The notes under the pieces: generated by a model
The model's input: only the letters and a program-made list of their open reading frames with translations
The model's database searches: none
What the model was told of the DNA's origin: nothing
Assembly: GCA_035650475.1 (NCBI GenBank)
Contig: DASRHP010000009.1
Coordinates: forward strand, 300,545 to 364,544
DNA length: 64,000 nt
Source of the DNA: Candidatus Binataceae bacterium
GTDB taxonomy: Bacteria; Desulfobacterota; Binatia; Binatales; Binataceae
Reading direction: 5' to 3'
Part shown: piece after piece, positions 1 through 64,000 of the stretch
Layout of the letters: every line of letters starts with the position of its first letter
How positions within the stretch are numbered: the stretch's first letter is position 1
Made by a program: the position numbers and the translations under genes

Positions 1-1
1 G

Positions 2-961
2 CGTCTGCTCAACATGATCCCGCTGATCATCGGGATCACCTTCCTGTCGTTCCTCGTGATGTCGCTGGTGCCGGGCAACTTTCTTTCCTCGCTCAAGCTC
101 AACCCGTCGATCTCGCCCGAAGTGATTCGCCAGATGGAGGCGCAGTTTGGCCTGGACCAGCCCCTGATGGTGCGCTACGGCAAGTGGCTCTGGCAGGTGC
201 TCCATCTCAACCTCGGAGTCTCGCTGACCTACCGCGTTAACGTGACCTCACTCATTGCCGCGCGCGCGCTCAATACGGTGATTCTCGCCGCCGCTAGCAT
301 GCTGTTCGCCTGGCTGGTGGCGATTCCCATCGGGATCGTGGTCGCGGTCAGACAAAACTCGATCTGGGACCGGGTGCTGTCGTTCCTCGCGTTCTTCGGG
401 ATGTCGGTGCCGAATTTCTTCCTTGCCTTCCTGATGATGTATCTGGCGCTGCGCACGGGATGGTTCCCGGTGGGCGGCACTTACTCGGTCTATTACTCGA
501 GCCTCGGCGAATGGGGCCGTTTAGCCGACCGCCTCAACCATCTCATTCTGCCCGTGCTGGTGCTGGGCACGGCCGGGATGGCGTCGTTGATGCGGCTGAT
601 GCGCTCGCAGATCCTGGAGATCAAGAACTCCGAGTTCGTCCGCACGGCGCGTGCCAAGGGGCTGTCCGAGCGGGTGGTAATCTACAAGCACGTGCTGCGC
701 AACGCGCTCAACCCGTTTGTCACGCTGGCCGGCTACGGGCTCGCCGACCTGCTGGGCGGCGCGGCGCTGGTCGAGGCGGTGATGAATCTCCAGGGGCTGG
801 GACTGCTGCTGCTCGACGCCGTGCGCTCGCTCGACATCTACCTGGTGATGGGCTCGGTGCTGATGGGCACGGTGCTGCTGCTGGTGGGCAACCTGCTGGC
901 CGATATCGCGCTGGTCGCGGTCGATCCGCGCGTCGATTTTTCCTCGCTCAGTGCGGAGTGA
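2..961 (+). CDS. ABC transporter permease, DppB/OppB type (5' end outside window)
   Basis: Inner-membrane permease of a peptide/nickel-type ABC importer. The frame is open to the left edge and reads RLLN before the first internal ATG at 14, matching the usual 'RRLL..IP' start of DppB proteins, so about ten N-terminal residues are probably missing. The protein shows the N-terminal helix, then LVPGNF and the large periplasmic region, a core of about five more helices, and the cytoplasmic EAA-type coupling loop (FVRTARAKGLSERVV). The TGA stop overlaps the ATG of the next permease (TGATG), so the two are translationally coupled. No ATPase or binding protein lies downstream; they may be to the left. 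Substrate cannot be told from the sequence; family assignment is secure. Confidence 0.93.
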   Translation, partial: RLLNMIPLIIGITFLSFLVMSLVPGNFLSSLKLNPSISPEVIRQMEAQFGLDQPLMVRYGKWLWQVLHLNLGVSLTYRVNVTSLIAARALNTVILAAASMLFAWLVAIPIGIVVAVRQNSIWDRVLSFLAFFGMSVPNFFLAFLMMYLALRTGWFPVGGTYSVYYSSLGEWGRLADRLNHLILPVLVLGTAGMASLMRLMRSQILEIKNSEFVRTARAKGLSERVVIYKHVLRNALNPFVTLAGYGLADLLGGAALVEAVMNLQGLGLLLLDAVRSLDIYLVMGSVLMGTVLLLVGNLLADIALVAVDPRVDFSSLSAE

Positions 962-2070
962 TGATGACGGCGGAACCGGCGACAATTGCCGCAACCCGCG
1001 GCGCCGACGGCGAGCCGGCCGCGCGCCCGTCGCGCGTGCGCGCCTTTGGCGCCGCGCTCGCGCGCGAGTGGCGGCTTGCGCCGTGGGTGGTGCGGCTGTC
1101 GGTAATCTGCCTGCTGCTGTTTTATTTCCTCGCCGCCGCCTCGCCGTTCGTCGCGCCCTACGACCCGACGCAGCAGTACCGCAACCTGCCCGATTGCCCG
1201 CCGATGCGGCTGCATCCAGCGCCGCCCGCCGAGTGGCGGCGCGGCTTCTTTTTTGCCTATCCGATGCGGATGGTGGATTCGGAGGCGCGGATTTTCGCAC
1301 CCGACCGCACGCGCAAGACCTACGTGCGCCTGTTCCATCGCGGCCACCTGTTCACCACCGATTCGGCGGCCGAGCCGGTTTTCCTGATGGGCAGCGACGG
1401 GCTCGGCCGCGATCTGTTCTCGCGCATCGTGTACGGCGCGCGCGTCAGCATGTGCGTGGGACTGATCGGCGTCGCCATCAGCTTCTCGCTCGGTATCGCG
1501 GTCGGCGCGTTCTCGGGCTATGTCGGCGGGCTGGCCGACAACCTGATCATGCGCTGGTCGGAGATCGAGATGTCGCTGCCGTCGTTCTACTTTCTGCTCG
1601 CGCTGGCGGCGGTGATCCCCTCGGGCGTAAGCACGGTGATGACGTTCTTCATGATCGTAGCGATCATGAGCTTCATCAGTTGGGCCGGCTTCGCGCGGAT
1701 TATCCGCGGGATGGCTGCCTCGGTGCGCTCGCGTCCCTACGTCGAGGCGGCGCGCGCGCTCGGCGCCTCGCGCCGGAGGGTGCTCCTCCACCACGTTATT
1801 CCGTCGGTGCTCGGCTACGCGATCGTCGCCGCGACGCTTTCGATCCCCGGTTTCATCCTGGGCGAGAGCGCGCTCTCGCTGCTCGGCCTGGGAATCCAGG
1901 AGCCAGCGGCGAGTTGGGGTAATCTGCTCGCCCAGGCGCAGGACGTGCAAAGTCTGGCGCGCTACCCGTGGATTCTCATCCCGGGCGTGTTCATCTTCCT
2001 CACGGTGATGGCGTTCAACTTCATGGGCGACTACCTGCGGGACCGCCTCGACCCCGGCCAAATCCGTTAA
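961..2070 (+). CDS. ABC transporter permease, DppC/OppC type
   Basis: Second inner-membrane permease, partner of the preceding DppB-like protein. The start is at the ATG that overlaps the upstream stop by one base; a second ATG follows immediately at 964. After a 40-residue cytoplasmic tail comes the first helix (LSVICLLLFYFLAAASPFVA), then an unusually long periplasmic stretch of roughly 100 residues, then GSDGLGRDLFSRIVYGARVS, the hallmark of DppC proteins, and the EAA loop (VEAARALGASRRRVL). The C-terminus ends with the usual 'FNFMGDYLRDRLDP'. At about 369 residues it is longer than a typical 280-300 aa DppC, and the extra length sits in the first periplasmic segment. The next gene is convergent, so the operon ends here. 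Confidence 0.93.
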   Translation: MMTAEPATIAATRGADGEPAARPSRVRAFGAALAREWRLAPWVVRLSVICLLLFYFLAAASPFVAPYDPTQQYRNLPDCPPMRLHPAPPAEWRRGFFFAYPMRMVDSEARIFAPDRTRKTYVRLFHRGHLFTTDSAAEPVFLMGSDGLGRDLFSRIVYGARVSMCVGLIGVAISFSLGIAVGAFSGYVGGLADNLIMRWSEIEMSLPSFYFLLALAAVIPSGVSTVMTFFMIVAIMSFISWAGFARIIRGMAASVRSRPYVEAARALGASRRRVLLHHVIPSVLGYAIVAATLSIPGFILGESALSLLGLGIQEPAASWGNLLAQAQDVQSLARYPWILIPGVFIFLTVMAFNFMGDYLRDRLDPGQIR

Positions 2071-2108
2071 CCCGTAAGGCCGTCGGGAGGCGTCGGCGGG
2101 CAGCTTGG

Positions 2109-2951
2109 TCACGCGCCGTACTTCTTGCCGAGCGCGTCGAGCTCGGGCGCACCGAGCAGGTGCAGGACTTCATCGAACGCCTTGCCCTGGCCCTCGCGGC
2201 GCACCGCGCCGGTCTGTTTGAGCTCGACTAAGATTTCGCGGACGCCGCGGTAGTAAGCGAGCAGCGTGCCGCTGTAAATGGTCAGCTTGAAGCCGTAGCG
2301 CGCGAGCTCCCCCGCGGGCATCAACTGGCCGTTGTACAGCAGGGGCAGGTCGCCGAGGCGGCGGGCGTAGGTTTCAAGGTCGTCGCGCGTGCGGATGCCG
2401 TCGACGAAGATGAGGTCGGCGCCCGCCTCGCGGTAGGCGCGGCATCGGCGCTCCGTATCCTCCCATCCGTTGACCGCCAGCGCGTCGCTGCGCGCGATGA
2501 TCACCACGGCGGGGTCGCGCCGCGCCTCGCACGCCGCGCGTACCTTGGGCACCATCTCTTCGATCGCGATGACCTGCTTTCCGGCGAGAAAGCCACAGCG
2601 CTTGGGCCATACCTGGTCCTCAATATGGAGCGCCGCCGCCCCCGCGTCTTCATACTCGCGCACCGTGCGCCAGACGTTGAGCGGATTGCCGTAGCCGGTG
2701 TCGGCATCGCAGATCAGCGGCACATCGACCGCGCGCGCGATCGCGCGCACGTTGTCAACCATCTCGCTCATGGTCAGCAATCCAAGGTCGGGATAACCGC
2801 GCGCGGCGGCCGTTCCGAAGCCCGTCATGTACACCGCGTCGAAGCCGAGCTGCGCAGCGACCTTGGCCTGCAGGGCGTCGTATACGAACGGCGCGAGCAC
2901 CATCGCCGGGCCCTCAAGCATCGCACGAAGCCGCGCTGCTCTTTCGCCCAT
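2109..2951 (-). CDS. Isocitrate lyase / PEP mutase family protein
   Basis: A 280-residue TIM-barrel protein of the PEP mutase/isocitrate lyase superfamily, which makes or breaks C-C or C-P bonds in alpha-keto acids and needs Mg2+. Visible signatures are the metal-binding DADTGYGN, HIEDQ, and the flexible-loop catalytic cysteine in WPKRCGF, where methylisocitrate lyase usually has KRCGH. ARSDAL and the barrel strand LIFVDGI follow. It could be a methylisocitrate lyase-like, oxaloacetate decarboxylase-like or dimethylmalate lyase-like enzyme; the His to Phe change in the loop argues against a standard PrpB. No prpC or prpD lies nearby, so the substrate is open. Transcribed alone, convergent with the permeases. 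Confidence 0.85.
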   Translation of the reverse strand: MGERAARLRAMLEGPAMVLAPFVYDALQAKVAAQLGFDAVYMTGFGTAAARGYPDLGLLTMSEMVDNVRAIARAVDVPLICDADTGYGNPLNVWRTVREYEDAGAAALHIEDQVWPKRCGFLAGKQVIAIEEMVPKVRAACEARRDPAVVIIARSDALAVNGWEDTERRCRAYREAGADLIFVDGIRTRDDLETYARRLGDLPLLYNGQLMPAGELARYGFKLTIYSGTLLAYYRGVREILVELKQTGAVRREGQGKAFDEVLHLLGAPELDALGKKYGA

Positions 2952-3150
2952 CGCGAGTTCCTCCCTTGGATTGAGGGATGCAGCGAACCTAGGTCCCGGC
3001 GGCGAGGATTGTCAAACCTCTGGCGGGAGCGCGATGCCTGGCGCTCGGCAGAGCTGCGAACGACTTGGCCGCCCGCCTTTTCGGCAAACGACCGGCTCGC
3101 TAGGAGGCTTGCGAGTTTCGTTGAGAGCGCCCGACGCTCGGCGCGGAATG

Positions 3151-3570
3151 CTACTTGCTCGCCGCGGCTGGAGCCGGGGCGCTCTTGTCCGCAGCCGCAG
3201 GGCTCCGAATCGCGAGCAGCTGAAGCGCCGTGCCGAGGTCGAGCTCGGCGTACTTGCGATCGGAGTAAAGCTCGTCGAGGCGTTTCACCGCCTCTTCCGG
3301 CTTCTGCTCCGACATCGCCAGCTCGTGCGATAGCTGGTGAATGATCTTGTCGGCGCCCTTCCAGTGAAACAGGCTGGCGGCCGTCGTCAGGATGTTGAGC
3401 TTGCCGACGCTGACCTGCATCGCGTCGCTGTAACCATTGACGTAACCGGCCTTGGCCGACGCGTTCAGCTGGTTCCAGTACGTTCCGTTGTGATCGAAGC
3501 TGGGTGCGGCGAATACTCCCGCGCAGCTCAGCATAAAGCCAACCACCACACCCGCTATGAACTTTTTCAT
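3151..3570 (-). CDS. Small exported protein of unknown function
   Basis: A 139-residue protein starting at MKKFIAGVVVGFMLSCAGVFA, a clear Sec signal peptide with cleavage expected after VFA. A longer reading of the frame starts 42 bases upstream but would bury the signal peptide. The mature part has a short aromatic segment (YWNQLNASAKAGYVNGYSDAM), helices around the middle, a segment with LDELYSDRKYAELDLGTALQLLAI and an Ala/Pro/Lys-rich tail. The W-x(n)-K-x-GYVxGY-x-D pattern resembles small periplasmic proteins found next to stress genes in proteobacteria, but I do not recognise a named family. Divergent from the LuxE-like gene, so the gap of about 130 bases probably holds both promoters. 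Confidence 0.7.
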   Translation of the reverse strand: MKKFIAGVVVGFMLSCAGVFAAPSFDHNGTYWNQLNASAKAGYVNGYSDAMQVSVGKLNILTTAASLFHWKGADKIIHQLSHELAMSEQKPEEAVKRLDELYSDRKYAELDLGTALQLLAIRSPAAADKSAPAPAAASK

Positions 3571-3705
3571 CTGAGAGACCCGCTTCCGGCTAACAGCCCC
3601 GCCACTCCACAACCCCGCGATCTTCTATCAGATCGCTGAGCAGGATTGAATACGAGCTTCGCGGGATGCCATCATGTCCAGTGGCTGGCGCCCCGGGAGC
3701 CCCGG

Positions 3706-4809
3706 ATGGCGATTTACGACCGAGTTCTGTCCTTCATCAGGATGCCCAAGGCTGAGCACTTTGAGGCGCTTGCGCTTGAGGTTTTTCGCCATCAATTCGA
3801 CTCCGTCGCTTCGTATAGAGAATTTTGCCTGAGTCAGGGCGTACGTCCCAACGGCGTGAAATCGCTCGCCGATATCCCGGCGCTCAGCACGGCCGCCTTC
3901 AAATACGCTGAGCTCAGCGACTCGGTTTCGGTTGCGGAGGATAGCGGCATTGCGGAATCGCGCGTTTTTATGACCAGCGGCACGACCGCCGGGCGCAACA
4001 CTCGTGGCCGCCATCGCGTGCCCCGTCTCGATATCTATCACGCCTCGGCTCTCGCGCATGGCGAGCGGATGATGTTTCCCGACGGCGCGCGGATGCGGAT
4101 GCTCAGCCTTCATCCGACCGCCGAACGGATGCCGGAGTCGTCGCTAGGCCAGATGATAAGCTGGTTCATCGAGCGCTTTGGCGCCGGCGCGGCGCTCTGT
4201 GTTGCCGACCGCGCCGGGGTTGACGCCGCTGCGGCGGTGGAGTTCCTGCGCACGGTGCAGCGCGACGCCGAGCCGGTGTGCGTGATGGGCACGACGGCGG
4301 CCATCGCCGAACTATTCGCGGAACTGGACGGACGCGGCGAACGGCTTGCACTCGCGCGCGGGTCGCGCCTGATGGACACCGGCGGCGCCAAAGGCCAGGC
4401 GGTGCCACTGGCTGCGGATGAGGTTATCGCGCGGGCGCACGCAATGCTCGGGATCGAACCGGCGCTGGTGATCAACGAATACGGCATGACCGAGATGTGC
4501 TCGCAGCTCTACGACGCGACCCGGTTCAACTCGCGCCGCGACGACGCGCCTGGCGCGCGCCGCAAGTTGGCGCCCCCATGGCTCGCTGTGTCCGCGGTCG
4601 ATCCGGCGACGCTCAGGCCTGTGCCCGACGGCGCCACAGGCCTGCTGCGATTCTTCGATCTGGCCAACGTCGGGTCAGTGTCGGCGATCCTGACCGGCGA
4701 TCTGGGCGTGGTCGAGGCAACAACAGTGAGGCTGCTCGGACGAGCCGCCGACGGCGAGGCGCGCGGCTGCGCGCTTGGCATCGAACAGTTCGCCGCCCGC
4801 GAAGGCTGA
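3706..4809 (+). CDS. LuxE-like acyl-protein synthetase
   Basis: A 367-residue member of the LuxE acyl-protein synthetase family, adenylate-forming enzymes that activate a carboxylic acid with ATP and load it on a cysteine or hand it to a LuxC-type reductase. The start is the ATG preceded by GGGAG at 6-base spacing; an upstream ATG at 3646 has no such site. Seen are the nucleotide loop FMTSGTTAGRNTRGRH near residues 88-103, the adenylation motif VINEYGMTEMCSQLYD near 260, and a cysteine close to the C-terminus (RGCALG), where LuxE carries its acyl-accepting cysteine. The gene is separated by 3 bases from the LuxC-like gene. No luxAB genes are near, so bioluminescence is not implied; the acyl substrate is unknown. 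Confidence 0.82.
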   Translation: MAIYDRVLSFIRMPKAEHFEALALEVFRHQFDSVASYREFCLSQGVRPNGVKSLADIPALSTAAFKYAELSDSVSVAEDSGIAESRVFMTSGTTAGRNTRGRHRVPRLDIYHASALAHGERMMFPDGARMRMLSLHPTAERMPESSLGQMISWFIERFGAGAALCVADRAGVDAAAAVEFLRTVQRDAEPVCVMGTTAAIAELFAELDGRGERLALARGSRLMDTGGAKGQAVPLAADEVIARAHAMLGIEPALVINEYGMTEMCSQLYDATRFNSRRDDAPGARRKLAPPWLAVSAVDPATLRPVPDGATGLLRFFDLANVGSVSAILTGDLGVVEATTVRLLGRAADGEARGCALGIEQFAAREG

Positions 4810-4812
4810 GTT

Positions 4813-6186
4813 TTGAGGCGCGCGCCCGCGCAGATGAATTCCATTGCATCGCCGTCCGGCACATGCCGGCGCCAGCGGCCGCCGAGCCCTTCTGATGGCG
4901 CTTCGCCTGAGCCGTCGGGGCGCGGCAGCGAAGCAGCCGCCGCGATAGATGCTGCCGCCGAGCGGCTGCGAGGCGTCGTGCGATGCGCACCGTCGCGTGT
5001 AGCCGCGGCGCTCGCTGCCAACGCCGAGCTGTGGCGCGCGCGCGCGTTTGCGTCGCGGCGCGAAACCGTCGCGACCATCGCCGCGACGTCCGGTATGGCG
5101 CCGGCCCTGCTCGATGAGTCGCTCGATGCGCTGCTCGCGCCGCTGAGCCGCGCGGCGCTTGAGACGCGAGCGGCCGAGGTGCCTTCGACCTCGCGCTTGT
5201 ATGGCTTCGTGATGGCGGGCAACGTGGCGGGAGCGGGAATCCACGAGCTGTGCGCCGCGCTACTGGCCGGTGCGCGCGTGATCGTCAAGCCGGCGAGCGC
5301 GGAGCCGGTCTTTTTCGCAAATTTTATCGGCACGCTGCGCGACATCGATGCTCGGGTGGGCGCGTTGGCCGAACCGGTGCAATTCGGTCGCAGTGATACC
5401 GCCGCGATGCGTGCGCTGTGGGCGCGGTGCGATGGAGGCATCGTCGCCTACGGCGATGACGCCTCCATCGCTGCCCTCGGCGCGGCGCGTGAGGACCGCG
5501 CCTACCTCGGCTTCCCAAGTCGGCTGAGCGGCGCGCTGGTGATGGCCGATGTGGTCGCGGCGCCGGCGGCCGCCGACGCGGTGGCGGCCGCGCTGGCGCG
5601 CGACGTGACGTTGTTCGAGCAGCGGGGATGCCTCTCGCCGCATCACGTCTTCGTCGCGGGCCGGGCAGGCGCGGGCGCGGCGCGTGGCTTGGCCGCGCGC
5701 CTCGCCCGCGCGCTGGAGGTGCTGGCGCGCCGGTTGCCGCCGGCGCGCCTCCCGCTCGAGGCGGCGGCGGCGATTCGCGCGCAGCGCGAGCGCGTGCGTT
5801 GGCGCGCGCTCGCGCTGCGCGGCGCGGCTCCCGCCTCGCCGACGCCGGACGACGAGGCCGTCGCCCTATGGGAGGGCGACGGCCTCGGATGGACCGCCAT
5901 CTACGACCGCGACGCCGGTTTTTGTCCGTCGCCCGGTTACCGCACCGTCGTTGTGAGCTGGCTTGAAGACCTCGCTGAGCTGGGCTCGCGCCTGGGTGCG
6001 GTCGCGGGTCGGCTGGAGGCATTTGCGCTCGTTGCGCCTCCAAACCAGCGTAAGGAGCTCGCCTCGACGCTCCGTGCCTTGGGCGTCTGGTACGTCTGCG
6101 AGCCCGGGCAGATGCAGTCGCCGCCACTGGATTGGCCGCATGGCGGCGACGCCTTCATCGAGATGTTGCGGGACGCCGCACGATGA
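4813..6186 (+). CDS. LuxC-like acyl-CoA/acyl-protein reductase
   Basis: A 457-residue protein of the LuxC acyl-CoA reductase family, NADPH-dependent enzymes of the aldehyde dehydrogenase fold that reduce an activated acyl group to an aldehyde. The family core is visible from about residue 45: VMAGNVAGAGIHE near 133-145 (cofactor-binding GN-x-x-G), VIVKPASAEPVF, and the catalytic cysteine in FEQRGCLSPHHVF (Cys273). The start given is a TTG three bases after the luxE-like stop with GAAGG upstream; ATG at 4834 is an alternative. The N-terminal 40 residues are low-complexity and not family-like, which favours a later start. Its 3' end overlaps the aminotransferase start by 4 bases (ATGA). Confidence 0.82.
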   Translation: MRRAPAQMNSIASPSGTCRRQRPPSPSDGASPEPSGRGSEAAAAIDAAAERLRGVVRCAPSRVAAALAANAELWRARAFASRRETVATIAATSGMAPALLDESLDALLAPLSRAALETRAAEVPSTSRLYGFVMAGNVAGAGIHELCAALLAGARVIVKPASAEPVFFANFIGTLRDIDARVGALAEPVQFGRSDTAAMRALWARCDGGIVAYGDDASIAALGAAREDRAYLGFPSRLSGALVMADVVAAPAAADAVAAALARDVTLFEQRGCLSPHHVFVAGRAGAGAARGLAARLARALEVLARRLPPARLPLEAAAAIRAQRERVRWRALALRGAAPASPTPDDEAVALWEGDGLGWTAIYDRDAGFCPSPGYRTVVVSWLEDLAELGSRLGAVAGRLEAFALVAPPNQRKELASTLRALGVWYVCEPGQMQSPPLDWPHGGDAFIEMLRDAAR

Positions 6187-7400
6187 GCGAGTTGCGCGAG
6201 GCTTTTCTTCGCCATCTGGCTCAGACTTCGCCGCTGCCTATCGGCCTGGAAATCGCGCGCGCGGAGGGTTCCTGGCTCTATACCAGGGACGGGCGCCGCT
6301 ATCTCGATTTGATCGCGGGCATCGGCGTGGCCGCCCTGGGCCACGGCCATCCTGCGGTGCTCGAAGCGATCGCGAGGCAGGCGCGCCGCCATCTACACGT
6401 GATGGTTTATGGCGAGTACGTGATCGAGACCCAGGTGCGGCTAGCCGAGCGACTGGCTAACCTGCTGCCGTCGGGGCTCGGCCGCGTGTACTTCACCAAC
6501 AGCGGAGCGGAGGCAATCGAGGGCGCGCTCAAGGCTGCGCGCAAACACACCGGCCGTGCGCGCTCGATCGCCTTCGACGGCGCTTACCACGGCGACACGC
6601 TGATGGCGCTCGCGCTGATGGGAAATCCGGCGTTCCGCGCGCCGTTCGAGCCGCTGCCCGGTCCTGTCAGCCATCTACCGTACGGCGACATCGCCGCGCT
6701 GGAGGCGATCGATTCGACCGTTGCGGCAGTGGTCATCGAGCCTGTGCAGGCCGAGGGGGGTGTGCGGATTCCGTCGGTTGAGTTCATGCGCGCGTTGCGT
6801 GAACGATGCGATCGGACGGGCGCGCTGCTGATATTCGACGAAGTTCTCACCGGATTCGGCCGCACCGGGCGGCTGTTTGCGATGGAGCATTTTGGCCTCG
6901 TGCCTGATATCGTGGTGCTGGCCAAAGCGCTCGGGGGCGGGCTGCCGCTGGGGGCGTTCTGCGGAAGCGACCAGATTATCGGCGCGCTCGCCGACAATCC
7001 GCCGCTGGGCCATATCACGACCTTCGGCGGCCATCCGCTGTCCTGCGCCGCCGGCCTCGCCGCACTGGAGGTTATTGTCGATGAACGGCTGTGGGAGCAA
7101 GCGAGCGCGATCGGGGATCGGCTGGGACGCGGCTTGCGGCATCTAGTTAGCTCGAGGTTGGCCGAAGTGCGCACAATCGGCGCACTGCTGGGGATTGAGT
7201 TCGCCACGGCGGCCGCGGCGCAGAGCTTCACGCACGCGGCGCTGGCGCGCGGCGTAGTCGTCAACTGGACGCTCAACGCGGAGTGCGTGGTCAGGTTGGC
7301 GCCGCCGCTCACGATGAGCGCGCAGGAGGCGGATTTCGCCATCGAGACGATGAGCGCTGCGCTTGAAGCATCTCGCGCCATCGGCAAAGCTAGTGGGTGA
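6183..7400 (+). CDS. Class III aminotransferase (acetylornithine/omega-transaminase type)
   Basis: A 405-residue PLP-dependent fold-type I aminotransferase that moves an amino group between an aldehyde or ketone and an amino donor. Start chosen at the ATG overlapping the upstream stop. Motifs: YFTNSGAEAIEGALKAAR (phosphate-binding SGAEA near 107-111), DGAYHGDT, the cofactor aspartate in FDEVLTGFGRTG (Asp219), and the PLP lysine in LAKALGGGLPLGA (Lys248). It resembles ArgD and related subgroup II enzymes, which act on a terminal aldehyde. Because the two upstream genes predict an acid-activating enzyme and an aldehyde-producing reductase, this enzyme is likely to aminate that aldehyde. A housekeeping ArgD role is possible but no arg genes are near. 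Confidence 0.88.
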   Translation: MSELREAFLRHLAQTSPLPIGLEIARAEGSWLYTRDGRRYLDLIAGIGVAALGHGHPAVLEAIARQARRHLHVMVYGEYVIETQVRLAERLANLLPSGLGRVYFTNSGAEAIEGALKAARKHTGRARSIAFDGAYHGDTLMALALMGNPAFRAPFEPLPGPVSHLPYGDIAALEAIDSTVAAVVIEPVQAEGGVRIPSVEFMRALRERCDRTGALLIFDEVLTGFGRTGRLFAMEHFGLVPDIVVLAKALGGGLPLGAFCGSDQIIGALADNPPLGHITTFGGHPLSCAAGLAALEVIVDERLWEQASAIGDRLGRGLRHLVSSRLAEVRTIGALLGIEFATAAAAQSFTHAALARGVVVNWTLNAECVVRLAPPLTMSAQEADFAIETMSAALEASRAIGKASG

Positions 7401-7415
7401 CCTTCCGGGGGGGGT

Positions 7416-8735
7416 ATGGCCACAGCCCAGGTTGTTGCAGCCAAAGAGCCCGGCGCCGAGCAGCCGCAGACCGGGGCCGTACTGGCACCGCGCCGCCCGG
7501 TCGCCGCCGACCGCCGCGTACTGCTCGAAATCGACCACGACGCCGAGGCCATCAGCACGCTGAAGGTCGCGGGACCGATCGCGATCCTCTTCATGCTGGC
7601 TTATGCCGTGCTGTACACCCTGCTCGGCGGCGGACGCCGTCCGTTGACGGTCTATCACTACGCGGCTTTCGCGCTGATCACAGCGTTCTTCGGAATCACC
7701 TGGCTCAGGGAATTTCGCAAGCGCTGGAAGGTCTGGACGCTGCTGTGCTGTGTCGTCCTGATCGCGTTGTTCATCAAGATCGCTTCGCTCGAACGCAACT
7801 TCGAGTTGGCGTTTATCGCGATCGTGCTGTGCCCGTTTGCAACCGCCGCCTTCGTGATGTGGGGGCCGCGCTGGCAGGCGCTGCTGAATCTCGGATGCCT
7901 GGCGCTGTTTGCCGCCGCGGCGCTCGCGGTTCCCTACCGCGATGAGTACACGCTCTACCGATGGCTCGGCTTCATCGCGGCGCTCGTCCTGTCGTGGTTC
8001 ACGGCGTTGTTCCTCGATCGCTACCGCGGCAAGTTGCGCGCGCAGATGGAACAGTTGGCGGCGGCGGCCAAGTTCCGCGAGCGCCAGATCGGCACCATGA
8101 CCCACGACATCCGCAACCCGCTCGCGACTCTGGTCGGGCTGGTTACGCTGCTCGAAGAGGACGAGCTCAGCGAAAAGGAAACCGCCCATCTGCTGGCTCG
8201 CGTCGGCTCCACCGCGCGCGCGCTGGACCTGCTGGTCAAGAACGTCCTCGACATGTACTTGCTTGAGGAGGACAACCTGACGCCCCATCCGCGGATCGTC
8301 GATCCCAACACCATCGTGCAGGAGGTCGCCGACGTTTACGGGCGTGAGGCGCGGCTCAAGGGGCTGCGGATGCGCACCGAGCTGGGCGGGATGCCGCGCG
8401 GCAGCCTCGACCCGCTGCATCTGGAGCGAATCGTCGCCAATTTGCTGAGCAATGCGGTCCAGCGCACTGAGACCGGCGAGGTCGTCCTACGCACCTTCCT
8501 TAGCGGGGATAAGGTAATAATGGAAGTCCAGGACACCGGCCAGCAGCTCAGCAGCGAGCAGTTCGCCCATCTTTTCGAGCGTCCGGTGCAGGATCGCCAG
8601 GGCATGGGCTCCTCGGCCTGGAAGCTCTACATCGCGCGCGCGCTGACCGAGACCAACGGTGGACAGGTGAGCGCGCGCTCGCACGTCAATCGTGGCCTGA
8701 CACTGATCGCCGAGCTTCCGTTCTGGGAATCCTGA
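7416..8735 (+). CDS. Membrane sensor histidine kinase
   Basis: A 439-residue sensor kinase. The ATG follows a run of eight G residues that serves as a strong ribosome binding site. After a 50-residue cytoplasmic tail there are six predicted transmembrane helices (about residues 52-70, 83-98, 106-121, 131-148, 155-172 and 183-200) and no large external domain, so it may sense a signal in the membrane. A linker leads to the H box TMTHDIRNPLATL (His230), the N box IVANLLSNAVQRT, the G1 box VQDTGQQL, and a final segment GMGSSAWKLYIARAL in place of the usual G-rich G2 box. It lies 15 bases after the aminotransferase and is probably cotranscribed. No response regulator is adjacent. Confidence 0.88.
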   Translation: MATAQVVAAKEPGAEQPQTGAVLAPRRPVAADRRVLLEIDHDAEAISTLKVAGPIAILFMLAYAVLYTLLGGGRRPLTVYHYAAFALITAFFGITWLREFRKRWKVWTLLCCVVLIALFIKIASLERNFELAFIAIVLCPFATAAFVMWGPRWQALLNLGCLALFAAAALAVPYRDEYTLYRWLGFIAALVLSWFTALFLDRYRGKLRAQMEQLAAAAKFRERQIGTMTHDIRNPLATLVGLVTLLEEDELSEKETAHLLARVGSTARALDLLVKNVLDMYLLEEDNLTPHPRIVDPNTIVQEVADVYGREARLKGLRMRTELGGMPRGSLDPLHLERIVANLLSNAVQRTETGEVVLRTFLSGDKVIMEVQDTGQQLSSEQFAHLFERPVQDRQGMGSSAWKLYIARALTETNGGQVSARSHVNRGLTLIAELPFWES

Positions 8736-8911
8736 GCCGCGCTCCGCGTAGGTGCGCGAGCGTTCGGTTGCGCAAGCGGTCTCTTGGCCGGCCCGCTTTG
8801 ACCCCCTCGGCGCGCGTATAGTAAAGCGAGTCATTCCAGGTGATTTGAGCGGAGTCGCATCAAAAAGAGGCGCAGTCGCGACTCGCCAAGCGCCAACCGG
8901 GAGGCTCGCGC

Positions 8912-10441
8912 GTGCGTTACGGCTTTGTGATCGACCAGAACCGCTGCATCGGATGCCACGCGTGCACGGTCGCCTGCAAGGAAGAACATAACGTCGCCGT
9001 CGGCGTCTTCCGCACCTGGGTCAAATACATCGAGAAGGGCGCCTTTCCCGACGTGAGCCGCCACTTCGGCGTGATGCGCTGCAACCATTGCGAGGCGGCG
9101 CCGTGCGTCGAGATCTGCCCGACCCGCGCGCTGTTCCGGCGCGACAACGGGATCGTCGATTTCGACAACAGCCGCTGCATCGGATGCAAATCCTGCATGC
9201 AGGCCTGCCCCTACGACGCGCTCTACATCGACCCCAACACCGAGACCGCCGCCAAGTGCAACTTCTGCGCGCATCGCGTCGAGCGCGGGCTGGAGCCCGC
9301 CTGTGTCATCGTATGCCCGACCCAGGCGATCATGACCGGCGACCTCGATGACCCGCAAAGCCGAGTCAGTCGCATCGTCGCGACCCAGAAGGTCGCCGCG
9401 CGCAAGCCGCATAAGGGCACCCGGCCCAAGCTCTTTTATGTCGGTATCGATGGTGACCTCTTGCAGCCTTCAATGATGCGGCCCGAGGCGAGCGCGATGT
9501 GGGCCGACCATAACCCGGCGGGCGACGAACGCCCGCCCACCGACGAAGACGGCTCCGCGGTCCCGGGCGGCGCGCGAATCGTGTACGACGTCGCGCGCGC
9601 GGCGCCATGGGGCGCAATTCCGGCCGCCTACCTGTGGACCAAGTCGATCGCCGCCGGCGCGCTACTGGTTGCGGCGATACTGCTCGGATGGAGCGGCGGC
9701 GCGAGCGCCACGACGCTGCTCGCAGTCGCAAGCCCGCTTGTGGCCCTGGGCTTTCTCGCAATCACGGTTGTCCTGCTGATCGTCGACCTCACGCAGCCGT
9801 GGCGATTCTACTATCTGCTCACCCGACCGAACCCGCGGTCATGGCTGGTGTGGGGCACCTGGATCCTGATCATCTACGGCGCGCTCGGCGCGGCATGGCT
9901 CGCGTGCGGCCTGCTGCTCAATTCGATTCCGCCGATGCTGGCGCTCATAAGCGCGCTCTTCGCGATTTGCGCCGCGTGCTACACCGCGTTCCTGTTCGCA
10001 CAGGCCAAGGGGCGCGAGCTCTGGCAGAGCCCCGTGTTCGTCTGGCACCTGCTGGTGCAGGCTCTGATCGGCGGCGCGGCGATTGTGGTCGTGGCCGGTG
10101 TTACGCTCGGCGCTGACGACACGTCGGTTTTCCTCGGCGCGCGCATCCTAGCCGGCGCCCTCGCGCTCGGGCTGGTGATGGTCCTGGTCGAGCTCGCGCT
10201 GCCGGCGATGAGCGAGGACTTTCGCCGGGCCGCGGACCTGATCTCGCGCGGCGCGCTCAGCGCGCGCTTTTGGCTGGCGGTCGTCGGGCTCGGGACGATC
10301 GTGCCATTGGTTCTTATCGGGGTAGGACTGGGATGGCGCAGCCCCGCGCCGATCGCCGCCGCCGCGCTGCTCGGCCTTGCCGGGCTGTGGGTGTTCGAAA
10401 ATATCTGGATCAAGGCGGGCCAGGCGGTGCCGCTGAGCTAG
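8912..10441 (+). CDS. Four-cluster ferredoxin fused to NrfD/PsrC-type membrane subunit
   Basis: A 509-residue fusion of the electron-transfer and membrane-anchor subunits of a complex iron-sulfur molybdoenzyme. GTG start preceded by GGGAGG. Residues 1-190 are a DmsB/NrfC-like ferredoxin with sixteen cysteines for four [4Fe-4S] clusters: C12/15/18/22, C57/60/65/69, C89/92/95/99 and C116/119/131/135. Residues about 230-509 hold eight or so hydrophobic helices of the NrfD/PsrC family, beginning at AYLWTKSIAAGALL, which exchange electrons with quinone. These parts are normally separate genes. No twin-arginine signal is present, so the ferredoxin domain should lie in the cytoplasm. The stop overlaps the GGAG used by the next gene, which encodes the catalytic subunit. 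Confidence 0.88.
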   Translation: MRYGFVIDQNRCIGCHACTVACKEEHNVAVGVFRTWVKYIEKGAFPDVSRHFGVMRCNHCEAAPCVEICPTRALFRRDNGIVDFDNSRCIGCKSCMQACPYDALYIDPNTETAAKCNFCAHRVERGLEPACVIVCPTQAIMTGDLDDPQSRVSRIVATQKVAARKPHKGTRPKLFYVGIDGDLLQPSMMRPEASAMWADHNPAGDERPPTDEDGSAVPGGARIVYDVARAAPWGAIPAAYLWTKSIAAGALLVAAILLGWSGGASATTLLAVASPLVALGFLAITVVLLIVDLTQPWRFYYLLTRPNPRSWLVWGTWILIIYGALGAAWLACGLLLNSIPPMLALISALFAICAACYTAFLFAQAKGRELWQSPVFVWHLLVQALIGGAAIVVVAGVTLGADDTSVFLGARILAGALALGLVMVLVELALPAMSEDFRRAADLISRGALSARFWLAVVGLGTIVPLVLIGVGLGWRSPAPIAAAALLGLAGLWVFENIWIKAGQAVPLS

Positions 10442-10446
10442 GAGAA

Positions 10447-13287
10447 ATGGCCCCCGCATCCAAAGATATGCTCCCGCTCAATCCGGAGGCCGCCGGCCTC
10501 GAAGCGCCCGTCGGCGGGCTCGATGCGTTTCCTCCGGCCGAGCGATGGGAGGACTGGGTCGAGTTCGACCCTGCGGCATGGCCGCGCAAGGTCGAGAAGC
10601 ACTACACGCTGGTGCCGACGGTCTGCTTCAACTGCGAGGCCGGATGCGGCCTGCTCGGATACGTGGACAGGCGCGACTTCTCGGTGCGCAAGTTCGAGGG
10701 CAATCCCGCCCATCCGGGCAGCCGCGGACGCAATTGCGCCAAGGGGCCTGCGACGGTCAACCAGGTCAACGATCCCGAGCGGGTCCGCTACCCGCTGCGC
10801 CGCGCGGGGGCCCGCGGCGAGGGCAAGTGGAAGCGCGTCACATGGGACGAGGTGCTCGACGATCTCGCCGCGCGCATCCGCAGCGCGCTGGTCGAGGGGC
10901 GACACAACGAGATCGTCTATCACGTGGGCCGTCCGGGCCACGAGCTGATCTATAACCAGCGCATCCTCCACGCCTGGGGCATCGACGGCCACAACAGCCA
11001 TACCAACATCTGCTCGGCCGGTGCGCGCACCGGCTACGCGTTCTGGCACGGCGCCGATCGCCCGTCGCCCGACCATGCCAACGCCCGCTTCATCCTGCTC
11101 CTGAGTTCGCATCTCGAAGCCGGCCACTACTTCAATCCGCACGCCCAGCGGATCATCGAAGCCAAGGCGCGCGGCGCCAAGGTGTGCGTGATCGACACCC
11201 GGCTGTCGAACACGGCGACCAAGGCCGACTGGTGGCTTTCGACCTGGCCGGGCAGCGAAGCGGCCGTACTGCTTGCGATGTGCCAGGTGATAATCCGCGA
11301 GCGGCGGTACGACCGCGAGTTCCTCCGCCGCTGGGTCAACTGGGAGGAGTTCCTGCGCGAGGAGTATCCGGGCCGCCCGCAGACCTTCGATACGTTTCTC
11401 GAAGTCCTCGACCAAATTTACGCCGAATACACCCCTGAGTTCGCCGCGCGCGAGTCGGGCGCCTCGGCGGAGACGATCGTGGAGGTCGCGCGCGCCATCG
11501 GCGACGCGGGCTCGGCGCTCGCCGCCCACGTCTGGCGCAATGCGGCGGCGGGCAACCTTGGAGGATGGCAGGTTGCGCGCGCGCTCGAGCTCCTGGTCGT
11601 GCTGATGGGCGCGGTGGATGCGCCGGGCGGCACCGCGACCAATGCGTCGAACAAGTTCATCCCGGCGCCGCCGCTGATGCCGCCGCCGCCTCGGCGCTGG
11701 AACGAGCTGATGTGGCCGCGCGAGTTTCCGCTGGCCTTCTTCGAGATGAGCTTCCTGCTGCCGCACTTCCTCGCCGACGGCCGCGGCAAGCTCAGCGCCT
11801 ATTTCACCCGCGTCTATAACCCGGTGTGGACCAATCCCGACGGCATGAGCTGGATCGAGATGCTCACCGACGAACGCAAGATCGAGCGCCACGCCTGCCT
11901 GACTCCGACCTGGAGCGAGACCGCGTGGTTTGCCGACTATGTGCTGCCGATGGGCCACGGGCCGGAGCGCCACGACCTGCTCAGCCAGGAGACCCATGCC
12001 GCGCGCTGGATCGGCTTTCGCCAACCGGTGGTGCGCGTCGCACTCGAACGCGCCGGCAGGCGCTTCGCCACGACCTGGGAGGCCCATCGCGAGGCCGGAG
12101 TTGGCGAAGTCTGGGAAGAGGACGAATTCTGGATCGAGCTTTCGTGGCGAATCGATCCCGACGGCGGGTTGGGGATCCGCAAGTACTTCGAGTCGCCCTA
12201 CCGTGCCGGCGAAAAGCTCACGCTGGAGGAATACTACCGCTGGATCTTCGAGAACAGCGTGCCGGGATTGCCCGCGGCCGCCGCCGCCGAGCGGCTGACG
12301 CCGCTCGATTACATGCGCAAGTATGGCGCGTTCCTGGTCGAGCAAGGCGCCTACCGGGCGCATGAGAAAGAGCTTACGCCCGACGTCCTCAAGGGTGCGG
12401 CGGTCGATGCGCAGACGCGCGTGATCACGCGCGGCGGCGCCGCAATCGGTGTCGAGATCGACGGTCGCCCGTACGTCGGCTTTCCGACTCCCTCGCGCAA
12501 GCTCGAGCTCTATTCGCGCACGCTCAAGGAATGGAAGTGGCCCGAATACTCACTTCCGACGTACATCCGCAGCCACGTCCATCGGGAAAATATCGATCGT
12601 GAGCGCGGCGAGATGCTGCTGCTGCCGACCTTCCGCCTGCCGACGCTGGTGCACACGCGCTCGGGCAATGCCAAGTGGCTGTATGAAATCTCCAACCGCA
12701 ATCCGCTCTGGATGCATCCCGAAGACGCCCGGCGCTTCGGTGTGAGGACCGACGACTTGCTCAAGGTCGCCACCGAGATCGGGTATTTCATCGACAAGGT
12801 ATGGGTTACCGAGGCGATCCGCCCGGGCGTGATCGCGTGTTCCCATCACCTGGGCCGCTGGCGGCTTCAAGAGGAAATCGGCGGCGAGCGCTGGTCAACG
12901 GCGTTAGTGGAACTGACGCGCAAGGGGGAGGGCGCCTGGGCGATGCGCCAGGTGCACGGCGTGCGGCCGTTCGAAAGCGACGATCCCGACTCGCGCCGCA
13001 TCTGGTGGCAGGATGCCGGCGTGCATCAGAACCTCATCTTCCCGGTGCAGCCCGATCCGATAAGCGGCGCGCATTGCTGGCACCAGAAAGTCACTGTCAG
13101 CCGGCCCGGACCCGACGATCGCTACGGCGACATCCGCGTTGACACGCGCAAGGCGCACGAAGTGTACCGGCGATGGCTCGCGATGACGCGGCCGGCGCCC
13201 GGTCCGGGCGGGTTGCGCCGCCCGCTATGGCTGGCGCGCGTCTATCGTCCGGCGCCCGAGGCGTTCTACATCACAGAGAGCGGCTGA
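10447..13287 (+). CDS. Molybdopterin oxidoreductase catalytic subunit (DMSO reductase family)
   Basis: A 946-residue catalytic subunit of the DMSO reductase superfamily with bis-molybdopterin guanine dinucleotide. The ATG lies right after GGAG. The N-terminal [4Fe-4S] site is C60-x2-C63-x3-C67-x29-C97 (VCFNCEAGCGLL ... NCAKGPATVNQ). The likely metal ligand is Cys189 in TNICSAGARTGY, as in the polysulfide/thiosulfate/arsenate reductase and formate dehydrogenase branches. The C-terminal MPT domain starts near the stretch LLLPTFRLPTLVHTRSGNAKWL. There is no Tat signal. A cytoplasm-facing enzyme with a DmsB-like ferredoxin and NrfD-like anchor recalls SoeABC sulfite dehydrogenase, but the substrate cannot be read from sequence. 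Its TGA overlaps the next ATG by one base. Confidence 0.9.
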   Translation: MAPASKDMLPLNPEAAGLEAPVGGLDAFPPAERWEDWVEFDPAAWPRKVEKHYTLVPTVCFNCEAGCGLLGYVDRRDFSVRKFEGNPAHPGSRGRNCAKGPATVNQVNDPERVRYPLRRAGARGEGKWKRVTWDEVLDDLAARIRSALVEGRHNEIVYHVGRPGHELIYNQRILHAWGIDGHNSHTNICSAGARTGYAFWHGADRPSPDHANARFILLLSSHLEAGHYFNPHAQRIIEAKARGAKVCVIDTRLSNTATKADWWLSTWPGSEAAVLLAMCQVIIRERRYDREFLRRWVNWEEFLREEYPGRPQTFDTFLEVLDQIYAEYTPEFAARESGASAETIVEVARAIGDAGSALAAHVWRNAAAGNLGGWQVARALELLVVLMGAVDAPGGTATNASNKFIPAPPLMPPPPRRWNELMWPREFPLAFFEMSFLLPHFLADGRGKLSAYFTRVYNPVWTNPDGMSWIEMLTDERKIERHACLTPTWSETAWFADYVLPMGHGPERHDLLSQETHAARWIGFRQPVVRVALERAGRRFATTWEAHREAGVGEVWEEDEFWIELSWRIDPDGGLGIRKYFESPYRAGEKLTLEEYYRWIFENSVPGLPAAAAAERLTPLDYMRKYGAFLVEQGAYRAHEKELTPDVLKGAAVDAQTRVITRGGAAIGVEIDGRPYVGFPTPSRKLELYSRTLKEWKWPEYSLPTYIRSHVHRENIDRERGEMLLLPTFRLPTLVHTRSGNAKWLYEISNRNPLWMHPEDARRFGVRTDDLLKVATEIGYFIDKVWVTEAIRPGVIACSHHLGRWRLQEEIGGERWSTALVELTRKGEGAWAMRQVHGVRPFESDDPDSRRIWWQDAGVHQNLIFPVQPDPISGAHCWHQKVTVSRPGPDDRYGDIRVDTRKAHEVYRRWLAMTRPAPGPGGLRRPLWLARVYRPAPEAFYITESG

Positions 13288-13943
13288 TGGACCGCTGGTT
13301 GCGCACACTGGCGGCCGCCGTGGGCTCGGCCGGAGTGACGGTCGCATTCGCGTGCAAACCGCCCGCGCCACTTGCCGAGAATACCGCGCCGCTGGTCAGC
13401 GAGACCGAGGTTGTGATGTACGAGCCCTCGGTTCCGTCCGGGCCGCATGAGAAGGGAGCGTGCTGGAGCAGTTCGATCGCGGTGCTGAGAGCGGGTGCCT
13501 GGCGATGCACCGTGGGCAACCTGATCCACGATCCTTGCTTCAGCATTCGGGCGCTCCATCGGGCCGTCGTGTGCGGCGCCGACCCGGCGACGGCGAAGCC
13601 GGGCTTCGTGATGGAGCTGGCCAAGCCGCTGCCCGACGCCGACCTGTCGGCGCAGGTGAAACCCGAGCCGTGGCTAATGCGGCTGGCCGACGGGACGGTG
13701 TGCGAGAAAATGACCGGCACCGTTGCTGATATTGACGGCGTCGCAGTGCCGTGGGGATGCAACGATTCGCGCGCGAACCCGAGGCCGGGCGAAGACGAAT
13801 ACTACAGCGGTGTGCTTGAAAACCTGCGCCGAGGCAAAGTCTGGATGGCTAACAAGGTCAGGTACGCGCCGACGCGCGATCCCGCGCACCCGCTCAGGGT
13901 GCTCAAGCGCCAGACCGTCGCGGTGCGCACGGTCTGGGAGTGA
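13287..13943 (+). CDS. Hypothetical exported protein or lipoprotein, third gene of molybdoenzyme operon
   Basis: A 218-residue protein coupled to the molybdoenzyme gene by a TGATG overlap. The N-terminus (MDRWLRTLAAAVGSAG) is a signal sequence ending at VAFACKPPAP; AFAC is a poor lipobox, so it may be a lipoprotein or a Sec-cleaved protein. The mature part has at least six cysteines (for example GACWSS, RCTVGN, DPCFS, VVCGAD, VCEKMTG, WGCNDS), which suggests disulfides in the periplasm. The middle WRCTVGNLIHDPCFS and end VWMANKVRYAP have the look of a small globular secreted protein. I do not recognise a family. Position suggests co-regulation with the oxidoreductase rather than a proven role. 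Confidence 0.72.
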   Translation: MDRWLRTLAAAVGSAGVTVAFACKPPAPLAENTAPLVSETEVVMYEPSVPSGPHEKGACWSSSIAVLRAGAWRCTVGNLIHDPCFSIRALHRAVVCGADPATAKPGFVMELAKPLPDADLSAQVKPEPWLMRLADGTVCEKMTGTVADIDGVAVPWGCNDSRANPRPGEDEYYSGVLENLRRGKVWMANKVRYAPTRDPAHPLRVLKRQTVAVRTVWE

Positions 13944-14025
13944 CGAAGCTCGCCGCTGGGGGGACAGGCGGGCGCGATAGATTACAATCCACTGCCGACA
14001 CGCGCGGCTATCGCCTGGCTGGCCG

Positions 14026-14529
14026 TTACTTACGCAGGCGGCGTAGCTGGCGCGGTGTGAGCATCCAGCACAACTGCGCCCGACCGCGTCCGACCCCGTC
14101 AGGCAGTTTTAACGCGATAAGCCCGCATTTCTTGAGGTCGATCGCCAGGCTGTTCGCCGAGCCGGTCAGCAGGAGCGAAGCGATCGAGCTCAGCCCCGGT
14201 TCGTGGCCGACGATCATCACCTGATCGTGGCGCTCGTAGGATTTGAGCGCGGAGACGGTCTCCGCGGGCGAGACACCCGTGGCGAGCGCGGCAAGCGTCT
14301 CAGGCTTCGGCGCGTTCGACCACGCCGCGGCGACCAGCTCGGCGGTTTCGGCAGCGCGCACCAGAGGACTGGTGAGGAGCGCGTCCAACTTGAGCCCGAG
14401 TGCGCGCATTCCGACCGCCGCGGCGCGTACCTTGTCGCGCCCGCGCGCGGTGAGCCGGCGCGCGCCGTCGTCGCCGCCCGCCGGCGGCCCGTCCTCGGCG
14501 ATTCCATGGCGCAGGATGTAGAGAATCAT
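14026..14529 (-). CDS. sixA: Phosphohistidine phosphatase, SixA family
   Basis: A 167-residue histidine phosphatase of the SixA type, which removes phosphate from phosphohistidine, for example on HPt domains or PTS proteins. The start is the ATG of MILYILRHG; the longer open frame upstream is a shadow of the next gene. Motifs are the phosphate-pocket RHG at residues 7-9, the ARRLTARGRDKVRAAA segment, LTSPLVRAAETA, and the second catalytic histidine in MIVGHEPGLSSIA. It ends in a basic tail (RQLRRLRK). It is the last gene of a minus-strand run with the two kinase-like genes and ppx, 13 bases after the upstream stop. SixA and Ppx/GppA genes often neighbour each other in proteobacteria. Confidence 0.86.
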   Translation of the reverse strand: MILYILRHGIAEDGPPAGGDDGARRLTARGRDKVRAAAVGMRALGLKLDALLTSPLVRAAETAELVAAAWSNAPKPETLAALATGVSPAETVSALKSYERHDQVMIVGHEPGLSSIASLLLTGSANSLAIDLKKCGLIALKLPDGVGRGRAQLCWMLTPRQLRRLRK

Positions 14530-14542
14530 GCGAAGGGGGCAG

Positions 14543-15292
14543 CTAGCCCTTGCGGTCCGACGCATCGAGCTGGACGACCGTTGCGGCCTGAGCGCGATGC
14601 AGGTAGTCCGAGACGTGATGGCGCAGCTCGGCCTGGATCTCGTCGATCGCGCGGCGCGCGTCCACCGTGACGAAGCCGAACTCGCGAGCGAGGCGGTTGT
14701 ACTCGGCGATGAGCCGGCGCTGGTAATTCTGGAAGGAGTCGAAGATGTCGCTGGAGAGCGCGAGATGCAGTCCTGACTCCCAATAGTCCATTCCCTTGCC
14801 GCGCACCACCCGCGGCACCAGCGTGTCAATGTCGATTTCGAGATACAGCACGAGGTCGGGCACCAGCGCCATCCCGAAAACCTCGTGCGTCCACTCCGGA
14901 TCGGCGCCCATCACGGCGTTGCGCGCAAACGCCGTGTACATGTAGCGGTCGGCGATCACGATGAAGCCGGCCTGGAGCGCGGGCAGAATCTCGTGCTCGA
15001 GGCGGTCGGCGAAGTCGGCGGCGTACAGCAGGCTGAAAGTCAGCGGGGTAAGCTGATGGCCGGCCTTGGCGTCGGTGATGGTTTCCGAGAGCAGCGGCGA
15101 GCGGGTCCATCCCGTGTTGCTGACCGCGTAGCCCTCCAGCTCCAGCCATCCGCGCAGCAGCTCGATCTGGGTCGAGCGGCCGACGCCGTCGGTGCCCTCG
15201 ATCACGATAAGATGGCCGGGCAGCGGTTTGTGCTCGAGGTAGGGCAAACCGTGGCCGTACCAGCGCTTAGTCTGGGGCGGACGATCGGACAT
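14543..15292 (-). CDS. Thymidylate kinase-like protein with altered Walker A motif
   Basis: A 249-residue protein of the thymidylate kinase fold. The P-loop reads GTDGVGRST (residues 33-41): the invariant Walker A lysine of GxDGxGKST is an arginine (codon CGC on the coding strand). Other family features remain: ADRYMYTAFAR (DR[YF/H] motif), a LTPLTFSLLYAADFADR helix, and a LID-like region GKGMDYWESGLHLALS. It overlaps the stop of the upstream paralogue by 26 bases. A K to R change usually damages phosphate transfer, so this copy may have lost kinase activity, bind nucleotide in another role, or form a heterodimer with its neighbour. Confidence 0.8.
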   Translation of the reverse strand: MSDRPPQTKRWYGHGLPYLEHKPLPGHLIVIEGTDGVGRSTQIELLRGWLELEGYAVSNTGWTRSPLLSETITDAKAGHQLTPLTFSLLYAADFADRLEHEILPALQAGFIVIADRYMYTAFARNAVMGADPEWTHEVFGMALVPDLVLYLEIDIDTLVPRVVRGKGMDYWESGLHLALSSDIFDSFQNYQRRLIAEYNRLAREFGFVTVDARRAIDEIQAELRHHVSDYLHRAQAATVVQLDASDRKG

Positions 15293-16079
15293 GGCTGTGG
15301 TTGACGCGCGGATGGTCGTACTCGCGCAGGACTTCGTTGGTCATCCGGCGCACGATCTTTTGCTGGGCGGCAATGTCCTGGCTGGCGTCGATCACCCGCA
15401 TACCGAACTCCTCTGCGAGCTGGTCATAGATCCCCAGCACGCGCGCCTGAAACAGGCGGAAGCTCTCGACGGGGTCGCTCGACAGCCCAAGGTCCATCCC
15501 GGCCTCATAGTATTTGAGCTTGGCGCGTCCGGCGAGCAGGCGTTCGGCAGACACTTCGATCGGCACCCGGAACAGGAATGTGAGGTCGGGGCGCGGTGCA
15601 AAGCGATAGACCGCGCGCACCCAGTCGGGATCCACGCCGCGCGCGACGTCGCGCGCGAAGGCGGTGTACACGTAACGGTCGGCGAGCACGACCATCCCGG
15701 CCCGCAGCGGGGGCAAGATCTGGTAGATGAAACGGTCGGCGAAATCGACCGCGTGAAGCAGGCTGAACGTGCTCGGCGTCAGCAGGTTGCGCCGCTTACC
15801 CCGACGCATCGAGGTGCGCACCAGGCGCGAAGAGTTCCACTCGGTGAAGTGAACCGGGTAGCCACGCGCGCGCAGCCAGCGCTCGAGCAGTTGCAATTGG
15901 GTCGATTTGCCCGAGCCGTCGATTCCCTCAACCGCGATCAGCCGGCCCGGATAGGGATGGGGCGAGCTGAGCAGCGTGGGGCGATGCCCGTTCAGCGGAC
16001 GCGCCGCGTCGCTGGTCTGACCGTGACCTGACGGCCGAGCAGCTTCGCCAGCAAGTCCGACCTTCTCTCGCACGTCCAT
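15267..16079 (-). CDS. Thymidylate kinase-like protein
   Basis: A 270-residue P-loop kinase-like protein with an intact Walker A, GIDGSGKST, near residues 52-60, followed by QLQLLERWLRARGYPVHFTEW. The ADRYVYTAFARD and LLTPSTFSLLHAVDFADR segments match the downstream paralogue, so the pair arose by tandem duplication. It may phosphorylate dTMP or a related substrate, but the N-terminus is about 45 residues longer than standard Tmk and overlaps the end of ppx by 88 bases. A later non-ATG start close to the PYPGRLIAVEG segment is therefore likely. Linkage to ppx and sixA hints at phosphate metabolism rather than DNA precursor supply, but that is only context. Confidence 0.8.
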   Translation of the reverse strand: MDVREKVGLAGEAARPSGHGQTSDAARPLNGHRPTLLSSPHPYPGRLIAVEGIDGSGKSTQLQLLERWLRARGYPVHFTEWNSSRLVRTSMRRGKRRNLLTPSTFSLLHAVDFADRFIYQILPPLRAGMVVLADRYVYTAFARDVARGVDPDWVRAVYRFAPRPDLTFLFRVPIEVSAERLLAGRAKLKYYEAGMDLGLSSDPVESFRLFQARVLGIYDQLAEEFGMRVIDASQDIAAQQKIVRRMTNEVLREYDHPRVNHSHVRSSAPD

Positions 16080-17527
16080 AATTCGAGATCCGCCTGCCCC
16101 TTCGCAGCGTCAATTGTCACGGTGAAACGGCCCGGCGAACGCCTGACGTGTATATCTTTAACCACACCGAAGTGACTTCGGTCCAGCGCGTCGGCCAGGC
16201 GCAGGAGCGCGGCCAGCGAGCGCACCAAATGGCGCTTTGCCGGGCTCAGTGCCCGGAACTCGGGCGAATCGAGCCGCGCCGCCGGCTTGCGATGGCCGCG
16301 CGCGGCCTGCGCGATGATTTCGATTTCGAGCGGGTCGAAGCCCAGCAGCTCGGCGTTCTTGACCAGGTAGTAGGTGTGGCGGTTGTGGCGGTCATGATCG
16401 ATCGCGCGCCCGATATCGTGCAGGAGCGCGGCGTGCTCGAGCAGCTCGCGCGCCTGCCCGTCGAGCTTGAGTATCGGCGCCGCCGCGTCGAACAGCTTGA
16501 GCCCCAAGCGCGCGACCTGTGGGCCGTGCCCGTTGAGCGCCACGAAGCGCCGCGCCAACGCCCGCACCGAGCGCCGACGCGCCTCAAGCCTGCCCTGTGC
16601 GCGGGCGCCCGCATTGACCATCGCGAGCAGAATACCCTCGCGCAGCGCCCACGTGCAGGCGCTAAGCTCGCGCACGCCCGCGCGCTCGAGGATGAAATCG
16701 GTGAGCATGGCCGCGGCGGGCAGCAGATCGGAGCGTTTGGGGTCGGCGCCGGGAAGCTCGGCGCGCTCGGCGGCCTCGAGCTTGAGCAGGCGCTCGCGCA
16801 GACGGCGGATGTCGCCGGCAGCGGCGCTCAGCCCATGCAGGCGTTCCTGCTCGCCGTCGCGCGCCACGCGCACCATCGCGACCAGCGCGTTGATCGTCCC
16901 CGAGGTGCCGATCGCGCGCTCGACGCCCGCGCGCCGCGCCTTGCGCATCAGCGCGTCGAGCTGGCGCTCGAGATGTTTCTCCAGACGGCGCACCTGCGAG
17001 GCGGTGGGGGGATCGGAGGCGAGGTAGCGCTCGGTCAACCGCGCCACTCCCAGCGGCAGGCTCGCCATCCACTGCGCCTGGCCGTCGCGCGCGAGCGCGA
17101 GCTCGACGCTGCCGCCGCCGATGTCGACGAGCAAATGGGGGCCGCCGTCGAGGCCGAGCGCCTGGCGCACGGCGTTGAAGATCAGCCGCGCCTCCTCGTC
17201 GCCCGAAATCACCCGGACCCGCAATCCGGTCTCGCGCCGGATGCGCGCGATGAAGGCGTCGCGGTTGCGCGCCTCGCGCACCGCACTGGTGGCCACCGCG
17301 CGGATGCGCTCGACCCGGCGCAGGCGGGCCAGGCGCACGAAATTTTTGAGCGCGCGCACCGCCAGGTCCATCGACACGCGCTCCAGCCGTCCGCTGGTAA
17401 ACGTGCGCCGGCCCAGGCGCACCATTTCCTTGACGCGGTCGATGACTTCGAAGCGGCCGTCGTGGCGCGCCTCGGCGATCACCATGTGCACCGAATTCGA
17501 GCCGACATCGATCGCCGCAAGGCGCAT
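15992..17527 (-). CDS. Exopolyphosphatase / guanosine pentaphosphate phosphatase (Ppx/GppA family)
   Basis: A 511-residue Ppx/GppA protein that hydrolyses terminal phosphate from polyphosphate or pppGpp. The N-terminal actin-like ATPase domain begins MRLAAIDVGSNSVHMVIAEA, with VATSAVREARN, ISGDEEARLIF and the phosphate loop VDIGGGSVELAL near residues 140-150. From about 320 there is an HD-type domain (LEHAALLHDIGRAIDHDRHN). This two-domain layout and length are those of E. coli Ppx. First gene of a minus-strand run: ppx, two Tmk-like genes, sixA. Its 3' end overlaps the annotated start of the second kinase-like gene. No ppk is in the window. Confidence 0.88.
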   Translation of the reverse strand: MRLAAIDVGSNSVHMVIAEARHDGRFEVIDRVKEMVRLGRRTFTSGRLERVSMDLAVRALKNFVRLARLRRVERIRAVATSAVREARNRDAFIARIRRETGLRVRVISGDEEARLIFNAVRQALGLDGGPHLLVDIGGGSVELALARDGQAQWMASLPLGVARLTERYLASDPPTASQVRRLEKHLERQLDALMRKARRAGVERAIGTSGTINALVAMVRVARDGEQERLHGLSAAAGDIRRLRERLLKLEAAERAELPGADPKRSDLLPAAAMLTDFILERAGVRELSACTWALREGILLAMVNAGARAQGRLEARRRSVRALARRFVALNGHGPQVARLGLKLFDAAAPILKLDGQARELLEHAALLHDIGRAIDHDRHNRHTYYLVKNAELLGFDPLEIEIIAQAARGHRKPAARLDSPEFRALSPAKRHLVRSLAALLRLADALDRSHFGVVKDIHVRRSPGRFTVTIDAAKGQADLELWTCERRSDLLAKLLGRQVTVRPATRRVR

Positions 17528-17700
17528 AATTGAAGCCTACGTCGGGCGGCCCCCCTTGTCAGCCCGGTTCTGCGCGTGACTGCACAGTGCGCGGGCGGCG
17601 CTGTGGAAAATGCGCGCGGACGTCGCGCGCTTTCAACCCGTCCTCGGCTGCGCCATAGTTGGCGCCTTGGGGAGACGCCGCCGATGGCGGAGGGGACATT

Positions 17701-17745
17701 ATGATCGCGCCAGTGCGCCGGCCGGCTGAGGGGTCGCGCGGCTAG
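17701..17745 (+). CDS. Candidate 14-residue leader peptide upstream of EmrB-type exporter
   Basis: A short ORF reading MIAPVRRPAEGSRG. It has a far better start than the exporter behind it: GGAGGGG five bases before an ATG. Its TAG stop is embedded in the TAGGAG that serves as the exporter's Shine-Dalgarno sequence, and the exporter begins at a GTG 13 bases after the stop, in another frame. This layout is typical of translational coupling or of leader-peptide attenuation for drug-resistance genes. The peptide is Arg/Pro-rich. No homology can be claimed for so short a product. Confidence 0.4.
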   Translation: MIAPVRRPAEGSRG

Positions 17746-17758
17746 GAGACCGGGACGC

Positions 17759-19360
17759 GTGGAAAGCGCAGCCGCAGCTGCTGCTCCCCAGGCGCATTCC
17801 GCCGCCGCTCACAAGTGGCTGGTCGCGATCGCGGTGATGCTCGGCACCGCGCTCGAAGTGCTCGACACCTCGATCGTCAACGTCTCGCTGCCGCACATGC
17901 AGGGCAGCTTCTCCGCCAGCATCGACGAGATCGCCTGGGTCGTCACCAGCTACCTCGTTGCCAACGGGATCATGATCCCGATGACCGCCTGGATCGCCGG
18001 GCGCTTCGGGCGCAAGCGCTACTTCCTGACCTCGGTAGCGGCCTTCGTTGCCTCGTCGGCTGCGTGCGGCGCCGCGCGGACGCTCGGCCAGATGGTGCTC
18101 TTCCGGCTGGCGCAGGGGGCGGCCGGCGCCGCGATGATCCCCTCCTCGCAAGCGATCCTGATGGAGACGTTCCCGCCCGAGGAGCAGCAGATGGCGATGG
18201 CGACCTGGGGCGTGGGCCTGATGGTTGCGCCGATCATCGGGCCGACCGTGGGCGGCTGGATCACCGACAACTGGAACTGGCGCTGGAACTTCTACATCAA
18301 CGTGCCAATCGGGGCGCTCGCTTTCCTGATGGTTTCAGCGTTCGTCCACGACCCGCCCTACCTGCGCCAGCGCCGGGCGCGCGGCGGCGCGGTGGACTAC
18401 TTGGGCATCGCGTGCCTGATCGTCGGCCTTGGCCTGCTGCAAATCGTGCTCGACCGCGGGCAGCGCGCCGACTGGTTTGCCTCGCGCTGGATTGTCGCCG
18501 GCACCGCATTGGCTGTGCTGGCGCTGATCACGCTGGTGTTCAATGAGCTGTGGTGCGAGCACCCGATCGTCGATTTCCGGATCCTTAAGGATCGCATCTT
18601 CTCGCTGGCGGTCTTCCTGATTGTCGTGATGAGCGCGACGCTGTGGGGCACCGGCTTGCTGACGCCGGTCTTTCTCCAGGAGCTGATGGGCTACACGGCC
18701 TGGAAGGCGGGACTGGTGATGGTTCCGCGGGCGCTCAGCGCAATGTTCTCGATGTTCGCGGTGGGCCAGCTCGCGCGTGTGCGTGTTGATACTCGCCCGA
18801 TGATCGGCCTGGGCTTTCTGCTTACGGCAATCGGGCTGTGGCTGATGTCGCATTGGAACCTCGAAGTCAGCATGTACGTGATCGTCATCGACAGCATCGT
18901 GCTCGGCAGCGGGCTGGGGATGCTGTTCCCGGTGCTCTCGGCAGTGGGGTTTTCCGGCGTGAGCCGCGAGCGGATGGGCGAAGCCGCCAGCCTCTACAAC
19001 CTGATGCGCAATACCGGGGCCGCGGTCGGCATCTCGTATCTGACCAATATGCTGGTAAACTATGAGCAGGTTCACCAGTCGAGGCTGGTCGAGCACCTGT
19101 CGGTGTTCGACGCCTGGCGCCTCAGCCAGCGCGCCCCGCGCATGCCGGGCGGTCCGCAGTTTCATTTCATGAGCCAGCTCGTTACCGGACAGAAACAGCA
19201 GCTCGGCATGGTGTACGGGATGATGATGTCGCAATCCGCGATCATGTCGTTCGACGATCTGTACCGGATCCTGTCGGTGATGATGCTGATCATGGTGCCC
19301 GCCTTTCTCGGGCTCCGCTGGGCCGTCCGGCCGCAGGCTGCTCCCGCGCACCTCGAATAG
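17759..19360 (+). CDS. MFS multidrug exporter, DHA2/EmrB family (copy 1)
   Basis: A 533-residue 14-helix proton-driven exporter of the DHA2 family, which pumps drugs or other amphiphiles across the inner membrane. GTG start with AGGAG ten bases upstream. Motifs: LEVLDTSIVNVSLPHMQGSF in helix 1 (motif D1 with conserved Asp), WVVTSYLVANGIMIPMTAW, the loop 2-3 motif GRFGRKRYF, the helix 5 antiporter motif GVGLMVAPIIGPTVGGWI, and WNWRWNFYINVPIG. EmrB normally works with a membrane-fusion EmrA and an outer-membrane TolC-type channel; neither is adjacent. Only 11 bases separate it from a close paralogue, showing tandem duplication. Confidence 0.92.
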   Translation: MESAAAAAAPQAHSAAAHKWLVAIAVMLGTALEVLDTSIVNVSLPHMQGSFSASIDEIAWVVTSYLVANGIMIPMTAWIAGRFGRKRYFLTSVAAFVASSAACGAARTLGQMVLFRLAQGAAGAAMIPSSQAILMETFPPEEQQMAMATWGVGLMVAPIIGPTVGGWITDNWNWRWNFYINVPIGALAFLMVSAFVHDPPYLRQRRARGGAVDYLGIACLIVGLGLLQIVLDRGQRADWFASRWIVAGTALAVLALITLVFNELWCEHPIVDFRILKDRIFSLAVFLIVVMSATLWGTGLLTPVFLQELMGYTAWKAGLVMVPRALSAMFSMFAVGQLARVRVDTRPMIGLGFLLTAIGLWLMSHWNLEVSMYVIVIDSIVLGSGLGMLFPVLSAVGFSGVSRERMGEAASLYNLMRNTGAAVGISYLTNMLVNYEQVHQSRLVEHLSVFDAWRLSQRAPRMPGGPQFHFMSQLVTGQKQQLGMVYGMMMSQSAIMSFDDLYRILSVMMLIMVPAFLGLRWAVRPQAAPAHLE

Positions 19361-19371
19361 GTCGCGCGCCG

Positions 19372-20970
19372 ATGGAAGCAGCACCTGTCGCGACGGCGCC
19401 GGCGGCGTCGGCCCTGCCGTCGCATAAGTGGCTGGTCGCGCTCGCTGTGATGCTGGGCACGACGCTCGAGGTGCTCGACACCTCGATCGTCAACGTCTCG
19501 CTGCCGCACATGCAGGGCAGCTTCTCGGCCAGCGTGGACGAGATCGCGTGGGTGCTGACCAGCTACCTGGTCGCCAACGGGATCATGATCCCGATGACCG
19601 GCTGGATCTCCGCGCGCTTCGGCCGCAAACGCTACTTCATGACCTCGGTCGCGGTCTTCGTCGCCGCCTCGGCGCTGTGCGGCGCGGCCGTCTCGCTGGA
19701 CCAGATGGTGGTCTTTCGCCTGCTCCAGGGCGCGGCGGGGGCCGCGATGGTGCCGTCGTCGCAGGCGATTCTGATGGAGACTTTTCCGCCCGCCGAGCAA
19801 CAGCTCGCGATGGCGACGTGGGGCGTGGGGCTGATGGTTGCGCCGATCATGGGGCCGACGCTGGGCGGCTGGATCACCGACAACTGGAACTGGCGCTGGA
19901 ATTTCTACATCAACGTACCGATCGGCATTGTTGCCTTCCTGATGGTTTCAGCGTTCGTTCACGACCCCGCCCATCTGCGCCAGCATCGTGCGCGCGGCGG
20001 CAAGGTCGATTATGTCGGCATTGCGTGCCTCGTGGTGGGGCTGGGCGCGATGCAGATCGTGCTCGACCGCGGCCAGCGTGCCGACTGGTTCGCCGCGCCG
20101 TGGGTGATCTGGACTACGGTGCTGTGCGCGGTCTGCTTCGTCGTGCTGGCGCTCAACGAGCTGCGCTTTCCCGATCCGATCCTCGATCTCCGCATTCTCA
20201 AGCTGCGCCCGTTCGTCGTCGCGCTCACCCTAATCGTCGCGATGAGCTTTGTGCTCTACGGCACCGGACTGCTGATGCCGATTTTCCTCCAGGAGTTCAT
20301 GGGCTACACGGCGTGGAAGGCGGGGCTGGTGCTGGCGCCGCGCGGGCTGGCCACGATGGCCTCGATGGTGATCGTCGGGCAAATCGCGCGCCGGCGCGTC
20401 GACACCCGGCCGCTGGTCGGGGCGGGCTTCGTCCTGATGACGATCGGGCTATGGACGATGGCGGGCTGGAACCTGCAAGTTGATCTGTGGACGGTGATCG
20501 TGCCGAGCATCGTGATGGGCGCGGGGATGGGGATGATCTTTCCCACGCTTTCGGCGACCGCGCTGGCCTGCGTCGCGCGCGAGCGGATCGGCTTCGCCGC
20601 CAGCCTCTACAACATGATGCGCAACACGGGCGCGGCGGTCGGGATCGCGTGGATGACCACGATGCTCGTCAATCACGAGCAGCTCCATCAGTCGCGCCTG
20701 GTCGAGCACCTCTCGGTGTTCGACGCATGGCGGCTCAGCCGGGGAGCGGCACGGATGCCCGGCGCGCCCGGCTTCAACTATCTGGCGCAGATGGTGAGCG
20801 GGCGCCATCAGGCTTTCGGCGCGATGTACGGTCAGATCCAGGCGCAGGCTGCGATGTTGTCGTTCAACGACATTTACCGCATCCTGGCACTGCTGATGGC
20901 GGTGCTGATTCCGGGCTTCCTGCTGCTGCGCCGCGGCCAGAGTGCGGGTGGCGGCGCGGCGTCGCACTAG
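19372..20970 (+). CDS. MFS multidrug exporter, DHA2/EmrB family (copy 2)
   Basis: A 532-residue paralogue of the preceding exporter, with nearly the same helix 1 (LEVLDTSIVNVSLPHMQGSF), GRKRYF loop, VGLMVAPIMGPTLGGWITD and WNWRWNFYINVPIG segments, and a similar C-terminal HQSRLVEHLSVFDAWRLSRG stretch. Differences cluster in the middle (helices 7-10) and the C-terminal 40 residues, so the two may have different substrates or form a pair. It begins at an ATG shortly after the first copy's stop and should be on the same transcript. The adjacent downstream gene is convergent. Confidence 0.92.
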   Translation: MEAAPVATAPAASALPSHKWLVALAVMLGTTLEVLDTSIVNVSLPHMQGSFSASVDEIAWVLTSYLVANGIMIPMTGWISARFGRKRYFMTSVAVFVAASALCGAAVSLDQMVVFRLLQGAAGAAMVPSSQAILMETFPPAEQQLAMATWGVGLMVAPIMGPTLGGWITDNWNWRWNFYINVPIGIVAFLMVSAFVHDPAHLRQHRARGGKVDYVGIACLVVGLGAMQIVLDRGQRADWFAAPWVIWTTVLCAVCFVVLALNELRFPDPILDLRILKLRPFVVALTLIVAMSFVLYGTGLLMPIFLQEFMGYTAWKAGLVLAPRGLATMASMVIVGQIARRRVDTRPLVGAGFVLMTIGLWTMAGWNLQVDLWTVIVPSIVMGAGMGMIFPTLSATALACVARERIGFAASLYNMMRNTGAAVGIAWMTTMLVNHEQLHQSRLVEHLSVFDAWRLSRGAARMPGAPGFNYLAQMVSGRHQAFGAMYGQIQAQAAMLSFNDIYRILALLMAVLIPGFLLLRRGQSAGGGAASH

Positions 20971-21006
20971 ACGGCGCCGCTTTTCGGAAGCGCTGCGGTG
21001 GCGGTT

Positions 21007-21528
21007 TCAGTCCGCCATCTTCGCGAGTGCCTCCTCGAAGGCCTTGAGCGCACGGGCGTCGAAGAGCACCATCTCAACCCGCTTGAGCGAGGTCGCGCCG
21101 CGCAGATGGTCGCGGATCTCCTCGAGCATCACCTCCGCGCAGCGCTCCATCGGAAAACCCGCGATGCCGGTGCCGATCGCCGGGAAGGCGATCGATTCGA
21201 GCCGTTTCTCCTCCGCCCGCCGCAGCGCATTGCGGGTCGAGTTGCGCAGCGCCGCCTCGGTGGTGCGCCCGCCCAGGCGCATCGAGGCTGCATGAATCAC
21301 CCATCGCGCCCTGAGCTTGCCGCCCCCGGTTATCGCAGCCTCGCCAATCGGGACCGGCCCGAGTTTGTCGCATTCGGCCTGGATTGACGGACCGCCCTTG
21401 GCGCGGATTGCGCCGGCCACACCACCGCCCAATACCAGGTCGTTGTTCGCCGCGTTGACGATCGCGTCCACCGCCGCTTCGGTCAGGTCGCCCTGCCTGA
21501 GAATCAACTTCGAGCGCCATCCGTCCAT
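21007..21528 (-). CDS. Macro domain protein (ADP-ribose/O-acetyl-ADP-ribose hydrolase type)
   Basis: A 173-residue protein that is a single macro domain. It binds ADP-ribose and in many homologues removes the acetyl group from O-acetyl-ADP-ribose or ADP-ribose from proteins. Motifs: GDLTEAAVDAIVNAANNDL (adenine-binding Asp and the NAAN motif), GGGVAGAIRAKGGPSI (catalytic loop), VIHAASM, and AFPAIGTGIAGFP (phosphate-binding loop). Length and order match the MacroD/YmdB-type stand-alone domains. It stands alone between the convergent exporter pair and the divergent peptide transporter. Assignment to the fold is firm; the precise substrate is not. Confidence 0.9.
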   Translation of the reverse strand: MDGWRSKLILRQGDLTEAAVDAIVNAANNDLVLGGGVAGAIRAKGGPSIQAECDKLGPVPIGEAAITGGGKLRARWVIHAASMRLGGRTTEAALRNSTRNALRRAEEKRLESIAFPAIGTGIAGFPMERCAEVMLEEIRDHLRGATSLKRVEMVLFDARALKAFEEALAKMAD

Positions 21529-21633
21529 ATGCGCCTCCGTTCTGAGCCGAGCTCGTGCCGCCTTTGGGGCCGCCGCGGTCGCAAGGGGGACCGCCGCTTT
21601 ATGCTATTATCCCCACCCATCCGAGCGCACCCG

Positions 21634-23238
21634 ATGATTGAGACGAAGAGCAGGCAGGTGGCGTGGCCGGGTGCGACCTACGTTCCCGCTCGCCCGCGCG
21701 TGGCCGCGGTCTGCGCCGCCGCGCTCGCACTTCTGGTTGCCGCCGGATGCCATCGCGTGCCTGCGCGGCGCGTGCCCACCGGCTCGCTCCAGGTCGATAT
21801 CGAGACCTCGCCGATTGCGCTCGACCCGCGCTTCGACACCGACGCGATTTCGGCGCGTATCGACGAACTGGTTTACGCTTCGCTGGTCAGGGTCGACGCG
21901 CACGGCAGCTTCGTCGGCGAGCTGGCTGAGAGCTTCGAGCGTCCGACGCCGACGACGATCATTTTCCATCTGCGCCGCGGCCTGCGTTTCGCCGACGGAC
22001 GCCCGCTTACCGCCCGCGACGTAAAATATACATACGACTCGGTTCTTGATCCCGCCACCCGCTCGCCCAAGCGCGCCGGAGTTGAGGCGCTCGCCTCGAT
22101 CGCCGCGCCCGACGACGCGACGGTGCTGATGACGACGACGCGGCCGTACGCGCCGGCGCTGGAGATGGGAACGCTCGGCGTGGTGCCCTACGGAACCCCG
22201 GCGGGCAAAGCGGAGACGCGCTGGCCCGCGGCGAGCGGCAGGTTTCGGATCCGGAGCTTCGCCCGCGACGAAGCGATCACGCTCGAGCGCAATCCGTATC
22301 GCGCTTTTACGCCCAATCGCATCGCTGAAATCGTCTTTAAGATCGTTCCTGACCCCACCGTGCGCGCGCTCGAGCTGGCCGAGGGGGTATGCGATCTGGC
22401 CGAGAACAACATCCAGCCCGACCTGCTGGGCTATCTTGGGATGCGCCCAAACCTGGCGATCGAGGTGACGCCCGGCACTACTTACTTTTATCTGGCCTTC
22501 AACTTTCGCAACCCGCATCTGCGCGACCTGCGGCTGCGCCGCGCGATCGCGTACGCGATCAACCGCCGCGCGCTGATCGGTTCGCTCTACAAGGGCACGG
22601 CGCGCGTGGCGAGCGGGATGCTGGCGCCGGAGAACTGGGCGTACACCGCTCACGTGACGCAATACCACTACGATCCGTTCAAGGCATCGCGCCTGCTCGA
22701 CGAGGCAGGCTACACCATCGGGAGCGACGGCACTCGCCCGCTCAGCCTGGTTTACAAGACGACGCCCGAGGGGCGGCGCCTCGGCGAAGCGATCCAGGGC
22801 ATGCTCAAGCAGATTGGCGTGCACCTCGACATTCGGACCAACGAGTTTGCAACCTTCTACGGCGACATCCAGCGCGGCAACTTCGACCTTTTTCCGCTCC
22901 AATGGGTGGGAATCAACGACCCGCACCAGTACTTCCTCGTCTTCGACTCGAGGATGGCGCCGCCCGCGGGCAACAATCGCGGCGGCTACTCGAATCCCGC
23001 GATGGACCGTCTGTTGGAGGCGGGCGACGCAACGCTGGACCCCCAGGCGCGGCGCCAAATCTACGCCCGCGTCCAGCAGCTTGCCGCCGACGACCTGCCG
23101 TACGTCTCGCTCTGGTGGGTGGACAACGTGGTAGTGCGCAACCGCCGTGTCAGGGGCTTCAAGCCGTATCCCAACGGCAGCCTGCGCTCGCTCGACGCCG
23201 TCACCCTAGTCCCGGCGTCCGACCCTCGCAGGCGATGA
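21634..23238 (+). CDS. Peptide ABC transporter substrate-binding lipoprotein (DppA/OppA family)
   Basis: A 534-residue extracytoplasmic solute-binding protein, SBP family 5, that delivers peptides or similar ligands to the two permeases downstream. Start at the ATG of MIETKS; an ATG 33 bases further upstream is also possible. A signal sequence ends in LLVAAGC, a good lipobox, so the mature protein is tethered by lipid. Family signatures: ALDPRFDTDAISARIDELVYASLV, FHLRRGLRFADGRPLTARDVKYTYDSVLDP, LRDLRLRRAIAYAINRRALI and the LDEAGY segment. The stop overlaps the permease start (ATGA). Only a TATTAT box at 21605 hints at a promoter. Confidence 0.92.
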   Translation: MIETKSRQVAWPGATYVPARPRVAAVCAAALALLVAAGCHRVPARRVPTGSLQVDIETSPIALDPRFDTDAISARIDELVYASLVRVDAHGSFVGELAESFERPTPTTIIFHLRRGLRFADGRPLTARDVKYTYDSVLDPATRSPKRAGVEALASIAAPDDATVLMTTTRPYAPALEMGTLGVVPYGTPAGKAETRWPAASGRFRIRSFARDEAITLERNPYRAFTPNRIAEIVFKIVPDPTVRALELAEGVCDLAENNIQPDLLGYLGMRPNLAIEVTPGTTYFYLAFNFRNPHLRDLRLRRAIAYAINRRALIGSLYKGTARVASGMLAPENWAYTAHVTQYHYDPFKASRLLDEAGYTIGSDGTRPLSLVYKTTPEGRRLGEAIQGMLKQIGVHLDIRTNEFATFYGDIQRGNFDLFPLQWVGINDPHQYFLVFDSRMAPPAGNNRGGYSNPAMDRLLEAGDATLDPQARRQIYARVQQLAADDLPYVSLWWVDNVVVRNRRVRGFKPYPNGSLRSLDAVTLVPASDPRRR

Positions 23239-24155
23239 CCAATCTCGTCCGCCGCCTGCTCGCGCTGATTCCGGTGGCGCTGGGCGTCGCGACGCTGACC
23301 TTTGCGCTGATACATCTCGTGCCCGGCGACCCCGTAGTGGCGATGCTTGGCGAGACAGCCGCGCCGGCGGATATCGCGCGCATGCGCCACGAGTTGGGGC
23401 TCGACCGCCCGCTCCTTGCGCAGTACGCGAGCTTCCTGCGGGGAGTTGCGCACGGCGATCTGGGCGAATCGATCTCGGCGCACGAGCCGGTCGCGCGGCT
23501 GATCGCACAGCGCTACCCGGCGACGCTCGAGCTCACGGGCGCGGGGCTGCTGGTGGCGGTCATGCTCGCGCTACCGCTGGGGCTCGTCGCGGGCGCCGAT
23601 CCGGGTGGCGCCGCCGACCTCGGCGCGATGGGCTTCGCCATCCTAGGCATTTCGATACCCCATCTTTATCTCGGTCCGCTCCTGATGATCGTGTTCTCGC
23701 TCGACCTTGGATGGTTGCCGCTGACCGGGCGCGGCGGACTTGCGCATCTGGTGCTCCCTGCCGTGACGCTGGGGACGGCGCTGGCGGCAGTGCTTGCGCG
23801 GATGCTGCGCCAGAGCCTGGTGCAGGTGCGCGCGGCAGACTACCTGCGCACGGCTCGCGCCAAGGGACTCAGCGCCAGCAGCGCGCTGGTCCGCCACGGG
23901 CTGCGCAACGCACTGACGCCGGTGATCACGCTGCTCGGCTTACAGGCTGGCGGCCTGCTGACCGGCGCGATCATCGTCGAGATGATTTTCTCGTGGCCCG
24001 GGATGGGCCGGATGATGATCGCGGCGATAAGCGCGCGCGATTATCCGCTGGTGGAAGGATGCGTGCTCGTCTTCGCGCTCAGCTACGTCGTGGTGAACAT
24101 GCTGACCGACCTCGTGTACGGGCTTATCGATCCGCGCATCCGGCTTGGAGCGTGA
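23235..24155 (+). CDS. ABC transporter permease, DppB type
   Basis: A 306-residue permease with the classic DppB start MTNLVRRLLALIPVALGVATLTFALIHLVPGDP cut here to its key parts: the first helix and LVPGDP at its outer end. GLDRPLLAQYASFL and the core HLYLGPLLMI follow, then the EAA coupling loop YLRTARAKGLSASSALVRHGLRNAL and the end TDLVYGLIDPRIRLGA. Translationally coupled to the binding protein by a 4-base overlap and followed after 3 bases by its DppC partner. Substrate probably peptides or small peptide-like compounds. Confident family assignment. Confidence 0.92.
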   Translation: MTNLVRRLLALIPVALGVATLTFALIHLVPGDPVVAMLGETAAPADIARMRHELGLDRPLLAQYASFLRGVAHGDLGESISAHEPVARLIAQRYPATLELTGAGLLVAVMLALPLGLVAGADPGGAADLGAMGFAILGISIPHLYLGPLLMIVFSLDLGWLPLTGRGGLAHLVLPAVTLGTALAAVLARMLRQSLVQVRAADYLRTARAKGLSASSALVRHGLRNALTPVITLLGLQAGGLLTGAIIVEMIFSWPGMGRMMIAAISARDYPLVEGCVLVFALSYVVVNMLTDLVYGLIDPRIRLGA

Positions 24156-24158
24156 ACG

Positions 24159-24965
24159 GTGGGCCCGCGGAATCCATCGCTGATTGCAGGCGCCGCCCTG
24201 GTCGCGACAATCGCGGTCATGGCGCTTCTGGGCCCGGCGCTCGTGCGCACCGACCCCCTCGCGATCGACCTTGCACTGGTGCTGGCACCGCCCGAGCATG
24301 GCCATTGGCTCGGATGCGACGCGCTGGGACGCGACATCCTGGCGCGCGTGCTGTGGGGCGCGCGGCTGTCACTCGGCGTCTCGGCCACGGTGGTGTTTGT
24401 CTCGCTCGCGCTGGGCAGCCTGGTGGGCGGAGCCGCCGCCCTCGTCGGCGGGCGGGTCGATGCCTTGGTGATGCGCACGGTCGATATCGTGCTCGCGTTC
24501 CCGGGCTTCCTCTTCGCGCTCGCGCTGGCCGCGATCCTCGGCCCCGGGCTGGTCAAGCTGGTGATCGCGCTGAGCGCGATGGGCTGGACGGGCTACGCGC
24601 GGCTGGTGCGCGGCGAGGTGCTTTCGTTGCGCGAGCGCGACTATGTCGAAGCAGCGCGCGCGCTGGGCGCGCCGCCGGCGCGGCTGCTCGTGCGCCATCT
24701 GTTGCCCGCGCTGGCCGGCCCGGTCGCGGTGCAGGCGACCTTCGGCGTGGGCGGGGTCATTGTGGCCGAGGCCTCGCTGTCCTTTCTCGGGCTGGGAGCG
24801 CGGCCGCCGACGCCCACTTGGGGCAACATGCTTGAGGCGGGACGCGCCTTCCTGCTCGTCGCGCCGCACCTTACTGCCGCGCCGGGGGTGGCGATCGGCG
24901 CGGCGGTGCTGGGCTTCAATCTTTTCGGCGATGGTATCGCGCAGGCGGTCGGCGTGCGCGGTTAG
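24159..24965 (+). CDS. ABC transporter permease, DppC type
   Basis: A 268-residue DppC partner with a GTG start three bases after the DppB stop. The protein begins with one helix (LIAGAALVATIAVMALLGPAL), then the diagnostic HWLGCDALGRDILARVLWGARLS, the EAA loop YVEAARALGAPPARLL, ASLSFLGLGARPPTPTWG and a C-terminal FNLFGDGIAQAV. The cluster stops here: no DppD/DppF ATPase follows, and the next gene is convergent mtnA. The ATPase must come from elsewhere in the genome, possibly shared with the other permease pair at the start of the window. Confidence 0.92.
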   Translation: MGPRNPSLIAGAALVATIAVMALLGPALVRTDPLAIDLALVLAPPEHGHWLGCDALGRDILARVLWGARLSLGVSATVVFVSLALGSLVGGAAALVGGRVDALVMRTVDIVLAFPGFLFALALAAILGPGLVKLVIALSAMGWTGYARLVRGEVLSLRERDYVEAARALGAPPARLLVRHLLPALAGPVAVQATFGVGGVIVAEASLSFLGLGARPPTPTWGNMLEAGRAFLLVAPHLTAAPGVAIGAAVLGFNLFGDGIAQAVGVRG

Positions 24966-24986
24966 CCGCGCGGAGCCGGGCAGGTC

Positions 24987-26021
<1,035 letters not shown>

Positions 26022-26095
26022 CGTCAGTCCGGGGTGATTACTAACCGAGCGCGGTGACGCGCGCTTGCGGGCGTTGCAACACGATAAGTCTTGGG

Positions 26096-26123
26096 AGCGG
26101 CCGCGCGGAATGGCGCGGCCGCT
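26096..26123. terminator. Perfect 11-bp GC hairpin downstream of the coiled-coil gene
   Basis: Inverted repeat AGCGGCCGCGC / GCGCGGCCGCT with a 6-base loop (GGAATG). It lies between the stop of the small coiled-coil gene and the start of mtnA, both on the minus strand. The stem is strong, but neither side carries a clear U-tract, so it is a weak terminator candidate or a transcript-stabilising element. Confidence 0.4.
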
Positions 26124-26155
26124 GTTCCCGGGTCGATTTGCTCAGCGGCGCGCCG

Positions 26156-26560
26156 CTAGGCCCGTTCGTAAAGGCCGCGCGACTTGCGCTTGACCAGACC
26201 GGCGTCGATCCAACGGGTGACCGCCGCGAAGATCTCGGAGGGGCGCTTGTCCTTGAGGCCGCGCACCTGGCGGATATTGGAGGCCTTGAACTGCTTGGGC
26301 AGCTGATCGAGCACCGCACGCCAGTTGATCCGCCGGCCGCCACCGCCGCCGCCATCACCACCTCGCGCGGCGCGCGGCCCGCGCGGAGCCATCCTGGCGC
26401 CCGCTATCCGGGCCAACGATTCCTCTTCCGCCTTCAGGCGCGTGAGTTCCACTTCCTTGCCGCGGATATCGCGGCGCAGCTTGTTGAGCATGCTGCGCGC
26501 CTGGCGCTGGAACTGACGAAACGCCGAAGCCGTGCTTCCGGCACTTTTCATTCGAGGCAT
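26156..26560 (-). CDS. Small basic coiled-coil protein with C-terminal winged-helix-like region
   Basis: A 134-residue protein with no named family that I recognise. Residues about 10-50 form an amphipathic helix or coiled coil (FRQFQRQARSMLNKLRRDIRGKEVELTRLKAEEESLAR in part). A Gly/Arg-rich linker of about 20 residues (ARGGDGGGGGGRR) follows, then a conserved-looking globular end: INWRAVLDQLPKQFKASNIRQ, the RGLKDKRPSEIFAAVTRWIDAG segment, and LVKRKSRGLYERA. The last part reads like a helix-turn-helix plus wing (A/GLVxRxxRGxYxR), as in winged-helix domains of restriction and DNA-binding proteins. Net charge is strongly positive, so DNA or RNA binding is plausible. Start either ATG at 26560 or the next one at 26551. 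Confidence 0.65.
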   Translation of the reverse strand: MPRMKSAGSTASAFRQFQRQARSMLNKLRRDIRGKEVELTRLKAEEESLARIAGARMAPRGPRAARGGDGGGGGGRRINWRAVLDQLPKQFKASNIRQVRGLKDKRPSEIFAAVTRWIDAGLVKRKSRGLYERA

Positions 26561-26913
26561 TCAGTAATCTCCTTCGGTTGACCTGATAAAAGTCGAGTCA
26601 CGCTACACGATACGCACGTGCCACGCAACTACCGCCAGTCCGGTTTGATACTAACAGCGGATAGCCATCGATGCTATCCAAAAATATATCGAGATGCGAT
26701 GTAAGTGAACGTTCCTCCCAAGCGGACCGGATACGCAGGCGTCGCGTGAGATTCGTTTACCCGCGCAGTGGATGCTCGTATCGCGTCAAGGCGATAGTAG
26801 TAAAGGCGACTGTCCACTGCGGGGGTGCGGTTGCGGCATTGCCTAACGCGTCTTGCGGATGATCGAGCGCAGGCCGCGCAACCGCCGCGATCGGCCGGCG
26901 CCCGCGCGCAGTG
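26561..26913. other. Intergenic region without a recognised gene
   Basis: About 350 bases between two minus-strand genes. The first 200 bases are richer in A+T than the surroundings (for example around 26640-26700), as expected for promoter DNA feeding the coiled-coil gene. A 63-codon plus-strand frame at 26671 has no ribosome site and an arginine-rich, non-protein-like composition. I see no RNA gene or repeat in it. Confidence 0.4.
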
Positions 26914-27672
26914 TTATGGCACCACGACGGCGCCGCCACTTATCGAGACCACTTCGCCGGTGATATAGGACGACAGATCGCTGGCCAGGAACAACGCCAG
27001 GTTGGCCACGTCGTGCGGCTCGCCGAGGCGGCCGAGCGGATTCTGCTTGCGTGCCGCTTCGAACATCTTGGGCGGATAGATACGCTCGAGAAATTCATTG
27101 TAGATGACGCCCGGCGCGATCGCATTCACCCGTATGCCCTTGCGGGCGACTTCCGCGGACGCGGCCCGCGTCAGGCCCATCACGCCCGCCTTTGCCGCGC
27201 AGTAAGGCGCCTCGCCGTCGCGTGAGGCGATCCACCCCGCCGCCGATGCCATATTCACGATCGCGCCGCTGCCCTGTTTGATCATCTGCGGCAGCACCGC
27301 GCGCATCATCCAGAACGTTCCGCGCAGACAGACGTTGAGCACCAGATCCCACGTTTCGTCCTTGCACTCCCAGACATGTTCGAGCTTGTTGATACCTGCG
27401 TTGTTGAACAGGATATCGATTCGACCGAAGCGCTCGACGGTTTTTTCCACCGCCGTTTCGATCTGCTCGCGCCGGGTAACGTCAACCAGCATCCAGGGCA
27501 CCGCGCGCCCGAATTTCGCGCTCAGCTCCTGCGCGGTTTCGGGCGTGCGCCGCGGATGCGCGTCGGTAAGCATCACTTCCGCGCCTTCTTCCATGAAACG
27601 GGTGGCTACAGCGCGCCCGATCCCGGCGCCCGCGCCCGCAGTGATTATTGCTACTCGGCCTTCGAGCAACAT
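26914..27672 (-). CDS. SDR-family NAD(P)-dependent oxidoreductase
   Basis: A 252-residue short-chain dehydrogenase/reductase. The start is the ATG of MLLEGRVAII with GGAGG eight bases upstream; the frame extends further but without signals. Cofactor-binding glycine motif TAGAGAGIGR (residues 11-20), NNAG at 90-93, catalytic Asn113, Ser143 in MASAAGW, and Tyr157-x3-Lys161 in YCAAKAG are all in place. RVNAIAPGVIYNEFLE and GEVVSISGGAVVVP at the end are typical of classical SDRs of the FabG-like subgroup. LTDAHP after strand 2 (acidic residue) favours NAD+ over NADP+. Substrate unknown; stands alone. Confidence 0.9.
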   Translation of the reverse strand: MLLEGRVAIITAGAGAGIGRAVATRFMEEGAEVMLTDAHPRRTPETAQELSAKFGRAVPWMLVDVTRREQIETAVEKTVERFGRIDILFNNAGINKLEHVWECKDETWDLVLNVCLRGTFWMMRAVLPQMIKQGSGAIVNMASAAGWIASRDGEAPYCAAKAGVMGLTRAASAEVARKGIRVNAIAPGVIYNEFLERIYPPKMFEAARKQNPLGRLGEPHDVANLALFLASDLSSYITGEVVSISGGAVVVP

Positions 27673-28202
27673 GTGGGATTCCTCCGTTAAACGGCTTTGG
27701 TTCGTATCTGACCGAGCGAGGCTGGCCTCGCCGCCACGTTGCGCCACGGCGGCTGCAACGAGCGGATTCTCACACAGTTGCGGCGCCGATTGACAGCGTA
27801 CGCAAGAGGGCCGAAAAAGGAGATTCAATTCTGGCTGCGCGGCATTTGCCCGCTCCGCGGACGAATCGGACCTGCGGTTCGGTTGTTAATCCGAAGCGAA
27901 GGGTCTCCGACGCTATACTTGCCCCGCGCGCGCATGATACATCCGGGCTCAACCGCAACTCTTTTAAGCGTGTTTTAACGGCAAATTAATCGTGGCTGCG
28001 ATACGTTTAGCTAGCTATTTTTAGGTGTGGCGCGATGGTATAAGAAGGCGAATTATTGACGAGGATGTGTGCCGCGCTGTCGTTTTCGGAGTTGAAAGCG
28101 TTCGACCGAATAGGAGCTTCGGCCGGGCGTCGTTTTGCTTGTGGGGACAAGCGGAATGCCGACGAGCGGCGACATCTGGTGTCAGGGTCAGGAGAGCACT
28201 GA
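27673..28202. other. Long divergent intergenic region before the RRM gene
   Basis: About 530 bases between the SDR gene (minus) and the RRM gene (plus). The part from 27930 to 28060 is distinctly A+T-rich, with CTTTTAAGCG, TTTTAACGGC, CTATTTTTAGG and a TATAAG at 28041, so the RRM promoter is probably here and the transcript has a leader of more than 100 bases. Long structured leaders are common for cold-inducible RNA-binding proteins, which is a possibility only. Several 60-110 codon frames on both strands lack ribosome sites and protein-like composition. No RNA family was recognised. Confidence 0.4.
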
Positions 28203-28493
28203 ATGGGCCGTAGACTGTATGTGGGGAACCTAGCTTGGACTGTCACCGACCAGGACCTGCACGACGTATTTTCGGAGGCCGGCAAGGTGGACAGCTCCCA
28301 GGTCATCATCGACCGGGCAACCAACCGGTCGCGAGGCTTCGGCTTCGTCGAGATGGCCACGGAAGAGGCCGCTGACGCGGCGATCAAGAAGCTCAATGGC
28401 AGGGACGTAAAGGGTCGTCCGATCCGCGTCAACGAGGCGCAGGCGCGCAGCAACGACCGCGGCGGGGGCGAACGGCGCGCCGGCGGACGCTAG
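28203..28493 (+). CDS. RNA-binding protein with a single RRM domain
   Basis: A 96-residue RNA recognition motif protein of the small bacterial/cyanobacterial Rbp type that binds single-stranded RNA, often under cold stress. The ATG follows AGGAG at eight bases. RNP2 is LYVGNL (residues 5-10) and RNP1 is RGFGFVEM (44-51), both with the aromatic residues that stack on bases. The domain ends at RPIRVNEAQ and is followed by a short Arg/Gly tail (RSNDRGGGERRAGGR), as in glycine-rich RNA-binding proteins. It stands alone behind a long A+T-rich leader region. Confidence 0.93.
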   Translation: MGRRLYVGNLAWTVTDQDLHDVFSEAGKVDSSQVIIDRATNRSRGFGFVEMATEEAADAAIKKLNGRDVKGRPIRVNEAQARSNDRGGGERRAGGR

Positions 28494-28677
28494 CGACGAC
28501 CTCGGCGGGCGCACCGAGGCGCGGGGAGCCCGGTCGCCACGCAGACCAAATTCAAGCACCGGCCTTGGCCTGCAGGTGCAGGCCAACAGCGGAAGACTGG
28601 TTGCTTCAACCACCCCCGGCCCGGCACGCCTGATCCAGGCTGCGCCGGAGCACTCACCAGGTGGTGAAGACTTCACA

Positions 28678-29361
28678 TCATTCCAGAGTCGGATTCAGCC
28701 GCGCATGCGCTGCACGGCGCGCGCCCGGAGCCGGCGCAGTGTGCGCGGTGCCGACAGCCGCTTTGACGGCACCGGTTCTGACTAATTGCGCCAGGCGCGC
28801 GAAATCGCGCGCGTAGGCGGTTCGCGCACGCGCGCCGCGCACGATGTATCCCGGATGGTACATCGGATAGAGCAGCGCCGTCTCGGCGCGGCGCGCGCGC
28901 GGCCGCCGAGGCTCGAATCGCACGCCCTGCCCCGCAAGCTCGCGCCAGGCCAGTGCGCCCAACGCGACGATGATTCGGGGGCGGGCAAGCCCGAGCTCCG
29001 CGGCAAGATGCGTGCGACAGTTGGCGATCTCGTCCGCGCGGGGGTCGCGATTGCGCCCGCGCGCGTCGCGCGGGTTGCACCGTACGAGGTTGGTGATGAA
29101 CACGCGCTCGAGGCCGCTGCGCGCGATCATCCGCCGCAGCAGCTCGCCCGAGCGGTCGCCGCTGAAGGGAAGCCCGGTGCGATCGCCGCCGAGGCGCCCG
29201 GGCGCCAGCCCGACGAAGGCGACCGTCGCGGGGACGGCGCCGTCGCCCGGCACCACCCGCGAGCGGCATCTCACGAGCGCCGCGCACCGCGCGCATCCGT
29301 GGATCGCTGCGCGCAGCGCCTCCAGCACAGCCGCACCGTCATTCCCGCCGTGCTGCGGCAT
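28678..29361 (-). CDS. Iron-sulfur uracil-DNA glycosylase (family 4/5)
   Basis: A 227-residue uracil-DNA glycosylase that removes uracil from DNA for base-excision repair. Start at MPQHGG; the frame extends upstream but only as a shadow. Cluster cysteines: C-x2-C in GCARCAALVRC near residue 20 and the pair RCNP ... ANC about 15 residues apart. Motif A is GLAPGRLGGDRTG followed by LPFSGDRSGELL, closest to family 5 (UDGb), while the C-terminal MYHPGYIVR recalls family 4 HPxxLLR. The last 30 residues are Ala/Arg-rich. Its start overlaps the end of the DUF309-like gene by 23 bases, forming a minus-strand run thyX, DUF309, udg. Confidence 0.87.
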   Translation of the reverse strand: MPQHGGNDGAAVLEALRAAIHGCARCAALVRCRSRVVPGDGAVPATVAFVGLAPGRLGGDRTGLPFSGDRSGELLRRMIARSGLERVFITNLVRCNPRDARGRNRDPRADEIANCRTHLAAELGLARPRIIVALGALAWRELAGQGVRFEPRRPRARRAETALLYPMYHPGYIVRGARARTAYARDFARLAQLVRTGAVKAAVGTAHTAPAPGARRAAHARLNPTLE

Positions 29362-29746
29362 TGATCCGGGGGGCGCGCCGGCGTTCGAGGAACAGTCGCG
29401 CGCGGTAACGCAGCCGGTCGCGCTCTTGGCGCGGGCTTGCGCGAATCTCATCGACCATCGCGGACAGCTCCGCGCACAGCAGCTCGACGTCGATTCCCGC
29501 CCGCGCCGGACGGAAATCCTCGAGCACGAGGAGGGCCTGTGAGAGCAGGTTGACCGCGGCCTGGCGTCCGCCGCGCTCGAACCGCAGATGCAGCGCGGCG
29601 GCGACGCGCACCAGCGCTCCAATCAGCTCGCGCTCCGCGGGCGCGGCCTTTGCCAGCGCCTGCTCGAAGCGTTCGCCCGCCTCGAAATACATTCCGCGGT
29701 TGAAAGCCGCGATCGCTTCGTCCAACTTGTCCGGCGTCCCGGGCAC
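29339..29746 (-). CDS. DUF309-like small helical protein
   Basis: A 135-residue all-helical protein beginning at GTG 18 bases after the thyX stop. The N-terminus DEAIAAFNRGMYFEAGERFEQAL matches the signature of DUF309 proteins (FNxGxYFExHExLE), although the usual His-Glu-x-Leu-Glu is replaced by GERFEQ. RELIGALVRVAAALHLRFERGG and the AVNLLSQALLVLEDF helix follow as in that family. Function of the family is unknown. The downstream udg start lies inside its 3' end. Confidence in being a real gene is good; the family label is tentative. Confidence 0.72.
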   Translation of the reverse strand: MPGTPDKLDEAIAAFNRGMYFEAGERFEQALAKAAPAERELIGALVRVAAALHLRFERGGRQAAVNLLSQALLVLEDFRPARAGIDVELLCAELSAMVDEIRASPRQERDRLRYRARLFLERRRAPRINAAARRE

Positions 29747-29764
29747 TTCGTGCGGAAAACTCGG

Positions 29765-30574
29765 CTAGAGCTGCTCTTTTTCTTCGACTGCGCGGAACTC
29801 GGCCTCGCCGAGCGCCTCGGTCTTGCGGTTGCTGTATTGCTCGTAGAGCTCGAAGAGTCTGGACTTGTGCGGGCGCACGCGGCCGAGCGGGCACTTCTGC
29901 CAGTCCTCCAGCGACTCGTCGCAGTAACCCATTCTGTTCTCGCCACACTTGGGCTGGAGAAAGACCGCAATCTCGGGCAGCACGCGTTTTATCTCGGCGC
30001 GCATCAGCGCGACCATCCGCCGGATCTCCCACTGCGCGCGCACGCACAGGCGCAGGTCGCAGATGTGCAGCATCTCGGCGAAGTTCACCATCACGTGGAA
30101 ATTGGTCGGCGCGGCGTTGGGCAGCACGAAGCGCGCGTCCTCGGCTGGAATTCCCGCCTTTAGCGCCTTCGCGTACAGCTCCGAGGTGCGCGCGAGCAAC
30201 CCGGCGAATTCGTCCTCCAGCCCCGCGCGCCGCCACGACTCCGGCATCACGAACGCCAGCCGCTCCTGCTTGAATTTGACGTAGCGCTGGCTCTGCTGCT
30301 CGAAGCTGATACCGATGCGGTGGCGGACGAACTGATGAGAGAGCGAGCGCGAGACGCCGGCGATCGCGAACCAGAAGACGATCTGCTCCAGCGGCGAGGC
30401 GTGGCCGGTCTTGAGCCGTTCGCCGATGAACTCGCGGATGCGCTCGTGGCTGATCTTCTCGGCCTCGATCTTCTGCCAGATCTCGATCGGCGAGTCGGAC
30501 GAGTAGCAGGTGCGAAAGGCCGCGTAGAGTTTCTCGAGCGGCGCGCGCGCGTAGTCGACAAGCTTGACCTGCAT
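29765..30574 (-). CDS. thyX: FAD-dependent thymidylate synthase
   Basis: ThyX makes dTMP from dUMP with methylene-tetrahydrofolate and FADH2. The start used is the ATG of MQVKLVDYARAPLEKL, the natural beginning of the family; an upstream GTG (30595) sits directly on the GGAGGGG and is too close to use. The signature reads RHRIGISFEQQSQRY, with eight residues between RHR and the serine instead of the usual seven (RHRX7S). Other features: the start CYSSDSP, HASPLEQIVFWFAIAG, SHQFVRH, and ICDLRLCVRAQWEIRR near the substrate site. About 269 residues. It heads a minus-strand run with DUF309 and the uracil glycosylase, two genes on one theme of dTMP supply and uracil removal. Confidence 0.93.
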   Translation of the reverse strand: MQVKLVDYARAPLEKLYAAFRTCYSSDSPIEIWQKIEAEKISHERIREFIGERLKTGHASPLEQIVFWFAIAGVSRSLSHQFVRHRIGISFEQQSQRYVKFKQERLAFVMPESWRRAGLEDEFAGLLARTSELYAKALKAGIPAEDARFVLPNAAPTNFHVMVNFAEMLHICDLRLCVRAQWEIRRMVALMRAEIKRVLPEIAVFLQPKCGENRMGYCDESLEDWQKCPLGRVRPHKSRLFELYEQYSNRKTEALGEAEFRAVEEKEQL

Positions 30575-30718
30575 CTCGGCGCGGTTGGTGTCCACCCCTC
30601 CAACTCTATGCCAGCGGCGGAGCCGGTGAAATCGGGCGCGCCGCCGTTATCAACTGCATCCACAGCCCGCGCCGCGGCGCGATTGCGCTGCGACGGCGAG
30701 CCTCTTAGAGTCCCGCTG

Positions 30719-31813
30719 ATGCTCGCTGCGGGCGACGCGCTCTATCGCCGTATCCTGAGGCCGTTGCTGTTCCGGCTCGACGCCGAGCGCGCCCATCGCG
30801 TGACCCTCGCAATGCTCGCGATGCTGCCGCTGCGCGCGGCAGCGCAGCCCGATCCGCCCGAGCTTGCGGTAGCACCGTGGGGCGTTTCGTTTTCCAACCC
30901 GATCGGGCTCGCCGCCGGGATGGACAAGGATGCCCGCGCAGTCGGCGCGTGGCAGGCGCTCGGCTTCGGCTTTGCTGAGTTGGGGACGATAACCCCACGT
31001 CCGCAGCCGGGGAATCCGCGCCCGCGGATATGGCGCCTGCCCGAGCATCGCGCGCTCATCAATCGGCTCGGCTTTCCAAGCGCGGGGATGGACGCGGCCG
31101 CGCGGCGGCTCGGGCGCGTGCGTCGCAAAGGCCCGCGAATCCGGCTTGGGCTCAACTTCGGACCCAACAAGGACACCCCGCCCGAGCGGGTCGCCGCGGA
31201 TTACGCCGCGCTGGTCGGGCGGCTGGGCGCGCTCGCGGACTTCATCGTGGTCAACGTCAGCTCGCCCAACACACCGGGGCTGCGCGACTGGCAGTCGCCT
31301 GAGCGCCTGTCGCCGCTGCTGCGCCCAATCCTCGAGGCCGCCGCGCGGTTCGAACCGCGCCGGCCGGTGCTGGTCAAGCTCGCGCCGGATCTCGAATCGT
31401 CAGTGCTCGCGGCGATCTGCGAGGCGACTGCCGCGCTCGACGTCAGCGGTATCGTCGCCTGCAACACCACGCTCGCGCGCGAGGCGGTCGGCGTGCGCTC
31501 GGAGCTTGCGGGCGGCCTCAGCGGCGCGCCGCTTTGCGGGCGCTCGCGCGCCGTGATCGCCGAGATTTACCGGCGCACGGGCGGCGCAATGCCGATCGTC
31601 GGAGTCGGCGGAATCGCCGGAGCAGAGGACGCATGGGGCCATATCCGCGCCGGGGCGACGCTGGTCGAGCTGTACACCGGGCTTGTCTATGAGGGCCCCG
31701 GGCTCGTGGAGCGGATCAAGGCGGGGCTGCTAGGATTGCTGCGGCGCGAGGGGATGCGTTCGATCGCCGAGGCGGTCGGCAGCGGCGCGAGTACCGTGCC
31801 GCGGCGCGGCTGA
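30719..31813 (+). CDS. pyrD: Dihydroorotate dehydrogenase (quinone), class 2
   Basis: A 364-residue class 2 PyrD, the membrane-associated enzyme that oxidises dihydroorotate to orotate with quinone as acceptor in pyrimidine synthesis. The start at MLAAGDALYRRILRP gives the standard amphipathic N-terminal helix domain; ATG at 30608 would add 37 unlikely residues. FMN and substrate motifs: FSNPIGLAAGMDKDA, ELGTITPRPQPGNP, the NRLGF loop, LNFGPNKDTP, the catalytic serine in VNVSSPNTPGLRD, VKLAPD, CNTTLAR, and the FMN phosphate site VGVGGIAGAEDA. Divergent from thyX. A Ser base rather than Cys marks class 2. Confidence 0.95.
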   Translation: MLAAGDALYRRILRPLLFRLDAERAHRVTLAMLAMLPLRAAAQPDPPELAVAPWGVSFSNPIGLAAGMDKDARAVGAWQALGFGFAELGTITPRPQPGNPRPRIWRLPEHRALINRLGFPSAGMDAAARRLGRVRRKGPRIRLGLNFGPNKDTPPERVAADYAALVGRLGALADFIVVNVSSPNTPGLRDWQSPERLSPLLRPILEAAARFEPRRPVLVKLAPDLESSVLAAICEATAALDVSGIVACNTTLAREAVGVRSELAGGLSGAPLCGRSRAVIAEIYRRTGGAMPIVGVGGIAGAEDAWGHIRAGATLVELYTGLVYEGPGLVERIKAGLLGLLRREGMRSIAEAVGSGASTVPRRG

Positions 31814-31839
31814 GCGGCACGGCAGGCAGGAGCGAAGTC

Positions 31840-32649
31840 GTGGCGGAGCAAACCAACTTCCTGGTCGATGCGCGATGGCTCGCGGGGCATCGCGCGGAAG
31901 CGGTTGTGATCGACACGCGCGCGGCAGCTGACTTCCGCGCCGGCCATCTCGAGGGCGCGCGCCATTTTGATCCTTTCCCCTTCCATCACGCGGACACCGG
32001 CGAGGCCGGGATGCGCGAGCTGCGCGCGCAACTCGAATGGATCTTCTCTGCGCTCGGGATTACCGGCGATGAGACGCTGGTGTTTTACGAGAACGATTCG
32101 GGGATGCGCGCGACGCGATGCGCGTGGCTGGCCGAGTACGCCGGCCATCCGCGCGCATGCATCCTCGACGGCGGCCTGAAGCTCGCCGGCACGGCGACGA
32201 CCACGGTCGTCGAGCCGGTTACGCCGAGCGCCTTCGTCGCCGCGCCGCGCGATGAGATCTTCGCGGGTCATCAATACATCGTCGAACGCATCGGCCGCCG
32301 CGACGTGCAGATCTTCGATGTACGCACCGACGAGGAATATTTCGGCGAGCGCGTGCGCGCGCGGCGCGCCGGCGCGCTGCCCGGCGCGTTCCATCTCGAC
32401 TGGATAAACAGCCTCGCGCCAAACGGTGCGTTCAAGACACCCGCCGAACTGCGCACAGCCTTCGAGCGCCTCGGACTGAAGCCGGAGAATGAAATCATTC
32501 CCTACTGCCAGGGCGGATACCGCTCGGCCAATGCCTACTACGCGCTCAAGCTTGCCGGCTTCGCGCGCGTGCGCAACTACATCGGGTCGTGGGGCGAATG
32601 GGGAAACCGCGAAGACCTGCCGATCGAGTATCCGCGCCGGCGCCGATGA
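31840..32649 (+). CDS. Two-domain sulfurtransferase (rhodanese)
   Basis: A 269-residue thiosulfate/mercaptopyruvate sulfurtransferase with two rhodanese domains. GTG start with AGGAG upstream. The inactive N-terminal domain holds VVIDTRAAADFRAGHLEGARHF; the C-terminal active domain has IFDVRTDEEYFGE, GALPGAFHLDW, and the catalytic loop PYCQGGYRSANAYYALKLAGF. The loop CQGGYRS differs from the CRKGVT of thiosulfate rhodanese and from CGSGVT of mercaptopyruvate enzymes, so substrate is open. The stop overlaps the pcp start (ATGA), an unexpected partner. Confidence 0.9.
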   Translation: MAEQTNFLVDARWLAGHRAEAVVIDTRAAADFRAGHLEGARHFDPFPFHHADTGEAGMRELRAQLEWIFSALGITGDETLVFYENDSGMRATRCAWLAEYAGHPRACILDGGLKLAGTATTTVVEPVTPSAFVAAPRDEIFAGHQYIVERIGRRDVQIFDVRTDEEYFGERVRARRAGALPGAFHLDWINSLAPNGAFKTPAELRTAFERLGLKPENEIIPYCQGGYRSANAYYALKLAGFARVRNYIGSWGEWGNREDLPIEYPRRRR

Positions 32650-33404
32650 GCCGGCGCACGGCGCGCGGAACGAAGATGCGACAAGTCGCCGCTGGCAGCG
32701 CCCCGGCGCCTGCGCGCGAGCGCGGGGTGCTGTTGCTCAGCGGCTTCGAACCATTCGGTGGCGAACGCAGCAACCCCTCGTGGGAGGTCGCGGCGCGGCT
32801 CGACGGGCGCGCGATCGGCGGCCTGGTCGTGCGCGCGATACGGCTGCCGGTGAGCACACCGCGCGCGGTGCGCGCGATCGAGGCAGCGATCCGGCGGATT
32901 CGTCCGCAGGCGGTGCTGGGGCTGGGCCAGGCGGGCGGGCGGCCGGCGATTTCGCTGGAGAAGGTCGCCCTCAACCTGGTCGAACGGCGCGCCGGGCGCG
33001 AGAGCGACGGCGGAACGGGTGGCGCGCCGGTGATCCGCGGCGGGCCCGACGCCTATTTCGCGCGGCTGCCGATCCGCGAAATCCTGCGCGCCCTGGAGCG
33101 GCGCGGGATCCCGGCCGCGCTCTCGCTCAGCGCCGGCGCCTATGTATGCAACTCCGTGATGTACGCCGCGCTGCACGCGCTGCGCGCGCGTCCCGGCGTT
33201 CCCGTCGGCTTCATCCATCTGCCCTACGCCACCCCGCAGGCCGTGCGCCGTCGCGGCGCTCCCAGCATGACTGTGGAGATGATGGCGGCGGCGGTGGAAG
33301 CGGCGGCCGCAGCGATCGCGCGCAACCTGCGGGCCGCCGCTGCGTCCCGCGCTACTTTATCGCCACCGCGTTGGGCGGCGAGGCGATCCCGCCCGGCACG
33401 TTGA
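32646..33404 (+). CDS. pcp: Pyroglutamyl-peptidase I
   Basis: A 252-residue cysteine peptidase of family C15 that removes N-terminal pyroglutamate from peptides. Start at the ATG overlapping the rhodanese stop. All family landmarks are present: LLLSGFEPFGGERSNPSW, the catalytic glutamate in ISLEKVALNL after GLGQAGGRP, the nucleophile in GAYVCNSVMY, and the catalytic histidine in GFIHLPYAT. The C-terminal 20 residues (SRATLSPPRWAARRSRPAR) are low-complexity and overlap the end of the convergent cyclase gene by 53 bases, so the true functional end lies a little earlier. Confidence 0.92.
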   Translation: MSRRTARGTKMRQVAAGSAPAPARERGVLLLSGFEPFGGERSNPSWEVAARLDGRAIGGLVVRAIRLPVSTPRAVRAIEAAIRRIRPQAVLGLGQAGGRPAISLEKVALNLVERRAGRESDGGTGGAPVIRGGPDAYFARLPIREILRALERRGIPAALSLSAGAYVCNSVMYAALHALRARPGVPVGFIHLPYATPQAVRRRGAPSMTVEMMAAAVEAAAAAIARNLRAAAASRATLSPPRWAARRSRPAR

Positions 33405-34320
33405 GCGGGCACGACACCAGCATGAACTCGTACTGGCGGTCCTGATGGCAGTCGGCGGCGAGGTCGTCGAGCATGAACTGTTCGCCCAGCGGCAGGCCGA
33501 GCAGCGAAAGCGTGCGATAGTGGAGGGCGCCCTCGTTGCGGAAGTCCCATGGCCATTGCTCGACGGCGGGACAATCGGTGCCGATCGCGGCGACCCGGTT
33601 GTCCCACATCCACGCGACCATCTCGCGGGTGTCCTCGATGCCGCACGCCTTTAACGCGTTCATGGGCGCCATCGCGGCCTTCTGCTCGGGCGTCGCCTTG
33701 AGATAAGCCTGCATCCATCCGGTGCGCACCAGCAGCACGCTGCCCGGGCGCAGTTCGCTGCCCTGCGCCTTGAGAGCATCCTTGAGATCCTGGAGCGAGT
33801 AGCGCTCGGGGGTGAGCGGATTGATCGGGCGGCCTTGGTCGGCGCGGAACTTGAATGCGTCAATCAGATGAGCCTTGCCGACGAACTTGTTGGCCCATCG
33901 ATGAATGCTGAGGCGGCCGGCGCGCACGTCGTCGTTGGTCTTGCCGTTGTAGAAGGCTTTGTGGCGAAGATTGCCGATGTGGCCGAAGCCGTCCCACTGG
34001 CTGCCTTCCTGGGTGTTGTAGTTGTCGAGGATGTCGTCGTAGCCCAGCAGCCCGTATTCCTCGAAGCTCGACAGGATGTGCTGAGTTGGCTTGCGCTGGA
34101 ACAGCGGCGGGTTGGCGTAGTTGACCGGAGTGTCGAGGCGGAAGACCTTGCCGCGCTTGATCAGGCGTGCCGCCTCGACGACGCCTTCCTCGGTCAGAAA
34201 GTTGAGGCATCCGAGGTCGTCATCGTCGCCGAACACGCCCCAGCATGAATCGGGCGGCGCGTCCTTCTTGACCGGCAGTTGGGAGAACCTGGGGAGCTTG
34301 GCGAAATCGACTTTAGCCAT
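33352..34320 (-). CDS. Cyclase-family hydrolase (kynurenine formamidase-like fold)
   Basis: A 322-residue protein of the cyclase family (Pfam cyclase, related to bacterial kynurenine formamidase), metal-dependent amide or lactone hydrolases. Start at MAKVDFAKLP with GGAAGGTGA upstream. It has the variant active-site motif GSQWDGFGHIG in place of the HxGTHxDxPxH of KynB-type enzymes, seen in the longer subgroup of this family; the later GSVLLVRTGWMQAY and VAAIGTDCPAVEQ motifs match it. Substrate unknown. Its 3' end overlaps pcp on the opposite strand. Monocistronic. Confidence 0.85.
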   Translation of the reverse strand: MAKVDFAKLPRFSQLPVKKDAPPDSCWGVFGDDDDLGCLNFLTEEGVVEAARLIKRGKVFRLDTPVNYANPPLFQRKPTQHILSSFEEYGLLGYDDILDNYNTQEGSQWDGFGHIGNLRHKAFYNGKTNDDVRAGRLSIHRWANKFVGKAHLIDAFKFRADQGRPINPLTPERYSLQDLKDALKAQGSELRPGSVLLVRTGWMQAYLKATPEQKAAMAPMNALKACGIEDTREMVAWMWDNRVAAIGTDCPAVEQWPWDFRNEGALHYRTLSLLGLPLGEQFMLDDLAADCHQDRQYEFMLVSCPLNVPGGIASPPNAVAIK

Positions 34321-34599
34321 GGCAGTGTCACCTTCCTCGCAGCCGTCGAGGTTTAGGCCGCGCGTGATGGGCAGGCGCCGTCCGCGGCGTATCCCGTGGC
34401 CGCCGCGGCGGAGTCCGCGATGAGCGATTTTCCGCTCCGATGGTCTTTCCAACAGGCGGGCAACTGTCAAGTGGCAGCGCGGGTTTTGCTTTTCGCGCCG
34501 CGCCCCCATCGGCTATCCTTGCGCCCGATGCGCACGCCAACGGGGACGACGCGGTGCGCGGCGGGGGAGGGCGCCGCAACACCCAAAATAACCAGAGGC

Positions 34600-35751
34600 A
34601 TGGGGCTCGCACGGTTGGGCGCATTCGGATTGATGAGCGCGCTGGCCGTTGCGCTCGTGCTTGACGGATGCACGCGCAGGGGCGCCCCGCCGTTGACCGA
34701 GGCCAATCCGCCGGTCGGCTACGTTTATGTGACCAACAATGGTGACGGGACGATTTCCGCGTTCAGCCGGATGGCCGACGGCGGTCTTATTTTTCAGCGC
34801 CTGACCAAGGCCGGCGCGGTTGACGGCCCGACCGGGGTCGCGATTCATCCGTCCAACCGCTACCTGTACGTCGCCAACGAGGGCAACAACCGCGTCTACC
34901 AGTTCCGTATTCGCCGCCGCAATGGCGCCCTGATGCCGATCGAAGGCGGTTCGGTGGCAACCGGGCCTGCCAGCCGCCCGCAGCACATCGCGATTGTTCC
35001 CGACGGCCGGTTCGCCTACGTCACCAACGCAGGCCCGGGCAAGGGCGGCGCCGGCTCGATTTCGGCCTTCACGATCGACGCTTCCACCGGCGCGCTCGGT
35101 TTGCTGCAGACCTTCCGCGACAGCGGGCTCAAGCAACCCTTCGGGATCGTGGCCGCGCCGGGCGGCAGGTTCGTCTACGTCTCCGACCGCGGCGCCGGCG
35201 CGATACTCAGCCTGGCGGTCCAGTCGGACGGCACGCTGAAACTGCAGGCGAACGTGCCGAGCCTTGGAACCAAGGCGGGTGAACCCCAGATGATCGCAGG
35301 CGACAACGCGGGATTCGTCTATGCGGTTGACGGCCACGACGGGGTGGTCGCGGTATTCAAGGCCGGCGCTGACGGCAAGCTGGAGTTCCAGAAGAGCTAC
35401 GCGGTCGGCGTCAGCACCGCCGAGCCGATGGCGATTACGCTTGCCGAAGCCGGCGGCCGCGAGTTCGCCTACACCGGCAACCGCTCGATCGACACGGTCT
35501 CCTACTTCATGATCCAGCACGGGGTGATGACGCTGGTGGGGCAGTCACCGACCGGACTGGGCGGCCCGAGCGGGATGGTGGTCGATCCCAGCGGGCGCTA
35601 TCTGTATGTGGTCAATCGCGACGCGGCCACCGTCGCGCAGTTCAATATCGTGCCGTCGCGCAACGGCGCGGCGATGCTAAACGCGACGATCTTCAGCGAG
35701 GATCCGGCCAACGAGTCGAGCCATCCGTTGTACATCGCAATGACCCACTGA
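34600..35751 (+). CDS. Beta-propeller lipoprotein, lactonase-like (copy 1)
   Basis: A 383-residue exported beta-propeller of the 6-phosphogluconolactonase/YVTN type. Start chosen at MGLARLGAFG because it begins a lipoprotein signal ending in LVLDGC; an upstream ATG at 34528 adds 24 residues before it. Blades are marked by repeated YVYVTNNGDGTISAF, YLYVANEGNNRVYQF, FAYVTNAG, FVYVSDRG, FVYAVDG, FAYTGNRSIDTVSYF and YLYVVNRDAATVAQF, seven in all, a complete propeller. It may bind protein or sugar on the periplasmic face. A homologue follows 73 bases later. Confidence 0.87.
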   Translation: MGLARLGAFGLMSALAVALVLDGCTRRGAPPLTEANPPVGYVYVTNNGDGTISAFSRMADGGLIFQRLTKAGAVDGPTGVAIHPSNRYLYVANEGNNRVYQFRIRRRNGALMPIEGGSVATGPASRPQHIAIVPDGRFAYVTNAGPGKGGAGSISAFTIDASTGALGLLQTFRDSGLKQPFGIVAAPGGRFVYVSDRGAGAILSLAVQSDGTLKLQANVPSLGTKAGEPQMIAGDNAGFVYAVDGHDGVVAVFKAGADGKLEFQKSYAVGVSTAEPMAITLAEAGGREFAYTGNRSIDTVSYFMIQHGVMTLVGQSPTGLGGPSGMVVDPSGRYLYVVNRDAATVAQFNIVPSRNGAAMLNATIFSEDPANESSHPLYIAMTH

Positions 35752-35824
35752 GACGGTCGGGTTCTCACAGCCGCAATCGCAAGTTCAGTAGCACGGCGGG
35801 CTCAGCTATCCTGTTCGAAGAACG

Positions 35825-37027
35825 ATGGCTTCGGCGGGCGGGAGAGGGCGGTCGCGTCTGCGCGCGACCGCAAGGCTCGCGGGGTGGGCGGCGGCCGCCG
35901 GATGGCTCGGCGCTCTCCTGCTGCTGGCCGCGGCCTCCTGCGGCAAGCGCGCCTTTCTGACCGGTTTCGAAGTGACCCCGACACCGACTGGCGGCCCCAC
36001 GCCGCAGCCCGGCGCGGGGCTGCTATTCGCGACCAATAACGCCGACGGAATGCTGAGCGAATTCAGCCGCGATACTGCCAGCGGAACGCTTACCCTGCTA
36101 GGCACCACTGCAGTAGGCGCGGCGGCCGGCCCCACCGGACTGGCGCTCACGCCGTCGAACGCCTTCCTGTACGTCGTCAACGCTGGCGATGCGCTGGTGC
36201 GGGAATTTGCCGTTAACCCTGGCAACGGCCTGCTCACCACGCTTGGCTCGGTCAGCGACGGCGCGGGCAGTGCGCCGCAGAACGTCGCAACCGATCCCTC
36301 CGGCAGCTTCTTGTACGTGACCAACTCCGGCGCGGGCGGCTCGATCTCCGAGTACAGGATTGCCGTCGGCGGCGCGCTGGTCGCCAACGGCAAACTGACC
36401 GGCATCGGACTGAGCGAGCCGATGGGAATTGCGGCGGCGCCCGGCGCCGGCGGGGCAGTCTATGTCGCGGATATTGGGGCGGGCGCGGTGATGTCGTTCC
36501 GTATCCAGCCGGGCGGTGCGCTTACGTTGGTGAGCAGCGTCCCCAGCCTGGGAACCGTCAAAGGGCAGCCGCGCGCAGTTGCGGTCGATCCCGGCGGCGG
36601 CTTCGTCTATGCCGCCGACGCCACCGGCGTGGTGTCGGTTTTCTCGGTCGGCGCCGGCAACTCGCTGGCCTTCGCGGCCAGCTATCCGACTTCGTCGTTC
36701 AGCAATCAGCCGTTCGCTCTCGCGCTGGCGGACAGCTTCGCCGGGCTCTTTCTCTACACCAGCAACCAGATCATTGATACGGTCTCGGATTTCGTCGTGA
36801 CGACGGGGGTGCTGTCGCTGCAGACGTCGGTGAGCGGGCTCAACACCCCGGCGGGGATCGCGGCGAGTCCCGACGGCAACTTCGTTTACGTCGCGAACAA
36901 GGGAACCGGGCAGATAGTCGGTTACTCGATCGGCGCGGGCGGTGCGCCCACTTCGATCGGCGCGTTTGCGACCGAAAACCCGGCCAACCCTGCAAGCGAG
37001 CCGCTATTCGTTGCGATTACGCGCTGA
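35825..37027 (+). CDS. Beta-propeller lipoprotein, lactonase-like (copy 2)
   Basis: A 400-residue paralogue of the previous protein. The signal peptide ends LLLAAASC, a good lipobox. A Thr/Pro/Gly linker (TPTPTGGPTPQPG) leads to seven blades: LLFATNNADGMLSEF, FLYVVNAGDALVREF, FLYVTNSGAGGSISEY, AVYVADIGAGAVMSF, FVYAADATGVVSVF, FLYTSNQIIDTVSDF and FVYVANKGTGQIVGY. The last residues ENPANPASEPLFVAITR parallel the ENDs of copy 1 (EDPANESSHPLYIAMTH), which proves common ancestry. Both are probably anchored in a membrane and face the periplasm; the ligand is unknown. Confidence 0.87.
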   Translation: MASAGGRGRSRLRATARLAGWAAAAGWLGALLLLAAASCGKRAFLTGFEVTPTPTGGPTPQPGAGLLFATNNADGMLSEFSRDTASGTLTLLGTTAVGAAAGPTGLALTPSNAFLYVVNAGDALVREFAVNPGNGLLTTLGSVSDGAGSAPQNVATDPSGSFLYVTNSGAGGSISEYRIAVGGALVANGKLTGIGLSEPMGIAAAPGAGGAVYVADIGAGAVMSFRIQPGGALTLVSSVPSLGTVKGQPRAVAVDPGGGFVYAADATGVVSVFSVGAGNSLAFAASYPTSSFSNQPFALALADSFAGLFLYTSNQIIDTVSDFVVTTGVLSLQTSVSGLNTPAGIAASPDGNFVYVANKGTGQIVGYSIGAGGAPTSIGAFATENPANPASEPLFVAITR

Positions 37028-37063
37028 GAGGTCCGACGCGCCGCGCTCGCGCATGACCGCGGA

Positions 37064-38200
37064 TCAGGCCTGTGTTGCCGCAGCTGTCTTGGCCAGAGGC
37101 GCCTTGTGGCGCACATGGACCAGGAGTTCGCGCAGCTTGGCCGGATTGACCGGCTTTTTGAAGAGCGCGCCTTCCAGCCCGCGCATCCGGCTGCGCTTTA
37201 TGATGTGGTCGCGGTCGTAATAGTAGGCGGTCATCAGGATCACCGGCAGCTCCGGCATCTCTTCCTTGACCCGCATGTAGAACTCGTAGCCGTCCATCTC
37301 CGGCATCACGACGTCGGAGATCACCGCATCCACGCGCACGTTGCGCAGGATGCCGAGCGCGGCGCTCGGGCGGGTCGCCGTGTGAACCAGGCAGCGCTCG
37401 GCGCGCAGGACGTCGGCGAGCGAGCTCACCACCGAGAGATCGTCGTCGAGCACCAGCACCGACATCCCGGCCAGCGGCCAGTCGCATCCGTTGGCGGTCT
37501 TGGCGACCGCGGCGCCTGCGTTGCCGTTTTCCTCGGGCTCGTTGCGCGGGGCGAGGTCGGCCATCTTCTTGCCCGCCAGGTAGTCGCGGGTTTCGTACAC
37601 ACCCTTGCGCGCCATTTCGTCCAGCCGGCGCACGATGCCCTGGACGCGGCGCAGTCCGGAGCGGATGGAGTCGAGCCGTTCGTGCTCAACCACCAGCTCT
37701 GCGTCGGTCAGGTGCGATTCGACGCATCGCGCCAGCAGTTCCAGGTTGTTGGTGATCGATTCGAGCGGGTTGTTGATCTCGTGGGCGAGGCTGACCGCGA
37801 TCTCGCCTGCTGTCGCGAGCTGCTCGCGCTGGCGCATCAGGCGGATATCGCGGGCGAAGCCGATCGAGCCGGTCTCGGCCCCGCTCTGGTCGTAGATAAT
37901 GGAACCCGAGATGGCGACCGGGATGAGGTCGCCGTCTTTGCTGCGCAGCACGGTTTCGAAGCTCGAGATGCGGCCGGCATCGCGCGACTCGCGCATCGCC
38001 TTCATCACCCGGCGCGCCTCGTCGAGAGAGAGGTAGATTGCGGTGACCTTCTGGCCGACGATTTCGGCCGACGAGTAGCGCAGGCTTTTGCGCGCGCCGT
38101 CGTTGTAGAAGACGATGGTGCCGTCGCGGTCAACCGCGATGATGATGTCGGGCGAGCTTTCAACCAGGCGCTGAAGATAGCTTTGGTCGAGTGATAACAT
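37064..38200 (-). CDS. PAS-HisKA-receiver protein lacking a kinase ATPase domain
   Basis: A 378-residue cytoplasmic signalling protein. Residues 8-120 form a PAS domain (SSPDIIIAVDRDGTIVFYN, VAISGSIIYDQSGAE). Residues 125-200 are a HisKA dimerisation helix pair with the H box SLAHEINNPLESI (His140). A 40-residue linker replaces the HATPase_c domain that should follow: there is no N, G1 or G2 box. Residues 245-370 are a complete receiver with Asp252/Asp253, phospho-acceptor Asp296 in VISDVVMP, Thr324 and Lys349. It may be phosphorylated in trans and relay phosphate between His140 and Asp296. No frameshift is evident, because the linker is in frame and compositionally normal. Confidence 0.88.
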   Translation of the reverse strand: MLSLDQSYLQRLVESSPDIIIAVDRDGTIVFYNDGARKSLRYSSAEIVGQKVTAIYLSLDEARRVMKAMRESRDAGRISSFETVLRSKDGDLIPVAISGSIIYDQSGAETGSIGFARDIRLMRQREQLATAGEIAVSLAHEINNPLESITNNLELLARCVESHLTDAELVVEHERLDSIRSGLRRVQGIVRRLDEMARKGVYETRDYLAGKKMADLAPRNEPEENGNAGAAVAKTANGCDWPLAGMSVLVLDDDLSVVSSLADVLRAERCLVHTATRPSAALGILRNVRVDAVISDVVMPEMDGYEFYMRVKEEMPELPVILMTAYYYDRDHIIKRSRMRGLEGALFKKPVNPAKLRELLVHVRHKAPLAKTAAATQA

Positions 38201-38630
38201 GGCGGGTTGCCGCGGCTTAAAGCTGACCGTTCGCGGCGCGGCGCGCCAGGCGACGGGCTGATGATTTCATCGTGGATTTATGGGCAGTGATCCAGACGGC
38301 GGCGCACCAGCGCGGTCGAGCCCTCGCCTGCCGTCTCCACCACCGCGTCGTGCTCGTCCAGCGCCTCCGGCCCCCTGAGTATGGGCTGCGCCCCGGCCGG
38401 AACCGGATTTAAGTCCTTATCCATCCCCGCTCTCGCATAGTCTATCGCGCGCCGCAGTGCAATGCATCAAGGGGGCGGGAATCGACAGCCACCGGCCGGC
38501 TGAGCGCCCGGCCCGCCTTCTGTCCAGCCCGCCGATGACCGCCGGGCACGGGTTTCGTTGCCTGGCCGCCCCGCTCGGTTGCCATACCATTAGGCTTACA
38601 CCTACAATTTGTGGCGCGGAGTACCTACAG
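38201..38630. other. Divergent intergenic region holding one small candidate ORF
   Basis: About 430 bases between the PAS/receiver gene (minus) and the VWA gene (plus). The only coding candidate is the 48-residue minus-strand ORF at 38278-38424, given separately. The stretch 38570-38620 before the VWA gene contains TTAGGCTTACACCTACAATTTG and is the most promoter-like part. The plus-strand frame can be read back to 38457, but with no start signals there. No repeat or RNA was recognised. Confidence 0.4.
38278..38424 (-). CDS. Candidate small protein (48 residues)
   Basis: An ORF starting MDKDLNPVPAGAQPILRGPE and ending in RRRLDHCP, upstream of and on the same strand as the PAS/receiver gene (77 bases between). 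Its first half is acidic/proline-rich and its second basic. Start preceded by GAGCGGGG directly against the ATG, which is not an ideal ribosome site. Composition and stop-free length in GC-rich DNA could be chance. No homologue is known to me. Confidence 0.28.
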   Translation of the reverse strand: MDKDLNPVPAGAQPILRGPEALDEHDAVVETAGEGSTALVRRRLDHCP

Positions 38631-39941
38631 ATGGCAGAACCCCTGAGCTTCGAGGCGCTGGCGAGCCGCGAGTACGTCCTTTCGAGCGCGGAAAACTTCG
38701 TCCTCTACGTCTTGCTGGAGGCAGTCGCGCGCGGCGGCGCCGGCGCCGCCGGCGGTTCGCGCCTGCCGCTCAACCTGGGTGTGGTGATCGATCGCTCGGG
38801 CTCGATGTACGACGAGCGGCGGCTGGAATTCGTCGTCGAAGCGGTCAAGTTCCTCGCCGACAACGTCGCCCCGGAGGACAAGGTCGCGATCGTCGCCTTT
38901 GCCGATCGGGCCAAGGTGATCATCGCGCCCGACGAGATCCATGACAAGGGCGCCGTGCGCCGCGCGATCGATGACATCGACCTGCTCGAGATCGGCGGTG
39001 GCACGCAGATGGCGCTTGGGATGCGGGCGGCGATCGACGAGGTCAAGAAGAATCTCTCCACCGACCGTCTCAACCGCGTGCTGGTGCTGACCGACGGCCA
39101 GACCTATGAAGAGACCGCCTGTATCGACCTCGCCAACCAGAACCGCGATCAGATGTCGTTCTCGGCGATGGGCGTCGGTGTCGAGTTCAACGAGAAACTG
39201 CTGATGCGGATCGCGCAGGATTCGCACGGCAAATACCATTTCATCGGCGATCCCGCCGAGATTCCCGCCATCTTCGAAGACGAACTCCAGGGCCTGCGCG
39301 CGGTGACCGTGCGCAACGGTCGGATCGACATCACGCTCGCCCAAGGCGTGCAGGTGCGCGAGGCGTTTCGCGCCAGCCCCGAGATCTACGCCCTGGGTGC
39401 GCCGCTGGTCGGCGACGACCGCCGGGTCAGCTACGAGATCGGCGACCTCGAGGCCAACGTTCCCGGCTCGGTGCTGATGACGCTGGTGCTGCCGCCGCGC
39501 AAGCCCGGCACCGTGCGCATCCTGCAATCGACGCTGCGCTACGAGGTTCCTGGCGTCGGCGAGCAGAGCCTCGAACGCGACCTCACCGTGGAGTACACGC
39601 TCGACCGCACGCTCAGCGGCAAGGTCAACGCGCGGGTGATGAACCTGGTGGACCAGGTTTCGATCGCCAAGATGCAGGCGCGCGCCGAGGAAGAACTCAA
39701 GGCGGGCAACGTCGATCGCGCGACGCGGCTGCTGGGCAACGCCATCCAAGGCACTCAGCGGCTGGGCAACGTCAAGGCGACGCAGGCGCTGATGGGCCTG
39801 ATGGACCAGGTCAAAAAGACCCAGACTTTGCAGACCAAGGCGGCCAAGACCACGCTGTTGCAGGCGCAAGCGGTGGTGCGCAAGACGCAGATGCTCGATC
39901 CGGAGGCGCTTAAAGATCTTTCCAAGTCCGACGGAGGGTGA
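38631..39941 (+). CDS. VWA-domain protein of a phosphothreonine signalling cluster
   Basis: A 436-residue cytoplasmic VWA protein. The start is the ATG of MAEPLSFEALASREYVLSS with GGAG nine bases upstream. The VWA domain (about 45-225) carries an intact metal-ion site: DRSGSM, TQMALGM for the threonine, and LTDGQT. A beta-rich region follows to about 345, then helices. The C-terminal 45 residues hold two similar motifs, KKTQTL (Thr397) and RKTQML (Thr419), each with Leu at +3 from Thr. VWA proteins of this sort act as scaffolds, with the neighbouring FHA, kinase and phosphatase genes as likely partners, comparable to TerY in tellurite-linked triads. Expected to be the first gene of the operon. 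Confidence 0.9.
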   Translation: MAEPLSFEALASREYVLSSAENFVLYVLLEAVARGGAGAAGGSRLPLNLGVVIDRSGSMYDERRLEFVVEAVKFLADNVAPEDKVAIVAFADRAKVIIAPDEIHDKGAVRRAIDDIDLLEIGGGTQMALGMRAAIDEVKKNLSTDRLNRVLVLTDGQTYEETACIDLANQNRDQMSFSAMGVGVEFNEKLLMRIAQDSHGKYHFIGDPAEIPAIFEDELQGLRAVTVRNGRIDITLAQGVQVREAFRASPEIYALGAPLVGDDRRVSYEIGDLEANVPGSVLMTLVLPPRKPGTVRILQSTLRYEVPGVGEQSLERDLTVEYTLDRTLSGKVNARVMNLVDQVSIAKMQARAEEELKAGNVDRATRLLGNAIQGTQRLGNVKATQALMGLMDQVKKTQTLQTKAAKTTLLQAQAVVRKTQMLDPEALKDLSKSDGG

Positions 39942-40036
39942 TTTAACCGCCCTAAGTGTCGGCCCAGAACCAGTCAGCCTAAGATGGCAATTCCAGACGG
40001 CGGTGCGGTGATGCCGGCCAGCGAGGTGCTTTGACG

Positions 40037-40651
40037 ATGATCAAGTGCAGCGAATGCGGCTACGAAAATATTGACGGTCTCGATTACTGCGACGGATGTG
40101 GGGCCAAGCTCGAAGCGGCCGCCGCCGGCGCCGCGCCGGCCGGCAACAGTGGCGGGGCCGCCGCCGCTCCGCAGGAAGCTCCTGCGCCGCCTGCGAGCGC
40201 GGAGGCCGCCGCGCCGGCCCCAGGCGCGCCCGAGCCCACCGCGCCGCCACCCTCCGAGGCGCCCACCGGCGAGATTAAGCCGCAGCCCGAGACGGCGCCC
40301 GCGCCCGCCGCCTTTCGCGCCAAGCTGCAAATTATCCGCGGCGGACGCAAGGGACACGAGTTTCCGCTGGAGGACGGCAATAACCTGGTCGGGCGATGGG
40401 ATCCCGAGACCGGCGCGTTTCCCGAGGTCGACCTCGACCAGGACGACCCCGAGGCCAAGATTTCGCGCAAGCATGCGCTTATTCGGATCGAAGGCGGTAA
40501 GATCACCATCGAGGACATCGGCAGTCTCAACGGCACCTACGTCAACCGCCAGCCGCGCCTGATGCCCGGCAATCCGGTGGAGATCAAAGCCGGCGACGAA
40601 ATCATCATCGGCAAGACCTTCCTCAAGCTCATCGTCGAGCCGGTTTCCTAG
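40037..40651 (+). CDS. Zinc-ribbon/FHA-domain protein
   Basis: A 204-residue protein with an N-terminal zinc ribbon (C4-x2-C7 and C18-x2-C21, IKCSECGYENIDGLDYCDGC), a 60-residue Ala/Pro linker, and a C-terminal FHA domain from about residue 94. The FHA core has all phosphothreonine-binding landmarks: NLVGRWD (Arg), ISRKHALIR (Ser and His) and SLNGTYVN (Asn, Gly). It should read phosphothreonine on a partner such as the VWA protein or the kinases. ATG 40037 follows GAGGTG at eight bases; a TTG six bases earlier is less likely. Confidence 0.9.
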   Translation: MIKCSECGYENIDGLDYCDGCGAKLEAAAAGAAPAGNSGGAAAAPQEAPAPPASAEAAAPAPGAPEPTAPPPSEAPTGEIKPQPETAPAPAAFRAKLQIIRGGRKGHEFPLEDGNNLVGRWDPETGAFPEVDLDQDDPEAKISRKHALIRIEGGKITIEDIGSLNGTYVNRQPRLMPGNPVEIKAGDEIIIGKTFLKLIVEPVS

Positions 40652-40735
40652 GCGCGGGCGTGGCGGACGGCGCTGGGCGGCCGGATCGGTTGCCGCGCCT
40701 TCGGTGTCTCGGCGCCCGCCAGAATTGGTAGTGAA

Positions 40736-42583
40736 ATGAAAGCGGGTGAGCAGCTTCCCGCAGGCCGGATGCTCGACGGTCGCTACCGCGTGCACAAGGT
40801 GCTCGGCCAGGGTGGGATGGGACGGGTCTATCTCGCCAACGACACCCGGCTCTCCAGTCGCCCGGTCGCCGTCAAGGAGATGATCATCGGCGACGGGATT
40901 GCCGAGAAGAAGGCGATCGAGGACTTCGCGCGCGAGGCGCGCGTACTCGCCGTGCTTTCCCATCCGGGCATCCCCAACGTCATCGACTACTTCGCCGAGA
41001 ATAATCGCCACTACCTGGTGATGGAGTTCGTTGCTGGCGGCGATTTGCAGGGGATGCTCGACAAGCTCGGCCCCGGCGGCCGGCTGCCCGAGCCCAAGGT
41101 GCTGCGCTGGGCGCGCCAGATTCTCGATGTGCTCAGCTTCCTGCACGCGCAGGCGCCGCCGATCATCTACCGCGACCTCAAGCCCGGCAACATTATGATC
41201 GACAAGGACGGCCGCGCGATGCTCATCGACTTCGGCATCGCGCGCTTCCTGCCGCCGGGTGGCCGCGGGACTCAGATAGGCTCGGTCGGCTACGCCCCGC
41301 CTGAGCAGTACATGGGCAAGGTCGAGCCGCGCTCGGATCTCTACTCGCTTGCCGCCACGATGCATCATCTGCTCACCGGGCGCGACCCGCAGCTCGAGCC
41401 GCCGTTCAGCTTCCCGCCGCTGCGCGACCTCAACCCGGCCGTCTCGCTGAAGACGGCCGAGGTCGTAATGCGCGCGCTCGACAAGGACATCGAGAAGCGC
41501 CCGCGCTCGGCGCGCGACATGATGCATGAGCTGCCGGATCCGGGACAGGAGCCGAAGACCGCAGCTTCAAGCGGCATCGGCGCGGGTGCCGGTGCTAGCG
41601 CGGCAGCGCCGATCGCCTCAATGCCGACGGTCGTACTCGATCGCCCGCGACCGCCCGCGGCGGCTACGCCTCCCTCAACAGGCTCCGCGCCGGTGGTGCT
41701 GCCGGCCGCCACGCCCTCCGGAATGCGAGCGACACCGGCGTCCGGCGACAGAACCGATGCTGCGGCGCCGTCGTTAATAACGTCGATGCCGACGGTAGTG
41801 CTTAACCGGCCGGGGTCACCGCCCGCGCTTCCGCCGAGTCACGCGCCCGCGCGGATGCCGACGGTTGTGCCCGGGTCACCGCCCCCGATGCCCGCGGAGC
41901 AGGCGACGCCAGCGGCTTCCGCACCGTTGATGCCCGCGGCGGCCAAGGCGGCTAAGGTGCTCGCCCGCTCGGCCCGGGCGGTCGCCAAACGCGCGGCGTC
42001 TCGTCTCCAGGCGCAGCAGTCGTTATTCGCAAACAAGCCCGTCGCCACGCCCTCTTCGACCGCCAGGACGCAGGACTTGAGCCGCACGGGCCCGCCGCCC
42101 GCGTCGCGCTCGTCCTCTTCGTCCGCGCCACCGCCGACTCCGCGCTCTGCCTCCGGCGTGCCGGGCGTCTTTGCGCAAAAGGCCGACGTCGCACCGGCGC
42201 ACCGCAACGGCGTCGCCGCCATCAACGTCAATCATGGAGCGGGCGTGGATGCGACTGTGGGCGCGGGCGCATGGCTGATCGCCAGTGGCAACTCGCCCCG
42301 TTTCGGCGTGGTCGGCAGCCGGACGGTGATCGGACGCGCGACGGCGGGACGGGAAGCGCCGGACATCGATTTGGGCATCCTCAAGAGCGGCGGCGATCGC
42401 GTCTCTTATCGCCACGCCGAGATAATCAAGCACGGTGCGGACTATTACATCCGCGATCTTGGCAGCCTCAATGGCACTTACATCACCGGCCGCGGCCGGC
42501 TTGGGCGCGACCAGCTTTACAAGCTCAAGGACCGTGACCAAATCGTGTGCGGAAGCGCTAAACTGGAGTTCAGGAAGAGCTAG
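40736..42583 (+). CDS. Ser/Thr protein kinase with C-terminal FHA domain
   Basis: A 615-residue soluble Hanks-type kinase. Kinase domain 15-265: glycine loop GQGGMG (24-29), ATP lysine Lys47 (VAVKEM), catalytic YRDLKPGN (Asp147, Tyr instead of His in HRD), DFG 165-167, APPE 187-190. Residues 270-510 are a disordered Ala/Pro-rich stretch with three near-identical MPTVV elements (Thr298, Thr353, Thr376), the first two followed by Leu at +3, and TQDL at Thr445. The C-terminal FHA domain (about 515-612) has RTVIGRA, VSYRHAEI and SLNGTYI, so it is predicted active. The kinase could mark its own linker and bind other copies or be bound by the FHA proteins. It precedes the pseudokinase-phosphatase gene by 24 bases. 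Confidence 0.93.
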   Translation: MKAGEQLPAGRMLDGRYRVHKVLGQGGMGRVYLANDTRLSSRPVAVKEMIIGDGIAEKKAIEDFAREARVLAVLSHPGIPNVIDYFAENNRHYLVMEFVAGGDLQGMLDKLGPGGRLPEPKVLRWARQILDVLSFLHAQAPPIIYRDLKPGNIMIDKDGRAMLIDFGIARFLPPGGRGTQIGSVGYAPPEQYMGKVEPRSDLYSLAATMHHLLTGRDPQLEPPFSFPPLRDLNPAVSLKTAEVVMRALDKDIEKRPRSARDMMHELPDPGQEPKTAASSGIGAGAGASAAAPIASMPTVVLDRPRPPAAATPPSTGSAPVVLPAATPSGMRATPASGDRTDAAAPSLITSMPTVVLNRPGSPPALPPSHAPARMPTVVPGSPPPMPAEQATPAASAPLMPAAAKAAKVLARSARAVAKRAASRLQAQQSLFANKPVATPSSTARTQDLSRTGPPPASRSSSSSAPPPTPRSASGVPGVFAQKADVAPAHRNGVAAINVNHGAGVDATVGAGAWLIASGNSPRFGVVGSRTVIGRATAGREAPDIDLGILKSGGDRVSYRHAEIIKHGADYYIRDLGSLNGTYITGRGRLGRDQLYKLKDRDQIVCGSAKLEFRKS

Positions 42584-42607
42584 GGCTGGCGGAAGGATCC
42601 AAGCGCA

Positions 42608-44761
42608 ATGATCACGTGCCCGGAGTGCGGCCAGGCCGCGGCCGACGACGCCCGCTTCTGCGACCGTTGCGGCCAGGGATTAACCAAGTCCGCCGCTCCG
42701 AGGGCTGATTATGCGCTGTCCGCGCTTAATCCTGGCGCCGTGCTGCGCGCTGGCGAATTCCGCATCGTCGAGCTTATCGGCCGCACCGCGCTCGAAAACC
42801 GCTACCGCGCGGAGCGCCTGCGTGACGGCGCCGTAATCGGGCGCGTGCAACTGCGCGAGCGCTCCGGCCCCGCAGCGGCGGTCGAGGGGGCTGTCCCGTC
42901 CGCGCCGAGTCCCGGGGCCAACGGCAAGTCCGCCGACGAAGACCCCAGCGGACCGCGCGCCAAGACGGCGGAACTCAAGCGTCCGCCGCAGCCGGCCGGC
43001 GCGCCAGCGCCGTCGGCGCAACCGCAGCAAGGCGCGCCAACGGCTTCGGCGTGCGAGGAGAGCGGAGCGGGAGCGAGCGTCGGTGATCGCAACGGCTCCA
43101 GCGACGCTGTCGGCACGCTCCCGACGCCGGCGGGAGTCGCAGATGCCATCGAGGGCGGCGGCAACGAGATGGCACAGGCGCCGCTTGCCGCTCGCGGCTC
43201 GGCCGCGACCGAACCCCTTACGCTTAGCGAGGCGATGGCGGAGGTTGGCCAGGTACAGGTCGAGGCCGAAGCCACCGCGCCGCCGGCTGCCGTTTCAGAG
43301 AGAACGGAAGCGACGGTTTCCCCCGAGCCGCCAGAGGCGGCAGCGAGCGCAGCGCAAGCCGGCGCCGATCTGGGAGATCTGTTCGGGCGCGTGCTCGCAC
43401 TTTCGCTCACCGTCAACCATCCAGCCTTCCAGCGCGCAAGCGAGGGCTTCGCGCAGAACGGCCGGGTTTATCTGGTCTGCCCGGACGAAGAATACACCGT
43501 GCTGGCGCATCGGCGCGGCGGTCTCAGAATGACCGAAAGCGAGGCGTTGAACGTCGCCATCCAGGTCTGCCAGGCGGTTTCCTTCCTCAATCGCCGCGCT
43601 CTGCGTCTCAACGATATCTGCCCGCAGTCGGTGGCTTGCGCGCCCGACGGACGGGTGAAGCTTTTAGGCCTCGATTACGTCAGCAACGATACCGAGCTCC
43701 AGGCCGAGCCGATCCTCAACGACGGCTACACGGCGCCGGAGATTTATCGCGGCAAGCGGGTGGACAAACGGGCGGACGTCTTTTCGATCGGAGCGTTGCT
43801 CTACAGCTGCCTGACCGGCGAACGCCTGGAGTCCGAGAGCTGGCGCGAAGAAGGGGGATTGATCCGCTTCTATCCGCCGCACGTGGTTTCGCCCGCGCTC
43901 GAACAGGCAGTGCGGCGCGCCCTGGCGTTCGACCCTGCGGGGCGCTGGCCGACCGTGGACGCGCTGAAGGCCGAGCTGGTCAGGCTTGGCGGGATACTGT
44001 CGATTCGTGCCGCAGCGTTGACCGACGTCGGGATGGTGCGCGAGCACAATGAAGATTCGGTGATGGCGGTCGAGTACGTGCGCCAGAGCCTGGTCGAGCC
44101 GGCCGAGCGCTACCTTTACGTGGTTGCCGACGGGATGGGCGGTGCGGAGGCGGGGGAAATTGCCAGCGCAATTGCCGTTGCGACAGTTCGGAATTATGTT
44201 GAGGACAGGATTTCAGGCGCGGAAGTCCACAATCCGGGGCAATTGGTGAGCGCGGCGCTCGAGGAGGCTAACCGCAAGATCATCGAGTACCAGGCCGCGC
44301 ATCCCGAGTCCCGCGGCATGGGCTCGACCGCAGTGAGCGCGCTTATCGTGCCGCCCGAGGCGGCGGTGGCATGGGTGGGCGACAGCAGGGCTTACCTGTG
44401 GAACCTCTCCGGCTTGCGTCAGTTGACCCGCGACCATTCCCTGGTCCAGCGGCTAATCGAGATCGGACAGATCACACCCGAAGAGGCGCGCCATCACGAG
44501 CACAAGAACGTGATCACGCGCTCGCTGGGCGCCCGCCAAAGCGGGGCCGCGGGCGCCGAGGCGGTGGCGCTCAGGCTCAAGCGCGGCGACCGCCTGTTGC
44601 TGTGCAGCGACGGGCTGACGACGCACGTCGAGGACAAAGCGATAGCCGAGGTGATGCGCCGCCACGACGATCCGTACACGGCGGCGCGCGAGCTGGTGGT
44701 GGCGGCCAATGCGGGAGGTGGAACGGACAACGTCTCAGTTATCGTTGTGTTTGCTGACTGA
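42608..44761 (+). CDS. Zinc-ribbon/pseudokinase/PP2C phosphatase fusion
   Basis: A 717-residue three-part protein. Residues 1-25 are a zinc ribbon (C4/C7, C18/C21). A kinase-like lobe starts at 48 (FRIVELIGRTALENRYRAER) but the ATP lysine is missing (IGRVQLRE), and a 175-residue Ala/Pro-rich insert separates it from the rest. The C-lobe (255-460) is recognisable by its helices, but HRDLKPxN is RLNDICPQSV and DFG is GLD, so it cannot catalyse: a pseudokinase. Residues 465-717 are a complete PP2C with DGMGG (Asp508), GDSRAY (Asp592), SDGLT (Asp668) and GGTDNVS (Asp707). The phosphatase should reverse the neighbouring kinases' marks. Its stop overlaps the next kinase start by one base. Confidence 0.9.
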   Translation: MITCPECGQAAADDARFCDRCGQGLTKSAAPRADYALSALNPGAVLRAGEFRIVELIGRTALENRYRAERLRDGAVIGRVQLRERSGPAAAVEGAVPSAPSPGANGKSADEDPSGPRAKTAELKRPPQPAGAPAPSAQPQQGAPTASACEESGAGASVGDRNGSSDAVGTLPTPAGVADAIEGGGNEMAQAPLAARGSAATEPLTLSEAMAEVGQVQVEAEATAPPAAVSERTEATVSPEPPEAAASAAQAGADLGDLFGRVLALSLTVNHPAFQRASEGFAQNGRVYLVCPDEEYTVLAHRRGGLRMTESEALNVAIQVCQAVSFLNRRALRLNDICPQSVACAPDGRVKLLGLDYVSNDTELQAEPILNDGYTAPEIYRGKRVDKRADVFSIGALLYSCLTGERLESESWREEGGLIRFYPPHVVSPALEQAVRRALAFDPAGRWPTVDALKAELVRLGGILSIRAAALTDVGMVREHNEDSVMAVEYVRQSLVEPAERYLYVVADGMGGAEAGEIASAIAVATVRNYVEDRISGAEVHNPGQLVSAALEEANRKIIEYQAAHPESRGMGSTAVSALIVPPEAAVAWVGDSRAYLWNLSGLRQLTRDHSLVQRLIEIGQITPEEARHHEHKNVITRSLGARQSGAAGAEAVALRLKRGDRLLLCSDGLTTHVEDKAIAEVMRRHDDPYTAARELVVAANAGGGTDNVSVIVVFAD

Positions 44762-47124
44762 TGGCGAATTCCTCCACAACCGGCAACCTGCCAACCGAGG
44801 CACTTTCGCCCGGCACCGTTCTGCAAAACCGCTACGCGGTCGAGCGCCTGCTCGGCGGCGGCGGGATGGGGATGGTCTACCTGGCCCACGACCAGCGCCT
44901 GGCCAACCGGCCGTGCGCGGTCAAGGAGATGGTCGATCACTTCATCGACCCTCAGCAGCGCATCGAGGCCAACGAGTACTTCGCCCGCGAGGCCGACACG
45001 CTCGCCCAGCTCAAACACTCCGCGATCCCGGCGATTACCGACCGCTTCGACGACCATAACCGGCACTACCTGGTGATGGAGTACGTCGAGGGCCGCAACC
45101 TCGAAGAGGAACTGGCGGCCCGCGGCGGTCCGCTGCCCGAAGGGCTGGTGATCGATATCGCGCGCCAGCTGTGCGACGTGCTTGCCTATCTGCACGGATG
45201 CGTGCCGCCCATCGTGTACCGCGACATGAAGCCCTCCAACGTGATGCTGACGCCGAAGGGCAGGGTGGTGCTCATCGACTTCGGCATCGCACGCCTGTTC
45301 AAGACCGCGCGCAAGGGCACGATGATCGGCACGCTCGGCTTCGCGCCGCCCGAGCAGTATCAGGGCGCGGTCGACCCGCGCAGCGATATCTACTCGCTGG
45401 GCGCAACCCTGCATTACGTCCTCACCGCGCGCGACCCCGAGAAGTTCCCGCCTTTCAGTTTCCCTCCGGTGCGCGACCTGCGCCCGGAAACCTCAACCAA
45501 CCTCGCCGCCGCCATCGACGCCGCGCTCGCCTACCAGGTCGAAGCGCGGCCGCAGACGATCCAGGACTTCCGCGACATGCTGCTGTACGGGCGCGGGATC
45601 GGTGCCGCGGCGGGCGCCGGAGCGCCCGCGGTCAGCGCGCGCGGCGGGACGGCAGACCTCTCGTTGCCGATGCCGGAGCCGGCGGAGACCCACGTCGCCC
45701 CGCACCATCGCCGTCGCCGCCGCAAGCATCGGCTGATCGCATTGGCCGCGTTTTCGGCGGTGATGGCAGGCGCGGCGTTCGGCGCGACCTACGTCTACAA
45801 TAACCCCCAGCTTCAGGAGCGGCTCGGCGTAAAATCCTTCATCGACAGCCTGCCCTGGAAGATGCAGGAGCGTCTCGCCCGCGCCGAGCAGCATCCGCTC
45901 GACTTTCATCGCCTCACCCTTCAGCTCTCCACTCGTTCAGGGACTCCGCTAAGCGCGCCGCGGGCGAGCTTCACCAACGTCGAACTGTCGAACAACCGCT
46001 ATCTGCAATGGGATGCTGCGTTCGCCAATCGCCTGGCCGGGCTCAAGGGCCGGAACGAAAAGGTCGAGGCGCGCTTCTACAGCCCCTCAGGGCTGCAAAT
46101 CGCCTCCAGCAGCACCAGCCGTTTCGTCGGGCCGGGCGAGCAGAGCGCCGAGTTCAGCGGCGTGGCGCTGATGCCCGACCTGAGCGCGCTGTCGCCCGGC
46201 AATTACAAGGTCGGGCTGTATGTCAACGATCAGTTGGCGGCTGAGCAGGCGTTTACCGTCAACCGCGACGAGGCCGCGGTGGCCGCGGCCGCCGCCGCCG
46301 TGGAGGCTGAGAGAGCGCGCGAAGAGGCTGAGCAGCGCAGACAGCGCGAAGCGGCCCAGCGGCTGGCGATGCTCGATGAGCGCAAGCGTAAGCCGCTGCA
46401 ATTGCTCAACATCGAGTTTCTCAACACCACCAAGTCGGGCACTCCGCTGAGCGGCCCCAGCGGGTCGTTCCCCGCCTCCAAGCTGCTCTTCGTCGATTGG
46501 CGGGTGACCTTCGAAAACCGCCTGTTCAACCTCGACACCGGGCAGTACCGGGTGGACGCCGCCTACATCGCGCCCGACGGACGCACGCTGGGCAGCGTGG
46601 ACGATATCCGGATTGTCCCGCCGAGCGCGAAGACCGCGACGTTCAGCGGCCGGGTCGGCAATTCCGCCGGCGGCGCGTTTTTGCCCGGGCAATACACGGT
46701 CAACTTTTATCTCAACGGCCAGTACGTCGCGCAGAAAAAGTTCCGCGTGCTGGCCGATGCTCCGCGGTCTTACTCTCCCGTGCTCGGCACCGCGCCGCCC
46801 GCGCCCGGCGGTTCGATCGACGTGCCCACGCTAACCACCGGACGCATCGATGGGCTGGGCGGCGCGAGCAGCGTCCCGATGGAGTTGCGCTTGCGCCCGC
46901 AGCCCAACGGTTTCCTGCACGGCGAGTTGGTGATCCATCAGGCCGGCTACGGCGCTACGCCAATCCAGGGCTTCATCCGCGGCGACCATGTCGAGTTCCA
47001 GGTCCCATACGGGACCAAGACCTTGTACTTCGATGGGCGGCGCAGCGCCGACCAGCTCAGCGGCACCTTCTCCGCGATCCCGAGCGGCGAGCGCGGGACC
47101 TGGACCACAACCATGACCAACTGA
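44761..47124 (+). CDS. Transmembrane Ser/Thr protein kinase with duplicated extracytoplasmic domains
   Basis: A 787-residue membrane kinase. Cytoplasmic kinase domain 25-275: GGGGMG loop, Lys55 (CAVKEM), YRDMKPSN (Asp155), DFG 173-175, APPEQY. After a positively charged RRRRRKHR segment comes one helix (about 324-346). The outside part has two related beta-rich repeats: residues about 380-505 (LTLQLSTRSGTPLSAP, LQWDAAFANRLAG) and about 560-680 (IEFLNTTKSGTPLSGP, FVDWRVTFENRLFN), joined by an alanine/glutamate helix, then a final domain to 787. The repeats should sense or bind something in the periplasm. It is fused in expression to the PP2C gene by a one-base overlap. Confidence 0.93.
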   Translation: MANSSTTGNLPTEALSPGTVLQNRYAVERLLGGGGMGMVYLAHDQRLANRPCAVKEMVDHFIDPQQRIEANEYFAREADTLAQLKHSAIPAITDRFDDHNRHYLVMEYVEGRNLEEELAARGGPLPEGLVIDIARQLCDVLAYLHGCVPPIVYRDMKPSNVMLTPKGRVVLIDFGIARLFKTARKGTMIGTLGFAPPEQYQGAVDPRSDIYSLGATLHYVLTARDPEKFPPFSFPPVRDLRPETSTNLAAAIDAALAYQVEARPQTIQDFRDMLLYGRGIGAAAGAGAPAVSARGGTADLSLPMPEPAETHVAPHHRRRRRKHRLIALAAFSAVMAGAAFGATYVYNNPQLQERLGVKSFIDSLPWKMQERLARAEQHPLDFHRLTLQLSTRSGTPLSAPRASFTNVELSNNRYLQWDAAFANRLAGLKGRNEKVEARFYSPSGLQIASSSTSRFVGPGEQSAEFSGVALMPDLSALSPGNYKVGLYVNDQLAAEQAFTVNRDEAAVAAAAAAVEAERAREEAEQRRQREAAQRLAMLDERKRKPLQLLNIEFLNTTKSGTPLSGPSGSFPASKLLFVDWRVTFENRLFNLDTGQYRVDAAYIAPDGRTLGSVDDIRIVPPSAKTATFSGRVGNSAGGAFLPGQYTVNFYLNGQYVAQKKFRVLADAPRSYSPVLGTAPPAPGGSIDVPTLTTGRIDGLGGASSVPMELRLRPQPNGFLHGELVIHQAGYGATPIQGFIRGDHVEFQVPYGTKTLYFDGRRSADQLSGTFSAIPSGERGTWTTTMTN

Positions 47125-47245
47125 GCGGCGCCGACTGTGCTGTACGGCAGCCGGCGGTACGATTTCACGCTCGGCGGCGGACAGGATGGCATCGTGCGCT
47201 TGAACCGCCGCGGCCGGCGCGCAATGCTCTAGACAGGCAGGCGGT

Positions 47246-48115
47246 ATGGCCGTCAACGTTTCGCGCGAAAAGCTTCTGTTCTATGCGGCGGCGGGGGGCT
47301 TGGGCGGCTTTGCCGCCTGGGGAGTGCAGGAGTCATTCGCCGGCATCCGCTACTACTTCCTGCGCGACGCGGTCCAGGGCGTAATCATCGGGCTCTTCAT
47401 CGCCGCCTTTCTCGCCTCGATCGAGGCGCTCAGCGTCAGCCAGTGGCGCCAGGTGCTGCGCGGCGCGAAGAGCGGCGCGATCTTCGGCGCGCTCGGCGGC
47501 GCCGCCGGCCTGGTCGGCGGCGAAATACTTTTCGACATTCTCCACGGACTGGTCGGGCGCGTCGTCGGATGGGCGCTGCTCGGCGTGGTCGTGGGACTGG
47601 GTGTCGGGTGGGCCTCCGGATCGGCGGCGCGCAAGCGCAACGGCGCGCTCGGCGGGCTCATCGGCGGCGCGCTCGGCGGGCTGTTCTACCAGACGCTCAC
47701 CGCGAGCTTCCCGCAGGCGCTCGGACGCGCGATCGCGATAATCGTGCTCGGCGCGCTCATCGGCTTCTTCATCGGCCTGGTCGGCGAACTGCTCAAGCGC
47801 GGATGGCTGATGGTGGTCCGCAGCCAGAGCCGCAACGCGCGCGAGGGGCGCGAGTATCCGCTGACCAAGCCGGTCACGATCATCGGCCGCGCCGAGGAGA
47901 GCGATATCGGATTGTTCGGCGACCAGAGCGTGCTGGCGCATCATGCGATCATCCGCCGCGAAGGACGCAACTTCGTCGTGGCGCCTGCGGGCGGCGGCCA
48001 GGTGATGGTCAACCGCCGGCCGGTGGCCGGGCGTCAGGCCCTGCGCAGCGGCGACAGGCTCGAAGTCGGGGGAACGCTCTTCATCTTTCGCGAACGCGCG
48101 CAGGCGCAAGGCTGA
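47246..48115 (+). CDS. Membrane protein with C-terminal FHA domain
   Basis: A 289-residue protein. The first 190 residues form several helices with glycine-zipper patterns (GGLGGFAAWG, GGAAGLVGGEI, GGLIGGALGGLFYQ), probably five to six membrane spans. The C-terminal FHA domain begins at about 205 (PLTKPVTIIGRAEESDIG) and has the GR of the binding site, but the usual S-R-x-H is SVLAHHAII and the N-G-T turn is GGQVMVNRR. Phosphate contacts are therefore partly lost. It sits 121 bases behind the transmembrane kinase and 9 bases before a lipoprotein gene, so it is probably the membrane-anchored FHA reader of the cluster. Confidence 0.87.
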   Translation: MAVNVSREKLLFYAAAGGLGGFAAWGVQESFAGIRYYFLRDAVQGVIIGLFIAAFLASIEALSVSQWRQVLRGAKSGAIFGALGGAAGLVGGEILFDILHGLVGRVVGWALLGVVVGLGVGWASGSAARKRNGALGGLIGGALGGLFYQTLTASFPQALGRAIAIIVLGALIGFFIGLVGELLKRGWLMVVRSQSRNAREGREYPLTKPVTIIGRAEESDIGLFGDQSVLAHHAIIRREGRNFVVAPAGGGQVMVNRRPVAGRQALRSGDRLEVGGTLFIFRERAQAQG

Positions 48116-48124
48116 GGCCATTCG

Positions 48125-48907
48125 GTGCAACCACGCGCCCTTCCCGCACGACTGCTCGCGGCTGCGCTCGCGGCCGCGGCGGCGGCGCTGACCGCGTGCG
48201 CGACGCGGGCGGTCCAGCAGGAAATCGCCAATACGCCTCCGACCTCGATCGAAACGCTTTCCTACTTTCCGTTTCTGGTGAAAGGCTATCAGAACAGCTA
48301 CCCGCGCAAGCGGATTCTGGTGCTGATGCCGGTCGAGGCGCGTGATTTCAAAGACGCCGCCGGCCAGAGCCACGACCCGCAGGACGGCAATCCGGCGACC
48401 GGCATCGTACTTGGGCCCTCAGGGGAGGTCGTCCAGCGCATCTACAGCTCGCCGCTGGCCGCAATGGTGCAGCAGGCGATCGTGCAGTCGGCCGACGAGG
48501 CCGGGATGGTCGCGACGGCGTCCAGCGCGACACTGGAGGCCGCCCTCGAGCAGACGGGTGAGGACTACGTGCTCGCCAGCAAAATCACCCGATGCTGGGT
48601 GAACAAGCACGTAAGCACGAGCTCCGCCGCTCAGAGCTGGCTTACCACCGCCGACGCTGCGCTCGACGTCACCATCTACAAGCCGCCGTTCAACGTGCCG
48701 TTCTGGCAGGGCGTCAGCAGCGCGACCTACAGCGATCCCCCGGCAGACAACGGGTCCGGCACGGGCGATCAGGTGCCGATTTACGAACACCCCGGCGAGG
48801 TGCTCTCGGTTGCGATGACCCGTGCGGTGGCCGGGATTTTCAAGCGCGAGGCGCTCCACGCGCTGGTGCTTCAGGATACGATACGACCGCCTGCGGCGGC
48901 GAATTGA
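48125..48907 (+). CDS. Lipoprotein of unknown function, last gene of signalling cluster
   Basis: A 260-residue protein with GTG start nine bases after the membrane FHA gene. A signal sequence ends in LTAC, an acceptable lipobox. The mature part reads ILVLMPVEARDF, a central region with an Ala-rich helix (SPLAAMVQQAIVQSADEAG), and YVLASKITRCWVNKH followed by WLTTADAALDVTIY. This gross pattern (a strand with basic ends, then VxGxIxxCWVxx) resembles YajG-type lipoproteins and outer-membrane assembly accessory lipoproteins. I cannot name it. Its coupling to the kinase-phosphatase cluster suggests an envelope role for that pathway. Confidence 0.75.
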   Translation: MQPRALPARLLAAALAAAAAALTACATRAVQQEIANTPPTSIETLSYFPFLVKGYQNSYPRKRILVLMPVEARDFKDAAGQSHDPQDGNPATGIVLGPSGEVVQRIYSSPLAAMVQQAIVQSADEAGMVATASSATLEAALEQTGEDYVLASKITRCWVNKHVSTSSAAQSWLTTADAALDVTIYKPPFNVPFWQGVSSATYSDPPADNGSGTGDQVPIYEHPGEVLSVAMTRAVAGIFKREALHALVLQDTIRPPAAAN

Positions 48908-49123
48908 AGACCGCCAAAGACCCCCATCCTGGCGCTTTTTTTCCGCGCTTTTCCCGCCTGGAGCAAGCTGACGCATGGCACGCAATAAGTCTTGTCCAAA
49001 TTTTGCTAATTGTTCTCTAAATTATCCCTGAATTGCACAAAGTAGTATCTTGTAATCCAACGAGCAAAATCCTAGACTTTGGTGCGCCATCAGACGGTCT
49101 GTTTTGCCTCGATGAGGGAAGCT

Positions 49124-50752
49124 ATGAGCATCAAAAATAACTGCAATCGGGCCAGAGCGATGACGCTCGTCAGGATCGCTGCGCTCGCGACGATCATCTC
49201 GTTCATGGTGGTCGGGTTGTGGACATACGGGCCGCAGGGCTCGGTTGCCGCCTCGTCGGGACGTTCGGGACTGGTGCGCACGCACGTCAAGGATGTGGGC
49301 AAGGCGTGCATCGCGCCCAATGGCCCCTACGACAACGTATGGGTGACCATCACCGGCGTCCAAGCGCACATCGTGGGCCTCGGTTGGAAGAACCTGACGC
49401 CCAATATCATGCCGGGGCAGGCGATCCAGGTCGATCTGCTGGCCGAACCAAGCAACGAATGTTTCCTCGCGACGCTCGGAGTCAAAGACGGGCTGCCGGC
49501 GGGCAAGTACACCCAGTTGCGCGTCTTTCTCGCACCGAACAACGCCAGCGGCCTGACGCTGCTTGCGCCGAATACGGTCAATGCCTGCGATTCGGTCAAG
49601 GCATGGAATTGCGTGGTTGACGGCAACGGGACCCACGTCCTCAAACTCACCAGCGAGGCCAGGACCGGACTTAAGATTCCGTCGAGCCAGATCGCTCACG
49701 GCGGCCTCACGCTCAAGCCCGGACAGAACGCCGACATCGATGTCGACTTCAATGCGTGCAAGTCGATCGTCAGGGCCGGCGGGCCGCATAGCCATCACGG
49801 CGCCGGGCCGAAGTTCATCCTAAAGCCAGTGCTGCACGCCAACGAGATTGGTCTCAACGCGCTCATCGCAGGCACCGTCTATGAAGGCGCCGTCAGTGGC
49901 AACAACGTGATCGTGCCCACCGCGAACCCAACCGTAGTGCCCGGCGCGCAGGTATGGCTGGAGCAGCAGTCGGATACGTTCACGATCGGCGCTCCGGAGC
50001 CGACCAGTTCGCCTGCGCCGGAGATGGTCGAGAAGACCGAAGCGGTGGACATGACCGAAACCGACGCCAATGGCCGGTTCCAGTTCTGTCCGGCCGGGCC
50101 CGGACCCTACGAAGTGGTGGTCGATTCGGCGGGCCTGCCGAGTTCCGGCCTGCCGTCCAACGCGACGATTACGACCAACGTGGCGGGAGGCACCAGCGAT
50201 CTCGCTATTCCGCTGTTGGCGGAGCCGTCGCCTACAGGCACGCCGGCCTTCGACTGGGCCAAGCTCGAGGGTGTGGTTTCTACCGACAGCACCACACAGG
50301 GCGAAAGCGTGACGTTGTGGGCATTGCAGCCGTTCGCCAACGCGAGCGCCCAGACGGTGCAGGCGCTGATCCCGATGTTCGACGCGACGCCGAACGGCAC
50401 GATGCCAACGCCGGTGCCGCCGACGGTCACTACCGGCTCGAGTCCCACCGCGGCCAACTGCCCGGACATCGCCTCGCCGAGTTGCCCGGCCAACACCGAC
50501 TGCGAGTGCTTCACGCTGGCGCTACCTGCGAGCAATCCGGTGGTGGGCGACGGGACGACCTACGCGACACCGGCGGCGACGCCGGCCGCCTACACGGTGG
50601 GCGCAGTAGTCAACACGGTTAGCGACAGCAACGGCACGCATAGCTGCTCGCCGTCGATGCTGGCGACGGATCCGAACAATCCGATCGACGTCACCGGCGG
50701 CGCGGCGACGGTGGCGCCGACGCCGACGCTGAGTTTCGTCAATTGCCAGTAG
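49124..50752 (+). CDS. Secreted DUF4382-like protein with carboxypeptidase-regulatory-like region
   Basis: A 542-residue exported protein. Start at MSIKNNCNRARAM with GAGGGA five bases upstream; the frame opens earlier without signals. The N-terminal helix (LVRIAALATIISFMVVGLW) is a signal or anchor. Residues about 60-200 match DUF4382 in style: VWVTITGVQAHI, IQVDLLAE, LPAGKYTQLRVFL, HVLKLTSEARTGLKIPSS and DIDVDFNACKSI. Later parts (ALIAGTVYEGAVSGNN, TDANGRFQFCPAGPGPYEVVVDSA) look like carboxypeptidase-regulatory-like beta domains, joined by Pro/Thr-rich strings. It is probably cell-surface. An A+T-rich 200-base region precedes it and two large hairpins follow. Confidence 0.78.
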   Translation: MSIKNNCNRARAMTLVRIAALATIISFMVVGLWTYGPQGSVAASSGRSGLVRTHVKDVGKACIAPNGPYDNVWVTITGVQAHIVGLGWKNLTPNIMPGQAIQVDLLAEPSNECFLATLGVKDGLPAGKYTQLRVFLAPNNASGLTLLAPNTVNACDSVKAWNCVVDGNGTHVLKLTSEARTGLKIPSSQIAHGGLTLKPGQNADIDVDFNACKSIVRAGGPHSHHGAGPKFILKPVLHANEIGLNALIAGTVYEGAVSGNNVIVPTANPTVVPGAQVWLEQQSDTFTIGAPEPTSSPAPEMVEKTEAVDMTETDANGRFQFCPAGPGPYEVVVDSAGLPSSGLPSNATITTNVAGGTSDLAIPLLAEPSPTGTPAFDWAKLEGVVSTDSTTQGESVTLWALQPFANASAQTVQALIPMFDATPNGTMPTPVPPTVTTGSSPTAANCPDIASPSCPANTDCECFTLALPASNPVVGDGTTYATPAATPAAYTVGAVVNTVSDSNGTHSCSPSMLATDPNNPIDVTGGAATVAPTPTLSFVNCQ

Positions 50753-50823
50753 GCTTGTGAATGGTGCTGGGGGTCGAGCGCGTTACGCGCGCGACTCCCA
50801 GCGCCCAACCGCCAGAGACGGAT

Positions 50824-50867
50824 GCGCCCGGCGCGCGCGGCGGGCATCCGCCGCGCGCGCCGGGCGC
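50824..50867. terminator. Perfect 20-bp stem, 4-base loop, between convergent genes
   Basis: GCGCCCGGCGCGCGCGGCGG pairs exactly with its complement across a GCAT loop. It lies between the secreted DUF4382-like gene (plus) and ku (minus). No U-tract is present on either side. A bidirectional transcription block or mRNA-stabilising element is likely. Confidence 0.5.
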
Positions 50868-50877
50868 AGTGTCATTT

Positions 50878-50926
50878 GCGCGGGGCACGACCCTCGCGCC
50901 GACGGGCGCGCGGTCGTGCCCCGCGC
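50878..50926. terminator. Second hairpin: 15-bp stem with structured loop
   Basis: Left arm 50878-50892 (GCGCGGGGCACGACC) pairs exactly with 50912-50926. The 19-base loop has its own short GCGCC/GGCGC pairing. It starts 10 bases after the first hairpin and ends 6 bases before the ku stop codon. Together with the first hairpin it should separate the two transcripts. Confidence 0.5.
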
Positions 50927-50931
50927 TGACG

Positions 50932-51846
50932 CTACTTCTTGCCGCCCGCGCGCCGGCGCTCGCCCCGCGCGCGCGTAGCGCGCGCGGACGGCTTGCGCGC
51001 GCCGGCCTCGGTCGACGCGGCCGCTTCGATGGGCGCGCCGACCTGGGCGCCGTGCTCCTGCTCCACCCCCGCGCGCTTGGCCAGTGACGCCTTCAGCGCC
51101 GCCATCAGATCGATGACCTGGGCGCGGCGCGGTGTCTCGGGCGCCTCGGTCACCTGCTGGCCGGCGATCTTCTGCTGCGCCGCCTCCATCACGCGCTCAC
51201 GGAAGGTGTCATGGTACTTCGTGAGATCGAGCTTCTTCGCTGTGAGCTCGTCGATCAGACGCTGCGCCAGCCGGAGCTCGCTTTCCTTGACCACCTCCTG
51301 GGTGCCGCGATCGATCTCTTCGACCGGCCGCACTTCGTCGGCGTAATAGACGGTGTGCATCATCAGACCTTTCTCGTACGGGCGAATCAGTACGAGGTGC
51401 TCCTTGCCGCGCATCGTGAAACGCCCCAGCGCGACGCGCCCGCTTGCTTCCATCGCCTCGGTCAGCAGACGGTAGGCCTTTGCCGAGCCCGGCTCGCATC
51501 CGAGATAGTAGGCGCTCTCGAAGTAGACCGGGTCGATTTGCGCGAGCGGCACGAATTCGGTGATCTCGATCACATGGTTGCTGCCGCGCGCTTCGAGATT
51601 CTTCAGCTCCTCGTCGGTGAAGGTCACGTAGCGGTCCTTGGCGACCTCGTAGCCGCGCACCAGTTCGCTGCGCTCGATTATCGCGCCCTCGACCGGACAG
51701 AAGATCTTCTGCTGGATCCGGCTCAGGTCCTTGGCGTGAAGCAGGTTGAAGCTCACCGACTTCGAGCGCGTCGCGGGGAACAGGCGCACCGGAATCGAAA
51801 CCAGGCCGAACGAGATGTTGCCGTTGCCGACCGGACGTGCTGCCAT
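50932..51846 (-). CDS. ku: Ku, non-homologous end-joining DNA-end binding protein
   Basis: A 304-residue bacterial Ku, which forms a homodimeric ring on DNA ends and recruits LigD. Start at MAARPVGNGNISFGLVSIPV with GGGAGG eight bases upstream; the frame extends 279 bases further without a credible start. Conserved stretches: NISFGLVSIPVRLFPAT, CPVEGAIIERSELVRGYEV, EFVPLAQIDPVYFESAYYLG, MRGKEHLVLIRPY and LDLTKYHDTFRERV. The C-terminus past residue 265 is an Ala/Lys/Arg-rich tail ending RGERRRAGGKK, longer and more basic than the minimal Ku, as in species where the tail tunes DNA binding. Divergent from ligD. Confidence 0.95.
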   Translation of the reverse strand: MAARPVGNGNISFGLVSIPVRLFPATRSKSVSFNLLHAKDLSRIQQKIFCPVEGAIIERSELVRGYEVAKDRYVTFTDEELKNLEARGSNHVIEITEFVPLAQIDPVYFESAYYLGCEPGSAKAYRLLTEAMEASGRVALGRFTMRGKEHLVLIRPYEKGLMMHTVYYADEVRPVEEIDRGTQEVVKESELRLAQRLIDELTAKKLDLTKYHDTFRERVMEAAQQKIAGQQVTEAPETPRRAQVIDLMAALKASLAKRAGVEQEHGAQVGAPIEAAASTEAGARKPSARATRARGERRRAGGKK

Positions 51847-51996
51847 CTGCGCTACCTCCCTTGCGGGCCCACGGGCACAGCTTACCGGCCCGGCGACAGC
51901 GCAGGCCATACCGTGGGACGGCGAAAAGGCGAATTTATGAGATCCAGCAGCCGCGGCGGAAGCCGACGCTGACGGCGAAAGCGAAGCGAAATCAGC

Positions 51997-54672
51997 ATGC
52001 TCGAAGAGTACCATCGCAAGCGCAGCCCCCAACACACCCCGGAGCCGTTCAGTGGGTCGGCGCGCGTCGGCAGTTCCGGCGGCGGAATGTTCGTGGTTCA
52101 GAAGCATCACGCGCGCCGGCTCCATTACGACTTCCGTCTCGAGATGGAGGGCGTGTTGCGTTCATGGGCGGTGCCGCGTGGGCCGTCGCTCAATCCGGCT
52201 GACAAGCGGCTGGCCGTGATGGTCGAGGACCATCCGCTGGACTACGCGAACTTCGAGGGTGTGATTCCCGCTGGCAACTACGGCGCCGGGCCGGTCATCG
52301 TATGGGACCGCGGCGCGTACCGTGTAACCGATCCGCCCAACGACGCCGTCGGCGGCGTCCGCGCCGGCAAGCTCGACTTCGAGCTGCACGGCTTCAAGCT
52401 TCAAGGGGGGTACACGCTGGTGCGCACGCGCGGCGGCGGCGCGCGTGCGAGCGGCGACAAACCGCAATGGCTGCTGATAAAGAAGCGCGACGCCTTCGCC
52501 TCCGCCGAGGACGACGTCCTTGAGCGGCGCCCGCGCTCCGTACTGAGCGGACTTACGGTGGAGGAGATGCGCACCCCGGCCGCGCTCAGTGACGCTATCA
52601 CGGCGGAACTCGAGCGTCTGCGCGCACCCGCGTTGAAGGCGCCGTTTGCGCCTAAGAGTTTCCCCTTCGGACTGGCCAGGCTGGAGCGCGAGCCCGTCAG
52701 CGGCACACAGTGGCTATACGAGTTGAAGTACGACGGCGTGCGCGCGCTTGCCTTGCGCGACGGCCGGAGTGTGCGCCTGGTCGGCCGCAGCGGCGCCGAC
52801 TTCTCTGCCAGCTATCCGGAGGTCGTCCTCGCGCTCAGCGCGCTGCCCTGCGAGCGTTTCGTGGTCGACGGCGAGATAGTCACTCCGGGCGCCGACGGCC
52901 GGCCGAACTTCCAGCTTCTTCAGCGGCGAATCCAGGCGCGCGACCGCGACGAGATCGCGCGTCTGGCGCTGCTCGCGCCGGTACTCTACTATGCCTTCGA
53001 CTTGATCGTCTTTGGTCGCTTCGACCTGCGCGGGCTTGCCCTCGAAGATCGCAAAGCGCTTCTGCGCCGTATGATCCAAGACGAGGGCCCGCTGCGCTAT
53101 CTCGACCACCATCTCGGCGACGGACGCGCGTTTTACGACGCCGTATGCGCGGCCGGTCTCGAAGGCGTGGTAGCCAAGCTGCGCACGGCCGCCTATCCGT
53201 CGGGGCGGACCGGCGCGTGGCTCAAGATCAAGTGTCCGACGGTCGGACGTTTCGTTATCGGTGGATGGACCGAGCCGGGCGGCGCGCGCGCGCACTTCGG
53301 AGCGCTGTTGCTGGGGCAATACGAAGCACCGGGGGTTTTGCGCTTTGTCGGCCGGGTCGGCACCGGCTTCGACGAGGACGCGCTGCGCGCGCTGAGCGCG
53401 AAGATGCGTGCTTTCGCGGTGGACGCCTCGCCGTTTCGTCGCCCGCGCGCGGGTGAACCGGTGCCGCCGCGCGGCGCGCACTATTGCACGCCCGCGATGG
53501 TATGCGAGGTGAGATTCTCGGAATGGACCGACGACGGCGCACTGCGCCATCCGAGCTTCATCGCGCTCGCCGAGGATGCCAATCCGACGCAGTGCGTATA
53601 TCAGGGTCCGCGCGCCGCCGGCTCTGATGGCGCTCGCGCCAAGCCCTCGCGGCAGACCCAGACTGCTCTCTCAGACATAGAGAGCCGCCCGTCGAACCCC
53701 ATCCGCAACCTCCCCAACGATTCCCGCAGGGAGCGGACCAAGGCTTCACCGCGCGGGGGCGGCGTTCCCGCCGAAACGCGACGCGTCAAAGTCACCCATC
53801 CCGACAAGGTCTTCTGGCCCACCGAGGGCTACACCAAGGGCGAGCTGATTTCCTACTACGAGGCGATCGCGCCGTGGATGCTTCCGTATCTGAAAGACCG
53901 CCCAGTAGTGCTCACGCGTTATCCGGATGGGATCGCGGGCAAGAGTTTCTTTCAGAAGGATGCGCCCGACTATGCACCGGGGTGGATCCGCCGCGCGCGT
54001 ATCTACTCCGAGGATTCCCGGCGCGAGATCAGCTTCTTCATCCTCGACAGCGCCGAGGCGCTCGCTTATGTCGCCAACCTCGGCGCGATCCCGATCCACA
54101 TCTGGTCTTCGCGCGTGCCGACGCTCGACAGTCCGGACTGGCTATTGTTCGATATCGACCCGAAGGGTTCGACCACAGCGCAGGCGGTGCGTGTAGCGCT
54201 CGCCACCGGCGCGGTGCTGCGCGCGGTCGGGATGCGCCCGTACGTGAAGACGTCGGGGCAGGCGGGCTTGCACGTGATGGTCGGGCTCAGGCCCGGCTAT
54301 TCGTACGCGCAGGCGCGGATGTTTTCCGAGTTGGTGGCACGGCTGGTCCTCGAGCGTCTGCCAGGCGCGGCGACGCTCGAGCGCGAGGTCGGCGCGCGCG
54401 CCGGCAAAGTGTATATCGACTACCTCCAGCTCGGCGAGGGCAAGACGATCGCGGCTCCCTTCTCTGCGCGGCCATACCCGGGTGCCCCGGTTTCGGCACC
54501 GCTGCGATGGAACGAGCTCAAGATGAATCTCAATCCCGCCCGGTTCAACATCAAGACCATGCCGGCGCGCATGAAGCGGCAGGGCACCGATCCTTTTCTC
54601 GGCGTGCTGAACGATCCGCAGGAGCTCGAGCCTGCGCTGGCGAAGGTCGAGTCAGTGCTGCATCCGGGTTAA
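51997..54672 (+). CDS. ligD: Multifunctional DNA ligase D (PE-LIG-POL)
   Basis: An 891-residue LigD. Domains in order: 3'-phosphoesterase (30-170: HHARRLHYDFRLE, WAVPRGPS, GNYGAGPVIVWDRG), ATP-dependent ligase (215-530: nucleotidyl-lysine motif ELKYDGVRAL, VVDGEIV, EGVVAK, WLKIK), and archaeo-eukaryotic primase-type polymerase (590-885: VTHPDKVFWP, LLFDIDPKGS with catalytic aspartates, KTSGQAGLHV). This is the Pseudomonas-type order. The link between ligase and polymerase (about 545-590) is a low-complexity, Arg/Ser-rich segment. With ku it repairs double-strand breaks by end joining, often in non-growing cells. Only 150 bases separate the two divergent genes. Confidence 0.95.
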   Translation: MLEEYHRKRSPQHTPEPFSGSARVGSSGGGMFVVQKHHARRLHYDFRLEMEGVLRSWAVPRGPSLNPADKRLAVMVEDHPLDYANFEGVIPAGNYGAGPVIVWDRGAYRVTDPPNDAVGGVRAGKLDFELHGFKLQGGYTLVRTRGGGARASGDKPQWLLIKKRDAFASAEDDVLERRPRSVLSGLTVEEMRTPAALSDAITAELERLRAPALKAPFAPKSFPFGLARLEREPVSGTQWLYELKYDGVRALALRDGRSVRLVGRSGADFSASYPEVVLALSALPCERFVVDGEIVTPGADGRPNFQLLQRRIQARDRDEIARLALLAPVLYYAFDLIVFGRFDLRGLALEDRKALLRRMIQDEGPLRYLDHHLGDGRAFYDAVCAAGLEGVVAKLRTAAYPSGRTGAWLKIKCPTVGRFVIGGWTEPGGARAHFGALLLGQYEAPGVLRFVGRVGTGFDEDALRALSAKMRAFAVDASPFRRPRAGEPVPPRGAHYCTPAMVCEVRFSEWTDDGALRHPSFIALAEDANPTQCVYQGPRAAGSDGARAKPSRQTQTALSDIESRPSNPIRNLPNDSRRERTKASPRGGGVPAETRRVKVTHPDKVFWPTEGYTKGELISYYEAIAPWMLPYLKDRPVVLTRYPDGIAGKSFFQKDAPDYAPGWIRRARIYSEDSRREISFFILDSAEALAYVANLGAIPIHIWSSRVPTLDSPDWLLFDIDPKGSTTAQAVRVALATGAVLRAVGMRPYVKTSGQAGLHVMVGLRPGYSYAQARMFSELVARLVLERLPGAATLEREVGARAGKVYIDYLQLGEGKTIAAPFSARPYPGAPVSAPLRWNELKMNLNPARFNIKTMPARMKRQGTDPFLGVLNDPQELEPALAKVESVLHPG

Positions 54673-54711
54673 AACTGATGCCGCTCAGCGGCTTCGGGCC
54701 CGCGCTCCCGC

Positions 54712-55173
54712 TTACTGCTCAAGCAACTTGTGCAGGGATTCGAGCTCGCGGCGGACTTCAGCGATCGTGCGCAGCATCGCCGCGTTGCCATCTGCGCGCG
54801 CGCTCGCCGCAGGCGTTGGCGCGGGCGCCGATTGCGCGGCGGCCGCCGGCCGGGTGACCATCGCGCTCTCCAGTCCGACCTCGCGGATGTATTTCCTGGC
54901 GCCCTCGATGGTGAAGCGCTCTTCGTGGAGCAGGCGCTTGATCAGCCGCAGCGTTTCGATGTCCTTGTCGGAGTAGAAGCGATGCCGCGAGCGAGCATGC
55001 CGCGGGCGCAGGAAGGGGAACTGGGTCTCCCAGAAGCGCAGCACATACGCCTCGACCCCGAGCAGCGCCGCCGCCTCGCCGATCTTGAGCAGGCGCTCCC
55101 CGACGGCGCCGGCCGCCGCAGGGCGCGGAGTCTTGGCGCGCGCCGGGCGCGCGGGATGGGCGGAGCGACTCAC
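54712..55173 (-). CDS. MerR-family transcriptional regulator (IHF-linked)
   Basis: A 153-residue DNA-binding protein. The MerR helix-turn-helix runs from about 28: LLKIGEAAALLGVEAYVLRFWETQF, followed by the wing RHRFYSDKDIETLRLIKRLLHEERFTIEGARKYI. A long Ala/Pro-rich linker follows and then a short C-terminal helix (LRTIAEVRRELESLHKLLEQ) for dimerisation. A MerR gene directly after ihfA is common in proteobacteria. Its start overlaps the ihfA stop by 4 bases. It has no cysteine-based metal site and its effector is unknown. Confidence 0.92.
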   Translation of the reverse strand: MSRSAHPARPARAKTPRPAAAGAVGERLLKIGEAAALLGVEAYVLRFWETQFPFLRPRHARSRHRFYSDKDIETLRLIKRLLHEERFTIEGARKYIREVGLESAMVTRPAAAAQSAPAPTPAASARADGNAAMLRTIAEVRRELESLHKLLEQ

Positions 55174-55466
55174 TGCGAGCGCTTATGGACGCCGTTGGCG
55201 ATCAGGTCTTTGAGCACCTGGCTCGGCCTGAAGGATAGCACGCGGCGGGAGTCGATGATGATAGCGGCGCCGGTCTGCGGATTGCGCCCCCGCCGGGCCT
55301 GCTTGTGGTTGACCACGAAGCTGCCGAAGCCGGACAGCTTGACTTTGTCGCCGCGGCGCAAGCTGTCCTCGATGATTTGGAAGACCTCCTCCACGATCTC
55401 GCAGGCTTCCTTTTTTGACCAGCCCACGCGCTCGTAGATCAGGTCCACGAGATCGGCCTTGGTCAT
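55170..55466 (-). CDS. ihfA: Integration host factor alpha subunit
   Basis: A 98-residue HU/IHF-type DNA-bending protein: MTKADLVDLIYERVGWSKKE, the beta-arm with GRNPQTGAAIIIDSRRVLSFRPSQ and the helix end. The NPQTG arm tip intercalates between base pairs, as in IHF and HU. The position between pheT and a MerR gene is the standard ihfA site and supports the name over HU. It forms heterodimers with IHF-beta (not in the window). Confidence 0.94.
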   Translation of the reverse strand: MTKADLVDLIYERVGWSKKEACEIVEEVFQIIEDSLRRGDKVKLSGFGSFVVNHKQARRGRNPQTGAAIIIDSRRVLSFRPSQVLKDLIANGVHKRSQ

Positions 55467-55510
55467 GTCTTGCGGAGTGAACCCCCAAGCCGCTCCCCCG
55501 GAGCGAGATT

Positions 55511-58003
55511 TTACTGCCGCAACTCCGCCCCCAGCCGCAGCCGCGCCGCCTCCACCACCCTACCGTGGGCGCGATTCACCTCCTCGTCAGTCAGCGTGCG
55601 ATCCCTGGCCCGGTAGCGGCAGGCGAGCGCCACGCTCTTGCGCCCGGGCGCGATCGACTCTCCCTCGTAAATGTCGAATACTTCGACGCTTTCGAGCCAC
55701 GGCGAATCGGTCTCGCGAACCGCAGCCACTACTTCGGCCGCCGGCAAAGCGCGATCCACCACCAGTGCCAAATCGCGCCGGACAGCGGGGAATCGCGGTG
55801 GAGCGACAACCACTAGGCGCGGCTGAGAACCGTAAGCCATCAGCAGTGCTAAGTCAAGTTCAGTAAGCGCGCATGGATGACTAAGTTCGAGTCGTATCGC
55901 TTCCGCCGGATGCAACTCGCCCACGCATCCGGCCAACTTGCCGTCGAGCATCACCCGCGCCGAACGTCCCGGATGCAGAAAGCGATGCTCAGTCTGGCCC
56001 GGCGGGGCGAAGGCGACGCGTGCGCTCAGCCCGAGCGCGCTCAGCCACTGTTCGAGCACGCCCTTGAGCGTCCAGAAACCCGCCATCACGGGTGGTTGCC
56101 CCACCGTGCCCATCGCGTACTCGCCGTAGCTGAGCGCGGCCAGGCGCTGATGCTCGCTGGGCGCGCCAGCCTCGAGCGCGAACACTTTACCAATTTCAAA
56201 GCCGTGGAAGGCCGTCGCCTGACGGTTGAGGTTGAAGCGCAGCGCGCCGAGCAGTCCGGGTAGGAGGCTTAAGCGCAGCTCGCTCAGCTCGGCCGAGAGC
56301 GGATTGTCAACCCGCACCGCTTTCCCACTGAGCCCCGGATAGCGCTGGTTGTCGGAGGGCGCGACGAAGGCGATGGTTTTGACCTCGGTCAGCCCAGCGC
56401 CGATCATCAGCTCGCGCGCCGCGCGGTGAAAGCTGCGGTTCGGATTCGGAGCGGCGGGAAGAGCGGCGCGCTCGGGCACGATCGCGGGGATTTCGGCGAG
56501 CCCGCGCAGGCGCGCCACCTCTTCAGCGAGGTCGGCGGTTTCGTTCAGATCGGGACGGAACGTCGGCGGGGTGACGATAAGCCGCCGCCCGCCCGCCGCT
56601 TTGACCTCGGCACCCAGCGCGCGCAGGCGCTCGCGCACCTCGTTGGCGGGCAGCGCGACGCCGAGCAGCGCGGCGAGCGCGTCAACCTCAAGCTCGATCT
56701 GCCGCTCGGCCATCGGGCGCGGTTCGGCGACCGCCGGTGGACCGGCAACCTTGCCGCCCGCAGTACGCACGATAAGCTCCGCCGCGCGTGCGAGCGCGCG
56801 CAGCTGCCCCGCGCGGTCGATCGCGCGCTCGAAGCGATAGCTCGCCTCGCTGCGCAGGCCCATCCGGCGCGCCGTGCGCGCCACCGTCATCGGTTCGAAG
56901 TAGGCGCTTTCGAGCACGAGCTCCGTGGTCGAGTCGCTGACCTCGGAGTTGAGCCCGCCCATGACGCCGGCGATGGCCAGCGGCTTTTCGGGATCCGCTA
57001 TCAACAGGTCGGCGGGAGCGAGTTCACGCCGGACGTTGTCGAGGGTGACGAAGTCGCGGTCGAGCGCGCCGCCGGGCGCCTGGTCGGCGCGGCGGACCAC
57101 GATCCGGTCTTGGGCAATGCGCGTGCGGTCGAAGGCGTGCAGCGGCTGTCCCAGCTCGAGCATCACGTAGTTGGTGACGTCGACCACGTTGTTCAGTGCC
57201 CGCATCCCGCACAGCTCCAGCCGCCGGCGCATCCAGATCGGCGAGGGGCCAATTTTCACTCCGCTGATCGGCAGCCCTGCGTAATGCGGGCAGAGCTCGG
57301 GCGCAAGAATTTCGACGCGCAATCCGGAGGAGTTGTTTCCCGTCCCGCTGCCCGAGCGCGTGCGCGGCTTGAGCAGCGCGCCTTTGATCGCCGGCGGTGT
57401 CAGCTTCAGGCCGAAGAGCGCGGCGACTTCGCGCGCGAGCCCGAGGACCGACAGGCAGTCGCCGCGGTTGGGCGTGATCGCGATATCGAGCACGGTGTCG
57501 TCAACGCGCAGATACGCGGCCAGCTCGACGCCGAGCGGCGCATCGTCGGGCAGCGCGAGGATTCCCGTATGATCGTCGGAAAATCCCAGCTCGCGCTCCG
57601 AGCAGAGCATCCCTTCCGAGCGCACGCCGCGAATCACCGCGGCCTGAAGCGGCGCCACCTCTTCCAGACGTTGCGCGCGCGGCCCGCTGCCGTGGCCGGC
57701 GCCGCTGAGCCGCGCGCCGACCCGCGCGAACGCCGCCATCATCCCGCTGCGCACGTTGGGCGCGCCGCATACCACGCTGAAACGGCCGACCGCGCCGGCG
57801 TCAACGTCGCACAGGCTCAGGCGGTCGGCGTTGGGATGGCGCTCGGCTTTGAGCACCCGCGCGACGACGACGTCGCTGAAGCCTGGCGCGAGCTTCTCGA
57901 CACTCTCGACCTCCAGCCCAGCCAGCGTCAGGCGCGTGCACAGCTCGTCGACGTCGGCCTCCAAGGGGACGAATTCGCCCAGCCAACTCAGCGCAAGCTT
58001 CAT
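55511..58003 (-). CDS. pheT: Phenylalanyl-tRNA synthetase beta subunit
   Basis: An 830-residue PheT, the larger partner of PheS that handles editing of mischarged tyrosine and tRNA binding. The N-terminus [21 protein letters not shown] and EMAP/OB-type tRNA-binding domain ([23 protein letters not shown]) are clear. [19 protein letters not shown] and [22 protein letters not shown] belong to the B3/B4 domains. The C-terminal ferredoxin-like anticodon-binding domain ([18 protein letters not shown]) ends the protein. The start overlaps the end of pheS by 4 bases. Confidence 0.95.
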
Positions 58004-59049
58004 GACAATCGCTCGACGAAGGAGGGAAACTGGCCCAAAAAGCGCAGGTCGTTTTCAAAGAACAACCGCATGTCATCGACCCCGAGCTTGAGCAGCGCCG
58101 TGCGTTCGACCCCCATCCCGAAAGCAAAGCCCTGGTACTCGGCGGGGTCGTAGCCGACCGCGCGCAGGACGTTGGGATGGATCATTCCGGAGCCCAGGAT
58201 TTCGGTCCATCCGGTCTGCTTGCACACCCGGCATCCCGCGCCCGCGCACAACAGGCAAGAGATATCGACCTCGGCACTCGGCTCGGTGAAGGGAAAGAAG
58301 CTGGCGCGAAAGCGCACCGCGGTTTCTGCGCCGAAGAAGGCGCGCGCGAACTCGGTCAGCACGCCCTTAAGATGGGCCATCGTAACCCGCCCCGCACGGT
58401 CCACCATGAAGCCCTCGATCTGGCTGAACATCGGTGAGGCGCGCACGCTCAGCTCGTCGCGCCGGTAGCAGTTGCCTGGGCAGACCACGGCGAGCGGCGG
58501 CTTGCGGCTCTGCATCACGCGGATCTGGCCGTTGGAGGTATGGGTGCGCAAGAGCATCCCGCCCGGCAGGAAAAAGGTGTCTTGCATCTCGCGCGCCGGA
58601 TGGTCGGGCGGAAAGTTGAGCGCCTCGAAGTTGTGAAAGTCGTCCTCGACATCCTGGGTGGCGGCGACCTCGAAGCCCATCGAGGCGAAGATGTCGAGCA
58701 TCTGCTCCATCGCGAGGGTTATCGGATGGAGCCGGCCGCGCGGGATGCGCGCGCCGGGCAACGTGATGTCCAGGCGCGCCTCGTTGAGCGAGCGCTCCAG
58801 CGCCTGCGCGCGGATCCGCTCTTGGAGGACTTCGAGGCGCTGCTCGAGCTCGCGCTTGACCTGATTGATAAGCTGGCCGATTGCGGGGCGCTCGGGCGCC
58901 GGCACCTCGCGCATCCGCCGCATCAGCTCGGTGAGCTGGCCGGCGCGGCCGAGCACGCGCACGCGCACGGCCTCGATCTGTTCGGGGCCGGCATCGTCGC
59001 CCAGCTCGGCCATCGCGGCCGTGCGGATCGCCTCGATCTCTGCCTTCAT
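58000..59049 (-). CDS. pheS: Phenylalanyl-tRNA synthetase alpha subunit
   Basis: A 349-residue class II synthetase catalytic subunit. N-terminal coiled coil for tRNA binding, then motif 1 near [21 protein letters not shown], motif 2 with [19 protein letters not shown] and [18 protein letters not shown], and motif 3 [20 protein letters not shown]. The four cysteines [12 protein letters not shown] in the middle (about 263-274) form an extra zinc-knuckle-like segment seen in some PheS. A GAGG lies right before the start. A terminator lies 30 bases upstream, between this gene and rplT. Confidence 0.95.
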
Positions 59050-59078
59050 CCTCTACCCCCGCGGCGATGGCGCGCGCC

Positions 59079-59112
59079 AAATAAAAGACCATGTGGCACG
59101 CCACATGGTCTT
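59079..59112 (-). terminator. Intrinsic terminator between rplT and pheS
   Basis: On the coding strand, AAGACCATGTGG pairs with CCACATGGTCTT over a CGTG loop (12 base pairs) and is followed by TTATTT. It starts about 20 bases after the rplT stop and ends 30 bases before the pheS ATG. It should end most transcripts of the infC-rpmI-rplT unit or set a lower level for pheST. Confidence 0.75.
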
Positions 59113-59133
59113 CGCCCGGTGCGCGGGCCGGCG

Positions 59134-59499
59134 TCAGGCCGCGGCCGCGCCGAGCGCCTTTTTGGCGGTGTTGGCCAGCTCTGCGAAAAGCCCGTCGCGC
59201 TCAAGGGCGAGCGCCGCGAGCTGCTTGCGATCGATCTCGACGCCGGCCTTGTTGAGTCCGTCGATGAGCCGGCTGTAAGTGAGCCCGTACTCGCGGGCGA
59301 GCGCGTTGATACGCGCGATCCAGAGCGCGCGGAAATCGCGCTTTTTCTGCTTGCGGTCGCGGTAGGCGTAGGTCAGCCCCTTCTCCAGCGTGCTGCGGGC
59401 CTGACGGTAGAGCTTGCGCCCGCCGACGAAGCCGGAGGCGAGTTTGAGCTGCCGCTTGTGGCGGCGGCGGGTCTTGGGGCCACCCTTGGCGCGTGGCAT
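59134..59499 (-). CDS. rplT: 50S ribosomal protein L20
   Basis: A 121-residue L20, one of the first proteins to assemble on 23S rRNA. It has the conserved start MPRAKGGPKTRRRHKRQLKL, FVGGRKLYRQARSTLEKGLTYAYRDRKQKKRDFRALWIARINALAREYGLTY in pieces, and the DLNKAGVEIDRKQLAALAL type end. In E. coli L20 also represses this operon by binding its mRNA. Follows rpmI by 44 bases. Confidence 0.97.
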   Translation of the reverse strand: MPRAKGGPKTRRRHKRQLKLASGFVGGRKLYRQARSTLEKGLTYAYRDRKQKKRDFRALWIARINALAREYGLTYSRLIDGLNKAGVEIDRKQLAALALERDGLFAELANTAKKALGAAAA

Positions 59500-59543
59500 T
59501 GGAGATCAGTCCTTCCTTTGGATTTGGCGGCGCGCGCGCATCC

Positions 59544-59741
59544 TCACAGGTACGGCACCAGCGCGCGCATCGTGCGGGTGTCGGTCGGGTTGAGCAGGCC
59601 GGCGCTGCGCAGCCTGCGCTTGCGCGCGCGTTTCTTGGAGGAGAGCAGGTGGCGCAGGTAGGCCTTCTTGTGCTTGATCTTGCCGGTCTTGGTCACCTTG
59701 AAGCGCTTGGCGGCGCTGCGATTGGTCTTCAGTTTGCCCAT
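59544..59741 (-). CDS. rpmI: 50S ribosomal protein L35
   Basis: A 65-residue L35 with the classic MGKLKTNRSAAKRFKVTKTG, KIKHKKAYLRHLLSSKKRARKRRLR and LVPYL end. It belongs to the infC-rpmI-rplT run, 33 bases after infC. Lysine/arginine-rich, buried in the 50S subunit. Confidence 0.96.
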   Translation of the reverse strand: MGKLKTNRSAAKRFKVTKTGKIKHKKAYLRHLLSSKKRARKRRLRSAGLLNPTDTRTMRALVPYL

Positions 59742-59774
59742 CGGTTGCGGCTCACCATCCGGTTTCTCTTGCGC

Positions 59775-60311
59775 TCAGCGCGGGGTCAGCAGGACCGACA
59801 TGTTGCGCCCTTCCATCCGCGGCGTTCCCTCGGCCTGCGCGATATCCTGCACCTGCGCGATGATCGTATCGAGCAGGTTCCGTCCCAGCTCGGGATGGGT
59901 TATCTCCCTGCCGCGGAACGAAACCGACAGCTTAACACGCTGGCCCTCGCTGACAAAGCGCCTGATGTGTTTGATCTTGAAGTCAACGTCGTGTCTTTCC
60001 GTACGCGCGCCCATCTTGACCTCCTTGATCGCCGAGGCCGCGGCGTGGCGCTTGGAGTCGTGGACCTTTTTCTTTTGCGCGTAACGGTACTTGTCGAAGT
60101 CGGTGATCCGGCAGACCGGCGGTTGCGCGGTGGGCGCGACCTCGACCAGGTCGAGGCCGCGGCTTTCGGCCACGCGGATCGCTTCGCGCGTACTCATGAT
60201 GCCGGCCTGGCGGCCGTCGACGTCGATTACGCGAACCTCGGGCGCCCGGATCTGGGTGTTGACCCTTATCGCCGGTTCACGTGAGGGCGGGGTTCGAAAA
60301 TCTCTACGGAT
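59775..60311 (-). CDS. infC: Translation initiation factor IF-3, apparent AUC start
   Basis: IF-3 binds the 30S subunit and checks start codons. The first ATG in frame (60197) lies inside the N-terminal domain and would drop about 38 residues that match the family, including IRVNTQIRAPEVRVIDVDGR. The frame is open back to a stop just before an ATC at 60309-60311, which is preceded by GGAGGTGA at the right spacing, and has no AUG between. So translation very probably starts at AUC, matching the known rule that infC begins with AUU/AUC and is autoregulated by IF-3 rejecting non-AUG starts. Domains: IF3_N to about 75 (PPVCRITDFDKYRYAQKKK), then IF3_C (VSFRGREITHPELG). Total 178 residues. Confidence 0.9.
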   Translation of the reverse strand: MRRDFRTPPSREPAIRVNTQIRAPEVRVIDVDGRQAGIMSTREAIRVAESRGLDLVEVAPTAQPPVCRITDFDKYRYAQKKKVHDSKRHAAASAIKEVKMGARTERHDVDFKIKHIRRFVSEGQRVKLSVSFRGREITHPELGRNLLDTIIAQVQDIAQAEGTPRMEGRNMSVLLTPR

Positions 60312-60314
60312 AAA

Positions 60315-60322
60315 TCACCTCC
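60315..60322 (-). promoter_or_regulatory. Strong Shine-Dalgarno sequence of infC
   Basis: GGAGGTGA on the coding strand, three bases before the ATC proposed as the infC start (six from the GGAGG core). It fits the 3' end of 16S rRNA. Just upstream a GTCGGC/GCCGAC pair forms a small hairpin that may affect access. This site is what decides the start over the downstream ATG. Confidence 0.75.
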
Positions 60323-60417
60323 GTCGGCATCCCAGCCGACCTGCCGCCCGGCTGACCGTCCGCCGGCTCAACGGCACTGGCGAGTCGAATTGTTCCCTCC
60401 CGCCGCCGTCGCGCTCG

Positions 60418-62358
60418 CTAGCCCGGCAACGGTTCACTCTTGAGCAGCGCCACCAGATTTTCAAGCGGCATGCTCTCATTCTTGGCCCCGCGCAGCCGGC
60501 GCAGCGAAATCGCGCGCCCGGCGGCCTCGCGCTCGCCGACCACGACCATGTAGGGCACCTTGGCCAGCTCGGCCGCGCGCACCTTGAAACCCAGCTTCTC
60601 GTTGCGCAGGTCGGCCGCCGCGCGAAAGCCCTCGCGCTTGAGCACGCCTGCGACCTCGGCGGCGTAGCTCTCGACCTTCTCGCTCAGCGAAAGCACCCGC
60701 GTCTGCTCGGGCGCGAGCCAGAACGGCAGCACGCCGCCGGTATGCTCGAGGAGCACGCCGATGAAGCGTTCGAGCGAGCCCAGGATGGCGCGATGGATCA
60801 TCGCCGGGCGCTCCTCGGCGCCGGCGGCGTTGGTAAACGTCAGCCCGAAGCGCTCGGGCATGTTGTAGTCGAGCTGGATGGTGGCGAGTTGCCATCGCCG
60901 CTTGAGCGCGTCGGGCACGTAGACCTCGATCTTGGGCCCGTAGAACGCGCCCTCGCCCGGGTTGATCTCCCACTGCAGGCCATTGCGCGTCAGCGCCTCG
61001 CCCAGGATCGCCTCGCTCGTGCGCCACAGCTCCTCACTGCCGAGATGCTTCTCCGGCATGGTGGCGACTTTGGATTCCAGGTGCTCGAAGCCGAGCGCCT
61101 CGTACACGTCGCGCACCATTCGCAGGTTGATGTCGATCTCGGCGGCGATCTGTGCCGCAGTGCAGAAGATGTGGGCGTCGTCCTGCGACATCACGCGGAC
61201 CCGGGTGAGCCCGTGGAGCACGCCCGAGCGCTCGGCGCGATGAAGGCGCGAGAACTCGGCCACCCTGAGCGGCAGGTCGCGGTACGAGCGCTTTTCCGCG
61301 CGGTACACGAAGGTGTGCCCCGGACAGTTCATCGGCTTGACGCCGTAGCCTTTGCGCCAGCCCTCCGGGCCGGTATCGACCGCGCTCTCGCCAGACTCCG
61401 GGTCGGGCGAGAGAAACATGTTCTCGCGGAAGTTTTCCCAGTGGCCCGAGGTATGCCACAGCTCGTTGCGGAAGATCTGCGGCGTGATCACCTCGTCGAA
61501 GCCGTAACGCCGGTACAGCCTGCGCACGTAATCGACCAGCGCGTTGAAGATCACCATCCCCTTGGGCAGATAGAACGGCTGGCCGGGCGCGATCGGGTCG
61601 AACACGAACAGCCCCATCTCGCGCCCGAGCTTGCGATGGTCGCGGGTGCGGGCGAGTTCGAGCAGCTTGAGGTGCTCCTCCAGCGCGGCTGCGCTGGCAA
61701 AGGCGGTCCCGTAGATCCGCGAGAGCATCGGATTGCGCTCGTCGCCGCGCCAGTACGCGCCCGCCACGCTGGTCAGCTTGAAGGCGCGCAAGTGGCCGGT
61801 CGAAGGCACGTGGGGCCCGCGGCAGAGGTCCATCCAGTCGCCCTGGCGGTAAATCGACACGCGCTCGTCGGGAATCCCGCGCAGGATTTCCACCTTGTAG
61901 TGCTCGCCCATCTGCGCGAAGCGCTCGATCGCTTCGGCGCGTGGCAGCTCGATGCGCTCGACCTTGAGATCGGCCTTCGCCAGCTCGCGCATCCGGGCTT
62001 CGATCTTCGGCAGATCGTCAACCGTGAACGGTGCCGGCGGGGCGAAGTCGTAGAAAAAGCCATCCTCGATCGTCGGGCCGATCGTCACCTGGGTGCCCGG
62101 GTAGAGGCTCTGCACCGCCTGCGCCATCAGATGTGCGGTCGAGTGGCGCAGCACGTCGAGCCCCTCGGGGCTGTCGGCCCTGATCGGCTCGAGGACGGCA
62201 TCCTCCTCCAGCGGGCGGCTCAAATCGACGACTTTGCCGTTGACCCGCACGGCGACGACGTCGCGCGCGCGGGCGCCGTTGAGAACCTCGCCGGCAGGGG
62301 TGCCGCGCGGCACCCTGCGGCGCTCGCCGTCGAGTGTTACGTTGACCAGCGAACTCAT
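60418..62358 (-). CDS. thrS: Threonyl-tRNA synthetase
   Basis: A 646-residue class II synthetase. N-terminal TGS domain (VNVTLDGERRRVPRGTPAGEVL), editing domain with the HSTAHLMAQAVQSLYP histidine motif, then catalytic core: DVITPQIF-type motif 1 (FDEVITPQIFRNELWHTSGHW), GVKPMNCPGH (zinc cysteine), motif 2 LPLRVAEFSRLHRAERSG, and motif 3 MIHRAILGSLERFIGVLLEH. The C-terminal anticodon domain ends with DLRNEKLGFKVRAAELAK and MVVVGEREA. ATG start; no T-box leader seen. It precedes infC by 106 bases, the classic thrS-infC order. Confidence 0.96.
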   Translation of the reverse strand: MSSLVNVTLDGERRRVPRGTPAGEVLNGARARDVVAVRVNGKVVDLSRPLEEDAVLEPIRADSPEGLDVLRHSTAHLMAQAVQSLYPGTQVTIGPTIEDGFFYDFAPPAPFTVDDLPKIEARMRELAKADLKVERIELPRAEAIERFAQMGEHYKVEILRGIPDERVSIYRQGDWMDLCRGPHVPSTGHLRAFKLTSVAGAYWRGDERNPMLSRIYGTAFASAAALEEHLKLLELARTRDHRKLGREMGLFVFDPIAPGQPFYLPKGMVIFNALVDYVRRLYRRYGFDEVITPQIFRNELWHTSGHWENFRENMFLSPDPESGESAVDTGPEGWRKGYGVKPMNCPGHTFVYRAEKRSYRDLPLRVAEFSRLHRAERSGVLHGLTRVRVMSQDDAHIFCTAAQIAAEIDINLRMVRDVYEALGFEHLESKVATMPEKHLGSEELWRTSEAILGEALTRNGLQWEINPGEGAFYGPKIEVYVPDALKRRWQLATIQLDYNMPERFGLTFTNAAGAEERPAMIHRAILGSLERFIGVLLEHTGGVLPFWLAPEQTRVLSLSEKVESYAAEVAGVLKREGFRAAADLRNEKLGFKVRAAELAKVPYMVVVGEREAAGRAISLRRLRGAKNESMPLENLVALLKSEPLPG

Positions 62359-62371
62359 TCTGTGGCGAAGG

Positions 62372-62467
62372 TCAGCATCGGCAGGGCGCGACTGAGCGGG
62401 CGGAAGCCGGCGGCGCGAAGCTCGTCAGGAAGCGCGCGTGTCGCGCGCGCAGGAGGCGTTCAGCCAT
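62372..62467 (-). CDS. Candidate 31-residue upstream ORF before thrS
   Basis: A short frame beginning MAERLLRARHARFLTSFAPP and ending 13 bases before the thrS start. Its coding strand forms a GCGCGCG-ACA-CGCGCGC hairpin around 62432-62448. It contains one threonine codon only, so classic Thr-codon attenuation is not supported. A GAACGCC-rich start without clear ribosome site weakens it. It may be a chance frame. Confidence 0.2.
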   Translation of the reverse strand: MAERLLRARHARFLTSFAPPASARSVAPCRC

Positions 62468-62492
62468 GCCGGCATTGTAGCGCAAGACAGGT

Positions 62493-62567
62493 TGGTAGGC
62501 ACGGGCGGGTTTGAACCGCCGACCCCTTCCGCGTCAAGGAAGTGCTCTCCCACTGAGCTACGTGCCT
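62493..62567 (-). tRNA. tRNA-Val (anticodon GAC)
   Basis: A 75-base tRNA with the CCA end encoded. On the coding strand: acceptor AGGCACG / CGTGCCT (7 perfect pairs), D stem GCTC / GAGC, anticodon stem CTTCC / GGAAG with loop TTGACGC giving anticodon GAC (reads valine GUC), variable loop GGGTC, T stem GGCGG / CCGCC with loop TTCAAAC, then A-CCA. About 135 bases upstream of thrS on the same strand. A possible weak promoter, TTGTTA with 17 bases to TGCCAT, lies about 20 bases before its 5' end. Confidence 0.95.
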
Positions 62568-62695
62568 TCGTAACGATCCGCGGCCGCATGGCACCGCAGC
62601 CTCGATCCGCTAACAAAATTCCCGCCCCGGAGCAACCGAGGCGCCGGCGCGGCGACCCGGGCTATCTGCTAAGCTTGCCCGCCAAACGGGACGCG

Positions 62696-63763
62696 ATGGA
62701 TCGCGAACGGATCGCGCGCATTTTCTTCTTCGGCTTCCTCGCCGTGATGGGCTACGAGCTGTACCTGCTGCTCAGCCCGTTTCTGGCGCCCATCGCATGG
62801 GCGATGCTGCTGGCCTTCATCGTGCACCCCGCGATGCCGGGGCTGTTGCGCGCCGTGCGCAGCCGCAGCGCCGCCGCGCTCCTGCTCACCCTGTTTTTGG
62901 CACTCATCCTCGCCCTGCCCACCGCGTGGCTCTCCGGCAAGCTCGCGGTCGAGGCGTCCAAGGCGGTTTCGCTGCGCGATTTCATGCGTCAGGGAGTCGG
63001 ACCCGCCAGCGCACAGGCGCTGCCCGCGGGCTGGATGACGACGATAGAGGCGTGGCTGGAAAACCAGGGGTTGCACCTTGAAGATGCGCGGCGCTGGATG
63101 AGCGAGGGCAGCGCCTATCTCGCCAACTACTTCGCCGCCAACGCCGCAACCATCGCGCGCAACCTGCTCACCTTCATCATCGACCTTGGCATTATGCTCT
63201 TCAGCTTCTTCTACCTGCTGCGCGACGGTGAGGAGTACTACGAATTCGTGCGCGCGCTCACGCCGCTTAGCGAGGACGACAAGGCGATGGTGTTCGAGAC
63301 GCTGCGCACGATGCTTTCCTCGACGGTGCGCGGGCTGCTGCTGACCGCGCTGGTTGAGGGGATCCTGCTCGGCCTCGGGTACCTCGTCACCGGCATCCCC
63401 GACTGGCTGCTGCTGGGCGCGGCGTCGGGCGCGGCGGGGCTCCTGCCGGTCGGCGGCACGGCGCTGGTATGGGTGCCGGCGGCGATCTACCTGTGGGCGA
63501 CGACCGGATGGGGCTGGGCGATCGGGCTATTGATCTGGGGCGTGGTCGTGGTCGGCGTGATCGACAACATGCTCAAGCCGATGACGATCGGCCAGGACAG
63601 CGGACTGCCCGCGCTGGCGCTGTTCTTCGGGATCACCGGCGGGCTGGAAGTATACGGCCCGCTGGGAATTTTCGCCGGCCCCGCCGTGATCGCGATCTTC
63701 GCCGCGCTCATCCGCGTCTATCGGCGCAGCTACGGCGCGCCCCCGCCGCCGTCGCCGGTCTAG
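62696..63763 (+). CDS. AI-2E family transporter (PerM/YhhT-like)
   Basis: A 355-residue membrane protein of the AI-2E family, named for autoinducer-2 export but also including Na+/H+ antiporters and unknown transporters. Start at MDRERIARIFFFGFLAV with GGGA eight bases upstream. Helices: LFFGF... at the start, LLLSPFLAPIAWAMLLAFIVHPAM, LLLTLFLALILALPTAWL, an external segment about 80-145, then LLTFIIDLGIMLFSFFYLLRDG, LLLTALVEGILLGLGYLVTGIP, LLPVGGTALVWVPAAIYLW, GLLIWGVVVVGVIDNMLKP and LEVYGPLGIFAGPAVIAIFAAL. The VIDNMLKPMTIGQ motif near the end is characteristic. Divergent from tRNA-Val. Substrate not predictable. Confidence 0.9.
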   Translation: MDRERIARIFFFGFLAVMGYELYLLLSPFLAPIAWAMLLAFIVHPAMPGLLRAVRSRSAAALLLTLFLALILALPTAWLSGKLAVEASKAVSLRDFMRQGVGPASAQALPAGWMTTIEAWLENQGLHLEDARRWMSEGSAYLANYFAANAATIARNLLTFIIDLGIMLFSFFYLLRDGEEYYEFVRALTPLSEDDKAMVFETLRTMLSSTVRGLLLTALVEGILLGLGYLVTGIPDWLLLGAASGAAGLLPVGGTALVWVPAAIYLWATTGWGWAIGLLIWGVVVVGVIDNMLKPMTIGQDSGLPALALFFGITGGLEVYGPLGIFAGPAVIAIFAALIRVYRRSYGAPPPPSPV

Positions 63764-63855
63764 CGCCTGTCGCCACCGCGGCCGCCGTCCGGCGCCCCCG
63801 GCCTTGGCGGATGGCGCAGGGGCGGCGCGCGACGCTAGATTAGACTGCGGACCCG

Positions 63856-64000
63856 ATGAGCGCGGTCAAGGAACAGAAGGCGATTGCGATAATCGCGCGG
63901 CTGCGCGAGCGCGGCTTCAACGCCTACCTCGCCGGCGGATGCGTGCGCGACCGCGTGCTCGGCGTGCCCGCGCAGGACTACGACATCGCCACCGACGCGC
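63856..64000 (+). CDS. tRNA nucleotidyltransferase/poly(A) polymerase family protein (3' end outside window)
   Basis: The first 48 codons of a nucleotidyltransferase with the class II core: LRERGFNAYLAGGCVRDRVL (the GGxVRD phosphate-binding motif is GGCVRD) and PAQDYDIATDA (metal aspartate DYDIATDA). These match CCA-adding enzymes and poly(A) polymerase I. Which of the two cannot be told from this part. It begins 92 bases after the AI-2E transporter; no ribosome site is clear. Confidence 0.85.
   Translation, partial: MSAVKEQKAIAIIARLRERGFNAYLAGGCVRDRVLGVPAQDYDIATDA

Follow-up and report, generated by a model that had tools for sequence, protein, structure and literature searches.

A conserved kinase, pseudokinase-phosphatase and FHA operon of Candidatus Binataceae suggests a phosphothreonine-based switch at the cell envelope

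What does a run of genes that combines Ser/Thr kinases, a phosphatase, FHA domains and a VWA protein control, and where are its substrates? We addressed this question for an operon at positions 38631-48907 of the plus strand of a 64,000-nucleotide stretch of Candidatus Binataceae DNA (the window, whose numbering is used below). The group consists of soil bacteria about which little is known. An initial annotation had described a seven-gene same-strand set with a VWA domain, two kinases, three FHA domains, a PP2C and two zinc ribbons. Both the ORFs and Pfam agree with it: seven ORFs, A-G, lie at the coordinates that it gave, and Pfam found VWA, three FHA, two strong Pkinase (134.9 and 127.3 bits), PP2C and two zinc-ribbon domains, the last scoring under or close to the cut-off.

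38579..38608, + strand: sigma-70-like promoter match, TTGCCA-18-TACAAT, just 5' of gene A (consensus scan 10/12)
38631..39941, + strand: gene A, VWA protein whose tail carries T-x-x-L repeats (Pfam VWA 64.5 bits)
40037..40651, + strand: gene B, zinc ribbon and canonical FHA domain (FHA 56.2 bits)
40736..42583, + strand: gene C, active-type Ser/Thr kinase, long linker and canonical FHA domain (Pkinase 134.9, FHA 48.1 bits)
42608..44761, + strand: gene D, zinc ribbon, long linker, pseudokinase and active-type PP2C (PP2C 57.6, Pkinase 43.4 bits)
44761..47124, + strand: gene E, active-type transmembrane (TM) kinase (Pkinase 127.3 bits)
47246..48115, + strand: gene F, Gly-rich multi-TM protein with a C-terminal FHA domain (Yop-YscD_cpl 43.8, FHA 34.5 bits)
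48125..48907, + strand: gene G, predicted lipoprotein with lipobox LTAC and a fold like that of DUF330/CsgG/LptE lipoproteins

As first described, most junctions are an overlap or a small gap: genes D and E overlap by 1 bp, and the gaps measure 95 bp (A-B), 84 bp (B-C), 24 bp (C-D), 121 bp (E-F) and 9 bp (F-G). The base composition of the operon is like that of its flanks, and all seven genes are under purifying selection (dN/dS 0.08-0.24 against a genome of the same genus). The consensus scan gave two sigma-70 matches in the region against 0.9 expected, and the match 5' of gene A is no evidence of function.

The gene set was then compared across the source family, Candidatus Binataceae of the Binatota (f1), a second Binatia family that is probably Bin18 (f5), and a more distant family (f42). 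The complete order A-B-C-D-E-F-G occurs in 21 of 34 distinct loci of the source family, and all except one of the remaining loci are interrupted by contig ends. The second family keeps the order in a five-gene version that lacks C and G, f42 has a reshuffled version, and most other Binatia families lack the operon; in G011, F and G do not lie beside E. The search that the initial annotation had proposed thus returned an order that is conserved in one family and reduced in another, not scattered genes. Its description of the pathway as stand-alone, on the other hand, needs correcting. An eighth part, a VWA-TM-FHA protein, is encoded by a dispersed gene at C1:94677-96314 of this genome; in f5 the gene adjoins F, and in f42 it forms a fusion with one for an F-like protein. 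Its product and gene A occur in nearly identical sets of genomes. A satellite FHA/kinase pair also lies elsewhere in this genome, at C12.

Upstream of the operon is a divergent gene that had been overlooked:

37064..38200, - strand: PAS-HisKA-REC gene, possible regulator, divergent from gene A (Pfam PAS, HisKA, Response_reg)

It adjoins gene A in 28 of the 34 source-family loci, with His140 and Asp296 invariant (28/28), and Pfam detected no HATPase_c (ATPase domain) in its product. Conservation across the source-family loci does not extend to the flanking Ku/LigD or to the DUF4382 gene downstream, and no downstream partner common to all of these loci was found.

The functional residues of kinases C and E, the PP2C of D, the FHA domains of B and C and the MIDAS of A are kept nearly without exception. 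The gene A MIDAS is intact (D54-S56-S58, T125, D155; kept 43/43). The FHA domain of B has invariant GR, S, R, H, N and G (38/38), and four Cys of its zinc ribbon are conserved in the source family. In the kinase of C, K47, R146, D147, K149, N152 and DFG are kept in all 27 sequences, as are the catalytic residues of E in all 31. The PP2C of D exceeds the NCBIfam Stp1_PP2C cut-off (241.9 bits against 230), and its zinc ribbon shows a clear C-x2-C pair pattern. These residues, in 27-38 sequences, define an active-type kinase, a canonical FHA and an active-type PP2C, the general features of an STK-FHA-PP2C system, in which the FHA domains would bind phosphothreonine made by the cognate kinase. The FHA domain of F retains the phosphate-binding Arg (R215) and H233 in 27/27 sequences; its Ser is replaced (L/A/Q/N/M/R at this position) and the NGT Asn is lost. 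The residues lost from F are ones that usually contact phosphothreonine.

The initial annotation had also overlooked a second domain in the PP2C protein D:

43367..43981, + strand: pseudokinase domain of gene D, residues 254-458, with catalytic Lys, HRD and DFG lost

Here HRD is changed to LND and the catalytic-loop Lys to C or P, and DFG reads GLD in the source family and mostly Q-F-D in f5. The domain is under purifying selection (dN/dS 0.11). Apparent fusion homologues at L038/L039 (E about 1e-50) were discarded: the match reads across a stop codon, with a CHASE2-like kinase on one side and a distinct PP2C gene on the other. The conserved pseudokinase-PP2C fusion adds to the signalling repertoire of the phylum.

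A short motif, T-x-x-L, recurs in the otherwise unconserved linkers of C, D and E and in the tail of A, with a related form in B:

39819..39896, + strand: gene A tail motifs KTQTL (T397), KTTLL (T407) and KTQML (T419), candidate phospho-acceptor/FHA-ligand sites
40265-40276, + strand: gene B linker motif PTGE[IL] (T-x-x-[ILV] in 22/29 source-family sequences)
42068..42079, + strand: gene C linker motif T445-Q-D-L448, with invariant T and L
42965..42976, + strand: gene D linker motif T120-A-E-L123 (AKTAEL), with invariant T and L
45649..45660, + strand: gene E juxtamembrane motif T297-A-D-L300 (Thr and Leu in 31/31, both families)

The Thr and the Leu at +3 are the only invariant linker columns, apart from one A or S in C and D. 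The invariant positions are S440, T445 and L448 in the 231-column linker of C (27/27), A118, T120 and L123 in the 161-column linker of D (26/26), and the motif Thr and Leu in the 39-column linker of E (24/24); the sequences compared are related, so these counts are not independent evidence genome by genome. Thr and +3 Leu of the three copies in the A tail are likewise invariant in both families (43/43), and the tail is partly helical in appearance, so some copies there may be structural. In unaligned linkers, T-x-x-L exceeds its frequency in shuffles for A (183 vs 40.7), C (67 vs 16.9), D (37 vs 15.7) and E (31 vs 10.8). It is also kept in a homologue set whose VWA is ~32% identical, as FKTQML in D and GTKKL/GTRKL/LTQKL in the A tail. 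Gene B of f5 lacks the linker motif, and gene D of f5 lacks AKTAEL. The coding pattern for AKTA[DE]L occurs once in the whole genome, in gene D, which leaves no further protein with this exact motif as a candidate substrate.

Based on these observations, we regard the T-x-x-L motifs as candidate kinase sites and FHA ligands. A contribution of the +3 residue to phosphothreonine recognition by FHA domains has been reported (PMC5549992), and the +3 rule is disputed (PMC4037201). We give a probability of about 0.5 to the reading that the operon is a module for phosphothreonine signalling at the cell envelope, has been inherited vertically and works as follows. The Ig-like ectodomain of the TM kinase E would detect a cue from outside the cytoplasm, upon which E would phosphorylate itself and its partners, and kinase C would amplify the signal. 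The main targets may be T-x-x-L in the linkers of C, D and E, its tandem copies in the tail of A, and T-x-x-[IL] in B. If the FHA domains of B and C bind phosphothreonine with Leu at +3, the multivalent tail of A would bring B, C and D together in a scaffold close to the membrane, with two anchors, the dispersed VWA-TM-FHA protein and the membrane protein F with its FHA domain. D would be drawn in by the motif that it carries and act as a brake: its PP2C would strip the phosphates, and its pseudokinase would serve as a sensor or docking part. As output, the VWA MIDAS sites and lipoprotein G may control an envelope process. A more specific proposal, in which the motif common to nearly all soluble parts is both kinase target and FHA ligand and yields a self-assembling, phospho-switched membrane signalosome, is tentative and somewhat unlikely.

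The same motifs could instead work without phosphorylation, as sites for docking or targeting that are recognized by, for example, the kinase C-lobe, the VWA MIDAS or the pseudokinase. The operon would then encode a conventional kinase/phosphatase pathway with readers for other substrates that are not linked to it. The very constant Leu and the basic residues that accompany the motif fit such docking, as do reports of extended peptides bound by VWA MIDAS sites (PMC7159879). The product of the PAS-HisKA-REC gene carries K-[KR]-M-A-D-L, the T-x-x-L frame with Met replacing Thr, hinting that the frame can have a role even where no phospho-acceptor is present. However, A, C, D and E all keep the Thr itself, with no replacement by Ser, Val or Met, as expected of FHA ligands, and the same operon holds two canonical FHA domains. 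We consider docking an unlikely explanation.

The envelope link proposed by the initial annotation is supported by E, F and G. In the AlphaFold model of E (mean pLDDT 78.6, pTM 0.39), a kinase and linker are followed by a TM helix (about 321-347) and, outside, two Ig-like repeats and a C-terminal beta domain. The nearest PDB kinase fold is PknB, in matches dominated by the kinase half; by sequence, the ectodomain gave only a weak PkwA match in the PDB, with no single stretch passing. The membrane FHA protein and lipoprotein that had been noted are present as gene F, multi-TM with FHA, and gene G, which has an outer-membrane-lipoprotein-like predicted fold (mean pLDDT 82.5; Foldseek best 2iqi, E 4.8e-7, TM-scores 0.39/0.56) and no match in Pfam, NCBIfam or PADLOC. 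The PknB-like fold, the near-universal occurrence in the family, the purifying selection, and the lipoprotein and TM parts would also suit a housekeeping envelope or cell-division system, analogous to the actinobacterial PknA/PknB-PstP-FHA network, with the motif incidental. Like PknB/PstP/GarA-type networks of actinobacteria, the operon has a PknB-like kinase, a PP2C and an FHA reader; in place of a PASTA sensor, it has the Ig-like and beta ectodomain and a VWA scaffold. Pfam matched no PASTA repeats, and NF033483 scored 206.5 and 186.9 bits against a cut-off of 450, in the kinase part only. No division or peptidoglycan genes adjoin the operon among the scanned neighbours, and most other Binatia families lack it, which makes a housekeeping role quite improbable.

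A defence system, anti-phage or conflict, built on Ser/Thr kinases is very doubtful. PADLOC kinase models do match (PD-T4-6, MAD6, PglW), and kinase-PP2C-vWA trios, with adjacent PP2C and standalone vWA genes, occur in actinobacterial GAP1-N2 GTPase conflict systems (Kaur et al. 2020, PMC7159879). However, the PADLOC matches are confined largely to the generic kinase domain, and we rejected an identity based on them; the MAD6 and PglW NCBIfam models fall under their cut-offs. The operon is also near-universal and apparently vertical in one family, not patchy, with flank-like composition. It comes from another lineage than the GAP1-N2 systems and lacks GTPase, GAP1, FNIII and effector genes, and no GTPase-GAP1 or MoxR gene occurs among the seven genes and ten scanned neighbours. 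Unlike the trio, it has FHA readers, a pseudokinase-PP2C fusion, a membrane FHA protein and a lipoprotein. Nothing nearer to the operon than this trio was found in the literature.

Other systems share the same building blocks. The TerY-P triad consists of VWA, kinase and PP2C, whose genes are adjacent in the operon too. The T6SS threonine pathway (PpkA, PppA, Fha1, TagF) also places a kinase, a PP2C and an FHA reader on threonine; there, Fha is recruited by the phosphothreonine of a membrane protein (PMC3953482), whereas the operon adds a VWA protein and a pseudokinase. The initial annotation had seen no Ter or T6SS partner genes, and this holds genome-wide for two of them: neither the TerD profile (PF02342; control matches in B. 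subtilis and Deinobacterium) nor that of the T6SS sheath protein VipB (PF05943) matched anywhere in the genome, and no Ter or T6SS gene lies among the scanned neighbours. The VWA protein scored 23.9 bits with a vWA-TerF-like model, which is not TerY-specific (cut-off 29.4), and the FHA proteins 37.0 and 23.4 bits with the T6SS FHA model TIGR03354 (VI_FHA; cut-off 120.25). With TerD and VipB absent from the genome, we reject membership in Ter or T6SS and find even a divergent relative of either highly implausible. Within the phylum, clusters in other genomes (L127, L128) also set writer, eraser and reader side by side; they have a CHASE2-like sensor (named by eye) and lack the VWA, the pseudokinase fusion and the membrane FHA protein.

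Most bacterial phosphothreonine modules have been described without the substrates on which they act. This operon appears to supply its own substrates, tagged by a single motif, and a few peptides would thus be enough to test writer, tag, reader and eraser. If the signalosome proposal is true, the VWA tail would be a multivalent polymer handle and the FHA-bearing proteins its cross-linkers, with the pseudokinase-phosphatase as a built-in brake, and the periplasmic VWA and outer-membrane lipoprotein parts would couple assembly across the envelope. Kinases, phosphatases and signalling go unmentioned in the main Binatota genome paper. With this operon, the uncultured phylum Binatota gains a defined signalling system, in which a fixed gene set and a common Thr tag suggest a switchable, previously undescribed envelope assembly.

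The ORF reading of the window revealed seven genes at 38631–48907 (+), all on one strand and designated A to G in order:

Gene A, VWA, 436 aa
Gene B, zinc ribbon-FHA, 204 aa
Gene C, kinase-FHA, 615 aa
Gene D, zinc ribbon-pseudokinase-PP2C, 717 aa
Gene E, kinase-TM-ectodomain, 787 aa
Gene F, multi-TM-FHA, 289 aa
Gene G, lipoprotein, 260 aa

Each named domain of A–F was backed by a Pfam match, and the same search returned no family match for G. The base composition of the operon is the same as that of its flanks, and a sigma-70-like promoter match, by sequence only, lies 23 bp upstream of gene A. Two neighboring lactonase-like beta-propeller proteins are encoded upstream (34396–37027), and several relatives have related proteins at the flanks of the operon. 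Ku and a three-domain LigD, overlapping head-to-head (50932–54672), also adjoin the operon; among the loci examined, this neighbor is common only to the same-genus genome.

Among 148 Binatia genomes searched, gene A was present in 37 genomes of f1, the window's family, and in 11 of f5, a second Binatia family; at the same threshold, none was found in the other Binatia families. Apart from two weak VWA matches, the named relatives of gene A are from Candidatus Binataceae or Binatia MAGs, or from MAGs labeled only Deltaproteobacteria or Proteobacteria; judged from these labels, f1 thus matches the order Binatales. The f5 family is probably Bin18, an order named by Murphy et al. (PMC8262859). Gene order was compared in 44 distinct loci, and the complete A-B-C-D-E-F-G order was observed in 21 of the 34 from f1. 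The incomplete f1 loci are interrupted by contig ends or by the edge of the fetched stretch. The one true exception is G011, in which E has no F and G beside it. The f5 order is A-B-D-E-F, with C and G missing. Gene E was found in two f1 genomes scored as A-negative, G032 and G214. The G032 contig begins within B, so A is missing through the contig end, as is likely in G214; G001 appears genuinely negative. In the single-contig genome G086, a rearrangement has broken the operon VWA gene into halves ~140 kb apart (L134/L135, about 496 kb and 639 kb on C1), some of the junction bases being withheld.

Purifying selection acts on each of the seven genes (dN/dS 0.08–0.24 versus the same-genus genome) and on the D pseudokinase (0.11). 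The catalytic Lys, HRD Asp, Asn, and DFG of C and E were kept in every sequence aligned, the PP2C metal-site residues of D were invariant, the MIDAS of gene A was intact in 43/43 sequences, and the FHA residues of B and C were canonical. The kinase half of D is dead in f1 and f5, through different substitutions in each family. The FHA domain of F retains the Arg and has lost the Ser and the NGT Asn, and thus may lack the conventional mode of pThr binding.

The linkers of C, D, and E are long, low-complexity, and weakly conserved, with a median column identity of 0.35–0.5. The only invariant residues are S440, T445, and L448 in C (231 columns, 27/27 sequences), A118, T120, and L123 in D (161 columns, 26/26), and T297 and L300 in E (39 columns, 24/24). 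In C and D, this T-x-x-L motif usually reads A-K-T-[AQ]-[DE]-L, and in E it reads G-T-A-[DE]-L. Of 29 f1 sequences of B, 22 have P-T-G-E-[IL] or a variant form. The C-terminus of A bears K-T-Q-T-L, K-T-T-L-L, and R-K-T-Q-M-L-D-P, in which the Thr and the +3 Leu are invariant in 43/43 sequences, f5 included. T-x-x-L counts were two- to four-fold above those in shuffled linkers, an excess that is no strict probability because the sequences are related. The core of the argument is that four different proteins share one Thr/Leu pair as their point of conservation. The motif is also kept in f42, a more distant family with a reshuffled version of the operon, in homologues of D (SKTVRL, FKTQML), A (GTKKL, GTRKL, LTQKL), and the kinase (EPKTKRL). 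FHA domains recognize pThr, often with a contribution from the +3 residue (PMC5549992). The generality of this rule is disputed (PMC4037201), and phosphorylation of the T-x-x-L sites therefore stays a prediction. The conserved PAS-HisKA-REC protein encoded divergently beside the operon (37064–38200, −), in which no ATPase domain was detected, has a linker 'K[KR]MADL' at residues ~211–217, the motif frame with Met replacing Thr.

Two further loci in the window's own genome, G000, encode related components:

G000:C1:94677–96314 (L151:6675–8315), −, VWA-TM-FHA orthologue at a separate locus
C12, about 734.5–738 kb (L153:3548–7071), satellite pair of a membrane FHA-FHA gene and a kinase-zinc ribbon gene

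The VWA-TM-FHA protein is linked to the operon, as an eighth component, by adjacency, fusion, and co-occurrence, which agree. In f5, its gene directly follows F (five loci, plus three more in a second set), and in f42 a single 771-aa protein combines F-like TM-FHA and VWA-TM-FHA parts along with a zinc ribbon. The protein occurs in 48/145 Binatia genomes, all f1 or f5, a set nearly identical to that of gene A. In the f1 genomes examined, the gene occupies a separate locus, mostly adjoining acetolactate synthase and a CarboxypepD_reg-domain protein. The G000 protein has an N-terminal signal-like helix. The satellite membrane protein is a Gly-rich TM-FHA-FHA protein related to F, and its partner has a kinase domain 53% identical to that of C and a T-V-V-L motif in its linker.

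A PASTA kinase system was ruled out by profile search. The operon uses the same parts as TerY-P, T6SS, and GAP1-N2-associated modules, and the partner genes of each were not found where tested. We classify it as a novel variant of bacterial phosphothreonine signaling. CHASE2-like kinase/PP2C/FHA clusters in the same phylum (L127, L128) have another writer-eraser-reader layout.

In the proposed mechanism, E would sense an outside cue through its ectodomain, predicted to comprise two Ig-like repeats and a beta domain. C and E would phosphorylate the T-x-x-L motifs, which the FHA domains of B and C would read. The tandem motifs of A, together with F and the VWA-TM-FHA protein, would build a multivalent membrane scaffold, limited by D. 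The periplasmic VWA, the E ectodomain, and lipoprotein G, modeled with a DUF330/CsgG/LptE-like fold, point to an envelope process as the candidate output.
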